Assembly (NCBI GenBank): GCA_036784855.1
Contig: JAZDSV010000036.1
Coordinates: 28,501 to 92,500, forward strand
Direction: 5' to 3'
DNA: 64,000 nucleotides
Source: Aphelidium insulamus
Taxonomy: Eukaryota > Aphelidiomycota > Aphelidea > Aphelidiaceae
Shown here: piece after piece, positions 1-64,000 of the stretch
Layout of the letters: every line of letters begins with the position of its first letter
How positions within the stretch are numbered: position 1 is the first letter of the stretch
Notes under the pieces: generated by a model
Seen by the model: the letters and a program-made list of their open reading frames with translations, nothing else
Database searches by the model: none
What the model was told of the DNA's origin: nothing
Program-made: the position numbers and the translations under genes

Positions 1-3000
1 GTCCAGAGCTGGTGCAGCCATACTGGTCGAGTCACTTTCAGTACGGCGCCACTGTTCTGGCACGGCTGGACTCGTCGGTGTCCTCCCAGGCAGACGACGG
101 CACGGACGCCAAATGGATGGCCGCCCTGAACTTTGTGCTGGCCACGATCCGGCTGCCGCTGCCTCAAATGGCTCCGGCATTGGATGATGGGGGCGACTAT
201 CAGTCATTCCTCGCGGCAGTGCGTCAGCCGCCACCGGTAGCCGTGTGCGTGGACAGCTGCATGCCTGCCGCGCTGAGTCGACAGGTGCTGGGGCGCGGGT
301 TGCAGCTGCATGGCAGTCGCGCCATCCAGCAGTGTATTGCCGTGGCACTGCTGGCCGCGCTGGAAAAACTGGCCGCACTGTTGCAAACGGTGCACACCGT
401 CGTTCTGTCGCCTCTTGTTGCCGATGGCGAGCGCTCACATGCGACACTTGAATTGTGGCGGCGGTGGCGTGTGGACGTAGTGACACTGGCCCGGCGCCGG
501 CTGCCCGACTTTCAGATCGTGGTCGCCGCTCTGGCACACATTGACGGCGATTGTGCCGCGCAGACTGAAGAAGCTGTATTGCCGCTGCGGCTCTGCTTGC
601 TGCGCATTATAAGGCGATATGTCGACGTGGATGCGTCCGGTGTGGCGCAGAGCCGGTTTGATTTTGGGCGCCTTTCAAGATGGCTCGCCGTGGGCAAATC
701 ACAGCTGGACGACACGGACGACACGGACACAGATCAAGATGATCTCCAAGACGAGATTGCACGCGCTGTCTTGGACCTGCTGCGAGTGGTGACTGTTGGC
801 TGGATGTCCAAGAGCGCCGTGCGCAGTGGCAGCAGCAACATCGGCAATCTGGTGCACATTGTGCTGGACATGCCTGTGGATTGTGCGCGCCACGGCTCCA
901 TATTGGAGTTGTGTGGCACGGCACTACGCGGCCTGGACCCATTCCGCACCTGTACGCTGGAGGCGTACTCCTGGCTGGATGCTGTGCTCGAAATTGCTTC
1001 AAAACAGTCAATCAGCGATGGTCACAATGCCGTTGCATTGTTGGACCAGTGTCTGGCAGACTGGCGCCGCGCCAGCTGCAGGGCCACAGACACTTTCGCC
1101 GAACGAGTGATCAGCATGCTGCGTGCTTGGCAGTCATCCTCAGATGTGTCGCCCATGCGCCGACTGCTGGCTGATACGGTGCTGTGCCAGTGGCAGAACA
1201 ACCAAGTAACGGACGCTGGCACCATCAGCCTTCCGATGACTCCCCTGGCGGCACTGGCTGTGGACAAGGTTGCACACTGCCGCGATGGAGATGCAAACAA
1301 GCACGCATGGACCCTGCTCATCAACACCGTCGCCACAAAGATGTCTGCAGCGCAGTGTCCCTTTCCAGCGTTGGTTGCTGCTCTCTTTGGCCACACATCT
1401 ACTGACGGTGATGCTGATTCCGAGAATTGCAAAGAAACATTCACCAGCATTCAGTTGGCTGCCAGGCAATTCAACACGCTTCTCAAGATTGTTGACGGTG
1501 GCGACACTGGGAAAACAGTGACAGCAGCAATTAGGAGACAGCTGCAAGCCATCTCTGAAACCGTGGCCAATATCCCTCTCAAAGAGCTGCAATGGTTTCT
1601 TGATGAATCGGTTGCCGCATCCAGGATCGAGTTGGTACATGGCAGCGTGGTCCAACTGAAAAGCTCTAATGCCATGCTGTTATGGGCCCGTATGCTTATA
1701 TCGTGGTCGCTGATGTTTCTCTCGCCGCCGGACAATCAATCGAATGCAGAAGATTGCAACCAGGTCCCGGCTGTGCTTTGCCGGCTGGTGAAGCGCATAT
1801 TAATTGAAGGTCTTCTCGCTGTAGATCATTCAATGGAGGAGATGGCTGCTACGGTGCTGATGCGTTCCCTACCGGACCAGACAATCACTGACTACATGTT
1901 CACCCGAGCTGATCCGCCGTCATCTGCCTTTTGTGAGTTTTTGGTAGAGAATGTGCCCACTCAGGCTCTGGATATTGCTTCCCAGGTCTCATATTACCCT
2001 AACAATGTGTGCATGCTCCCCCACTTGGCCACTACGAGCAAAATAACGCCGACCGAACTGTGGACAAAGGGATTCCGTCAAGCTCTGGTCTGTGCGTCTG
2101 CAAAAGGTTGGCAGATTTGTTTTTACCTGTTTTATCTAACCATTAATGATAGATATGTCGCAACGGCCACTGCAATTAGCCGTAGCGGCTGCCGCTATAT
2201 CGGCGATGCCCAAGTTGCGGGCCCACATGCTGCCCTCTGACCAACAGCGATGGACGGATTTGTTGCACGACATTACCAGCGTCTCGACAAACACTCTTCA
2301 CGAGATCTCCGTTCCTCACTTGTGCACTGTGGTGGAATATTGTGCGGCTACAAAAGACTCTACATTTGATACGTTCTGCATTGCAGCACTGAAGTATCTG
2401 GCTAGCGATGAACTGACAATAACCAACGATATGATACCTTCACTGGCCAGCCTCATGGTCAGACTGGCTGCAATAGAAGAACCTACAGCACAGTGCAAGA
2501 TAATAGTGGACAGGCTGGTCCACGCCGCAATGTCACCAGATGACTACAACGGTGAAACTGTTGGCACAATTATCGACATTATGGTGGCCAACAGAAATCT
2601 TGCGAGCAACGCAAAGGATTTATTTCAGTATTTGTGTTCAGCCCTGTCAAACACCATCAAACTAGTGGCCAAGGACAAGGGCGGAACCGCGATTGATCTG
2701 TCTCACTCCATCACTGAACAGATCCAGCGACTACTACTTACCGTGGATGCTGGTGACGCCTTCAAACAGTGTCCGACAGCAACACTGCAAACGCTGTTTA
2801 TCGCCGCTTTGAAGCATCGACTGGCAGATGGGGTGATCATGCGGCTGATGTCTCATTTGACACACCTGGTCTACACTGAAAACGAGATTGACGCGCCGTT
2901 CCCGCCACACACACTCTTCGATATGATTACTGGCCATTCCAAATTTGGTGAGACGGCAATGCATGGTGAGACCACGGGGTCGCGGGTGTGGCTGATTGCA

Positions 3001-4750
3001 ATGCTGCGCACATGCATCTTGGCTTCTATTCCCGTCAAAGCAGAACAGAACAGCACCCAAGATTTGGTGGCCGTCAGCTTGCTCAAGCCATCGGTGCTGC
3101 AGCTGCTTGTGAACCTTTTCCGTGGCACTCGGAGTGTATGCGATGATATTATAATATCGTGCCTATGGCTCATGGAGCGATTTGCCTCGCTCTCGGTTCA
3201 CCGGTCGCTATTTGACGAATGGCCTGCGACGACGATGAAGCAGCCTGATGCCGCCGATGATGACGGCAAAGAACAACAGAGCAAAAAGATTGGCATCGCG
3301 GCGCTGCTCGAAGCCACCGATCCAAAAAGCATCATGGCCACTATTCTGGAGTTTGATCATACTGCCCCGCTGGAGCCTGCGCCCGTCAATAGGTCGTCGA
3401 TGCAGCTATTCACACGGATGTTTCCACCGCCAGACAGCGACCGCGAGACCCAGCAAACTGCATGCAATCAAACATTCTGGCTCATGATAACCGCATGGGC
3501 CGTGGAACAATGTGTTCCATCGTCATCAGCAGCGGAGACTCCTGTTATGGACGATACTGCCCATGATGAAAGCGCACCCGCCGCCGCAGACGACTTTGAT
3601 CTGGGCCGGCTGTTTGAGATGAATTGTATGGGACTGGCGGTGGCGGCGTTGAGTAGCAGAGATGTGCACACACGGCAGCTGGCCATACGAATACTGGATC
3701 GAGTGCTGGCCGCGTTTGACCGGGTCAATGTGCTGAAACCGCTGCAAGAACCAACAGACAATGATTACTCTAGCAATTATGATGCATCCACAGAGAATTA
3801 TGACAACGTGGCCGCCCCGGCGTCGACAAGAGCAGCCGTGAACAGTGTCAAGGAGAAGCGGCAGATATTTGTGCTGTTGAATGCCCTTCGCAATTCCATG
3901 GAGCCGGAAATGGAGTCGGATTCTGTGCCATCACGACTTCCGTCCATAATCACGCTGTTTGTGGCGCAGGCACTTGTCATCATGAGCCGTCCAGAGCATG
4001 AAATGTACCCGGCCATCAACAAGTAAGTAGTAAATGCTAGTATAGTAGTAAATGGTGATAATCGATATATATTATAGATTCCTGTTGCAACGGCCTCATC
4101 TGGACATCACCGATGTGCCCATGTTCTACACGACGTTTCACGGCTCAGACCTGCAGCTGTGGCGCCGGGAGCGCACGTGGATCCTGCGGCTGATCAAGTA
4201 CGGGTTCAAGGACGAGCTGGACTGGCAGCTGCTGAAGAGGCGTCACGTGATTGAACTGCTCATGACACAGCTGCTGCTGGACAATGGAGGGGCAGCCAAA
4301 GCATCGGCAAATATTGCAGAAGACGGCGACCAGCAGCATCAGAAGCAACCGGCAACTGGCGGCGCAATAAGTGGCAGCAGTTCATTGTTGGTGATGGAGG
4401 CACTGGAACATGGAATCAGCACACTGTCCAAGCAGGGCAGAGTGCAAGTACTTCGCGACATACAGCGCACCACCTGTCTGTCGGCATTTCTTCGCCAGTT
4501 CATCATTGCCGGAGATGCCACTGGTGCAAATGGTAGTCAACGAGATGCAGCAACACTGGCCCAGAAGATCGTGGACGCATTCAATAGCCTGCCGCCATGG
4601 CAAAAAAGCGTCGAGAAGGAAAACGACCAGGAAAGCAGCGATGATGCCAACAGTGACCAGGATGTCTATGATGGCGAGAGCGACACAACCAGCGACATGT
4701 CAAGCGACACCGACACCGACAGCAACGACAGTGACGCCAAGTCGGAATAG
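1..4750 (+). CDS. URB1: URB1/Npa1-like nucleolar pre-ribosomal-associated protein, C-terminal part (5' end outside window)
   Basis: Large helical-repeat protein that acts in early 60S ribosomal subunit assembly in the nucleolus. The window opens inside an exon. Three exons fit in frame: 3-2106, 2153-4022 and 4078-4750, with introns of 46 and 55 nt; the first has TATCTAAC before its AG. The call rests on the last exon, which begins FLLQRPHLDITDVPMFYTTF and continues with an RRERTWILRLIKYG-like stretch, matching the conserved C-terminal region of URB1/Npa1. The upstream 1,300 residues are leucine-rich helical sequence, as expected for this family. The tail is acidic and rich in Asp/Ser (residues coded at about 4620-4740), typical of a nucleolar protein. 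The next gene lies on the opposite strand 54 bp away, so the two are convergent. The family is secure; the missing N-terminus cannot be judged. Confidence 0.88.
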
Positions 4751-4803
4751 AGAGATTCTCAGACACAGATTATATATGCAAGAACATTTATAATATCCGT
4801 GTG

Positions 4804-5728
4804 TCAACTAACCATCACCTGCAGTATGAATGGCGATGCCGTGGTGGACTGTCGGGGAGTGGCGGCACCCCGCATCGCCTCCTCAACAGTCACCGCGTCC
4901 GCCAGTAGCCGCCCCAGACACATTACCCGTAATCGACTACTGGCACTGATGCCGGCACTCTTCATGTCGCGTAGCCTGTCTGTCAATTGCCGTATTGTGG
5001 TGTTGGCGGCCACAATGTTGTCGAGCCGTATGTCTTGGCCAGTGCTGGACAGTCGCAGCACCACAGATATAGTGTTGTTGGTGTCAGATGTAGGGGAGAC
5101 AGTTGACGGTGTAGTGGTGTCTGCCACGGGTGTGAATGGTGCCGGCTGCTTGCTGTCCTTTGTGGGGCGCTTCCCCTCCGTTGTCGACTCCATTGGCGTA
5201 CTACTATCAAGTGCACTGGCAGCACCGCCCAGACAGTAGGCGGGAATCACGTAACGGCTGCCCAGCTCGTCGTAGACACCGTCTTGTAGGCGGCCGGTCG
5301 GCACCGATATTCCCGCCGAGTCAATAATCACTTGTGCCAGCGCGTCATCCTCGGCCTCACACACGGCCTTTAGCGCCTGCCATATCTCGGCGCGGCCCTG
5401 TTTAATCAGACTAGTACATAGTCAACGGGTGTGGAATATATGCACGAAGATATACACACATATACGGATATCACATGTGCCATACATCATATTTGGGCGC
5501 CGTGTCCCAGAAGGCCGCACGCTTGACTGGCAGCTGGTCGGCATCGCTGACGGCGGCACGCACGGCATCCAGATCGGCGGCTGTGAGGTGGCGCTGCAGG
5601 GGCCTGTTGCCAGTCTGTTCCAGCTGGTAGGCGGCATGAGAGGCGGACGGGGATGAGGCGGTACCGGCACCGGCACCGGCAGAGGTTCGGCGGCGCGGCG
5701 GTTGGCCGTGTGACAGACAAGCGCCCAT
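4804..5728 (-). CDS. UBTD: UBTD1/2-like ubiquitin domain-containing protein (DC-UbP family)
   Basis: Probable cytosolic adaptor with a conserved N-domain and a C-terminal ubiquitin-like fold; in animals the family binds E2/E3 ubiquitin enzymes. Two exons, 5728-5486 and 5397-4804, join in phase 0 to give 278 residues, somewhat longer than human UBTD1. Exon 1 starts MGACLSHG (Gly2 and Cys4 could be acylated) and ends with the hallmark FWDTAPKYD. Exon 2 opens GRAEIWQALKA, the expected continuation, and carries YVIPAYCL and then a ubiquitin-like segment of about 80 residues (VVLRLSSTGQDIRLD to RVMCLGRLLAD). A Ser/Thr/Pro-rich linker separates the two domains. The intron is 88 nt and contains a polypyrimidine/AACAG end. 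The family match is strong; no regulatory signal was seen. Confidence 0.87.
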
Positions 5729-6024
5729 CGCGAACGGGTTTTCACTTTGGAGGGAGTGTCACAACCAATTCAGTAGTATTCAATGAACCTCCTTCAGAGT
5801 GTGATGTATAAATTCCATCACATCACGAGGCAAGTATACTATGCCTCATTGAACATTTCGACGTACAATAGCTTTGACAATGTCATGAATGGGTTGAAGT
5901 TCATAGTCTCCTGTGCATAGTCTCCTGTTTGATGGCGTCAAATTTGGCAGCAATTTGAACACCTGATGTATCCATAGGGACGATACGTAAAAAACACGGT
6001 GTACCTCCAGTCTGGTTTATTTAA
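5729..6024. other. Intergenic, no gene seen
   Basis: About 300 bases between the UBTD start and the peptidase relic. It holds no convincing reading frame on either strand. It is presumably the UBTD promoter region plus decayed flank of the M13 relic; no clear motif was found. Confidence 0.5.
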
Positions 6025-6567
6025 GACAGCATATTTTGTGGCACACGACCTGCCGGTGATGCAATATGCTGATGCCTAGGGACCAATATTGGTGCGGCTA
6101 TAATTGAAGGATTTTTGGCTCCGTATCTACTGAATACTCGCGATTTCGATGCCGATAAATGGGATCGCTCAAAGTATGACGAGATGACAAAGTGCTTTGC
6201 CGATGAATTCGTTGTTCCTCCATCAGCACATGTGGATGGAGCAGCTGTTGTTGACCTGGCAATCACTGACAGTGCCAAACTCCAGATAGTGTGGGACGCT
6301 TGGAAGAGCACAGTTGCCAACGTGAATTTGGTAACTCTTCGAGGCTTGTCAAATTACACTCAAGAACAACTGTTCTTTATTCGCTATGGACAGGCCTGGT
6401 GCGAAAAGTCAACCGAAGCATTCAACTTGGGCTATCTTGAGTACAATAATGTGCCACCAAACCTTCGAGTGAATGGCGCAGTCATATTTAATTCCGAGTT
6501 TGCACAAGCATTCAATTGCAAGGCGAATTCGCCAATGCACCCGTCAAAGAAGTGCAAAGCGTTCTAA
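6025..6567 (+). pseudogene. M13 (neprilysin/ECE-type) metallopeptidase, degenerate C-terminal fragment
   Basis: The C-terminal 150 residues match the end of M13 zinc peptidases. The landmarks are QLFFIRYGQAWCEK, PPNLRVNGAVIFNSEFAQAF and the terminal CxxF/W-type end KKCKAF (family: NPxKKCxxW). In the region where the zinc motif HExxH should stand the frame reads GAAIIEGF, so both histidines and the catalytic Glu context are gone. The second zinc-ligand motif (ExxAD in the family) reads DLAIT. A TGA at 6070-6072 interrupts the frame just upstream, inside sequence that still resembles the PAG-containing strand before HExxH. There is no upstream exon for the remaining roughly 500 residues. It is therefore a truncated, catalytically dead relic, possibly left by a gene duplication. 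Alternatively it could be the last exon of a pseudo-enzyme whose other exons I failed to find. Confidence 0.75.
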
Positions 6568-6674
6568 AGTCTAAGCGCTGATGGAACCACAAATATAGAA
6601 TTCTCGAATAATTAGTTAGTAAAATGAATGAAACACATTTGAAATTCTGGATGGACTTATACAGTATATATTTA

Positions 6675-8820
6675 TCATCCAATGCTGTACACAGCCAACT
6701 GCAATGGCCGAGTGTTCTGGTGGAGCGACAATGCTGCCACCAGGTCACCTAATTCGTCCAGGCCAACGTTCACTACGGGAAGCTGCCACAAATAGCGATT
6801 CTGCGATGGCGGGCATGTTTCAATGCTTTTCAGTTGGCGGTTGCTTTTCAGCAACGTCTCCATGGTCTGCGTCTCCATCCATCGCGGCATCACAAGCAGA
6901 CTACGAGTATATCGAATCTGGTCCGTATCCAAGTGGAACAACAGACTGCTTGTCGACTTGGCTGTGCCGCCGGATACCTTGCTTGTCAAGTGGTGCACAA
7001 CCTCGGAAACATTCAGGCCAACCATGTCATGCACGTGAACGCTGTTGCCATTTGAGACGTTTGCTGGCAGCCGCATGAATGACAGCGGCGCAGTGTACAT
7101 CTTCCACAGGTAGATGTCAGTATGTAAGCTGAATTGGCGACTCTGCGGTTCACTTGAATGACTGCCATCCGGATAGCATTCGAGTGTCTGTGGTATGCCA
7201 TCGGCCACAGAATCCGCCACTTCTTGACAGCTTGACGGATGGATATGCAGACTCAAAGTATCGCTGCCGCTGTCACCGCCCATCCAAATCAGGCATGGCA
7301 CAACGCCCGCCTGATGTAGGAAGCCATAAAACACCGTTAGAACAATGTTGAAAACAGTTGCGGCTGCAAGAAACTTTCTTGACGGTGACCAACTGCTCTT
7401 GGAGATGCTGGCTTTGTATGGTTTGTCTTTCGTGCCACTTGCCGTAGCCATTAGCCACAACGTGAGGGAGACACTGAGTGGCAGCAGGAACCGTGGCTCT
7501 TGGTGCGGTACGGCACTTAGTACTGCTACTCCACTGATGCATGACCACGCCGCAGCCGTGGCCAGCCGTCGGTGAAACCTTGATAGCATTGACCTGTTCA
7601 TTCCCGTATTTTTAAGTGTATAGCATACCGCCAGTACGGCGCACAGCTGCGGCAAGAATAGCAGCGGAGCATTCACCAGTATATGGGTCCAGCGAGGGTG
7701 CAGTCCATGCACCGCCAGATTGTCTGCCTGCATATTGTACGCCACATTGTTCCACGGCGTGAGTGTCACGGCGCCATAGTACGCCGAGTCTACCGCCAAG
7801 CCAGCGGCCACGACAACAGCGGCTCCCAGCAGGAATGGCAATACAGTTCGCAGTAGTAGAAATCTCATGGCAGATACCAGACTGCCGCCAGCATCTCGCA
7901 GATGCCACATCCACGCGCAGACAATCAGCGGGGCGGCAAATGCAGGGAATGTGATGCGCACAAAGCAGCCAAACGCGCAAACGACGCCCACTGTCAACCA
8001 CCTCGAACGTGACAGCACCGACCGCGATGTGAACAGCAGCCAGTAGAGCAGTGCCAGTACCACCGTCTCGGCCATGTTGGACAGCGGGCGTACCATGTAT
8101 GCCAGCACCGGATGGCTGATGGCAAACAGAAACAGTGGCCACGATGGGAATGTGTGTTGTGCCGGTGACTGAAGCGCTGATGCGGAGACCTGTTGATGCA
8201 CCGGCAAAGATACATTGGCAGCCTGTCGACGTCGCGGTCGAGTGCCCGCCAAATAATGTTGTTCGAGTGCGGCGTGGTCGTCTTCATCAACACCCTTTGC
8301 AGCAGTACCTTGACCATCGCGCCCAGACATTGTCTGCAGTGCGGTCCAGACCTGAAGAAGCGATGCGTCCACGACGAGCGACCAGCAAAACACGGCCAGG
8401 CGCACCGCATAAAACTGTGCCCAGCCTGTTGAAATGGTGGGTTAGAGACACACATAGTTATAATACTAAATACATTATCACCCATACATACCACCAAACT
8501 GATGCCAGCGCGTCAGGAGCGATACCAAGGCCATCGGGACGCCGTAAAACGCAAAGAGAGGCAGGACAGAGCGCGCCGGTCTATCCGATGTAAACTCCCA
8601 CGGCGCCTCATGCTGCCACCCGTTCCACTCGGCTGCCGACATGACAGCACGTGTGAGCGCGAAGTGGACACAGCTGTAATACACGCGCGTGCCTACCGAG
8701 TAATACGTCAACCGACTGCATCCACTCGTCCGGATGGATGTAGGCAGTGCCCAACAGAGCGCATGCCAGACGGGCCGCCACTGCCCACGAATACCACGGT
8801 GGCCTATTTATATTGTCCAT
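6675..8820 (-). CDS. SMP3: GPI mannosyltransferase IV, SMP3/PIG-Z-like
   Basis: Multi-pass ER membrane enzyme that adds the fourth mannose to GPI anchor precursors using dolichol-phosphate mannose. Three exons join in frame: 8820-8697, 8632-8492 and 8425-6675, giving 671 residues. Residues 28-33 hold YIHPDE, the lumenal HPDE-type motif of this glycosyltransferase class. After the first intron comes APWEF...RSVLPLFAFYG, matching the conserved WEF and RS(V/F) stretch of the GT22 family. Many hydrophobic segments follow. Introns are 64 and 66 nt. The first intron was placed by homology: reading through it changes frame. Only 36 bp separate the start codon from a repeat-bracketed segment that may have inserted into its promoter. 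A probable GPI-anchored protein is coded at 27.0 kb in the same window. PIG-B is the main alternative within the family. Confidence 0.85.
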
Positions 8821-8856
8821 TGTGGCATTCAGTGTGGTTCAATCAGAGCAGTCAAC

Positions 8857-9453
8857 GTGCAAGTGAACTTAAGTTAAATTGGGGGTTTATTATAGAAAAA
8901 AGGACCGGAAAATGGAACGTCATGCTCGCAGGAATCGAACTTGAAAGGGAAACACACTTACTGGCACCCCCGACGGCGGCAATACCAACAGTTTGCACTG
9001 TTGGCGGGTAGGAGGGTTTTTGAAAATAACCGGCATCCTTGTCCACAGGGGACAAGTAAGCATTGCGGGTTGAATGTGGTGTTTTGGGCGTGTTCGCTTT
9101 CTGTTTGGTCCATGCGCGCAAGACAATGTTGACCAAGTTGCGCAAGTCCTTGTGGCTTGTCGAATTTGAGTCGTGGTGCCAGTCATTCGTGGCATAAAAT
9201 TCTGTAGTAGGCAACCCAGCGACCATGCCATGAGTGTGAGCTTTGGTGGGCTGCCAGGTGACGAAGTAGAGAATTGCTTCGGGAACCGAGGCCGGAGTCG
9301 TTGCAGAGGGTCAATTGTCGTGAGTTGGGATCTTGGGACATCTTGCCACCGCACGTGTGCCGGTGGCCAAGATGGGCGAGGAGGTGTCGCTTTTTGCGCA
9401 AAATTTTTTCAATTTTTTTTTCTCTAGACAAGTGAACTTGTGCAAGTGAACTT
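8857..9453. repeat. Anonymous 570-bp segment bracketed by 14-bp direct repeats
   Basis: GTGCAAGTGAACTT occurs at 8857-8870 and again, identical, at 9440-9453. A shorter copy (CAAGTGAACTTG) overlaps the right one at 9429-9440. Between them the minus strand has overlapping open frames of up to 144 codons that I do not recognise, AATAAA on the minus strand near 8886-8891, and a T-rich run at 9403-9421. Such terminal repeats could be target-site duplications of an inserted retrocopy. No known domain was seen, so no gene is called. Confidence 0.4.
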
Positions 9454-9852
9454 GATTATTGCAGCTAGCTTATCTAACAGTGCCTGCCTCACTTAACCGT
9501 ACGCCTAGCAAGTGTAGCATCTATGTACTGGAGCTGCCATGGTGGCGGTTGGCTATTTCATAATTTAGCTCACTCTGCAAAAGGAATAACGAGATGTCCC
9601 ATATCAGTCGATATATAGTTAGTTGCCTTTCTTGCTTGATGGCCGACTCTTGTTCCTACATATATGGGTTTTTATCCTGTTGGTAGTTGTCGTGGCAATT
9701 ATGTTGTCCAATCGGGTGACATATACAGTGTTTGCTAATGATTTCATGTGACACGATAAAATAGAGTCGCTACCACCTTAACGGCATTCTAAAGGAGTTT
9801 CAGCACCATCTTGCATCTTCAGCACCTACGAGGTAAATATGTTACCAGTCAG
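9454..9852. other. Intergenic, no gene seen
   Basis: About 400 bases with no supported reading frame. It contains AT-rich stretches and leads into the CCAAT-box cluster in front of the ankyrin gene at 10.0 kb. Confidence 0.5.
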
Positions 9853-9912
9853 CCAATCAAAGCGTCCGAACATTTATCAACCAGCCAATCATGTGGGCGA
9901 AATGTAGCCAAT
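9853..9912 (+). promoter_or_regulatory. Cluster of three CCAAT boxes
   Basis: CCAATCA at 9853-9859 and 9885-9891, and CCAAT at 9908-9912, all on the coding strand 92-151 bp before the ATG at 10004. The same element precedes the other ankyrin genes and two array genes, which suggests binding of an NF-Y/HAP-type factor (inference). Confidence 0.5.
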
Positions 9913-10003
9913 GATTATCGGTGCGAGAGTTCAAGGGGTTCTTCGCTGTATTGCAAGCGATTAATTTTTCGCCATATTTATCGAGTTATCAGTGTGTGCC
10001 CAA

Positions 10004-11056
10004 ATGCGTAGTCGACATGGCTATACTGTTGTTGTTGCACTGATTGTCTCGCTACTCAATACGGTGGCCAATGCTGTCCCAATGGGACTGTCCGACAGTT
10101 CAGTGCCAGACGATTCCTTGGAGTATGCAGCCCGCACTGACTACTCTGATTCGTTGCCAGCTCGTGTTCCCGACGGCACTGTATCCAATGTTGAAAAGTT
10201 TGCACTTTATACGGAAGCAGAACAAAATTTCCTAGATCGCGTGAAAAAACATATCCAAGGTGGCGCCGATGGCAATCTGGTCTCTAAATCTGACCGCAGG
10301 ACGGCCTTGCAAAAGGCGGCCAGACGCAATTATTACAACGTTGCAAGTTATCTGTTGGACCACGGGGCTTCGGTGAACACAGTTGGCGGCCGTTTGGGGC
10401 TTACGCCTCTCCATGAAGCCGCAATAGCCGGCCACGTGGCTATGGTCCGCCTATTGCTGCGCCATGGTGCCCATGTGGATGCGTTGTCAGTAGTTCAGAG
10501 GGTAACTGCGCTATATCTCGCCGCATTATTCGGCCATGTAGAGGTTGTGAAAGAACTAATCAAGGAGGGCGCCAGTGTCATGTTGGCAGATCGCTTGGGG
10601 AAAACGCCCTTGATTGCTGCGGCTGGAAGCGGGAACGCTGAGATAGTGGCGGCAATCCTACAGCAAATGCGCACACTACACAACACCGAAAACGCGCTAG
10701 TGCGCAAAGTGGCTACAGGCTATGGCAGCGCAGCCAACACTCATCCAATTGATGCCGCCAATTTTTATAAAGAGACGGCGTTGCAAATGGCAGCAAAAAT
10801 GAAGCGTGTCAATATCATGGCACTGCTGCTGGCCTACGGTGCCTCGACAGAGCTGCTGGATGGAGACGTCCGCACCGCCAGGAGTTATGTTGATGAGGAG
10901 CTGTGGTCGACGGCAGTTGCGGATAGTTTATTACTACCTGCTGCAGTCAATGTGGCATACAGGCTAGAAAGCACTGCGATGCACAGTGTAGCAGCATGGA
11001 ATACCGATTTGAACACGGACAAAGCTCTGCACAGCCAGGCATCCTTGTGGATGTAA
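10004..11056 (+). CDS. Secreted ankyrin-repeat protein
   Basis: 350 residues from ATG 10004. This start was preferred because it opens directly on a signal peptide: a basic RSRH start, then VVVALIVSLLNTVANA, with likely cleavage before VP. The mature part carries about five ankyrin repeats between residues 80 and 290; the clearest are GLTPLHEAAIAGHVAMVRLL and TALYLAALFGHVEVVKEL. Ankyrin repeats bind other proteins; on a secreted protein they would act outside the cell, on the surface or in a host. No transmembrane segment or catalytic domain is visible. The gene has no intron. It differs from the other three ankyrin genes here, which share a long helical N-region. The partner is unknown. Confidence 0.8.
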   Translation: MRSRHGYTVVVALIVSLLNTVANAVPMGLSDSSVPDDSLEYAARTDYSDSLPARVPDGTVSNVEKFALYTEAEQNFLDRVKKHIQGGADGNLVSKSDRRTALQKAARRNYYNVASYLLDHGASVNTVGGRLGLTPLHEAAIAGHVAMVRLLLRHGAHVDALSVVQRVTALYLAALFGHVEVVKELIKEGASVMLADRLGKTPLIAAAGSGNAEIVAAILQQMRTLHNTENALVRKVATGYGSAANTHPIDAANFYKETALQMAAKMKRVNIMALLLAYGASTELLDGDVRTARSYVDEELWSTAVADSLLLPAAVNVAYRLESTAMHSVAAWNTDLNTDKALHSQASLWM

Positions 11057-11198
11057 TGGCAAGGGCGCCTAGGATGAGGCTTGAAGTTCTGCTTGAACCG
11101 GTACAGAAAAAAATATATAGAAATCTATAAATGAGTTTGCTTTAACCTGCTTTATTGGAGCGCAACTAGACTCCGCCAGAACTTCAATTGTCTGGCAC

Positions 11199-11757
11199 TT
11201 AGCCGCGGGTGAACTTGCCCCAAATGTGCAACAGGAACACGGATGCGATAAACATCAGGCTGAACACCAGCACGGTGACGGGGTCCCTGCGTTCATTCCA
11301 TTAAATGCCATGATAGCCGCAAGTATAGTAGGTGCACATAGTCACACAGCTTAAACAGAGTAGTAGGCGCACATGAAAACATATATACTATACTCCAACT
11401 ATACACATACACTTTCAGGCCGGGCGAGTCATCGGTGTACATGCGCATCATGGTGGAAGTGCTGCCGCCAGAGCGACGAGCCACCGCGGGGGAGTTGCTG
11501 CTCTGCTGCGAGCCACGCTTGCGCCTATACACACACACACAGATGCAATGGTCAGCGTGGTGTATATATATATGTATATACAGTATTGTGGGGGGACGCA
11601 CAGGGCGGCATTGCGAGCGGCGGCGGCGGCGGCCAGTGCGGCTGGTGTCTTGGCCACTGCAGCCTGCGATGATGACGAGTCACCTGCCTGCAGTGGGTGG
11701 TGCGGGTTAGCAGGAGTGCGTACAAGGCGGCGATACACAACGCTGAATACTTGCCAT
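11199..11757 (-). CDS. SEC61B: Sec61 translocon beta subunit
   Basis: Small tail-anchored subunit of the ER protein-conducting channel. It is split into four tiny exons: 11757-11737, 11687-11602, 11524-11411 and 11286-11199. They join perfectly in frame to 102 residues, the usual length. The cytosolic part is Ala/Ser-rich and basic, followed by the hallmark [11 protein letters not shown] and a C-terminal membrane helix ending [16 protein letters not shown], nearly identical to the animal and fungal protein. Introns are 49-124 nt; the first has a TGCTAAC branch-type sequence. Exon 1 (seven codons) was placed by splice logic and is the least certain part. The last intron start GTATGT restores the SPGLKV-to-membrane join seen in homologues. 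Confidence 0.92.
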
Positions 11758-14441
<2,684 letters not shown>

Positions 14442-14633
14442 ACGAACGTCGTACTCAATAGATGAACTAGAACTTTGCCTCATGTACATATATTGGGGCA
14501 TCGGTCTTACACTGTCCAAGAGTATCTGGACAGTTCAACTATAACACACAGCCGCTGCAATGTGACCACTGACCGTTGTACAGTGCCAACGAGGAAAATT
14601 AAAGCGCCGTATTTGACCCCACAGGATATATGA

Positions 14634-14674
14634 CCAATCCCAGCACGCGACTTGATATCTTTAGCGGCCAATCA
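14634..14674 (+). promoter_or_regulatory. CCAAT boxes before secreted ankyrin gene
   Basis: CCAATC at 14634 and GGCCAATCATG around 14668-14674 lie 55-95 bp before the ATG at 14729. This matches the position and sequence of the element before the other ankyrin genes. Confidence 0.5.
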
Positions 14675-14728
14675 TGTCCCCCAAATTTGCTCCTTTCTTT
14701 TCTTTTCCCTTTTTTCACTTCACCACCA

Positions 14729-16217
14729 ATGTTTGCTCACTTGGTACCTGCTCAGATCTTGGTTTGTGCCGTCTGGTTGCATGCCATATACGCTGAAGGT
14801 GATATCAAGCGCGGATGGATCGAAATTGCTGCTCCGAGAATGAAGAACCATTGCGCGAGATTAATCAGCCAGTGGGACCACCTCCGATCTATCAACCGAA
14901 ACCGCTTTATGGCATATCAGTGATGAAGACGCAATGGAACTTTGGCAGAATACTGATGTGCCACTTGATTGGTTGCTATTTATTGCGAAACGTGTTAATT
15001 TTGCTGCAGCGGTGGAGGATGCAACCTGCAATGATATCGTTAACTCGGATTATTTTAACCGCTTCGGCATTCTGTACGACCACGTGGAGCAGGTGCAGAA
15101 GAAAATCCTCGAATTCATTCTAGAGAAGGACACGGAATGCATTATTCGGCTGGTTGAGAAGTTTGGTATTTTTCCGACGCGCCACCAGCCTGAAAACAGA
15201 TTCTTCACATCAATGCTACAATTGACGATCAAGTACCGTATAATCTCGGTGGCTGCAGTCATGCTCCATGACGCCGATCCACAACTCTACTTTCACACAA
15301 TTGTGGGTATTGACGGCCAAGGTGAAACAACCTTATGGAACATAATCACAGCGACGAACAACGAATTTTTTTGTCGTCTAATGCTCGATAGTGGTGCCTT
15401 GAATATGGTCGACAAACCTGCTCCGTACAAGTTGCGCTATGCAGCAATATTTGGACATTTGAAATCCGTGGAGCAACTTTTGTCCACGGAAACGTTTTCA
15501 GACGACAAACTCCAGCAGGCATTCACTGATGCGACTCGAAATTTCCAAGGTTTGGTGGCCAAGCATCTTGCTAATTGCGTGTCAAAAGTTTTTCTGGAAT
15601 CTCGGGACATCAAGGACTTGGTCATAGCAGGTCAAGTGGAAACTCTCAAGAAAAAGTCTTCAGGCGTAATTGTTGCCATGCGTGCTGTCGATGAGAATGG
15701 GTTAACTCTGCTACACTACGCCGCAAGAGCAAACGCAGTCGAATCGCTCAATTACTTTTTTGGCGGGAATCGAGTTGTCCGACTAGTGACAATGGTTAAA
15801 CGATTAGCTCGTGCTATGATGGATGTCCAAGACCGAGATGGAAGAACTCCTGTTTATATGGCAACGGATTTTGGTCGCCTGGAAGCTGTCTCAATTCTGC
15901 TAATGGCTGGTGCGGCCGTTGACATTGAAGACAGCAACAAGGTGTCCCCTTTGATGCTGGCGGTCCGTGCAAACAATCAAGGCTTAATGTTGCAGTTACT
16001 TGACAAGACAAAGAGCTGGAAAGCCAAATATTCTGCTCTCAACGATGCCGTCATTCATGGCGATGTGCCAACACTTGAAGCACTATTGGTGAGTGGCAAA
16101 GTGCCTGAATCTAAGTGGGGATACGACCTCTCGGTCCGTAATCCGCTGCGCATTGCCAGGGAGAAAAAGTTCAAGCGGAAGGAGCAGCTGCTCCTTGCAG
16201 AGAATTGGCGACCGTAG
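14729..16217 (+). CDS. Secreted ankyrin-repeat protein, intact member of a three-gene subfamily
   Basis: 472 residues in two exons, 14729-14798 and 14869-16217. Exon 1 codes a signal peptide (MFAHLVPAQILVCAVWLHAIYA). The 70-nt intron was inferred because the signal and the body are in different frames and GT/AG sites join them neatly. Residues 30-260 are helical with weak, irregular ankyrin-like units (for example LRYAAIFGHLKSVEQLL). Clear repeats follow: GLTLLHYAARANAVESL and GRTPVYMATDFGRLEAV. A block reading DLVIAGQVETL is shared with the two broken minus-strand paralogues at 20.7-23.6 kb (RNLVIVGRQDIL and RELVIAGQVGIL). No enzyme domain was seen. Probably a secreted protein-binding factor; its target is unknown. 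Confidence 0.72.
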
Positions 16218-16335
16218 TTCAGGCAGGCATCGTTAACGCCTTCGATGGATGACAATAGAGAAAGATCGTTGATATATAACATGTAGCATACAAACGTATA
16301 TACAACAATGGCACCGAAGCACTAATGACACACTG

Positions 16336-19300
16336 TTAGAGTGGACCCCGACACTGCGAGACAAACTCCGCGGTAGATTCCTTGAAGCGGCGTGGCAGCC
16401 GTGCACTGAGCCACCGACCCGCCTGCTGCTCTAGCACGGCACTGTCCACCCGGCACTCAGCCACAGTCTTGAGACTGCTTAATGCCAGCGGCAACCACTG
16501 CCGTGCCGCGGTGGAGTAGGTGACGCACAGTCGGTGCAGCACATCCGACAGGTAGTCGGCGGAGGAGCGCGGCGCTCGGTACGCCATGCCGTGCACCAGT
16601 TCATGGCACAGCGCGGGCCCGATGGAACTCGTAACAACCACTGTGTCAATTGCGTGGCGCACAGTCTCGACCGGGTGCTGGCGCTTGCTGCCGGTGCCCA
16701 GTGACAGCACATTAATGAGGAACTGCACGTTGGCCTTGAATGCGGAACGCTCCTGCACGCGCAGCGCTGCTGTAGACACTGCAAACAGTGCAGACAGTGT
16801 GGATAGAGTTATTGCCGGAATGCAGAGCAGACTCTGTGGACAGTGCCGCACCGCAGCATCCACCAGGCAAAAGTGGCCCTCTGCCAAGTCGGGTCGCTGT
16901 TCCAGCCGGCGGGCAATGTAGTTGTGGTTCTGGTCTTGAATGCTGGGATCATCAGCTGGTTGGTGCTGCTGTGCCGGAGGCCACCACCACGCCAGTGATT
17001 CGGTCAGCAGACAATGCACCAGCGTGGACAGCTGGGTGGACAGCGCGGTGGCCAAGTCAAAGTGTTGCTGACAGCACCGGAATGAAGTGGACGCAGTTTC
17101 CCCGAATGCGGTCAGCACCGAAGTGGCGCAGTCCAGCAGAGACTGGGAGGGCAAAGTGGCAGTCAGGGCACACAGCATCGTGCACACCGACTGGCAAAAC
17201 TGCGCCGAGAACTGCGGCCTGAGCAATACGTGGTGTGCACTACAGCCTCCGCCATCGCTCGGTGTTTGCGGTGGTGCAGAAGATTCTTGCAGCGGCACCC
17301 GACACTTGAACATGGCGAGAGTGCCTTCAATAAACGTGCACGCGGCCAGTGTCAGTGCCGCCTCGGAAGCAAAGCGTTGCAGTGCAGCCATCAGCGGCGG
17401 CCAGCACAGTGCCACCGCGGACTCCACCAGAGCCATGAATGCCTGCCGTTTGGCGGGAGTGACGGGCGGGGCGGCATCGGCCACATTCACATCCCCCTCC
17501 TCCAGCAACTGAATGCCGCGCATGATGGCATTGAGTGTTTCCAGCTCGTCGACGATTGGCTGCAGCTGTCCAGCGTCTACGCCTTGCTGAAGTCGACTCA
17601 AGATGTTTTGTATGATTGTTACCAGCGGTTCAGCTGTCGAGTCAACCTTTTTTAGACGACGAAAAACTTTACTTACATTGCTCTTCAACGGGAACCGCTT
17701 CGATAACCTCGGCAACACTCTCGGCCAGTTGGAGTCGGAGCCGGTGCTGCAGATATATAGTATTTAGATAAACGCATTTAGACTATATATCAACGTACAG
17801 ACAGTTGGGACAGCTCGGGCGAGGTAAACATCTGGACAAATGTCGCAATGCCCGTGGCCAGCTCTGCGCGGCACACATCGCACAGCTCGCGCAGCGCACG
17901 GAATGCAGCGGGACCCACGTCATCGCCACCACCAGGATCCGTGGACCGAATGTGTGGCATGATGAACTCTACGGCGCGATAAACCCACTGTTGCCCGCGG
18001 TGTTTTAGCCAGTGCGCAAAGGCGCCTGCCAGTGAGGTCAGTGTAAGTACAACAAAGAAATAAAACATACTTAGAGAGAGCAGCGCAGTTTGAATCAGCT
18101 TGGCACTGCCGAAACCCTGCGCACCAATGTCAAACAGTGTCTGCATGACTGCCGGCATGTATTCGGACTCGGCGTTGTCGACGACTTCAGCCACGCTCTT
18201 GACACAGAACAGCACAGCTTCCACTGGCTGCATTTAGGAGTAAAATAACAAAGCGATAATATGATTAAATGAAATGAACGAACCTGCCAGCTTAGCGGCG
18301 ACTGCTGCAACCGCTCCGACAGACTGGAGGCCAGAATGCACAGTACGTGCGCCCGGTTGATTCCATATACATACACCAATGTATCGGCCCAGTCTCGGCG
18401 GTACTTGCGAAAGTTTATCCGCACCTCTGCAAGTATGTATGTAGTCGGCGGTTCCAGATCATGACAATTGTACACACCGCTGTTCCAGTGAAGCCAGTCT
18501 TGATCGGGCGGATGCTGGCACTTGCGAAGCGCAATAAGAGTCAGCTGTGCAAACAGTTCGTGCACACGTTGCATAGCCGCCAAAGACAGTACAATGTCCG
18601 CAGCGTCCGTGGCGCCACCTCCCGAGCGTGCGCTCATCGACAGTAGCTGCACCGTGTCCTGCTGCTGTTCGGATACGGCAAGGTTGTCCGTCGACGAGGT
18701 TGGCAGCGATCCGGCGCCAGCGTTGTCCAGCGAGTCATACGAAGTGGTCATAGATATTTGGGCGTCGGCGTTGTGAGCGCGGCTGTGATGCCACCTGAGT
18801 GGCGGCCCCGTGCCCGGCATGCAGTCCAGCAGTGTGTCCTGGAGCACGTACCAAAAGTTGAAGGTCAGCTCCGACACCTCCTCATCCACGCCAAAATGTC
18901 CCGGGCAGTCGGCACACTGCAACAACATCTCCACCAGTCCCTCGACGTGAGGTGCAAAGATATTTTGTACGATATATGCCGTGAACGTTTCGCCGATGGT
19001 GCACAGCAGCTGGCACAGCGGCCTCACAAACTGTTCCAATTGCTCCGTCACGTCGCCAGGCGAATTCTTTTGTTCTGCAATGCGTGAATCGTTTAATTGG
19101 TTGGACTTGACTGACTGAGTGCTACCTTGCAAGCACTGAGCAAACTGCTGCCGACACCAACCTCCACTTAGATGAGGGAGAATGCCGGTGCACACCGACG
19201 CCTCGTACGAGTCAATCTGCGGGTGCGCCATCAGATCCTGTAGCACCTGCACCGCCGCCTCAAATTCCACTTGCAGCAGCGGAATGGTGAGCGTCACTAG

Positions 19301-20008
19301 CGGCCCCAGCTCTCTAAGTTAATATAATATTAATTTCGTAGTAAAACAGCCTACAATTACTTACTGTATGGGTATGTGAAATTGCGTCCAGCTCTGAAGG
19401 CAGTGCAGTGCTTCCGCCAAGCTGCTTCCGCCAAGTGACTGTTGGAGTAGCGGTGAAACTACGCCACTCCACACGCTATTCATGGCAGACTGTAATCGTC
19501 CCCTACATATGTATATTATTGATTACGAACTATTTTGAAGCAAAGTAAGTACCGGTGGTGAGAGGGAGACACTGACCGCGCAACTTCTTCTGGCAGAACT
19601 GTCAGGAACTCCATCACAACGGTTGCGGCCACTTGAGGAGATGCACACTGCGTTGCCAATACCGTCTGCAGCTCTTTGACAAAGTTCGTACTCGCAGTCT
19701 TGACAAAGAATTCGACCGCAGCCACACACAGTTTGCGCAAAACAATTCGGGCACCGCCACTATGCCGCACGATGTACTGCAATAGTTCACGTTTCATGGC
19801 ATCAACGACCGGAGTTGTTTCGTCCGTGTAGTCCTCTGCAGTGCCATTGTTGTTTGTGCTGCCATCAGGCAACTCGGGTTGCGGCCACGGGTCCCGGCGA
19901 ATCTTTACTTGGAAAGTTTGTGCGGCAAAGAACTGCACTTGCACGTCCTAGCGGAATGTAGGAAAATTACCACATAAATTCATACATTTACACAACTATA
20001 TGCAATCA

Positions 20009-20040
<32 letters not shown>

Positions 20041-20099
20041 GACATACATACATACACATACATACATACATACACACATACACACATACATACATACAT

Positions 20100-20132
<33 letters not shown>

Positions 20133-20490
20133 TACACACATACATACATACATACATACATACATACATACATACATACATACATACATACATACATACA
20201 TACACACATACATACATACATACATCCAACTATAGACATACATATACACACACATATACACTTACAGACTACTTAATGAAAGCAACGTAGATTCATGTAT
20301 TCATGTATCCACGTTATAATGTACACGCTTATCGTACCGGAGACTCTTTAAGCATCATTGAGGCAAGCTGCCACGCGACCGGCTGCCGCTGAATCCGCGT
20401 CAGAAACGAGTTGGCGTGTGAAGTGGCCGCCACGGGGCCCTCCGCTCCTCCACCGCCACCATACAACCGATGAATTTCCTGCAGTGCCAT
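16336..20490 (-). CDS. Importin-beta family nuclear import receptor, MTR10/transportin-3/importin-13-like
   Basis: HEAT-repeat karyopherin that carries cargo such as SR or mRNA-binding proteins into the nucleus under Ran control. Eight exons join in frame: 20490-20338, 19947-19577, 19502-19365, 19313-18284, 18227-18071, 18025-17799, 17746-17677 and 17633-16336. This gives 1,147 residues; 19075-19125 may be a further in-frame 51-nt intron. Exon 1 has the family start (MALQEIHRLYGG, then QRQPVAWQLASMML). Exon 2 continues VQFFAAQTFQVKIRRDPW and later FLTVLPEEVA. Exon 4 carries ISxNFWY-type sequence (LTFNFWYVLQDTLL), and exon 5 PVEAVLFCVKSVAEVV, all typical of the TNPO3/IPO13 branch. The first intron is 390 nt and is mostly a CATA microsatellite. 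The C-terminal 400 residues are less conserved, so the choice among MTR10, TNPO3 and IPO13 is open. Confidence 0.82.
19985..20260. repeat. (CATA)n microsatellite inside importin intron 1
   Basis: About 250 bases of nearly pure CATA/CACA tetranucleotide repeats lie within the intron 19948-20337. Long frames reading MYVC repeats on the minus strand are artefacts of it. Confidence 0.95.
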
Positions 20491-20736
20491 ATAGTCTTTG
20501 GCCAGCGCTTAATATGATCCAACGCACCGCGATAACTTGTTCAATACTGGGCAACGGTGCTGCTTCATCCGTCGCAATCATGTGTGGAGATATTGGCGTA
20601 ATGAAGATCAAGAGGCCTAACCTCACACACAGCTCAGTCTTAAATATTTCTCTAGCTGAACTTGAACCCAGTGCAAAGTGTCCTAAATCATGTAGTAATG
20701 TAGAAATGCACATACACACGAGTATATTCATGCTCA

Positions 20737-21965
20737 TCAGTTTTTCAGTTTGAATCCAGCTTGCATCAGTAACTGTGTCTTGTAAGGATAGTTGCTTTGC
20801 GTGGCCGTAATCAGTGGGTCAAACTCATCCCGATATCTGGTTGATACGCGTTTCAGATGCGCCAGCAGCATCTGCAGTATTGCCACGTCGGAGAAACGTA
20901 CGGCTGCATTGATAACGCTGTCTCCACTCTTCAGTTGAGCTGAAGGGTTCGCTCCACGACGCAACAAGAGTCGGACATTTTCGTGGCGATTATGCTGAAC
21001 TGCCAGATACAATGGTGTAATGTCATTCTGCGCCTTCGAATCGATTCTTGCACCCATATCGAGCAGCTTGGTGACTATCGCTGTCCCGGCGTATGCTGCA
21101 GCGTAGTGCAAGGCAGTCAGTCGCTGTTGTCATGCATATTTACAACGTCGAAAGTTTTAATCATGACATTGTCGACTGAAGACTTCTTCAGCTCAAAGAG
21201 AGACATGGAACCAGCCCTGCAGGCATGGTGCAGCAAGTTCATTCCCTGCGAATCCACTACTAGAAAGGCATCCCTTTTTTGTCGATATCTCGATTTCAGT
21301 ATGTCTTGTCGACCGACAATCACCAAATTTCTCATATTAAGCGCCTCCAAATCCTCTTGCCTCATATGTGCGGCTATCAAGCGCGCCATTTCACTTTGAT
21401 AATTGTGAGCGGCAACATAAAACGCGCGCTTGATGGTGTCGTAATTAACGGTTGTGGTGGTGGTGAGCAGATGACTCATGGCTCGCACAGACCCCAGCTG
21501 TGAAGCTTCATTGACATCGAGTGTTATCGTGTTTGCAGTATCATTGTCGATTAAAACACGAAGCACTTTTGTGGCGTCTTTTGCCCGCGCTGCCTCCGAC
21601 ATGTACCGTAATGAGAACACGTCGGACGGTCTCCCATGATACAAGGCCAAAATAGCCGCAGCGTAGTCGGACCTAATCACCTCGTCGAGCGTGCTGCGAT
21701 AGTACGTATCGTCTCTGGCAGCGGACGTAAACGCTCTAGCCAGCTCCACCACGCATTCGGTATCACTTTCTGATATGGCACCTCGGACCAATTCTCGGTA
21801 CTGCGCATGAATTTCTGTGGAGGACAGCTCGTGACGTTCAAAGTTTCCTTGCCGAACTGTCGATATAACTTGTCGGCATATGCCTGTTTTGAAGACGTCC
21901 CAAAGCGGGGATGCCGTACAACTCTGCCACAATATTGCTAGCGACAAGATAGTACAAAAACGCAT
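20737..21965 (-). pseudogene. Secreted ankyrin-repeat protein, frameshifted (copy B)
   Basis: Starts at ATG 21965 with a signal peptide (MRFCTILSLAILWQSCTA). About 280 residues of helical, ankyrin-poor sequence follow, like the 14.7-kb gene, including NMRNLVIVGRQDIL and GMNLLHHACRAGS. Near 21118 the frame ends at TGA after VNMHDNSD, while the next frame continues LTALHYAAAYAGTAIVTKLL and two more repeats to 20737. An ankyrin repeat is continuous across the break (D...G.TALHYAA), so an intron is unlikely; one base seems to be lost. A fresh frameshift or a sequencing error are the two explanations. The next gene downstream on the same strand is the importin, and the broken paralogue C lies just upstream. 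Confidence 0.75.
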
Positions 21966-22027
21966 TTTTTTTTCTGTGAACAAGATTCCATGTGAGTGCT
22001 TCGATTGAGATCCAATGTTGCGTGATA

Positions 22028-22034
22028 TGATTGG
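22028..22034 (-). promoter_or_regulatory. CCAAT-type box of ankyrin copy B
   Basis: TGATTGG on the plus strand (CCAATCA for the minus-strand gene), about 65 bp before ATG 21965 and inside the tail of copy C. Confidence 0.45.
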
Positions 22035-22113
22035 CCGATCGCTGCATCTCAGTAATGGTCGCAGTAATGGGACGTTACGCGGCAAGGGCAAATAATAATT
22101 GATTATATTTCTA

Positions 22114-23620
22114 TTAGTCGAAGGAACAGCCGTCTGTTGACCATCCATGCTGCTGTAAAATATCGGCCATGCGAACCCATTTCATTTCCAGAGCAAGAAA
22201 AAGTGGGTGAGTCCATCGAAATGCTTGGTCACAGCGTATCGCCACAAGTTTGCCAGTGTTCAACAATAACTCCACAATTCGAACATCGGCAAAGCGCACC
22301 GCTTCAAAAATTATGGACTTCCCGTTTACATTTTGGGCGTTAACATCAGCACCGGCATTGACGAGAAGGTTTGCATTTTCAAACTGATTGTTGTGGACCG
22401 CGTTGAACAACGGCGTTTGACCTATTACATCTCTGCTATCCATCACACTTGTTTTTGGTTCAGACTGGAGCAAAGATTTCAGGCATTCAGTGGAATGCAT
22501 GGCTGCAAAATGAATCGGAGTTTCTTTGGCTCCTAGCCCTTCTGCACCGACATGCATCGGAAAGGTGGAACAACAAATACTTGACAGATTCTACCGCACC
22601 GGACTTTGCTGCATGATGAAGCAAATTCCATCCGTCATACTGCTGAAGCAAATACCGCTTTTTCTTGGTCTTTTCTTCAAGTATACCGACTTGGCCTGCA
22701 ATCACCAGTTCGCGAAGATTGAGCTTCTGCACTTGGTCGCTTGGCAGTTGCTCAGCCAGGATTTTGGAAGTGGATCCATGATCGTTATGTAATGCATCGT
22801 TCAAAGCGCTCCGTATGTCTTGGATCGAAAAAGGAGTTTGTTTGATTACTTTTAAAAGTGCGTTAGTTGACCCAAGTATGGCAGCTGCTTTGAGTCTGTT
22901 CAATTAATCAGCAATTGTCAAGTCCACAGCTCCAAAGTCAGCCATTATCCGTACGATGTCGCCCAGTTTTTTCTCATTCGCAAGGTCCCAAAGAGATTGT
23001 CCTTCTCCAACTTCAAACTTACTTAGATCTTCCAATAACAAAAGATTCGGCGATTCAAAAGTTGATAAGAAGGCGGCAAGTACGGCCGCCAGGTTTTGGA
23101 GTACGGCTTTGTAGAGAATTTTGAAGCAAATCTTGTTCATGCGCAAGATCTGAATAACACCGAGTGCCATTTCCGTAATTTCCAAAAACAGCGTCTTCAA
23201 GTGCATCGCTTAAGCCATCAACAAATTTTTTCGAGTAAATTCCATTTTCATTCGAAAAGATTGAACTAGATCCACAGCGCAACGGAATTGACGGCTTGTA
23301 ATCTGCCGAAGAACAAGATTCTGCAAGTACAAATGGTCCATCCAAAGTTGCTTGCGCAGCGACGAGTAGTCGCGTATAGTCTCGACAGCCTGACTGCATG
23401 AATCGCGCTTCATTATGCGGTCTAGGATAGCCTTTGGGTGAAAGTCTTCGAGTAGGTCTTTGTGGAGGCCATCCTTATTTTCCATGTAAAAATTGACGGC
23501 GTCTGGAGGAGGAACAGAGTCAATCGCCAACGCTTTCAAGGACTTGACTGGCTCTGCAACCGCGCCCGAGAACGAGAAGCAGTTCAAGCACGCCAAAACA
23601 ATCTTCAAAATTGCTTGCAT
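22114..23620 (-). pseudogene. Secreted ankyrin-repeat protein with two in-frame stops and a frameshift (copy C)
   Basis: ATG 23620 opens a signal peptide (MQAILKIVLACLNCFSFSGA). The same frame then runs through TAA at 23212-23210 and TAA at 22906-22904, with recognisable family sequence on both sides of each (for example FGAVDLTIAD, stop, LNRLKAAAILGS, aligning with LDSGALNMVDKP...LRYAAIFGH of the intact gene). Near 22560 the ankyrin sequence changes frame: AVESVKYLL in one, then GAKETPIHFAAMHSTECLKSL and GQTPLFNAVHNNQFENANLL in the next. Three independent breaks make a pseudogene the simplest reading. It keeps the CCAAT-type element upstream, so it may still be transcribed. Confidence 0.8.
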
Positions 23621-23693
23621 TTTGAAAAGAGCGAAAAGAAAGAAGAGTGAAAATTTGCCAATGTCGCCAAATGAGTGATCGAAGCGCGAAGTA

Positions 23694-23700
23694 TGATTGG
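23694..23700 (-). promoter_or_regulatory. CCAAT-type box of ankyrin copy C
   Basis: TGATTGG on the plus strand, 74 bp before ATG 23620; same element and spacing as for copy B. Confidence 0.45.
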
Positions 23701-23812
23701 CGGATCGTATATCGCATCTGAGCACAGGACGATATGTTAATTTGCACTCTTCCACACCGCTACGAATGAAGGCAACTGAAACATCTTTATTGCACCTTGC
23801 AAGCTTGTAGTG

Positions 23813-25947
23813 TCACCGACCGCCGCCTCCGTCGCTCACTTGACTGCAATCGTTTGTCAGAACATATGCATTACTAAGCAATAAATCATAAACTAACCTC
23901 AGCTCCACAGATCTGTCCGCCGGATAGTACACCATGAACTGAAAGTTGTTTGCAGCAAATGGACCCGGACTGATGCACTGACAGCCGCTCATCACCGCTT
24001 CAAACGGATCGTGCCGATCACCCACCACAAGCTTTCAAAGGGCATCAAACTAAACACTTACTCATTGAAGAGAACTAACCGCATGCGGGCTGGGGTATAT
24101 GCGCAGGGAATGTTCCAGCCCCCAAAACACTGGCGCCACATGCAGTGGCAGTGGCCGAAGGTATGCTTGATGCAACAGCGTTGCAAACAGCTACTAGTGT
24201 CATTTGTATCTTGAAACTATGACCGGCATGTGCGTACATGATGCGCCAGACTGCTGTTGTCCTTCAAGTTTGGTTTAACGGTGGCGTTGCGTTGCATTTT
24301 GCACATCAGGTCGTCACGCATAAACACCAGCTCCTGCGTGCAGTACTTGAAACGACACGGATTCGTGGCGAATATGGCGCGTGGCACTTTGCGCCGCATG
24401 TACTCTGTCAGCGATTTCGGGATGGGCATCCGTGGCATTATGGTGTCGCCCCATGGATCATTCGGGCCGGGTATGAAGACAAAGTTGGCAGACTTGGCCA
24501 GCACTGGGAACTCTACAATCATATCTGCCAATGTTGCGAATGCATCTGCTCACATCGTTATTTTACCAAAAATTGATGATACATGTAGTACCTTTGTACT
24601 TTGGACTGACCGAGCCGTTGTAGGAGAACGGCTCGGAGAGAAAGTCGCCCATCAGCACAAATGCAAGCGGAGTAACGTCCAGCTGGCTGAAGCCCTGCAG
24701 TAACGATCGCAACTTCTCCATGACGGCAGGTCGATCTAGCCACACGTCCGACAATATCACCATTCTCTGTTCCGGGTCCATCTCGATATTTCGCACATCG
24801 TCCTACAAAAAAAAGGATGAGTGGTGGCATAGTGCATCACGTAACAAACAGTTCACTGACCAGATCATCCAAGTCTGTAGGGCCTCCAAAAAAGTTCACA
24901 AGACGATGCGCCGATCTAATCATTAGCGATGTGGTATTGTTAATTTTTTGCAGAAACTTGCACAGAGTCTGAACGTGGCTCCATTGGCGGCATGGCAATC
25001 TCCACGGCGTTAAAGTTGTTGTTGCCAGTGTATTCGCCGTACAACAACACAAAGCAACCTTCAGTGAAGAGGCCCTCGCCCGTTTCCTGGTTGCTGTCAG
25101 AGAGAACAATTAAACGTATAAAACTAACCACGGCCACGTCGCCACTGCCAAAGGTGATTGCCACGTCCGAGTCAAGATCTTCCAGGGACCACTGGCCCAG
25201 CTTGAGCATGGACAGCATTCCAAACAGCAGAAACCGCTGTCCCTCGCACCCCAGCAGATTCTTTATAGGCGTCACCTGAATATTTACTTTTGTTTGCTCC
25301 AGATGGCGCACCTTGAGGTAACGATCGGCATCGGCAGCATTGCGCGTGTGCGATGGTTGCCGAAAGTTGGCATTGCGCAGGAGTCGTTGGTATAGAATGT
25401 CGTACCTGTCCCGGAATATCTCGGCCTTCCGCTGCGGTGTGGCCAGCACGTGAGCCTTGTCACCGCAACTATCAAGTCAACAAATAATAAAAGTCAATAT
25501 GAACGCACGGATGGAACTGGTTGCGCTGCCGGTTGAATAATAGACGCGGCACATCCATCGTGGACACATAGTGCAGATGGTCAAGCGCATTGGCAACATT
25601 GGCCCCGACCGCGCCAGACAGTGCATTGTACTCTTCACGTCGCGTAAACTTGGCCACAACGGTCTCCAGTGCCGGCCGCTTCACCATCTCAATGTCACCT
25701 ATGTCGCCCCGCACATCATCAGACACTCTGTATCACATATATATATATCTGTATGCAAGACACCCCGCTCACCGTCCTGCTTGAGCAGATTCTCAATGAT
25801 GGCCACCAGTGCCTCATCCACCTCTGCCGGCTCCTCCACCTCTGTCTGGTGCAGTGTATCCACAAGGAACGTTACGGCATCAGGTTCCACCGTAAGCCCG
25901 TAGCGCCGGGTAATGCAGCGCACAATCTGCTGCCGGGTGACGGTCAT
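23813..25947 (-). CDS. POLE2: DNA polymerase epsilon subunit 2 (POLE2/Dpb2-like)
   Basis: Non-catalytic B-subunit of the leading-strand replicative polymerase, needed for CMG helicase and origin function. At least eight exons. Early ones are 25947-25773, 25725-25509 and 25468-25129. Landmarks in order: RRYGLTVEPDAVTFLVD near the N-terminus, FRDRYDILYQRLLRN, GLFTEGCFVLLYGE, PPMEP, NFFGGP, the inactive phosphoesterase core (VILSDVWLDRPAVMEKL, GDFLSEP, FVFIPGPNDPW), RPLPLHVAPVFWGLEHSLRIYP and VVGDRHDPFEAVMSGCQCISPGPF, all diagnostic. Introns are 41-60 nt. One junction, between the PPMEP exon and the NFFGGP exon (about 24930-24980), does not close in frame with canonical sites and is off by one base. 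The last exon is also ambiguous (two possible acceptors near 23855-23870). The family is certain. Confidence 0.9.
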
Positions 25948-26468
25948 CTTTGTTGTATTCGCTGAAACAGTCGGCGCGATGCCAATGTATTGCGTGGACG
26001 CTTAATCCGCATGCTTAATCAATGTCCGCTGTGTATTGATTGATTGCATATTTAAAATGGGTTAAGGTTCAGTTCATTCAGCGCGTGTGAGTGGAGCTGG
26101 CCACGCCGCCCTGCAGACATCTCGTGTGTGCGTGTGCCCTTGCATGCGCCGCCGTGTCTCTTCGTGGACGGTGTTGGGCCAGACAGCCGCTGCATCCCTG
26201 CTTACAATGCGGTTGTGCAGCGTGCTGGGCTCACCCTGACAGCACAATACAGAGTATGCCTCTCTGACGCGTCACCTCCACTCCAACCCGGAGTGACCAC
26301 GGTGACGCGCTTGTTCCAAGCATGCACAGTTTGTTAAATATATGTAAATATGTGCAATTCGTATATTACATTATGTACATATGTATTGCAATATTATATA
26401 CAACTATTGAACACACTGGCAATAGCGCTATAACAGCAGTGCAACTTTAAAAAGCAATCCAATTCACG
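25948..26468. other. Intergenic between divergent genes, no gene seen
   Basis: 520 bases between the starts of POLE2 (minus) and the coiled-coil gene (plus), so a bidirectional promoter region. AT-rich just before 26469; no repeat or frame worth calling. Confidence 0.5.
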
Positions 26469-26833
26469 ATGGAGAATGCCGCGAAGCAGGCAGTGCGCGA
26501 CACCGAGACCCTGCGCACCCAGCTGCAGCAGACCACGGAGGAGACCCGGCAGCTGGTGGACCTGATCAGCAAGGCCCAGGAAGAATGTCGCCGCATGACT
26601 GAAGAGGAGCTGAACACGGTACGGTAATGCCAGTGCCAGTTGTAGCACTGCTCACACAGACATTGTAGAAGCAGCAGGTGGACGATGTGCGGCGGCAGCT
26701 GGAGGAGGCGGCGCAGAAAAAGGCCGAGATGCAGCAGATGATGGCGCAGTTGAAGCGCGAGAACGAGCTGATGCAGGCACAGTTAGAGTCTGCCAGGGCT
26801 GTGCTGCACCGCGACAACGCCGCTGCCCCGTAA
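26469..26833 (+). CDS. Small coiled-coil protein, unknown function
   Basis: 104 residues in two exons (26469-26618 and 26669-26833), joined in phase 0 across a 50-nt intron that ends TTGTAG. Starts MENAAKQAVRDTETLRTQLQ and is almost wholly Glu/Gln/Lys/Arg-rich heptad sequence, ending HRDNAAAP. It should form one long coiled coil. No signal peptide, membrane helix, SNARE zero-layer pattern or other motif was recognised. The clean splice and charged heptads on both sides of the intron make it a real gene, but its role is unknown. Confidence 0.65.
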
Positions 26834-27014
26834 TGCAGATCTCTCTGTGGCTGTGGCTGTAATATATATATATATATATATTGTATACCTCTACACACAC
26901 GCAGCATGAGGCGCAAATAAGAGCACACGTACGTATGCCGTTGCCATGACATATTTACATGTATCGCACACTCGGACATTCACCGCCACATCCACCATTC
27001 AATTTAGATAGGAT

Positions 27015-27581
27015 ATGCAGTTCACGTACCACGCGCTCTTTGCCGCCGCGCTGACGGCCACCTGTGCCCTGGCAGACTGTCTGGACCTGTCCACCACGTC
27101 GGCGTGCACCGGAGTGAAACTGATGGTGCCCAAGGTGGACATTGCGAGCGATGGCGCCACATTCGACGCCGCGTTCAAGCTGAATTTCGGCGACCGCTGC
27201 GGTGGCAAGCTGGCACTGAGCAGCAGCGCGGGTCCGGCACGTACCGCCGCCTGTTTCCGCATAGCGCAGCAGCTGGTCTTCTCCGCCAACGTGTCCAACG
27301 TGTTCGGTGCCAACGTGGACGTCTCGTGCGCGTCCCCCGCCGACCAGTACACGCTGTGCAAGCCCGCCTGCGAGGCCATCTACACCGGCATCATGACGGA
27401 GGTGGCGGCCAACTGCAACTCGACGGACGCGGCGCGCATCTCCACCGGGTTCGATCCGACGGCACAGTGTGCATCCGCGCCCACCACCGACTGCTCCAAC
27501 CACGCTGCCTCATCATTCCAGCTGTCTGGTGCTGTGATGCTTACAGCCTTACTTGTCAGCACCGCGTCGCTGCTTCTGTAA
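27015..27581 (+). CDS. Cysteine-rich secreted protein, probably GPI-anchored
   Basis: 188 residues, no intron. The N-terminal signal peptide is MQFTYHALFAAALTATCALA. The C-terminus is a small-residue site (NHAASS) followed by a hydrophobic tail SGAVMLTALLVSTASLLL with nothing after it, the classic GPI-attachment layout. About nine cysteines are spread through the mature part, suggesting disulfides. No domain was recognised. If GPI-anchored it would be a cell-surface protein and a substrate of the pathway that includes the SMP3/PIGZ enzyme coded at 6.7-8.8 kb. GC-rich codon use differs from the AT-richer array genes that follow. Confidence 0.75.
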   Translation: MQFTYHALFAAALTATCALADCLDLSTTSACTGVKLMVPKVDIASDGATFDAAFKLNFGDRCGGKLALSSSAGPARTAACFRIAQQLVFSANVSNVFGANVDVSCASPADQYTLCKPACEAIYTGIMTEVAANCNSTDAARISTGFDPTAQCASAPTTDCSNHAASSFQLSGAVMLTALLVSTASLLL

Positions 27582-27764
27582 TGTGAGCAGTGATGCTGTC
27601 TGGGCCCTGTGTGGAATAAATTTGTGGATCGTGAATTCTTCTTTTTTCTTTTTTTCTCTTTTTTTTTCTGGTGTTTCGTGAATCCTTTTTCTTTTTCTAT
27701 TCCTTTCTTCTTTTCTTTATCTCTACTCTGGGTTGGCTGTGCGTCGTGGTATTCGTCTGCCAGG
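27582..27764. other. T/CT-rich spacer
   Basis: A pyrimidine-rich run of about 90 bases (27636-27725) between the GPI-type gene and the truncated end of the first array gene. It may be a polyadenylation/termination region or the scar where the array gene lost its C-terminus. Confidence 0.4.
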
Positions 27765-29139
27765 TCAAACTTTATTGTGAGTCCGTTGGTTGACCTGCGT
27801 TGGACAGAGCGCTGCAATGATGGCAAGATCGTCTGCTGAAAACACATCCAAGCGCAAGCGTCGGCACAAATTCGCGATGAAGTTTTTCGCATGGTTTGAT
27901 TTCAGCGCATCAACCACAACTTGCAGGATGCGGCCAGATTTGGCCGCGTACAACAAGTGGCGCCAGTCATCCGCCTTCTCGCCCTGCATTGACATGGCAA
28001 TCGCACGCAACTCCGGTGACACCATCCGCAGCAGGTTCCGTGCAATAAATGATTTGAGCGGTGGTCTGCGGCGTGCAATACTCTTCAGGAACTCAAAGTG
28101 GGCGATAAATTGCCGCTTCGAACTATCGCTTATCGCCGTACTTGGCGCGTGCCGATTGTAGAAAGTGAAGACGGCGCTGATAATTTCGCCTTGCGTCAGC
28201 CACGAGTTGAGCCATAGATCTTTCAAGCACTCGACACTGTTGGCATCCGTGAGCGCTGATGATATTAGGTGCAGATCGCTCTGTTGAACATGTGTTATCT
28301 ACAGCGACACAATAGTACAACAGCACTTCTATACGCACCATCTTGTTGCGATCTTTATGCGATAATACGGATATCTCAATAACATTGTCCGTAAAACACT
28401 GCTTGTAAAAGTTCTGCACAGAGTCGCGTCTGTCCAGCAGCGGGATGGCGGCATGGGCAATCACCGCGGCCACGTTCGGTAGCTGATAGTGCAGTGCATC
28501 GCGACACAACTGCCCCAGAAACGGGACGATCTGCGCGTCTAGTTCTCCGCAGTCGGACACCACCTGCAGCCGCGGAACAATGGGGTAGCTCGTGTGCAGG
28601 TAGAGTTGTACCAGGACTTGTTTCGCATACTCCATGGCTCCTGGATCCACTTCGGAATCGGCGGAAGCGATCGGGTTCCAGCGATAAATGGGGGCGTTAG
28701 TGTTGTCGTCAACCAGTGACACAAATTGCTGATAGTACTGGGGCGGTGTAGCAAACGGTTGCGTTGTATCCATTGGCACTGCATACATCGCCGGTCCGTG
28801 CATTGTCGGTACATCTGATGGCGGCGGGAAAGTTGGCGGTACTTGTATTTGCGGTGCAAACACTGGCGCTGCATACGGTGGAGGTACGTACATAATCGGT
28901 ACGTACATTGTCGGCGGATAAGTTGGCGGTACTTGCATTGGCGGCGCTCCCATTGGATGTGCATACGTTGGCGGTGCCAACATTGGATGTGGCGCTGCAC
29001 CTATTGGCGCGAGCCACGGACCCGACTGCGGCTCCTGATAGTACTGGGCAGCATTGCCAACCGCCATGCCATGCGCGACATGCCACAACGCGTTTGTCAT
29101 CAGCGACGCGGCCAGAATCTTTTTGACCATTTTCTGCAT
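27765..29139 (-). CDS. YRWxP-family secreted protein 1 (C-terminally truncated)
   Basis: Family I do not recognise. Two exons, 29139-28339 and 28298-27765, join in phase 0 (40-nt intron) to 444 residues. Residues 4-24 form a signal peptide (KKILAASLMTNALWHVAHG), nearly identical to gene 2. A Pro/Tyr/Met-rich stretch follows with PPTYPP units. The N-module has IYRWNPIAS, IVPRLQVVSDC and HAAIPLLDRR. The C-module starts LWLNSWLTQGEI and keeps IARRRPPLKSFIARNLL, NLCRRLRLDVF and ALCPTQV. It then stops, about 100 residues before its relatives, so it lacks the WLCDRL and LSCAADK cysteine blocks. It is either a shortened functional variant or an early pseudogene. It shares strand and layout with nine downstream paralogues; its closest is gene 2. 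Confidence 0.75.
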
Positions 29140-29351
29140 TCAGTAAAAGAAAAATCGCCGACCCCCTGTTGCCTTGGCTGATTCGCTTCTTGGTTGACTC
29201 GGCTGACAGTAGTGTGATAGTAGATAGTGACAATAGTGTGTGAGTAGATAGTGCTATGTCAGGCGCATTATCGTTGCCTTGTTGAGGACATTTGATACAA
29301 ATTTATTTATATATTTATAGTATACATATATGTATTCCTTTCGTAGCGTAC

Positions 29352-29829
29352 CGCCGCCGTGGTCCAAGTGGTTAAGTTACTACACGGTGGCGGCCAGCAG
29401 CTAGAGTTCGATCCCCGGAGTGTGTTGTGCCGGTTTTTCGAATTTTACTGCGTTGTTGTGCCGCCAGATTTTTCGGGGTGTCAGTTTCGGTCATTCAACA
29501 CGTTGCGGTTGCGGTTTCGGTTTCCTTCAGATATTCGGTGCTTCGGTTTCGGCTCTCTCAAGTGTCAGCGTCAGAGGCGTCGCGGTAAAGGTCCGCCCCG
29601 TCCAGCTCCATTACAACAACAACAACACTAATCACATCTACTGTTACGACTCGCCAAGAACAATCACAACACTGCGCGCCAACAATTGATCACGCCCCGA
29701 CTGTGCGCCTGTCAATGTTCGGTGGTTTACTCCGTATGGGGTCCATCATACCTGTGTGCCGATTGTGTGTCCGAACACTATAACGTCATGACCGACCGGT
29801 TAGATACGTTTAATGAATAAATCAATCAA
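29352..29829 (+). mobile_element. tRNA-derived SINE with target-site duplications
   Basis: A 478-bp element flanked by perfect 13-bp repeats TTTCGTAGCGTAC at 29339-29351 and 29830-29842. The head carries a box A (TGGTCCAAGTGG, 29360-29371) and box B (GAGTTCGATCCCC, 29404-29416) at tRNA-like spacing, but the T-arm does not pair, so it is not a working tRNA gene. The body is unrelated to tRNA. The tail ends AATGAATAAATCAATCAA. A second, partial copy lies at about 57.0 kb. It sits between genes 1 and 2 of the secreted array. Confidence 0.82.
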
Positions 29830-29842
29830 TTTCGTAGCGTAC

Positions 29843-30277
29843 GTAGAACTTTGCAAGAATTTGCCAAACAATGGATGTTGACCCAGGCTCAGCCGGGATG
29901 ATGCAATGAGTGCAAGTGATGAGTGCAAGGCGATGGTACCGATGTATTCATTTGATATCTGATGGATGACTTGGCAAGCATATATATAAGTATATATATG
30001 TGTATATATATAGTGTATATATAAGTATTTACATGAGCGGAGGTTGCCATAATCGATCCACTACATATGTACTGCAGGTGAGGCAACGAATTGCAACCAT
30101 AAGAACCACTCATATGCCTCACAGTTGTACTCGTCGTGGGCGTACCACTGCTAATTGTGTTAATATTTACGCCTGCGTTCTGCTCGGGGTGTGTTTGAAC
30201 AAAAAAGTTCGATAAAAAGTTCGATAAAAAGTATAAAAGGTATTATTAAATAGATCTCTTCGTGCTAAAGTAGTCTC
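29843..30277. other. Intergenic, AT-rich with short repeats
   Basis: Holds TA-rich runs (29978-30027) and a two-fold AGTTCGATAAAA repeat near 30205-30232, just after the stop of array gene 2. No gene seen. Confidence 0.5.
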
Positions 30278-32230
30278 CTACTTTGAGATAGCATCCAGTA
30301 CTCGAGTCCAAAATTCCTTCAGGTCAACTTGTTCAGCGTCGCCGACAGTGACGGACGACTCTCGCTTGTCTGCAGCGCATGCCAGTATGTTTGCGGCCAC
30401 GCGGTTCAGCGCACTCCAGTTCAAGTCGCGGCGTGATTGTCGACGAAGCATTAGTGAAACAAACTTGCGGAACTGGGCGGATTCTGCCTTGTGTAGTAAG
30501 CGGTCGCAGAGCGGTTTGGATTGTTCAGAGTCGGCTGTCGGTAATTCGCCTCCTGGGATCAGCGTGTCGAGTGTTTCGAGTTGAATGTTGCCAGTCAACT
30601 GGGTGACCTGCTTCGGACACATTTCTGCTATAATGACTAGATGTTCGTCGGAAAACATTTGTAATCGCAAATGCAGGCACACATCCTTGATAAATGACTT
30701 GCTTTTCTTCAATTTCAGCGCATTAACCGCAACGTCTAGCTTGCTGCCAGGTAAGCCCTTGGCCGCGTACAGCAAGTGACGCCCATCGTCAGCGCTCTCG
30801 CACTGGATTGACATGCCAACTACACGTACCGCCGGGGACACCATCTTTAGCAAGTTCTTTGCAATAAACGTTTTGAGCGATGGTCTGCGGCGCGCAATAC
30901 TCTTCAGGAACTTGAAGTTGTCGGCGAATTGTTGTTCCGAAATAGCAACCGTCGGCGTTTGCGCTTGTTGATTGTAGTAGTGGAAAAATGCGCCGACAAA
31001 TTCGGCTTGAGACAGCCACGAGTTGAACCACATGTTTTTCAACAATTCGACACTGTTTTCCCCCGTCAAGTCAGCAGATATACCGTCTAGATTGTGCTAC
31101 GGTACGTGTTATTTGCAGGGACACAATACTTGAATACTCACCGCCTTATTTTTATCCATGGCGTCATACACGGATTTTGCGTTAATGCTGCCGGCAAAAC
31201 ACTGCATGTAAAAGAGCTGCACGAATTCGCGTCTGTCCAGCAGCGGGATGGCGGCATGGGCAATCACTTCGGCCACGTCCCACAGTTTATATTCAAGTGC
31301 ATCGCGGCACAACTGGCCCAGAAACGGGACAATCTGCGCGTCCAGTTCGTCGCAGTCGGACCACACCTGTAGCCGCGGAACAATGGGGTACCTCGTGTGC
31401 AGGTAGAGATGCACCAGTAATTGTTTCGCGTACTCCATGGCATGTTGATCAACTACCGAGTCGGGAAAAGTAAAGGGGTACCAGCGATATACGGGGACGT
31501 TGTCGCGCTCGTCAACCAGCGACGAAATTTGTTGGTAGTGATGGGACGGTGTTGCGGATGGTTGCTGTGCTTCCGTTGTCGGTACGTGAATTGGCGGTAC
31601 GTGTATCGTTGGCCCGTGCATTTCCTGTGCGAACTCTGGAGCTGCATACGGTGGCTGTGGGAACATTGGCGGTACATCCATGGTCTGTACGTGTATTTGC
31701 GGCGGATGAGTCGGTGGTACGTGCATTTGCGGCGGGTAAGTTGGTGGTACGTGCATTTGCGGCGGTGGGTAACGCGGCGCGGCATATGCTGGCTGTGCAA
31801 ACACTGGCGGTGCGCCCGTTGTCGACACGTGCATCTTCGGTACGTGCATTTGCGGCGGGTAAGTTGGTGGTACGTGCATTTGCGGCGGTGGGTAACGCGG
31901 CGCGGCATATGCTGGCTGTGCAAACACTGGCGGTGCGCCCGTTGTCGACACGTGCATCTTCGGTACGTGCATTAGCGGCGGGTAAGTTGGCGGTCCGTAC
32001 GGTGGCCGTGCAAACACTGGCGCGGCGTGTGGTGGCGCAGCATACGGTGGTTGTGCTAACATTGGATGCGGCACTGGAAATATTGGCGCTGGCCACGGGC
32101 CCCGCTGCGGCTCCTGATAGTACTGGGCAGCATTGCCAACATCCATGCCATGCGCGACATGCCACAGCGCGTTCGTCAAGAGCGACGCGGCGAGAATCTT
32201 TTTGACCATTTCGTTGTTCTGAACACCCAT
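30278..32230 (-). CDS. YRWxP-family secreted protein 2 (expanded Pro/Tyr-rich region)
   Basis: Exons 32230-31142 and 31096-30278, phase-0 intron of 45 nt, 635 residues, the longest of the array. A downstream ATG at 32209 starts the signal peptide directly (VKKILAASLLTNALWHVAHG) and may be the true start. Residues 60-220 are low-complexity Pro/Tyr/Met sequence with MHVPPTYPP units, including an exact 41-residue tandem duplication. The N-module follows (VYRWYPFTF, IVPRLQVWSDC, HAAIPLLDRR). The C-module has WFNSWLSQAEF, IARRRPSLKTFI, four cysteine blocks (DVCLHL, EMCPKQ, LCDRLL, LACAADK) and the FWTRVLDA end. Complete and apparently functional. Role unknown; the signal peptide and cysteines indicate secretion. 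Confidence 0.8.
31728..31973 (-). repeat. Two exact 123-bp tandem units in array gene 2
   Basis: The blocks 31728-31850 and 31851-31973 are the same sequence, coding a 41-residue unit with VFAQPAYAAPRYPPP and MHVPPTYPP. The multiple-of-three period keeps the frame. Identity points to recent slippage or unequal crossing-over. Confidence 0.9.
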
Positions 32231-32372
32231 TCAAGCGGAGGGCACGGCAGACAGGCTCGACAAAGTGCGCAGCAGACGGTACCGCCGGTACCACCGCCAG
32301 TAGCGGTTGTGATCGCTATACCGCACCCTGAACAGTAGCACTGTCTTACCAACTCGTGAACGGCGTCGTTCC

Positions 32373-32767
32373 CTAAGCACTTGCCACAGCAATCATACGC
32401 ATGTCGGGCGATGAAAGTTGGAGAAATTTCGTTGTGATATATGCTCTAAGCGTCTCTCTGCGACGCGCAATGTCCATCAAGAATCCGCAATGTCGGAACG
32501 CCCTTCCCGAAGCGCATTGCCGTACATATCACCCAGCAAAGGCACGATATATTTGTCCAAATTGGTGCAATCAGAGACAATTTGCAGCCGCGGGATCACC
32601 CGATAATTCATGCGGAAATAGACATCCTGGAGGAACTGTTGCGCGTACTCCATGGCCTCTAAATGCACTTCAAATGTGCTTGATGCAAATCGCTGTGTGT
32701 ACCGAGCGATAAACTCTGCAGAGATGTGTATACGGATGTCAAATAGCGATACAAATTGCCCATGCAC
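32373..32767 (-). pseudogene. YRWxP-family relic
   Basis: A short remnant of an eleventh copy. 32767-32477 keeps the N-module (FVSLFD, YRVIPRLQIVSDCTNLDKYI, PLLGDMYGNAL), though the YRWYPIASS block has decayed to RYTQRFASS. In an overlapping frame, 32490-32373 keeps a piece of the C-module (FLMDIARRRETLRAYI and LQLSSPDMR). The intron and everything between has been deleted. No signal peptide is left. The remaining 220 bases up to 33000 may hold more decayed sequence. Confidence 0.75.
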
Positions 32768-33000
32768 GGATCACCTTGGATCATTGCCTCGGCGGCAGCG
32801 CGTATTGCCTACCGGAGGTGCAGGATTGACACAAACTGTATACATCGGCACACATCGCCGAGCATTGCATGGAGACAGACCACTCGGTCGCGTTCCCATG
32901 AGAGAAGCTTGGGCATGCGATGCCGAGCGCCCAGTCAAGACGGTGCAGCGCTTGACCGCGTATCAACTAGCGGGCGACGAAATGCATGATTTTGTCTGCT

Positions 33001-33534
33001 AAAAGTGTGAAATTCGGGTTAGGGTTACTGTGGTTGATACCGGAATTGTATCAAATAAATATTATGGTCCACCAGCGTAAAATTCAAACGACATAGAGCT
33101 TTAGTCTCAAAGTGATTGCAATACAGTTCTACTTGTAATAGCAGTAAACCGCCAAGATGTACTTTATTGATGTACTTCTATGCAGTTACTTCCTTGCTAT
33201 TTCGGCTAGTACTTTGTTGACGGTTGATCAGCAAACGAAATCACCGTGAAGCGTGGTCTATTGATGTATTGATGTGGTATATGATGCGTCACATTGTTGC
33301 GGCACAATCAGTTTTTAGTTGTTGAAACATCATGAGGTACAAACTGGATCACAATGTGGTTTTTTGGACATGGACATGCCAAATCTTGTAAAATCTGGGA
33401 TTTTCTGGACTGCCATCAGTTAAAATCTAAATTAACACATATTTGTTGATGACGGCATGAAGTCTATTGCGTACATGTATGTATATTGTTTTGCGTTGTC
33501 GGTGAGCCCCGCTTCGTTCCACTTCTTGAAGTCA
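33001..33534. other. Intergenic, no gene seen
   Basis: About 530 AT-rich bases downstream of array gene 3. Two telomere-like TTAGGG-type units occur near 33015-33027, too few to mean anything. No frame supported. Confidence 0.5.
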
Positions 33535-35027
33535 CTACGACCAGGCCACAAGTACTCGAGTCCAAAACTGCTTCAGATCGAGCTTTCCATGGTTGGCAAC
33601 AGTGATGACCCACTCCTGCTTGTTCGCGGCACAAGACAAAATGTTTTCGGCAATACGGTGCAGTGCACTCCCGTTATCGTCCGGGGTCATCCGCCCACGA
33701 ATACCCCGCGGCATTCGGGCACGAAACTCGGCCGTTTTGGCCGCAAACAGCAAGCGGCTGCACAGCCACGCGTTATTCGTCATGGTTGCTAGTGATCCGT
33801 CTCGTGGAAGTAGTCCGTCAATAATGTGCAATGGAATTGGCGTCAGCACGTCGCGACTGATATTTTGCCGGTAAACCCTGTCTGGGCAAACTGTTGCAAT
33901 GATGAGGACATCTTCAGTTGTAAACCCTTTAAATCTAAGAGCTTCGCATACGGGCTTGACGAATTGTGCTGCAGATGGCATTCTCAATGCATCCACCACA
34001 TCTGTCAGAATGTTTTGTGCAATATCTTTGGCCCGGTACAACAAGTAGCACCAATCTTTGGGTGTCTCTCCTTGCAGCGCAATACCGATTGATCGCAACT
34101 CGGATGACGCCATTCTGAGCATTGCCATTCCAATATAAGTTTTAAGCGTCATTCGGCGCCGCGAAGTGCTCAGCAGAAATTGAAAACAGTTGGCGAAATG
34201 CTCAGTGGAGATAAATGCCTGGGATTTCACTCGCTGGTTAAAGAAGGCAAAAACGCTGTCCACAAATTCAGTCTGCGACAGATACGAATCGAAAAAAGCA
34301 GCCTGAAGTAATTCACCACTATTTGACCGCACGGCAATCAAATTGGCACGGCTCTCCTGGGAAAGTTTTAACTGGCACGAATCTAATAGTATAATACATA
34401 GTATATCACACATACCGCATTTACTTGCAACACAGCCGCATATAGCGGACCTGCAATCAATTCGGTGCCTGCATGCTGGAAATAAAAGTGCTTGATAGCT
34501 TCGTGGCTGTCAAGCAGAGGAACTGCGGCATGCGCAATCACCATGGCCAAGTCGCGGTGCAGTGCATTAAGCGCCACGCCGTAAATGTAGCCCAGAAACG
34601 AGACGATCTCTTTGTCCAAATTGGTGCAGTCCGACACGACCTGCAGCCGCGGGATCACCGGATAACTCGTATGGAAATAAAGCTGCACGAGGAACTGCTG
34701 TGCATAAATCATGGCATCTGGATCCACTTCAAATTTGCTTGACGCGATGGGGTACCAGCGATAAATCGGAGAATAGTCCCGGGTGTCAACTAGGAGCACA
34801 AATTGCCCATAGTGATCATCGGGCACAGGCGGCACGTAGTGCACGATCGAAGGTGGCGTGTGGGGATCGAATGCAAGAGGACCTACTTGCACCACTGCAG
34901 GCAGCACCGGCTCCATCACCGAGATCGCAGGATATACCATCGGTGGCATCCTATGTGGGAAACTGGGCACCATGCCGAGAGCGACGTGGTGCATCGTGTT
35001 AGCTGTGAGCAGCGCGCCGAGAAGCAT
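33535..35027 (-). CDS. YRWxP-family secreted protein 3
   Basis: Exons 35027-34416 and 34371-33535 join in phase 0 over a 44-nt intron; 482 residues. ATG 35027 begins the signal peptide MLLGALLTANTMHHVALG, shared in style with copies 4-6. The Pro-rich linker is short (about 60 residues). N-module: IYRWYPIASSKFEVDPDAM, QFLVQLYFHTSYPVIPRLQ, VVSDC, VIAHAAVPLLDS. C-module: FFDSYLSQTEF, RRRMTLKTYIGMAMLR, PVCEALRF, TVCPDRV, IIDGLLPRDGSLA, WLCSRLLFAAK, LSCAANK, FWTRVLVA. All four family cysteines of the C-module are present. No known domain. Confidence 0.8.
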
Positions 35028-35380
35028 TTGCTTGTCAGCGTCAGAATTGCGGCCCGTCAACCGTGAGGTACTGTGTTATAAACTTGGGTTTCGGTTAATC
35101 TTTTACGTCCTTGACAAAGTTGCCACAACAGAGTTTTCTGTTCCCTGATGTAGGCAGTGAGCCGCTCGTCCTGTTGTTCACCATAGACATTTGTGGCACG
35201 TACAAACAGCAAATGCAATCTTTACTCCGCTTGAACGTGTACATATGGTACGCACATGAAGTAGTACGACGATATTCAAGGTGGACGGATTTCGATATAT
35301 CGATATGAATGTGTTTTATATTATTTTTTTGTCCGTTTTGTCTAAGTGACCTGGTTCTATTGCTCTACTGGTTCTTTCTG
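35028..35380. other. Intergenic spacer between array genes 3 and 4
   Basis: About 350 bases, containing the promoter of gene 3 and the 3' flank of gene 4. The GGTTTCGGTTAATC near 35085 resembles GGTTTCGGTTGATC before gene 4 (about 37155), so neighbouring copies may share a promoter element. Confidence 0.4.
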
Positions 35381-37095
35381 CTAGTGTGACTGGGCGTTGA
35401 CCAAGCGCGCCCAACACTGCTTCAGATCAATTCGATTATCGTTGCCATCGGTGACGGACCAAACATCCTTGTCAGCAGCACATGCCAGAATGTTTTCGGC
35501 AACACGGTGCAGTGCACTCCAGTTGGAATTGCGGAATGTGCGCCCGTGATTAATACCCCGTGGAATGCGTCCTCGAAAATCAGCGGACTCGCCGGCACGA
35601 AGCAAACGGTCGCACAGCCATTTATTCTTGGCGCTGGTGGCTAAGGATCCGCCACGTGGAAGCAGACGGTCGATGACTCCAAGCTCAGCCGGAACAAATG
35701 CTTCCAGACTGACAGCCGACTGACGTTGAACCTTGTCGGGACAGATCGCAGCGACGATTAAAAGATGTTCCTCGGAAAATTGTTCCAATTTGAGATCTCG
35801 GCACACGGGCTTGACAAATTGAGAAGCAGACGGCCGACTCAGGACGTCCACGACAGTCAGCACTGCGTTCCCTTCCAAATGATTAGCCTTGTACAACAAA
35901 AGACCCCATTCCTTCGGCGTTTTTCCCATAATGGAAACGGCGATAGAGCGCAAATCAGGTGAAGAGAGCTGGAGTGATTTCTTTCGGATATACGATTTGA
36001 GTTCGGGTCGGCGCTGCGCTAAACTCAGCAGAAATTCAATGTTGCTGGCAAAATGTTGCTGGGACGCAACTGTCTGTGGACTGGATTGCCGCATAAAGTG
36101 CAAAAGTACAGCATAGACAAATTCGCTATGCGATAGCCACGAATTGTGCCATTCCTCTTGAAGCAGGTGAACACTGCTGCGCTGCGCCAGAAGTGCATTG
36201 ATGTTGTAGTAACCGAGCTGTAGACCGTAGTTAACGTTATGTCAGTAAACATGTATAGCCCTATGGTACGCACTGCATTTAGCCTCATCGTTTCTTGGTA
36301 TAGAGGTTTCGCGAGCTTCTCAAATATATCATGTTGGAGATAAAACCGCTCAATATCATCCATCCCCGTCAGAAGCGGGATGGCAGCGTGACCGAAAACC
36401 ATGGCCAAGTCAAGGCGCAGTGCCCGAAACGCCTCGCCGTACAAATGACCCAGAAACGGGATAATCTGCTCGTCCAAATTGTGGCAATCCGACACGATCT
36501 GCAGTCGCGGAATCACGACATTGTTGTGGTGGAAAAAGAGTTGCACGAGGAACTGTTGTGCCGACACCATGGCTTCTGCATCCACGGCAGCCTTGGGCGA
36601 TGCCACAGGGTACCAGCGATAAATCGGGATGTCGCCGCGGGGGTCAAGTAGCACCTGAAATTGAGGGTGGAATAAGGCCGGAATCACTGGCGGCGGCTGC
36701 GCGGGTGTCAACGGTTCGTAAGGAACGGATATTGCTTGTTCGTGGGGCCCGTTCGTTGGCTGTGCGGGCGGTGGTGGCATTGCGTAAGGCATGCTTATTG
36801 TCTGTGCATATGGCATTGACGGCGGTTGCACGTACGGTGGTTGTGAGAGTGGTGGCTGTGCGTAAGGCACGCTTATTGGCAGTGCATATGGCATTGATGG
36901 CGGTGGCACGTACGGCGGCTGTGTGTAGAGCGTGTATTGTGACGGTGCAAATGGCACGAACTCCGGTTGCGCGTACGGTGAAACGAAGGCCGGCTGCCCG
37001 TACTGCACCGTCGGCATGCCATAGGGGGAACTGGGCACCGTGCCGAGAGCGAGGCGGCATAGAATCGCTACCGTGAGCAGCGCGCCAAAAAACAT
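35381..37095 (-). CDS. YRWxP-family secreted protein 4
   Basis: Exons 37095-36274 and 36217-35381, phase-0 intron of 56 nt, 552 residues. Signal peptide MFFGALLTVAILCRLALG. Residues 22-150 are very rich in Pro, Tyr, Gln and Met (PYAQPP, PPSMPYA units), longer than in copies 3, 5 and 6. N-module: IYRWYPVASPKAAVDAEAM, VVIPRLQIVSDCHNLDEQI, FGHAAIPLLTG. C-module: WHNSWLSHSEF, LAQRRPELKSYIRKK, LQLSSPDLRSIAVSIMGK, PVCRDL, AICPDKVQRQSAVSLEAFV, VIDRLLPRGGSLA, WLCDRLLRAGES, LACAADKD. Complete. Closest relatives are copies 3, 5 and 6. Confidence 0.8.
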
Positions 37096-37435
37096 TTCTG
37101 GATATTTCCCTGACAACCGCGGGAACTACGCCGAGACGAAAAGTGAGTCATTTAGGGTTTCGGTTGATCATGTACCGTGGCCGTGCATCTTGGTTATATG
37201 TGTGGAAACGATGTGGAAATACGGCGGTGGCAATGTCATGCGATGCATAAAGCCACACCAATGTAGATTCCGCACAATGAAGTTGTCGACGATATTGAAG
37301 TTATGAAGGTACATCTACGTTCACATACGCAAGCCGGCAGACTGCTACGTCAACTCGAAATTTAATGTATGTTTCTATATGGTATTGCATGTCGATGTCG
37401 GTGGAGCCTTTGATCTTCCTTCTACTTCAAGTAGA
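37096..37435. other. Intergenic spacer between array genes 4 and 5
   Basis: About 340 bases, including the shared GGTTTCGGTTGATC-type stretch near 37155. No gene seen. Confidence 0.4.
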
Positions 37436-38927
37436 CTATGAGGAGGCGTCAAGTACTCGCGTCCAAAAGTCCTTCACTTCGAACAGCTTCTCGTTGTCAA
37501 CGGTGACGGACCGGAATTCCTTGTCAGCGGCACATGACAGAATGTTTTCGGCCACGCGGTGCAGTACACTCCAGTTTGGGTCGTGCGGAGTCTGTCGGCG
37601 TTTGCCTTGTGGCAGGTGTGCTCGAAACTCGGGCGACTCGGCGGCACACAACAAGCGGTCACACAACCATTTGTTCTGGGAGCTGTTTGCCAATGATCCG
37701 CCACGTGGAAGCAGCTTGTCAATGACTCGTAGCTCCGCCAGAACAAATGCTGTGTGACTTACAGCGGATTGACGTTGAACTTTGTCGGGACAGATTGCAG
37801 CGACGATGACAAGTTGATATTGGGAAAATTGATTCAAGCTGATGGCACTGCATACAGGCGTGACAAAAAGAGAAGCCGACGGCCTACGCAAGGCTTCCAC
37901 AACAGTTAGCAGTGCGTCTCGACCGAAACGATTAGCCTTGTAGAACAAGAGAAGCCAATCCTCCAGCGATTCGCCAAGCATAGAGACGGCTATAGAACGC
38001 AAGTCCGGTGACGTGAGCTGAAGAAATTTCTTCATGATAAACGATTTGAGACCTTGCCGGCGCCGTGCAATACTTTGCAAAAATCCAAAGTTGTCAGCGA
38101 AATACTTCTCCGAAACATGGACCCCTAGTCGTCGGTGTCGGTTGAAGAACGAAAACACGGCGTGAACAAATTCAGTCTGCGTCAGCCACGAGTTGAGCCA
38201 TGCCTCTTGCAACCGTGCGGCACCATCTTCCTTTGCCAACATTGAAAATATGTGTGTGCGGGCGAGCTAAACGTATATATCAACCAACCCAATGAATACT
38301 TCATACAAACACATATAGGAAACGTACAATGTTCAGCTGGGACGCAGCTTTGTATAGAGGTACCGCGAGAGCAAGGAATTTTTCATGCTGGAGATAAAAC
38401 CGCTTAATATCATCAATCCCATCCAGAAGTGGGATGGCAGCGTGGCCGAAAATTGCAGCCAAGTCGGATCGCTCTGAATAAAGTGCATCGCCGTACAGTT
38501 CGCCCAGCAAGTGCACAATCTGCTCGTCCAAAATGCTGCAATCCGAGATAATCTGCAGCCACGGAATCACGTAATTATTCGTGTGGAAATACAGTTGCAC
38601 GAGGAACTGCTTTGCTGACGCCATGGCTCCTGGATGCACCTCACCCTTGAGCGATGCAACGGGGTACCAACGGTAAATCGGAATGCCGTCGCGGGGATCA
38701 CGAAGTACCATAAATTGAGGGTGGAATAAGGCCGGCGGCTGCATGTGGGGAATGAATGTAGCCGGCGCGCGGTACACCGTTGTAGGCGCCGCGTACACGG
38801 GCAGTATCACAGAGCCTGCAGGATATGCCATCGGTTGTATCCCATAGGGGTTATAAGGGAAACTGGGCACCATGCCGAGAGCAAGGCACTGCAGCGTCGT
38901 AACCATGAAGAGCGCGCCGAGCAGCAT
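37436..38927 (-). CDS. YRWxP-family secreted protein 5
   Basis: Exons 38927-38328 and 38266-37436 join in phase 0 over a 61-nt intron (GTACGT start); 476 residues. Signal peptide MLLGALFMVTTLQCLALG, then a short Pro/Tyr linker. N-module: IYRWYPVASLKGEVHPGAM, YVIPWLQIISDC (Trp where others have Arg), FGHAAIPLLDG. C-module: WLNSWLTQTEFVHAVFSFFN, IARRRQGLKSFIMKK, LQLTSPDLRSIAVSMLGE, PVCSAI, AICPDKVQRQSAVSHTAFV, VIDKLLPRGGSLA, WLCDRLLCAAES, LSCAADKE, FWTRVLDASS. Complete, with all four C-module cysteines. Confidence 0.8.
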
Positions 38928-39258
38928 TTTGAATTTGCAGTTTTGTCACTGGTGGATATTCGGTTGAGGTCAACAGCAATTAAACAAATTAAACGATCAA
39001 CAGACCAGATTAAAAGTTCTCGTGAACAGAAGGCAAGTTGCTACATACATGGTGTCACGAAATCTTGTGATGCCGGAGGGTTTAAACAGATACTAGTATA
39101 GGTCATGGCAGAGCTTTGTGGCGCTGAATCTTAAACGGTGCTTTAGACAACACCTTGAAATGAAATGGTACACATTGAAGCAGTACATGCGGCCATATCA
39201 AGGAACAGGGATGATTACAATAATGCTCAATCAGCTCTTAGCAGATAGCGTATATATT
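38928..39258. other. Intergenic spacer between array genes 5 and 6
   Basis: About 330 bases. Nothing coding seen; it should hold the gene 5 promoter. Confidence 0.45.
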
Positions 39259-40743
39259 TTATTGGTTGTCGGTCAAACTTTCTCTTACCCATTTCCCTAC
39301 TCGTCGAAGGTCACTGTCAAGTACTCGCGTCCAAAAGTCCTTCAGATCAAGCTGTTGATTGTTGTCAACAATGACGTCCCAAACGTCCTTGTCCGCGGCA
39401 CATGACAGAATATTTTTGGCCACGCGGTGCAGTGCACTCCAATTCAACTCTCGGGGTGCCTGTGCGCGATTTTCCGGTGGCATTCGGGCACGGAACTTGG
39501 CCGACTCGGCGGCATACAGCAAGCGGTCGCATAACCATTTGTACGAGGTGTTGTCTGCCAGTGATCCGCCGCGCGGGAGCAGCCTGTCAATGACACGTAA
39601 CTGGGCCGGAACCAACGCTGCCAGGCTGACAGTGGATTGCCCTTGAACGTTATCGGGACAGACTGCCGCAACGATCACGAGATGGTCTTCGGAAAATTCT
39701 TTTGAGTTTAGTGCGCGACACACCGACTAGACAAACGGTCGAGTTGACGGCATGCTCAACGCATCGACAACAGTCAGCAGTGCGTTTGGTCCGAACTTAT
39801 TTGCCGTGTACAACAAGAGACGCCAATCTTCCGGCGTCTCTCCCAGCATTGTCACAGCGATGTAGCGCAAGTCGGGTGACGTGAGCTGCAGAAATTTCTT
39901 TCTGATATAAGATTTGAGCGTAGGCCGTCGCTGTGCAATACGCATCAGGAATCCAAAGCTGCTGGCAAAATGCCGCTCCGAAACACGGACCCTTAACTTC
40001 ACTTGCCTGTTGAAGAACGAAAACACGGCGTGAACAAATTCAGGCTGCGATAGCCACGAGTTGAGCCATCCCTCTTGCAAATGTGTGCCTCCGTTGTCTT
40101 GCGCCAGTATTGCAAACATGTTTGTGCGAGCGAGCTACACGCAGCTGTTAAATGGCGGCCTAGTATATTATTGAATTTATCAAGAGAAACGTACAATGTG
40201 CAGCTGTTCAGCTGTTTTGTATAGCGGCGCCGCCAGCATATGGAAGCTTTCGTGCTGCATATAAAAGCGCTTGATCGCTTCATCGCGGTCCAGGAGCGTG
40301 ATGACGGCGTGGCCAATAACCGCGGCCAAGTCAAGGCGAAGATGGAGGAGGGCATTGCCGTACATGCGACCCAGAAACGGGACAATCTGCTGGTCTAACT
40401 CGCTGCAATCAGACACCACCTGCAGCCGAGGGATCGGCGGATAACTTGTGTGGAAATAGAGCTGCACGAGAAACTGCTCTGCAAAAGCCATGGCATCCTC
40501 GTCCACTTTGCATTCACTCGATGCAATGGGGTACCAGCTATAAATCGGAGAGTTGTCGCGGGGATCAAGGAGTGTCACGAATTGCGCGTAGTGATGGTGC
40601 GGGATTACTTGTGGCGGCTGTGCGTAAACTACCGGCGCCATTGGGTTAGCCGACATTGGCATTGACGGGATTCCATAACTGGGCACCATGCCGCGAGCGA
40701 GGTGGCACATAATTTTCGTCGCGAGCAGTGTTGCGAAAAGCAT
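39259..40743 (-). pseudogene. YRWxP-family secreted protein 6, one nonsense codon
   Basis: Exons 40743-40195 and 40134-39259 (60-nt intron with the same GTACGT start as copy 5). Signal peptide MLFATLLATKIMCHLARG, then a very short linker. N-module has IYSWYPIASSECKVD (Ser for Arg in the YRW motif), PIPRLQVVSDC and IGHAVITLLDR. The C-module is complete (WLNSWLSQPEF, LQLTSPDLRYIAVTMLGE, AVCPDNVQGQSTVS, VIDRLLPRGGSLA, WLCDRLLYAAES, LSCAADKD, FWTRVLDS). The exception is a TAG at 39729-39727 inside FV-stop-SVCR, where copies 3-5 read FVKPVC or FVTPVC. One base change (AAG to TAG) would explain it. Either a very young pseudogene, a polymorphism or readthrough. Confidence 0.8.
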
Positions 40744-40946
40744 TTTTGGATTTATGCTGGCGTGGGAAAATCTGATCTGAGTAATGCATTTGACGAGCTG
40801 TCAAATGCATAACTCATATTGATGATTGATTTCACAACAAAATTAAACGGCTGACTTTATTTACTACCAAGTTCCACTACTTTATTATCGGCTACCATTG
40901 AGTTTTGCGGCAGTTCGGTCTTGGATGGGTTGGGTTTGAGACACAA

Positions 40947-42781
40947 TTAATCTAACCCATCAATCTCTGAGATTAAAGCCAGCCCACGCTGAGCCCTAGT
41001 AAGGACTTTAGCCCATATCTTCTTTACTGATAAGGTTTTCCCATATATCGAAACGTGCCAGGTTTTCTTGTCGATTCGAGCAGCACACTGCAAGATTCCA
41101 TTACACAGTCGTGCTACAGCCGACCAAATCAGCTTCGAGTGTTGATTATCAGTGCTTCGATTGTCTGGCAGGTCCTGTTTTATGCGATCAATAAATGTTG
41201 TCGACTGTGCAGCGTGTACCAAGCGATTGCACAACCATTTGTCGTCTTTGATGTGCACAATTGTTTGCGGTATCAACCTGTCAATGACTCGGAGGTCAAC
41301 GTTGACTAAAACTGCTTCGTCCAACACACCCCGAACCTTGTGCGGGCATATTAACGATAGTATGAGCTGATGTTCCGTCGAGACGGCATCGAACCTAATG
41401 TAACGGCAGGCATGAGCAATTATGGAATCTTTAGATGGCAGCAACAGCAGGGTGTCCACCACACTCAGCATTGCGTCGACCGTAGTCCGTTTGCTGGCCG
41501 CATCAATCAGTCGCAGCCAGTCCTGACGACTCTCTCCCAGTTTGCGAATGGCAATAACACGTAGCGGCGGCGCTCGCAACGCAAGGGATGCGATTCGAAT
41601 GTTCAATCGGAGATACATTCGTTGCCGCGCACAATCGAGTAAATAATCAAAGTTTTGCGCAAAGTGAATTTGCGACTCTTTGCTCTGGCCAGCATCGGGA
41701 TCCATCTGGTAGAATTCGAAAAAGGTTTTGTAAAATTCGTAATGCGTCAACACGAGTCCAGGCCAGACTTGACGCAATGGCACCTCAGCGCTGCCCTTGC
41801 GCAATGCTGCGTTCAATTGGGTGTACGATTGCTGCACAGAATGTGTTAGTGGACATTATGTTGTCAGTGAAGACAGTGACGTACCTCTTTGTCGCCCATT
41901 GCGGAGTTGTAAAGAGTTGTTGCAAATGACGTCCGGCCCATAGGCGCAAAGTACAAATTTTTAACAGCATATTCTGTAATCAGCAGCGGTATCACGGCAC
42001 GAGCAAACACATCGGCAAGATCAAGGCGCCCATTGTTAAGAGCATCGCAGTACATTTCCGACATGAACTCTGCAATTCGCTTGTCTAGAGCTTCACAGCT
42101 GGATTCAATCTGCAGGCGCGGGGGTATATCAACTTGGTGGTAGTAAATGTGCCTGATGTACTCTTGACCAATAACCATTGCACCCTCGTGCACTCTGGCG
42201 TCCTCTGATGCGATAGGGCGCCAGTGGTACACCTTGGCACCATTTTCGCGGAAAAATACTTCAAACTGCGCTAACGCTTCGTCCATATCTGGCATCGTGG
42301 CGGTAATATATGGAGTCGCAGGCTCGGCGTTCGAAATCATAGTTGGTGGGTCCATCACTGGAAACTCGTTCACACCCGGCATCCATGAGTACGGCACAGG
42401 CTGATCTGGCATGAATTGTACCGTATTCTGCTGAGATGGCATCGTGTTCATATCTGGCAGATATGGGCCAGCGCCAAATGACGGATGAGGTTGATGTTGC
42501 ATCTCTGCCCCGCCACCATATAGCAATGCGTTTGGTGCCATGTCAAAGTGATATGGCGCCACATAAGAGGGATGAGGTGGATGCTGCATCGCTACCCCGC
42601 CACCGCGGTGAAACGCGTGCATATCCTGTGGATACGGCCCCGTACTAACTTGATACGGCGCCTCGTACGACGGATGAGATGGATATGACACCTCTGGCTC
42701 CGGTTCTTGGCGGCCATGCACATCCATGGAAACGACGACGCGCCATTGCCCGGCGGCGGCAAGCAGCGCAGCGAAAATCAT
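40947..42781 (-). CDS. YRWxP-family secreted protein 7
   Basis: Exons 42781-41885 and 41831-40947 join in phase 0 over a 53-nt intron; 593 residues. ATG 42781 starts the signal peptide MIFAALLAAAGQWRVVVSM. The linker (about 140 residues) has His/Pro/Tyr units such as MQHPPHPSYVAPY and MQHQPHPSFGAGPY. N-module: VYHWRPIASEDARVHEGAM, IPPRLQIESSCEALDKRI, FARAVIPLL. C-module: VWPGLVLTHYEF, CARQRMYLRLNIR, HACRYI, LICPHKVRG, VIDRLIPQ, WLCNRLVHAAQS, LQCAAR, KIWAKVL. All four C-module cysteines are present. With copy 8 it forms a separate branch (RWRP/HWRP, RHxYY). Confidence 0.78.
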
Positions 42782-42965
42782 TTTCGGTCTTTTTTTTTCT
42801 TGCACGCGCAGTCAGGGGTAACTGGCACGATGTCGGCTTGGACGGATTTTTGGCTACGGAGAACCGCTTTGCATTCTGTGAAACATCTAGACACGATCCC
42901 GAATTAATAATTCGATAATCTCGCTTATTCATACTTATTATATAATAATAATCTTTTATTTTAAA

Positions 42966-44670
42966 TTAGGATCGACGTTTTGGTATCGCTTGACTGCGCA
43001 ATATCTCCGTACTTGCAGCTGCATTGACACGCGTCCAAAAATCTTTCAGGTCCATCACTTCCCCACCGATATCGGCCCGCCAACCATTCCTGCGATCCGG
43101 AGCGCATGTCAAGATTCCTTCCGTCACTCGATAAAGTGCGGCAAAGTCGTAGCATCCCCCATTTGCGCTCCGGTCACCGGTCAGCAACGGTTCCATGCGG
43201 TGGACAAATGTCTTTGATGCCGCGGCATGCAACAAACGATCGCAGAGCCACGTGTCTCGACTGGCGTCAACGCCACCTTGAGGTATCAATCGGTCAATCA
43301 GCCGTAATTCAGCGCTAAAAAAAACTCGTGGACCCAGCAATCCGTGAACTTTTTGTGGGCATATTGATGACAGAATTAGTTGATGCTCTTCCGAGAACCT
43401 GGGAAATATAACAGCATGACACACATGTTCAAGAACCAAATCGTTGAATGGCAGCGCAGTCAGCGTGTTCACGACCTTCAACATTTCATCGGGAGTAATC
43501 ATTTTCCCAGCGGCATATATCAGCCGTGCCCATTCTTCTGGAGACTCGCCAAGTATTTGGATAGCCATTGTGCTATAGTAATGGAGCTTCAGTGATCGCT
43601 TTCTAATATGCGCTCGAAGTGGCATTCGTTGCTTTGCACAGTCGAGCAGCTCTTGAAAGTATCGACCAAACTGCAGTCGTGATTCCGGATTGGAGCCGAC
43701 ACTAGCGTCCAAGTCAAAGTAGCTCATTAACGAGTCGACAAACTCGTTTTGCGAAAATACCAGCCAAGGCCAGACTTGGCGCAGCGATTCCCCGCTAGCC
43801 AATGCAGCACTAAACCTATTGTACGAAGTCTGCACACAGGGCCACGGTAAGGGTGGTAAAAAGATTGTAGCAATTATAAATACATATACTTGCCTGCTTA
43901 TCACCCATGGCGGCATGATAAATTGTCTCTGCAAATGCGTTCATCTCCACATCTTGAAAATAAAAGCTTCTAATAGTCCCCTCTGTTTCCAACAATGGTA
44001 TTGCGGCGCGAGCAAACACGTCGGCCATGTCTAGGCGTTTGCCACGAAGAGCGTTGCCGTATAATGCGGCCAAAAATGAAATGATCTGCTTGTCGAGATA
44101 TTCGCTGGTGGACTCGACTTGTAGTATGGGAAGCGACGCGTGATTAACTTCGTAGTAGAGATGCCGAATAAACTTCAGTCCAGTTGACAGAGCATTCATG
44201 TCCACTCTGCCGTCGCTGAACAGGATGGGGCGCCATCGATACACCGTCGTGGTACCCTTGCCGTCGTACAATATGGTAAACTGCGCCGATACTGCGCTCA
44301 TAGATGGCATCACGTGCGATGGATTCATCACAGGATAAATCATTGCAGGGACCACAGGTGCGTGCGGCATCGCAGTGGGAACGGGCGGCACAAAGCCCTG
44401 GTAATAGTGGCCGGGCACAAATTGCATCGTGTTCGGTTGCGGGGGCATCGCGCTCATGCTTTGCGGATATGAGCCAGGTTGCGCGTGATATGGCATCCCG
44501 CACGGAGGAGGTGGATGCTGCATCTCAGTCCCGCTGCCATATGTGGTTGGCGCCAAGTACGGATGAGGTGGATATCCCCCAACTATGCCCGGTTGTCCAT
44601 TCCCGTACATGAACATACAGTGGGCGAGGCGCCATTCAAAGTTGGCGGCAAGCAGCGCGACGAAAATCAT
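42966..44670 (-). CDS. YRWxP-family secreted protein 8 (GC-AG intron)
   Basis: Exons 44670-43894 and 43829-42966, 546 residues. The 64-nt intron begins GCAAGT after CAG, a GC-AG splice site; every other copy has GT at this same phase-0 position. Signal peptide MIFVALLAANFEWRLAHC. The linker is Pro/Tyr/Met-rich (MQHPPPP, YPPHPY). N-module: VYRWRPILFSDGRVDMNAL, SLPILQVESTSEYLDKQI (Cys replaced by Ser), FARAAIPLLET. C-module: VWPWLVFSQNEF, CAKQRMPLRAHIRKR, HVCHAVIF, SICPQKVHG, LIDRLIPQGG, WLCDRLLHAAAS, LTCAPDR, FWTRVNAA. Nearest relative is copy 7. Confidence 0.78.
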
Positions 44671-44801
44671 TTTTGGTGTTTTTTGTTTTAAAGAGGCGGT
44701 TTACCCCTAGAAATTAAATATTGGATTTATATGCTCCGTCTGCAATACAGATTATGCATTTTTTTGTTCTGTGCCCAAAAGTTTTATCTAACCTAATTGC
44801 T

Positions 44802-46179
44802 TCAATATTGGGCAACAGCACTCCAAAACGCCGTGTCGTTACTATCAAGAGCCGGTGAACAGGACAAGATACTCTGTGCCACGTGGACAGCCATGCTTGA
44901 AAAGTCGGCATTTTGTTCTGTTCCAGACAAGTATTGCTGAATGCGCTGCTGGAATTGAGCATCCTTGGCCGCAGATATCAGATTTCTGCAGATCCACGAG
45001 TCGTGATCATAGCCGGTGTACTGTTGCAACAATTGATTGATGGCTGATAGCGGCGCTTCATAAAAAGCTCCAAAGGCATCGACTTGATCCGGGCAGGCCG
45101 TGTGAAGCAGTAGATGCTGAGCGAGACTATACTTATTTAAGTTGACGAGAATGCACACGGTTTCACGAGCAGGCGACGCGGTCAAGGCATCTACTGCAGT
45201 TGCAAATGGCTCCTGGCCTGCCAACCTTGCTGCATCCAGCAGGTGAATCCATTCGTCGTTATTACTAGTGATCATGGCAATGAACACTTTGCGCAGCTCC
45301 TCGCACTTTACTGCGATAAAGTGTGCCGTGATTAGTCGTCGGAACGGCTTACGGAATGCAGCAACAGTGAGCAAGAATCTCACATTGTTGCGGAAATGAT
45401 GCTTTGCAATCTCCATTGGCACTGTGCAATCTTGGTTAAAATAGTCGAATACCGTCATTGCGAGATCTTCTTGCGTCAAGCCATATTTTCTGCAGCTTTG
45501 CAACACTGTTCAATTGCTGCAATGCCGATTGCACATCGGTGACAGCATTCTATGTAAACAGTGCATGGAATTAGTTTATCCAAAAGGGCACGGGTGACCC
45601 CGTTCTCACCTCGGCTCTGCGCCTAGCGTCGGTATATAGCAGATCGGTCAGTGGCCGGGAATTTGCATTGCATCGCCGATAGAAAGCTAGTGCTTTATCA
45701 TTGGTGGGCTGTAGTGACATTGCGGCGCGACCAAACTCCTCTGCCAGATCATATCGATCTGTCTCCAGCGAATAGCAAAGCCATTGAGACAAGAATTCTA
45801 GAATGCGAACGTCCAGTTCTCGGCTATTGGAATGTACTTGCAATCGTGCTACCTCTCGACGCCACGAGTCGAAATACATGTACTTCAAACATCGCTGTGC
45901 AGCGCCTAGTACAATGTTATCTGCGTCTATATCACCCGTATAAACTGGGCGCCAGCGGTAAATAAGCGCGTTGAGTTGGTCGCGATACTCCTGGAATTGA
46001 TCGATGGATTGCCAACAATCGGGGTGCACGGTGACCAGTGGCGGGTAAGTCAATGCTGGGGCGTACGGGAATGACGAATAAGCAGAAGGTTGATGTCCAT
46101 ATGTCCACGGGTGAGGCATATTCATGCCATATGCAAAAACAGCTCCCCCAGCGACGAGAACAAGCGCGGATGCCAACAT
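44802..46179 (-). pseudogene. YRWxP-family secreted protein 9, frameshifted
   Basis: Exon 1 46179-45610 and exon 2 from 45549 (59-nt intron). Signal peptide MLASALVLVAGGAVFAYG. The linker is short, then CWQSIDQFQEYRDQLNALIYRWRPVYTGDI-type sequence, shared with copy 10. After the splice the reading runs ALQQLNSVAKLQKIWL and then falls out of frame near 45485; the rest (LTQEDLAMTVFDYFNQ, TVCILV, TACPDQV, WICRNLISAAK, LSCSPALD, AFWSAVAQ) continues in another frame to 44802. Compared with copy 10, about 11 bases are missing between TGGCTTGA and CGCAAG. Both halves are otherwise intact, so the loss is recent. A CCAAT-type box remains upstream. Confidence 0.72.
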
Positions 46180-46224
46180 TTCGGGGAAAAAACGAAAAAT
46201 GAAGGTTGCTTGAAGCGCGCAGGT

Positions 46225-46231
46225 TGATTGG
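46225..46231 (-). promoter_or_regulatory. CCAAT-type box of array gene 9
   Basis: TGATTGG, followed by CC, 46 bp before ATG 46179. The sequence is the same as before ankyrin copies B and C and array gene 10. Confidence 0.45.
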
Positions 46232-46522
46232 CCGACATTTCTCCTGTCGTGCCCCTCTGGCTGACACATGTTACTGATATACTTTGACCGTTTATCAAGC
46301 AGTGCTGGCACAAGTTATGTCAAATGCATAGGAAAAATTCTTCTCTTTGACGCGACAGACCGCGTCAAGCTGCACTTAGTGAGTCATGTGAAGCAGCATA
46401 AAGTTTTATCTGATTTTTACGCAGGTGACTCGAAGTTGTTAAGTGATCATTGTCTTGCTTATTCTTACATATTACATTGCAGTTGGAGATGTCTATTAAG
46501 GAATGTCCGACAACTTTCAGGC

Positions 46523-47948
46523 TTAGCTGCTTGAATCCGGAGCGAGAACTCCACGCCAAAACGCTTCGTCCTTGTTATCAAGAGCCGGCGAACAGGACAA
46601 AATACTCTGTGCCACACGGACAACTATGCTTGAATAGCCGGTAGACAAGGATGACTGAATCCGTTGCTGGAATAAAACGTCCTTGGCCGCGGATATCAGC
46701 TTTCTGCAGATCCACGAATCGTGATCATAGCTGGTGTATTGTAGCAATACATGATCGATCACTGATAGTGGAGCTTCACAGATGTTTTGATCACCTACAA
46801 GGGTCTCGACTAGATCCGGGCAGGCCTTGTGCAACAACAAATTATAATCGAGTGCGTTCTTGTTGCATTTGAGCGCATTTGTTGCATTCGAGTTGCATTT
46901 GTAGTTGATGCTCATGCACACGGATTTGCGATCAGGCGACTGTGACAAGAGATCTACCACAGTAGTAAATGGTTCGTAGCCAGCTTCTCTCGCCGCACTA
47001 AGCAGGCGAACCCATTCTTGTTGGTCAACAGCCATCATGGAGATGAACACTTTGCGTAGCTCCTTGCATGGAACGGCTATGAACTTCTGTTTAATTAGCC
47101 GTAGGAGTGAATTGCGATTAGCAGCAACGGAGAGCAGGAAGTGAACATTGCGGTAGAAATGGAGTTTCGCATTTTCCAATGTCAGAGCACGATCTACGCT
47201 GAAATAGTCAAACACAGCAGTTACAAGATCTGCTTGCGGCAACGAGGAATCAAGCCAGAGTTCTGTGAGTGCCTCAACGCTGTTGTCAAGTTGCAGCAAT
47301 GCGTATTGCACTTTCGTCTTGGCATCCTATACAGCAAGGATTAATTAATAGAGATATCAACAGAGCTGGATCAATTCTTACCTTAGCCCTTTGTTCAGCG
47401 CGCACATAAAGCTGATTAATTCCCACTGATGTGGCGATCGGGTTGAACTGAATGTAGAAATAGCGCACTTTGTTGATGTTGATCATTAATGGAGCTACGG
47501 CACGGCCAAACACTTCTGCAAGATCACCACGATTCGCTTCCAGCGAGACGTGATACAATTCAGCCAGGATTTTCTGCAACATCACATCCAGATCGTAACT
47601 GCTTGATTCAATTTGCAACTGCGCCAGCTCTTGGCGCCACGAACGGAAATACATGTAATACAGGCATCGCTGTGCAGCGCCCAGTACCATGTTATCTGCG
47701 TCTATATTACCGGTATAAATGGGGCGCCAACGGTAAATCAGAGTGTTGCGTTGGTCGCGGATCTCCTGAAATTGGTGGATGGATTGCCAACAATCGTGCT
47801 GTACGGTGACCGCGTAATTAAATCCTGCGCCATCAGCGGACACAATATATACGGGTGGTTGATGTCCTTCAATCTCCGGCCGAGGCAAATTCATGCCTGA
47901 TGCAAGTACAACTCCCGCGGTGGCAAGAACAAACGTAGATGCCAACAT
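46523..47948 (-). CDS. YRWxP-family secreted protein 10
   Basis: Exons 47948-47382 and 47326-46523, phase-0 intron of 55 nt, 456 residues. ATG 47948 starts the signal peptide MLASTFVLATAGVVLASG; the upstream in-frame codons are not needed. It lacks a real Pro-rich stretch, having only about 30 residues before CWQSIHQFQ. N-module: LIYRWRPIYTGNIDADNM, QLQIESSSYDLDVML, FGRAVAPLM. C-module: LWLDSSLPQADLVTAVFDYF, KFIAVPCKELRKVFISMM, SVCMSI, KACPDLV, VIDHVLLQYT, WICRKLISAAKD, LSCSPALD, AFWRGVL. A short Asn/Lys-rich insertion (NYKCNSNATNALKCNKN) sits after SVC, absent from copy 9. Complete and apparently functional. Confidence 0.78.
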
Positions 47949-48000
47949 GGATGTACGATCAGAAACGTGATCGATTAATTGTAGCTTGCAGCTCGGAGGT

Positions 48001-48007
48001 TGATTGG
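48001..48007 (-). promoter_or_regulatory. CCAAT-type box of array gene 10
   Basis: TGATTGG, followed by CC, 53 bp before ATG 47948, matching the box before array gene 9. Confidence 0.45.
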
Positions 48008-48026
48008 CCTGGACTGCTCCTGACAA

Positions 48027-48411
48027 GCCTCCTGACTGTCACAAATAATGTCTGTTCCGCAGCAAGTTTCATGGAAACGCCCATTTCTTCAGTTAGCATA
48101 TAGACGTAAAAGTCGGAATAACACTTACGCAACACGGCGTATGTGTAGATAGGAGTTGGAATTTCAAGACTCTAAATAACACAAAGGCTGAAAGGAGGGA
48201 AGTCAATTTTTGCCTTTCTCTGTATGCAATATATTGTATCATAATCTCATGTAGCCATTTTATTTGCATATTGGAAGCTTCATTATCGCTGATGCTCAGC
48301 GTCTAATGGCAGAGTTTAATGCCGTTTAATAATGTAAAGGCGACGCGTGGAAATCGCGGGATGATCGCGTTTGTGTAATCGATCGGCGGGCGGCGCGTGC
48401 CTGAAATACAT

Positions 48412-48464
<53 letters not shown>

Positions 48465-48571
48465 CCGTCCATTGGCAGTATTATCTTATAACACACACAC
48501 CCCACATCTCAGACATCGCAGACACCTCGGACACCTTTGTCTTTGTGTGAGCTTGGATACGTTTACGCAAA
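48027..48571. repeat. Intergenic with (CA)n-(TA)n microsatellite
   Basis: About 545 bases between divergent genes. A compound (CA)n then (TA)n repeat runs from about 48411 to 48462, some 110 bp before the next start codon. No gene seen in the rest. Confidence 0.75.
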
Positions 48572-50759
48572 ATGGTGGTGCACTCGTCGCCCAGGCTGCG
48601 TTACATGCGCGGACATCGGCACAAGTGTCCCGCGGCTGTCAAGGCCACCGCGGCGTGTCTGCTCACTGCGGCGCTGTGTGTGCTGTGCGCGACACTGGCC
48701 AGCAAGCAGCGCTCGGCAGCCGATATGATGCTGCACTACAGGCAGCAGCTGTCACAACTGTACAGCGATGATATGGTGGCACCGGAGCCGGTACCGCTCA
48801 CTGACACCGCGGACACGGGTGACATGACCGGCATGAACTTTGGCCAGGCCAGGCACGGCTGGAGAACAGTCACCGCCAAGGCTTTGATGCGCGATGCCGG
48901 TGTGTCCAGCCAAGTCGACGCCGAGCTGGCACACGTGCGTCACCTGGACCCCGTGTGGCGTCACCACCCTGAACAGACACCGCGACAACGCCTGCAATCA
49001 GATGCCCTGGACTACACGGCGGCCATCACAGCCACTCACGGTGACAGTGGCGTGACCAGTGATGGAGACCGGACCGACACTGCACAGCAAGCACGGCCAC
49101 TGCGACGACAATATCTGGCGTACATGCCGCACAGCGGTCTCTGCAACCAACTCAGCTCCTTCATCAATGCCGCCATGCTTGCCCGCATTCTTAATCGCAC
49201 GCTTATTGTGCCGCCGCTTTACTTTGGTTAGTGTCTAAGCGTATACGTTCTATAACTCATATAATTGTGTTACAGGCCTGCCAGAGTTATCATGGCGCCC
49301 GTTTAATCAATTGGCCGTGGTATTGCGCCGCGCAGAGGCCGAGTATGCGCAACAGGCGCCGGTTGGCTATGCGGACGCACCGAGTGCAGCCATGCGCAGC
49401 TCGCTGACATTTCTCGCCCGGCGGTTCCAGGAAAAGTCCCCCAACTCGGCTGCCGTCATTCCCTTCTCCGCGCTGTTTGATCTGACTGCCATTCCAGTGT
49501 CCGCGGTTACTGTTGGCGAGTTTTTTGCGGAGAAACAGCATAATGACGATTCCATCAAGTTGTTTCCCGTCGTGGACCAGGTGAATTACCAGTACCGACT
49601 TGTGGACACCATTCCCGACGCCCAGCCATTCATTGTGGACAATGCCAACAACGGCATCCCGTCGCCGGCTGAAGCAGAACTTCCGACACGGTTCCCGCAG
49701 CACGGAGTCATTGACAAGACACAGCAGCGCTACATGGAGCTGCGCTCGTATCAGTTTGGCAGCAGCTGGCGCCTACCGCACAACACATCCCGGTTGCAGA
49801 CTTATACTCGGCCGCAGCTGCTGCTGGAGCGCCAGCCCGGTGTGCTGGTGCGCCGCATTCCACTCGACAAGTTCCACAACATACTCAATCTCGAACAGCT
49901 ACAACAGTGGGCGCCTGCGCGGGAGGCTGACGTGTTGATGTTTGGCTCGACATTCGGGTCGTCGCGGCTGTATTTCTCACCCGACACGGAGAAACTGAGG
50001 CGAAGGCAGATGAATGAATTACGCGACAAGCTCATATACTCAAATCCACTTCTGCAGTCGCTAGTCGATGGAGTAGTGAGCCGCCTTGGTCTGGGCACGT
50101 ATGTGGGGCTGCATCTGCGCGTGGGTGACGGAAGCTTCCAGCTGCGGGTGGACGGCACGGTGCGACGGATGCGCAAAAAACTGGACTCGCTGCTCTGTCC
50201 GCCGGCGTCAACAGCACGACACCAGCCGCAATCCCTGGCAGACTGTATCCAGGCGCCGGTGTCGTTCTTTGTGTCGACCGATCTGAAGCATGCGTCCACC
50301 TCGCCCGTGCTGGACCCAATCCGTGCACTCGGCACCGTAATCACGCTGTCTGATGTCTACGCAGAGAGCATTGCTGAGCCGGCGTTGGCGGTGTGGGGCA
50401 GTCGTCAACAGGATGCAGACGGTGGCCAACATTCGACATCAAAGAACGATATTGCACTGTCACCACTGCTGCGACTGGTGTCACTCAATGCATCGGACAA
50501 TATTGAACAACAACGACAGCAGCAGCAAGTGCCGCAATTCGGGGATGATGACGACATGTTTGACAACACGGGCGCATTGAAGCCGTACTGGGCGCCCATT
50601 CTGGACCAGATGATTGCGTGCCGTGGCGTGGCCGTGCTGGGCACCAGTGGCTCAACTTTCAGCGGATACATTGAACAGCTACACACGTCATTTTGGAGTG
50701 TGACTCCACCCGTCGGGGTCAACAGTCGACGCGGTGGCTGGATTTTGGGGAAAGTTTGA
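48572..50759 (+). CDS. O-fucosyltransferase-like type II membrane protein
   Basis: Likely Golgi/ER glycosyltransferase of the GDP-fucose protein O-fucosyltransferase superfamily. Exons 48572-49226 and 49276-50759 give 712 residues. A basic N-terminus and one membrane helix (about residues 26-44, ACLLTAALCVLCATLA) make a signal anchor. The donor-site start reads YLAYMPHSGLCNQLSSFINA (family: gG..NQ), followed by ILNRTLIVPPL. The catalytic HxRxGD-type motif is YVGLHLRVGDGSF, and near the end comes VAVLGTSGSTFSGYIEQL, the usual G/S-rich C-terminal motif. A 110-residue low-conservation stem precedes the domain. Acceptor specificity cannot be read from sequence. The intron is 49 nt. Confidence 0.75.
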
Positions 50760-51085
50760 TTAAATATTCGAATATCATTATGTTATTTATGATGTGGACG
50801 GATATTGAATATTTATGTAGCTCCTTGCTGTAGTGTACAGAGCTGCTGGCTGTTCCACAAGAAAGCTTCTGGCTGCTGCCACATTTTGCCTTGCTTGCAG
50901 TTGGCAACGTTATATTCAGCTATCTGGGTTCGATGACATATTTGACAACAGCTATGTACATGACAAGATATGTAAGCTATTCAGAGCGTATAGAATTCTG
51001 AGGCCATACCGGATATTATTCGTGGAAGCAGACGGAGTGAACAACAGCCATCATCACTGTTTCAGAGCCAGCGAGCCAAGCCGAT
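50760..51085. other. Intergenic, no gene seen
   Basis: About 325 bases between two plus-strand genes; no repeat or reading frame worth calling. Confidence 0.5.
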
Positions 51086-52543
51086 ATGACCAAGCCGCCT
51101 TCGGAGCCAGATGTGTCGCCCTTCGACGTGGTCCCTATTGAACTGCTGGCGGGCATTCTACGGCACTGCGGCCGCGGCATTGGCCTGTTTGGAAGCATGG
51201 TCAACATGCAATGGCGCGCGGCATACTATGCAGCATTTGCAGTGGACCACGTGGAGACAGCATACTCGGCCGCCGTCCACTCCATCAGCTGCGTCGACTA
51301 CGCGCTGTCTGCGGGTGCCGATGGCGTGGAACTCGCCTATGCTGCAGCTATGCGGCACTCGTTCGACGCCGTAAAGTACTTGCACGGCCGACACCTGGTG
51401 GACTTTACCGCTCCAGGCGACCCATTCGTTGGCTGGCCGTACAAGTGGAGTTGGCACGCGGCCGAAGCTGGCGACCTCGGTATGCTGAAGTGGCTCCGTG
51501 CGGCCGGTGCCCCGTGGAACTGGCGTCTTTGCCCACACGCTGCCGGAAACGGCCATCTGACTGTTCTGCAATGGTTACGGGAACAGGGATGCGATTGGTG
51601 TGTCCGAACGTGTTCGGCAGCCGCGGAAGGCGGGCACTTGGATGTGCTTCAGTGGGCGATAGCAAATGGGTGCGAGTGGGATGACACAGTTTGCGCGGCG
51701 GCTGCACGAGGTGGACACTTGCACGTGCTACAGTGGGCACTGGAAAACGGCTGTGAATTGAGTAGCAGGGTGTGCAGTGAGGCCGCCGGTGCTGGTCAAC
51801 TGCACATTCTGCAGTACGCGCGGAAACACGGCTGTCCGTGGGAAGAGGATGTCTGCGAGAATGCTGCTTTTGGCGGCCACCTGGACGTTTTAAAGTGGGC
51901 ACGTGCAAATGGCTGCGAGTGGGGCGAGCGCACTTGTGCCGAGGCAGCAGCGGGTGGCCACTTGCACGTGCTCCAATGGATATTCGAGAATGGCGGGGAT
52001 TATGAGTGGACAGAAGTCATCTGTGAAAATGCTGCCAAACATGGCCAGCTGGCAGTGATTCAGTGGGCGAGAGCAAACGATTTTGCGTGGGAATCCGGAG
52101 ATGGGGATGCGGGCGGCACATGCAGGTCTGCAGCGTACAGTGGCGAGCTTGAAGTGTTGCAGTGGGCAATTGCAAACGGATGTGAATGGGAAGAGGGCAC
52201 GTTTGCTGTGGCAGCGCAACACGGTAACTTTGATCTTCTCAAGTGGGCGTACGAGAAGGGCTGCCCTGTCGAAGATTATGCAGCAATTGGACCGATTGGA
52301 GATGGTGACATCGAGATGCTGGAATGGATGGTAGAAATCGGATGCAAGTTACCGGACGATGCTTGTTGGGATGCAGCTGGCAGTGGCCAGCTCGAGACCC
52401 TGAAGTGGCTTCTTGCGCGCGGGTGTCAGCTAAGTGGCCGACATATCCCGCTGATAAAGTCCCCAGTCATCATCGAGTGGTTGCAGCAGAATATGGCGGA
52501 TTTATATTCTGGCAGTCTAGCAGAATTCGGAAATTCGGATTAG
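51086..52543 (+). CDS. F-box-like protein with ankyrin-type HLxVLQWA repeats
   Basis: 485 residues, no intron. Residues 12-45 (VVPIELLAGILRHCGRGIGLFGSMVNMQWRAA-type sequence) look like an F-box helix set, although no confident call is possible. From residue 85 to 470 there are about twelve units of roughly 27-33 residues, typified by AAEGGHLDVLQWAIANGCEW and ending in TCxxAA. This repeat is common in amoebae, oomycetes, brown algae and giant viruses and is an ankyrin variant. The F-box plus repeats suggests an SCF ubiquitin-ligase substrate receptor. No signal peptide, so intracellular. Close repeat identity suggests recent internal expansion. Confidence 0.75.
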   Translation: MTKPPSEPDVSPFDVVPIELLAGILRHCGRGIGLFGSMVNMQWRAAYYAAFAVDHVETAYSAAVHSISCVDYALSAGADGVELAYAAAMRHSFDAVKYLHGRHLVDFTAPGDPFVGWPYKWSWHAAEAGDLGMLKWLRAAGAPWNWRLCPHAAGNGHLTVLQWLREQGCDWCVRTCSAAAEGGHLDVLQWAIANGCEWDDTVCAAAARGGHLHVLQWALENGCELSSRVCSEAAGAGQLHILQYARKHGCPWEEDVCENAAFGGHLDVLKWARANGCEWGERTCAEAAAGGHLHVLQWIFENGGDYEWTEVICENAAKHGQLAVIQWARANDFAWESGDGDAGGTCRSAAYSGELEVLQWAIANGCEWEEGTFAVAAQHGNFDLLKWAYEKGCPVEDYAAIGPIGDGDIEMLEWMVEIGCKLPDDACWDAAGSGQLETLKWLLARGCQLSGRHIPLIKSPVIIEWLQQNMADLYSGSLAEFGNSD

Positions 52544-52636
52544 TTTAAAAAGTTGCAATGACGCTGTCACTTTTGTGTAATACAGTCGGTTCAATTCAGT
52601 TCTGCTGGTTCAGTTTGACGTGCCTGGCGGCGATTA

Positions 52637-54191
52637 GTGAATTCACTGTTATTCTCACACTTGTCTCTTCCAATACACTTCCCGACGCATCCTCACTTTG
52701 AGCTAGACAAATCTTACTTACTCGACACCGGTATACCGGATGAGAAGACAATTGTTCTCTATTGCAGGCAAGCTGTACACGACCAGGTCAAATTTCTTCG
52801 TGAACGTGTCATTGACAACCACCGACTTGGATGGATTCTGGGTCCACCAGGAACTGGAAAATCTACCGCGGCGCTGGCTTTTGCTGCCTCGCTTAATCGC
52901 CAGCAATGGTTGATCACGTGGGTGTATTTGAAGTCTAGTGGGGGCCTTGTGTGTGTACAGTTTGACGGCACGACAAAGAAATGTAGAAATATACACGATC
53001 CAACCAATGCACAGGTGTCTGAGATGTTCCATGATTGTGATCCGAATCGGAAGCATCTCATCGTGTTGGATGGTTACGAGCTCAACTGTCCTCTGCACAA
53101 AACTGTCGTTGACCAGGGCAAGTTTTGGCGCGAGGGCGATGCAAAGGGGCTGAAACGGAGGACAGGCCATATAAATAGGCGCCTCGTTATCATTTCCTCT
53201 ACATGTTCGCGCGGCAAAACACATGCAGACGCCGACCGGGAGGACAATCTCGAGGAATTCCCGATATACTCCTGGACGCTGGAGGAGTATCTGGAAGCCG
53301 TGAAACATGAACCGTTTTTCACGAGTGTTGAAGATAAACTTGACGCAAGTTCACACACCGTCAACGACAGGGCCGAATTGGTGAATTCAAAGTTTTACTT
53401 TGCCGGCGGGTGTGCCAAGTTGATGTTTTGGTATAACACTGCAGCCGTTATGAGACAGCTGTCTGCGTCAATTGACGCAGTGCCCGACATAGTTCCATAC
53501 ATGCGTGGGTTGCTGGCATTGCGACGGACAGCATGATTAATCGACTGTTCAGTTCTCATAAGTTTGGCGATCTTGGTCGTTCAACATGCATTATCAGCGC
53601 TTGGGCTGCATCTCGACTAGCAAATAAAGCTGGTCCGGAACTTGTGCAAAGATTTGCCGAAGTCTCTCGTTCGTACGTGAATCGATCGTTAGATGGATGG
53701 CTCTTGGAGACGTGGTTGTTTGCTCTCCTTGGCCGCGACGGCGTAATGCTAATGGATCGTACAAGGTTGAAATTTGGAGCGAAAATCTTGGCACACACGG
53801 TGTATTTGAAAGTGTTGAAATGTCGTCTCTTCCAGACGTCAACAAGCGGTGGTGGAAGCCGGCAAGTTGGAATGAAGGCGGTTACAGTGCAGCTTATCTC
53901 GATCGAAATGCCGGGCTGGTTCGCATGGTTCAAATTACAGGAGCCAAAAGCCACGCATTCAAAATCAAATACTTTCGTCAGTTTTTGACTCAACTGCAAC
54001 AGAGCCGCCATCGCTTTGAAATCAAGAAGCTCGATATTGTGTTCGTCGTCAATTGGTGCAACATTGAACAATTCAAAATAGCTCCGGTGACCGATAATGA
54101 CGACTTGAGGGAAGTTCCGGGGTGGAGACACGGAAGTGCAGTGCGTAAAGTTAGGGTGCTCGGTTTAAAGGGATGGCGCAGCACCACCTAA
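52637..54191 (+). pseudogene. Crinkler-like P-loop NTPase with nuclease-type C-domain, frame broken twice
   Basis: Matches the Crinkler (CRN) group: a P-loop ATPase joined to a restriction-endonuclease-like domain, known in oomycetes, chytrids and other eukaryotes. Residues 65-80 of the first frame hold LGWILGPPGTGKSTAALAFA, and a LIVLDGYEL Walker-B-like strand follows. The middle (CIISAWAASRLANKAG, LDGWLLETWLF) is in the next frame from about 53530. The C-domain (RWWKPASWNEGGYSAAYLD, RMVQITGAKSHAFKIKYFRQFL, DIVFVVNW) is in the third frame from about 53745. Both breaks move the frame the same way. No ATG precedes the first frame, so the N-terminus is missing or on an unseen exon. Probably a decaying gene; very short introns are the alternative. 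Confidence 0.7.
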
Positions 54192-54468
54192 TTGTAGATG
54201 GTCATTGCATAAGCATGCTATTGCATACGAGGCAAATGACAAAAGATGCATCATTGATGAATTCACATGAATGCACTACTGGCGTAGACGACAGCAAGAA
54301 GGAACTCGGCCGTTACAGTACTTATCAAACATTGACAAAGATTATGACCTTAACAAGAGAGATTATAACATTCCTTCATTGGGCTTAAGATATACTTTGC
54401 TGGTTCGGTTGCTGTTTTTGTTGTGGTTCTTCTAGTAAGTTGCGCCTGCACAACTGGTCAACGTAGAA

Positions 54469-56763
<2,295 letters not shown>

Positions 56764-56984
56764 GCTGTGCGTGCCGTGTGCTTGTGTGTGCAAGTGTATG
56801 TGCAAGTGCAAGTGTGAATGTGCGTGAAGTACAAGACCGTTTCAAAGCCTGTTCAATAACGTTCACACATCAATTCATTTTCACGCTTCACTGAACATTG
56901 AACGTGCTCAGCTGCTCCGTAACAACCCGGCTCAACTCGGCATATTTACACTGGAGCTGCGTCTGATACCACGACCTTGCAAAC

Positions 56985-57150
56985 TTTATCATGCAGTGCG
57001 ACGGCTGACCACACCGCTTTACTCCGCATGGAGTCCATCACTGTGAACTGAAGTATATTTGTATATGTCAACACAACCAACGGTGCAACCAACGATGCAA
57101 CGTCATGACCGACCGGTTAGATACGTTTGAATAATGATTGATTTTTTATT
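56985..57150 (+). mobile_element. Partial SINE copy (3' part)
   Basis: Shares TTTACTCCG-ATGG-GTCCATCA and AACGTCATGACCGACCGG, continuing TTAGATACGTTT, with the body and tail of the SINE at 29.35 kb, in the same order. The tRNA head is absent, so it is 5'-truncated or diverged. It lies just upstream of the gag-bearing element. Confidence 0.65.
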
Positions 57151-57377
57151 AAACGCGTCCCACATTGTCGGAGCGTTGCCAGGCTACCGCCTGACCACTT
57201 AAGGCGGCTCGGCACCAAGTACCTGTGGAAATGAAGCCGGTGAAACCGGGTAAATGTGGCGAAGGTCACGGATGTGGCTAAATGTCACGGATGAACGGAT
57301 AAATAGATCACCTAAACACTAAAAACAACACGTTATCAGCACCAAAAACAACAGACGCGCATCCATTCACCGTAGAT
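57151..57377. other. Leader/possible LTR remnant of the retroelement
   Basis: About 230 bases before the gag start, ending with AACACGTTATCAGCACC at 57326-57342. That stretch resembles the segment just inside the 5' LTR of some Ty1/copia elements. No LTR pair could be confirmed by eye. Confidence 0.3.
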
Positions 57378-58370
57378 ATGGATGCTACTCTCGCAAATAT
57401 TACTATCATGGGGCCTAGGTTCTCTGGTCTCGACTTCAAACGCTTCTATGAAGACATTTCGACCCTGCGATCCAAATGCGGCGGCCAATCACGCTGCTCA
57501 AATGGCTGCATATAAATCTCAAGTTTTAAACATTAATCGCAACGAACTCAAGGCGAGGCTCATTATTACTTCGCACGTGGATGCGAGACATGAACTCGAT
57601 TTGCGCAAAGTGGGTACAGTTGCTGAAACGATGGCATTGTGGCGAAAACGTTATTGTACTTGGACATCAGAGAAAGCCTATCTGGCGGTTCATCAGCGTC
57701 GTCGCTGGGAGTATAATGCTAACAAATCTACAAGTGAAAACATCGATAGTTTTCTGAAGGTTATTAGTGTCGAACTCAATCTGGGTATGCCTGGAGGAGG
57801 CGGTGATAGCACGATGCCCTATGAATTTCTGGATGCTTTGCCGAAAACACCGGATTTTGATGAATTCGTCAAGAAGATGATCAATTTGCCTCAAAAAGTT
57901 GACTTCAACACGATTCAAGATGCACTTCACACACACTGTAAGGTTCTAAAAAATCGCCCTACTCCATCGCAATCTGCTACGGTCAAGATCAATGCGTCGA
58001 TTCCGGCTAAGCGCAAACACAGTGATGAGCATACGATTTCGTGTCACAATTGTCATCAGCCAGGTCGTTTTGCACGATCTTGTCCGCGAGTGAAGCCTTC
58101 TGGAATCGGCAGTATCCGGCCTGCACCATCTGTGGCAAGCATCATTATGGCGGGGCTCAGCACTGTCGTGTTAGATTCTACTAGCTTGTTTGTGTCTCGT
58201 CTGGTAGACACTACTAAAGAATCCACGCGACAGGTTTCGCGAGAACCGCATCGTTTAACAGAGCCAGTGTCGAGATTATTTGCACCCCTCCTCAATGTTG
58301 GTAAAAACTTTTGTATCTATTAATCGGTACTCTTTGTATCTATTTAATGCGAACACGTTTAATGAATAAA
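57378..58370 (+). mobile_element. Decayed retroelement with copia-like gag
   Basis: A gag-type frame. ATG 57378 reads FSGLDFKRFYEDISTL but closes at about residue 45; the frame starting 57382 continues it (VGTVAETMALWRKRY, YLAVHQRRRWEYN, ENIDSFLKVISVELN) to 58323, as expected for a copia gag after one frameshift. Near its end, CHNCHQPGRFARSC is a zinc knuckle with Arg where the CCHC histidine should be. No protease, integrase or reverse transcriptase follows. The 3' flank ends ACGTTTAATGAATAAATCAA (58351-58370), the same 20 bases as in the SINE tail. A dead element fragment. Confidence 0.7.
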
Positions 58371-58419
58371 TCAACGATCGCCAAAACAAATAAACAAACC
58401 TTAACCGTTGCAGCATCAC

Positions 58420-61308
58420 ATGTCCGCCATGAATGATGTGCCGCGCAGTCGTCAAGATCCTTCTAGTCAGGAGAAACACGGCGACCATTCTGGGATGGAC
58501 ACAAACCCGCTCTCGATGTCGACTCTCAGCCACAGTCACGGTCCCGCGGTTAATACCAGCCAAACAAATTCGACGGTAACGGGGATTTCGACGAAGGGAA
58601 ACGTTGCTCATTCGACTCCTGCCAACGTGCCTGTGAACGATAATCACGATGATCTTAATACCAATGTGGTGAGTGGAGACATTTCAAATAATATATTAAC
58701 ATCTGCGTTGGAGGCGAATAAGAATTTGACACCATCCGACCGGGTTGGTCCCAGTCACAGGAGCGGCGGAACCACCAATAGAAAGCGGCGCGCTAATCGC
58801 AACAGGAAACGCGGCAAAAGCTATAATGTGAATGTAGATAAAACGTCCAGCGTATCTGCCATTGGTGAGGATGAATCTGGTCACTTAAGCATTCCGAGTT
58901 CCAGTGGCACCACCGTAGACAACGATCCCGGTGGATACAAGGGGGTATTTAAGGAGGTGTTTGTATTACTAGACATAATATTTAATATTCTAGATGTTGG
59001 CTGCTGCTCTAGTGATGTTTGGCCAGGATTATCCGAAATTGGCTTATGATGCCAAATATGATGCCAAAAAAATATGGACGCATTATTGCCGAATTTCCAA
59101 TTTTACCGATAAAATTGTTTACTTAAAAAGTATTTTCGGAGCATCGACTGGAACACTAGGTGCGTACTTCGTGTTTCCTCTGCTCGGCTGATTGTCTCAC
59201 GTTTGATAGCCAATGATAGGCTCATTGCCGCTGAAGTCGACGAGCTTATTTTATCCATGCAAGCAAGCATGGTTCCGATAAAGAAAGTCGCGAAGGCCTT
59301 AAAATGCGACCGCATGATCGACTTGCGTACACGAGAGTTAGATCACTTCGTCGTTAACGGCCAGGAACAAGAGCTTGACCTTCGTCTCCAAGGATTGGAC
59401 CTCAAAGTCGACATACACGATAAAGTTGATATGTTCCTGAATGATTCTAAGCATTACACCGCAATGCTTATTGGACCCACCGGCTGTGGTAAAACGCACG
59501 CGCTTCTCACGATAGCAAGGAAAGAGTTCACAGTGTTCATTGACGCGGTATCTATCGCATGGAGAGGGCGGTACGACATGTCGATGGCGGTATGCAAGAA
59601 TATCCTTGACTCGGTTACAAGGAGCTGGAAAAAGCCGAATGAAGATATACCTCGGTGTCGCGAGATCGTTCATGCCTTTATTGTCGCCAGGTTGCTTTTC
59701 TTTGTCTCCGTCAGGACAATGTACCCTGATATAACTCCTTTCGAATTCCTGCTTCATCAGCTATATAATTCAGAGGCGATTGAAGCAGCATTTCGGAAAC
59801 TTCTAAAGCTTCCGAACAATACGGTGATGGACTATAGCGGTAATCTGAAAAACCGCTACAAAGGCGTTAACCTGATTTGGTGCATCGATGAAGCACATGT
59901 GTTGCGGACTCATTTGGAATCACTTATTATTTCAAGTGCCGATGGGGAGCATCATCAACAAAACGGCGATGTTAAGCAAAGCAGCAAGCGAGGATCTCTC
60001 TCTGTGTTGGTACACGGATTGTCGACACTGAAATGCGCGGCAAAATTAGTTTTAGCTGGCACTTCGGATCGATTGCGCGATGTTGACAACTTTGGTACGG
60101 TTGAAACGAAACCTACCTCAGCGAAAATTATATCAAATTTCTCTCCTTGGAATCCGGCTGTTTCTAAACAGTACACGGAACGCATGCTTGCTGTGTCTAT
60201 TAAGGATCTCGATAGCGTTATTGTGGACTACTATCGTCCGCGCATTATGGAAAATCTTATATTTGATCTTCTGGAAATGGCCGAAAACGATGAGGAAAAG
60301 GAAAGCGTGCACAGCACTCGACTGGCGGCGAGACTCGAATTGAATGATGTAATTGACGTATTGAGCGAGTCGCTTGATGCCGTTATTATGCAATTTAATC
60401 GTCGCGTTACAGATGAAATCGCTGTAGAAATTAAGAAGAATGTGCCTGCAGTCGAACCTGTCGTGAAACTCATTCTAACGTCGATGCTTTCCATCCACGG
60501 CAAGTCGGTATATTTGCATCTAAACGACAAAGTGGCGACGTTTCTCAGAGATTCTATCGGCGCTATTTACATGGTTAGGGGTGTTGGGGCGCAGTATACA
60601 TTGCTAGAAGGATGGCTCCTTGCGGCATTGGCGACCAGTTTAAAGGAGGAGATTGCGGAATTTCAGCTTGCGTCATCGTTTTCGTTGTTATGCTCAATCG
60701 TTAGTAGTGAAGGAAGGAAGACTAGTGCAAAAGGGGTCTCATTCGAAGAGCTCTGTTTGCACGAGTTACTGAGCCAAGAAATGACACTGGATTCATTGTG
60801 CGGCAAACTGGGATGTGACTTAGCCGGTATCAGTGACAATTTGAAAGCATTACGAATCCCGAATCGCGTGTCAACCAGCGAGGAAGGTGTTTTCTTGCGT
60901 GATCGCGAAATTGCGTGGCTACGTCCGACAAATCAACTGCGCCCCGATTTGGTTGCCTTCGCCTCCAGTGATGTTGTGCTTTCCGCTGGCATCAAGCTGT
61001 ACACTAGCGCGATTTCAAAAAAGACCTTGACGGATAATTTTTTAACCACAGACGAAACAAAGTGGTATGTGGGGAAAGGCGGCGCCATTTTGAATGCCAA
61101 AAAGAGAACGAGTTGGATGCAATCATTGGTCGACAATCCGATTGCCTTGCGAGTACGTCTTTGTATCACTATATGCAATGAGTCGGTCCACCAGCCAACG
61201 GCGGGGCAAATCGGTGCAGATACAATTGTCTTGGTAGTGACAAAAGACAATATGGAAAAGGTATTTAGCGGGCAGACGTGTAATCTGATGAGATTCATCT
61301 GCCAGTAA
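58420..61308 (+). CDS. Crinkler-like P-loop NTPase with basic nuclear-localisation-type N-region
   Basis: Exons 58420-58944, 58994-59159 and 59210-61308 join in frame (introns 49 and 50 nt) to 929 residues. Residues 1-175 are disordered, Ser/Thr/Asn-rich, with a strong basic cluster NRKRRANRNRKRGK typical of nuclear import. After a short hydrophobic segment comes a P-loop NTPase: MLIGPTGCGKTHALLTIA at about 316-333, Walker-B-like NLIWCIDEAHVL, and a KLVLAGTSDRLRDV sensor-like strand. This order is that of Crinkler/RHS-like NTPases. The C-terminal 250 residues are unlike known nuclease domains to my eye. Exon 1 could instead belong to a separate gene, with a start at ATG 58994. No frame damage, so this copy looks functional. 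Confidence 0.65.
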
Positions 61309-62348
61309 TGCGAATGGGATTTAATGTAGGTCATTGCATTTTTGGAAATCGTGACTTAAAATGTAGATGGCTTGGCAGTAATCAAAATACAGCGTTTCAC
61401 CACTATAAAAATCGATTGCTCGACTTGTTTAGAAATTACATTTTGCCCAACTGAGGTCCCATGGGTTGTTCTGTGACCTTCCTACAAGTGCTGAAAATGA
61501 TCCGCTGTAAAGCTCTTGGGGTCCAACACCTTTTGCAACAGATATTGGTCTATGTAGTGTTAACCCAACTTATTTTACGCGGGGTAGAGCCAAAGTGGTG
61601 GAGAGATGGTTTTTATGGTTTGATATGCACGAGCTACGTCGCAATCTCAGTCTTCCATTCTATTCTATGCAGTCCAATATTGTGACAGCAACTGGCGGCA
61701 TATGCCGTACCATCAGCACCAACCTCTTTTATTGCGCCCTCTATAGCGCGATAACCATTGCAGCGGATATATATCGCTATTCGCACACTTTAAGTGCGCG
61801 GTTTGGCATATTGGAGGCAGAGTTAGACAAGCTGTCCAAGCAGATGGGCGTTCCAATGTAGCGGTTCAAGGCGGCAAACTACGCGGGCATGCGAGTTCTA
61901 CATGGAGAACCATGCAAGAGTATTTCAAAACAATCCGGGACGGCACGGAAATAAATCTCTATTAACCTGTCTGTCCTCTTCTCGTCGCTCGTCCCTCGGA
62001 TATTGCTAAATATCCGTCGCTTCGCTCGGATATTCCAAACAATCTGTCGTCCTACCTATGTGTGAATGCTCGCGAGATCGATGAACTTTCTGACACTAGG
62101 TTTGGCATCATGCAACGGTGATCATTGGCCGTCCAAACTATCCATGAGTATGAGTCGACGGCCAATACATTATCATTATCATTGCATTATACATTATCAT
62201 ACATTGCAAACTTATCTGTGCTGCCGGCTACCTTGAAACCTCTTTGTATGTAGTACGTGATGATGTCACAGCACAGTAGCCTGACGTCAGCGAGAGGCCC
62301 TCGCGGCATTGACACATCTCCCAGACATACACTGCGCACGCAACTGGA
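61309..62348. other. Long intergenic region with degenerate reading frames
   Basis: About 1,040 bases. Two overlapping plus-strand frames (61461-61685 and 61595-61861) contain membrane-like segments (FYCALYSAITIAADIY) and could be the remains of a small gene, but nothing is recognisable. Near 62000 an inverted repeat CGGATATT-GCTA-AATATCCG could form a hairpin, and CTCGGATATT occurs twice within 35 bases. ATTATCA repeats lie at 62165-62205. Confidence 0.4.
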
Positions 62349-63374
62349 ATGGCACACACCGCGCTGGACCTCGGGCGCAAGCTGTTCATCATCACTGGGG
62401 CCAGTCGCGGCATTGGACTGGCCACCGCACGTTCACTGGCCGGCATGGGCGCCGACATTGTGATGGCGTGCAGGGATCCGGAGCGGGGCGCGGCGGCCAT
62501 GACGGAACACGTGCTGCCACACTCGGCACGCACCGACAAGCAGGATATCCGCGTGCTGCCACTTGACCTGTCACGCATGTCGTCCGTGGCGCGCTTCATG
62601 GCGGCGCTGGCGGACACGCACGGCGACCGCGTGCCGCACTGTCTCATCCACAATGCCGGCTGCGTGGTGGCGGATCGTCGGCAGACGGAGGACGGCGAGG
62701 AGTGGCAGTGGCAGGTCAACTACCTGGCCCCTGCCGCCATATCGCACGCACTGCTGGGCAGGCACTTGCCTCGCGCCACGGCATCAGTGTCCGCTGTCGA
62801 CAACAACACGCACCTGCGCGTTGTCCACGTGGGCGCCGCCATGTCCCTGGCTGGCCAACTTCCGCCGACATTCCACCGCGACGTAGATGAGAGTGGAAGT
62901 GGAACTGATAGCGATGATGCCACCTACGATCCGTGGAAGGCGTACAAGGCATCCAAGCTGGCCATGGCAGTCACCAGCAAATATATGGCGGGCTGTCTGC
63001 AGTACGCCGACTCGCGCGGTCTCTCACTGGACGCGCCGCTGCCGTTCACAGTCACCGCCGACAGTGTAACAGTGGACCCGGGCTGGACCCGGACGGATCT
63101 GGTGCGCGCTGACAACGGATTCTCCGCGGCCGCCATCGATAAGGCGATGAAGGGCGCGGCAGTGGGCGATGATGGTGTGGCCAAAGCGGCGGCGAGCGTG
63201 CTTCAAGCGGCGCTGCCCGATGCAGCCAGTGGCACTAATACAGTGCCGTCTGGTAGCTTCATTATGCGTGGCAAACCAGCACGGGTCCACCCCGATGTCA
63301 ATAACGGCAAGGTGCAGCAGCGGCTGTGGGCATACACGCTGGAGTGGTTGCGCAAGCATCAGCCTTCAGTCTAG
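62349..63374 (+). CDS. Short-chain dehydrogenase/reductase (retinol dehydrogenase/WWOX-like group)
   Basis: NAD(P)-dependent oxidoreductase with a Rossmann fold; substrate unknown. 341 residues, no intron. Cofactor motif TGASRGIG at 16-23, acidic/basic specificity region MACRDPERG, DLS at 73-75, NAG at 102-104, and the catalytic Tyr199-Lys203 in YKASK. The usual catalytic serine strand (VSS) reads VHVGAAMSLAG, so the serine may be displaced or absent. An acidic insertion (ESGSGTDSDD) precedes the active-site tyrosine. The C-terminal part contains PGWTRTDL, the usual PG motif. Length and order suit the classical/extended RDH-like group. GC-rich, like other housekeeping genes here. Confidence 0.85.
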   Translation: MAHTALDLGRKLFIITGASRGIGLATARSLAGMGADIVMACRDPERGAAAMTEHVLPHSARTDKQDIRVLPLDLSRMSSVARFMAALADTHGDRVPHCLIHNAGCVVADRRQTEDGEEWQWQVNYLAPAAISHALLGRHLPRATASVSAVDNNTHLRVVHVGAAMSLAGQLPPTFHRDVDESGSGTDSDDATYDPWKAYKASKLAMAVTSKYMAGCLQYADSRGLSLDAPLPFTVTADSVTVDPGWTRTDLVRADNGFSAAAIDKAMKGAAVGDDGVAKAAASVLQAALPDAASGTNTVPSGSFIMRGKPARVHPDVNNGKVQQRLWAYTLEWLRKHQPSV

Positions 63375-63771
63375 CTACAGCATATAACTGTAGTCTTGTT
63401 CATTGTCTGTTTGAGTATTAGTGTCTTATTGCCAATAGCACGGACATTTTACTCATAGTACGTCGTCTGAAGCAGTTTTCAGGAAGCTTAACAGTGGCTG
63501 TTGTGCAGACAACAATCTGTCCAACAGTTCATGTGCCCAATACGCCGAGCTTTGTCTATTGAAATCTTATTCAGCAGCATTGTACTTGTAGGAATTCCAT
63601 CAAATACTTGTTGAATACTTGCAGCTTTAATAAATAACAGTTTTCACCGCTGCAGTCATAACATAATAGCAAATGGCAACTTTAAGGGGCAACAAGGGGC
63701 TATTTAGATGCCGGCTAATCAATTCGCTTTGCTAATTCTTCACTTCTAATATTTCCATTATATAGATTACA
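63375..63771. other. Intergenic, no gene seen
   Basis: About 400 bases between two plus-strand genes. A small inverted repeat CTACAG-CTGTAG lies just after the dehydrogenase stop codon. No other structure. Confidence 0.45.
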
Positions 63772-64000
63772 ATGCTGAGCAAATCTCACTGGCTGACGCG
63801 CTTCATTCGCCGCCTGGTCGTGTCGGTCTCTGTGGGCAGGCGGCGTCGTGCTGTGCCGTGGCTGTTAGTTGCTGCACTCTGCGCCGTCCCTCCACTGCTT
63901 CTGCTTCTATTGTAAGTCAATGTGCTCACTTATTCACTCCGATACATAATCATCCATGCATCAGTGCCGTGCAGAGTGGACGGCCACCCGCGGCCGTGGA
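63772..64000 (+). CDS. N-terminus of a single-pass membrane protein (cut by window edge)
   Basis: Exon 1 (63772-63911) starts MLSKSHWLTRFIRRLVV, has a basic cluster GRRRRA and then a membrane helix (WLLVAALCAVPPLLLLLL). It ends at GTAAGT; the next exon would begin about 63965 after TGCATCAG. The layout is that of a type II signal anchor such as a Golgi glycosyltransferase, but too little is visible to name it. Confidence 0.5.

Follow-up and report, generated by a model that had tools for sequence, protein, structure and literature searches.

Ten related genes, lying consecutively on the minus strand at 27765-48026 of the window, look like members of a new, lineage-restricted family of the tandem secreted kind. 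The window is the whole stretch of 64,000 nucleotides analysed here, positions 28501-92500 of contig C104 in a genome of 18.0 Mb and 169 contigs. Families of secreted proteins that are specific to a lineage and expanded in tandem are already familiar, and we lean, by a little, towards regarding the members of this one as secreted binding proteins restricted to their lineage, which would be effectors or surface factors acting towards a host or prey. In this reading the gene plan, copy number, purifying selection, invariant cysteines and confident structural models are observed, and secretion, disulfides, binding and a target are inferred.

The array had been described from its sequence as ten genes built on one plan. 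The layout, strand and coordinates stood up to analysis, although only seven genes are intact as assembled, since g1 is truncated, g6 carries an in-frame TAG and g9 a frameshift, and a dead eleventh copy is present (Table 1). The broken copies, including the g6 and g9 lesions, could be assembly or sequencing errors. From g1 to g10, the product of exon 1 comprises a signal-peptide-like hydrophobic start, a Pro/Tyr-rich linker and an N-module of 133-136 residues, and that of exon 2 is the C-module. The single phase-0 intron proposed for each gene was recovered in all ten, with a length of 45-64 nt and a GT donor in nine and GC in one. These splice sites were computed or set by eye from DNA rather than transcripts: for g4, g6 and g9 the position common to the array was chosen by eye, the g5 intron is a lower-ranked candidate, and g1 and g3 have alternative acceptors. 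A phase-0 candidate occupies the same position in all six further loci examined outside the array, under a scoring that gave phase 0 a bonus; a phase-1 candidate tied at C97a, and other candidates score equal or higher at C97c, C139 and C85. The 350 bp upstream of the genes hold no motif common to the array, the best 7- to 10-mers falling within plain shuffles.

Table 1. Members of the family and neighbouring features (positions in kb refer to the contig named, all others to the window)
Feature	Position	Strand	Remarks
Array on C104	27765-48026		ten genes and a dead copy
g1	27765..29130	-	intron 28281-28338; C-module truncated, exon 2 ~170 residues
g2	30278..32209	-	intron 31097-31141; intact; tandem repeats of 30 and 123 bp in linker (31687-31998)
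Dead copy between g2 and g3	~32217..32767	-	N- and C-module pieces, several frames, stops
g3	33535..35027	-	intron 34357-34415; intact; N-module modelled
g4	35381..37095	-	intron 36218-36273; intact; linker 78-bp tandem repeat 36771-36923; C-module modelled
g5	37436..38927	-	intron 38267-38327; intact
g6	39259..40743	-	intron 40135-40194; C-module carries in-frame TAG, 39727-39729
g7	40947..42781	-	intron 41832-41884; intact
g8	42966..44670	-	GC-AG intron 43830-43893; intact
g9	44802..46179	-	intron 45550-45609; exon 2 frameshifted early on (~45489-45510)
g10	46523..47948	-	intron 47327-47381; intact
C104 copy	114-116 kb		stop; 38 kb from array on same contig
C97 cluster	316-324 kb		four copies, one broken; second tandem cluster
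C97 single copy	570 kb		apparently frameshifted in exon 1
C139 copy	282 kb		one copy
C85 copy	261 kb		one copy
C88 copy	80 kb		one divergent copy
Ankyrin-repeat gene 1	9965-11056		signal-like N-terminus by eye
Ankyrin-repeat gene 2	14865-16217		Pfam
Ankyrin-repeat gene 3	~20737-22148		repeats 20740-21111; 21117-22181 without Pfam match; signal-like N-terminus by eye
Ankyrin-repeat gene 4	~22114-23755		signal-like N-terminus by eye
Ankyrin-repeat gene 5	51041-52543		Pfam
AAA-type matches	52619-53536 and 59113-61308		weak, below cut-off

The conserved N-termini suggest that the array proteins are secreted. By eye, a short hydrophobic stretch and a small-x-small site stand just before the linker in all ten (A-x-G in eight genes, A-x-C in g8 and V-x-S in g7), the N-termini of g1 and g2 being weakly hydrophobic. 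A hydrophobicity threshold was reached by nine of the ten genes but also by 41 of the 104 open reading frames of the window, and does not discriminate. The signal peptide would send the protein out of the cell, and its cleavage would leave a flexible tail, rich in Pro and Tyr and very variable in length, followed by the two modules. None of the RxLR, LFLAK-type, YxSLxK and near-start [YFW]xC motifs was found in the leader or linker of the ten genes; the single R-x-L-R among their exon-1 products is the RALR at residue 224 of g4, within the N-module. The LxLFLAK-type N-terminus, a pattern that we take to be that of the Crinklers (CRN), is likewise absent from these ten products. The identification of signal peptides by eye and the lack of a translocation motif in leader and linker were both counted against the reading as secreted binding proteins.

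No part of the array proteins is less conserved than the linker, which is 29-202 residues long and consists of Pro for 12-31% and of Tyr for 4-11%. Its tandem repeats in g2 and g4 have periods of 30, 123 and 78 bp, each divisible by three (an observation counted in favour of secreted binding proteins), and such in-frame repeats offer a simple route to changes in linker length. The same composition, together with a weak match of g1 exon 1 to the Pfam family Extensin_1 (E=1.1e-4, 22.5 bits for a cut-off of 105) and flagellar genes that imply a zoospore stage, would suit structural or adhesive proteins of a wall, cyst or zoospore coat, whose tail would cross-link or anchor them while the modules face outward, no host being needed. 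We consider this rather unlikely: the part that would do the anchoring is the least conserved, shrinks to 29-36 residues in g6, g9 and g10 and almost vanishes in the divergent C88 copy, and the many broken copies would be less typical of structural wall proteins.

The sequence-only reading had marked the N-module by YRWxP, IPRLQ and IPLL. Within the array, Y-x-W-x-P is present in all ten N-modules and the LQ of IPRLQ is invariant, whereas the exact YRWxP occurs in eight (g6 has YSW and g7 YHW) and a literal IPLL in six. In the genome-wide alignment, which leaves three broken copies outside, the tryptophan is kept in 17/17 N-modules but YRWxP in only 10/17; the motif thus marks the array, and was rejected as a signature of the whole family. 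A degenerate DNA pattern for YRWxP gave six matches in the genome and its reversed control four. Four of the six lie in the array, and the other two, on C91 and C118, were taken as chance, with best profile E-values of 0.014 (a 54-residue open reading frame) and 2.2. No mention of YRWxP or YRW variants was found in open-licence PMC papers.

In the C-module, four cysteines are invariant (16/16, 16/16, 15/15 and 15/15 aligned C-modules). Among the four copies outside this alignment, two broken ones show all four cysteines, a partial one shows the first two and the last is a dead fragment. The four residues span ~107 residues of a helical domain, and, judging by their invariance, two disulfide bonds between them probably hold the C-module together.

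Fold prediction and structure search, which had been proposed as a check, returned confident models and no significant match. AlphaFold2 modelled the N-module of g3 as an alpha/beta-plus-helices domain (pLDDT 90.2) and the C-module of g4 as an all-helical, solenoid-like succession of consecutive helices (pLDDT 87.7), and an hhalign comparison of the two modules gave no homology (probability 0.13%). The mature protein would carry, behind its tail, a compact N-module and a solenoid-like C-module, the latter probably braced by its disulfides. Foldseek found no significant fold match for either model, and the viral structure library, searched with the C-module only, gave none at E<=0.001; viral contigs scanned with the g5 C-module yielded no relative. 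The arrangement of the N-module may be new, absent matches being no proof of this. By descent, the family could be a remote and decayed offshoot of solenoid proteins already described, either HEAT/ARM-like or a degenerate form of ankyrin like its neighbours. Consecutive helices in the C-module model are the point in common with HEAT/ARM alpha-solenoids, with no significant structural match; in Pfam, the array genes and four members elsewhere matched neither HEAT nor ARM at E<=1, and the exon products of the same genes gave no ankyrin match at E<=1, while the neighbouring genes do match ankyrin. Such a descent seems doubtful to us; it is a separate question, compatible with any of the proposed roles.

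Sequence searches did not refute the earlier claim that no family with this architecture is known, a claim that a profile search was set to challenge. No Pfam family reached its curated cut-off for the ten genes of the array or for four members outside it, searched as exon products (g6 in pieces, and g9 exon 2 only after its frameshift), nor any NCBIfam family for the eight members searched, and PDB sequences gave no match. Weak matches to DUF2336, YcaO_C, Extensin_1, A20R, amidoligase, YbhQ, CotJB, MBL_Geo_Pelo and others were set aside as below cut-off or lacking the support of other members. In a set of 5.8 billion proteins, neither the C-module profile nor a spliced full-length profile found anything (~8000 candidates scored each). 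This empty result is weak, because the control, a neighbouring O-fucosyltransferase-like protein, found 3 homologues there, relatives of this lineage being scarce in the set, and because of the limited number of candidates scored.

The array of ten is real, and the family extends beyond it. At least 20 copies occur in the genome, at seven places on five contigs, and 13 of them appear intact and seven broken, as judged by open exons. Two C-modules, an exon 1 and an N-module served as queries, supplemented by local profile HMMs on the loci; the counts are lower bounds because only the best candidates were scored. A match at 412 kb of C139 (E=3.6e-4) belongs to an RRM protein (RRM_1, E=7.8e-56) and was taken as a low-complexity false positive. 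The second tandem cluster, on C97, was counted in favour of the reading as secreted binding proteins.

Over nine array gene pairs (Nei-Gojobori), dN/dS is 0.21-0.51 for the N-module, 0.27-0.43 for the C-module and, on short alignments, 0.41-1.06 for leader and linker, values that are rough because dS exceeds 1, near saturation, for several pairs; the g6 stop codon was skipped and g9 taken after its frameshift. Both modules are under purifying selection. The low module values and the best non-self genome match of one array C-module, which is another array member (E=5.2e-113), indicate a likeness beyond chance. No sign of arms-race selection appears in the modules at the level measured (dN/dS under ~0.5). 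In weighing the role as secreted binding proteins, this was counted against, and the contrast between linker and modules for.

Trees built from 17 N-modules and 16 C-modules agree with part of the earlier proposal that similarity groups (1-2, 3-6, 7-8, 9-10) follow gene order and that the array grew by local duplication. The pairs g1+g2 (100/100 in both trees) and g9+g10 (95/97 in the N tree, 99/99 in the C tree) are recovered twice, and g7+g8 in the C tree (99/99), the N tree joining them with the 114-kb copy (83/88). An exclusive group 3-6 is unsupported: g1+g2 share one clade with g3-g6 in the N tree (96/98), and only g5+g6 pair among these four in the C tree. Three pairs fit local duplication, but growth was not only local, because 38 kb of the same contig separate one member from the array and others occur at five further places. 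The best reading is a birth-and-death process in which the family would grow and decay by tandem duplication. Repeated multiplication and decay are often seen in genes facing a host or prey, and contact of these proteins with one or the other is plausible. Tandem, diverged, apparently secreted paralogues would also suit factors for self/non-self or mating-type recognition, or proteins secreted against competing microbes; we judge this quite improbable, as nothing points to it specifically and no toxin, lectin or enzyme family was reached at Pfam or NCBIfam cut-off.

The genome suggests a zoosporic fungus, because it combines an opisthokont-type eEF1A, chitin synthases and flagellar genes. The eEF1A carries the insertion GEFEAGISKDGQ, presumably opisthokont-specific. 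Chitin-synthase-2 has twenty matches counted by exon (best E=8e-235), its weak matches meaning little since the family also matches 4 of 14 control genomes, all bacterial; IFT46 and radial-spoke matches occur in the genome and in none of the controls. Around the array, ordinary genes above cut-off encode NopRA1, an Alg9-like mannosyltransferase, a PRMT C-domain, an importin-13-like repeat and a short-chain dehydrogenase, and an O-fucosyltransferase match falls below cut-off. The ankyrin-repeat neighbours, three with signal-like N-termini, were counted in favour of secreted binding proteins.

As secreted binding proteins, the products would act outside the fungal cell, where they would bind partner molecules as effectors or cell-surface factors. 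A fuller picture, which we hold only tentatively, would be that of disulfide-stitched secreted binding proteins through which a zoosporic and probably parasitic fungus makes contact with its host, with both modules lacking a described relative, the N-module possibly a new fold, and evolution by birth-and-death and in-frame minisatellite change of the linker. Little is known of the molecular contact that zoosporic fungi make with hosts or prey. If this picture is true, it would provide an effector-like family in which both modules are confidently modelled, the gene plan is clear and ~20 variants occur naturally, so that secretion, disulfide pairing and partner binding can be put to the test.

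Several known systems offer points of comparison. The oomycete RXLR-WY/LWY effectors consist of a signal peptide, a disordered variable stretch and helical modules. The plan proposed here is the same overall, but the array family has no RxLR in leader or linker and has invariant cysteines. In Albugo CCG effectors, as portrayed in passages of PMC12503489, four conserved cysteines were shown to form disulfides holding the fold, the modules consisting of two parallel helices joined to a sheet; going by these passages, both families have four conserved cysteines, but ours belongs to another lineage and spreads them over ~107 residues of a helical domain. The same source, where it treats plasmodiophorids, presents their secreted ankyrin-repeat proteins as expanded, secreted repeat-type binding scaffolds (PMC12503489); compared with what is given there, ankyrin genes adjoin our array, but our family itself has no ankyrin match and the eEF1A of the fungus is of opisthokont type.

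The AvrSen1-like/RAYH candidate effectors of the chytrid Synchytrium endobioticum are depicted, in the parts of PMC6572847 and PMC12503489 devoted to them, as secreted, species-specific proteins with one short signature motif, conserved intron-exon boundaries and a helical core with a diversified periphery, numbering 75 and 148 copies in two isolates. RAYH itself is found in 0/17 N-modules and 0/16 C-modules, and a degenerate DNA pattern for RAYHxxVFE, with no mismatches allowed, has 0 matches in the whole genome, which argues against S. endobioticum as the source. To the extent that these sources describe them, the two families are alike in probable secretion, species-specificity, conserved gene architecture, helical core and short signature motif, whereas the array family differs by its two modules, its invariant cysteines and a size of ~20 copies.

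The surroundings of the array, ten minus-strand YRWxP-family genes (g1–g10), hold five ankyrin-repeat genes, three of which carry signal-like N-termini as judged by eye. The third of the five genes (20737-22148) has weak relatives on contigs C85, C51, C82 and C5 of the same genome. Adjoining the low-coordinate edge of the array is a Cys-rich gene whose product, for which a Pfam search returned no family at cut-off, is possibly a GPI-anchored surface protein. Within the array, coding minisatellites lie in the variable Pro/Tyr-rich linkers of two genes.

Features in and around the array (window positions) and on contig C2 of this genome (G000)
Feature	Position	Strand	Remark
Ankyrin-repeat gene, first	9965-11056	+	
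Ankyrin-repeat gene, second	14865-16217	+	
Ankyrin-repeat gene, third	20737-22148	-	
Ankyrin-repeat gene, fourth	22114-23755	-	
Cys-rich protein	27015-27581	+	hydrophobic at both ends (by eye)
Coding minisatellites, 30 + 123 bp	31687-31998		g2 linker
Coding minisatellite, 78 bp	36771-36923		g4 linker
Ankyrin-repeat gene, fifth	51041-52543	+	
ATPase-like ORF	52619-53536	+	AAA match below cut-off
ATPase-like ORF	57376-61308	+	AAA match below cut-off
eEF1A C-terminal region	G000:C2:115700-116002	+	
eEF1A C-terminal region	G000:C2:139058-139360	-	

Elsewhere in the genome, the two eEF1A C-terminal regions are near-identical and oppositely oriented, with ~23 kb between them.

By eye, an ORF ahead of the second ATPase-like ORF contains a zinc-knuckle-like stretch, with Arg at the position of the His of CCHC. 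Both ATPase-like ORFs appear reminiscent of Crinkler-type or mobile-element ATPases.
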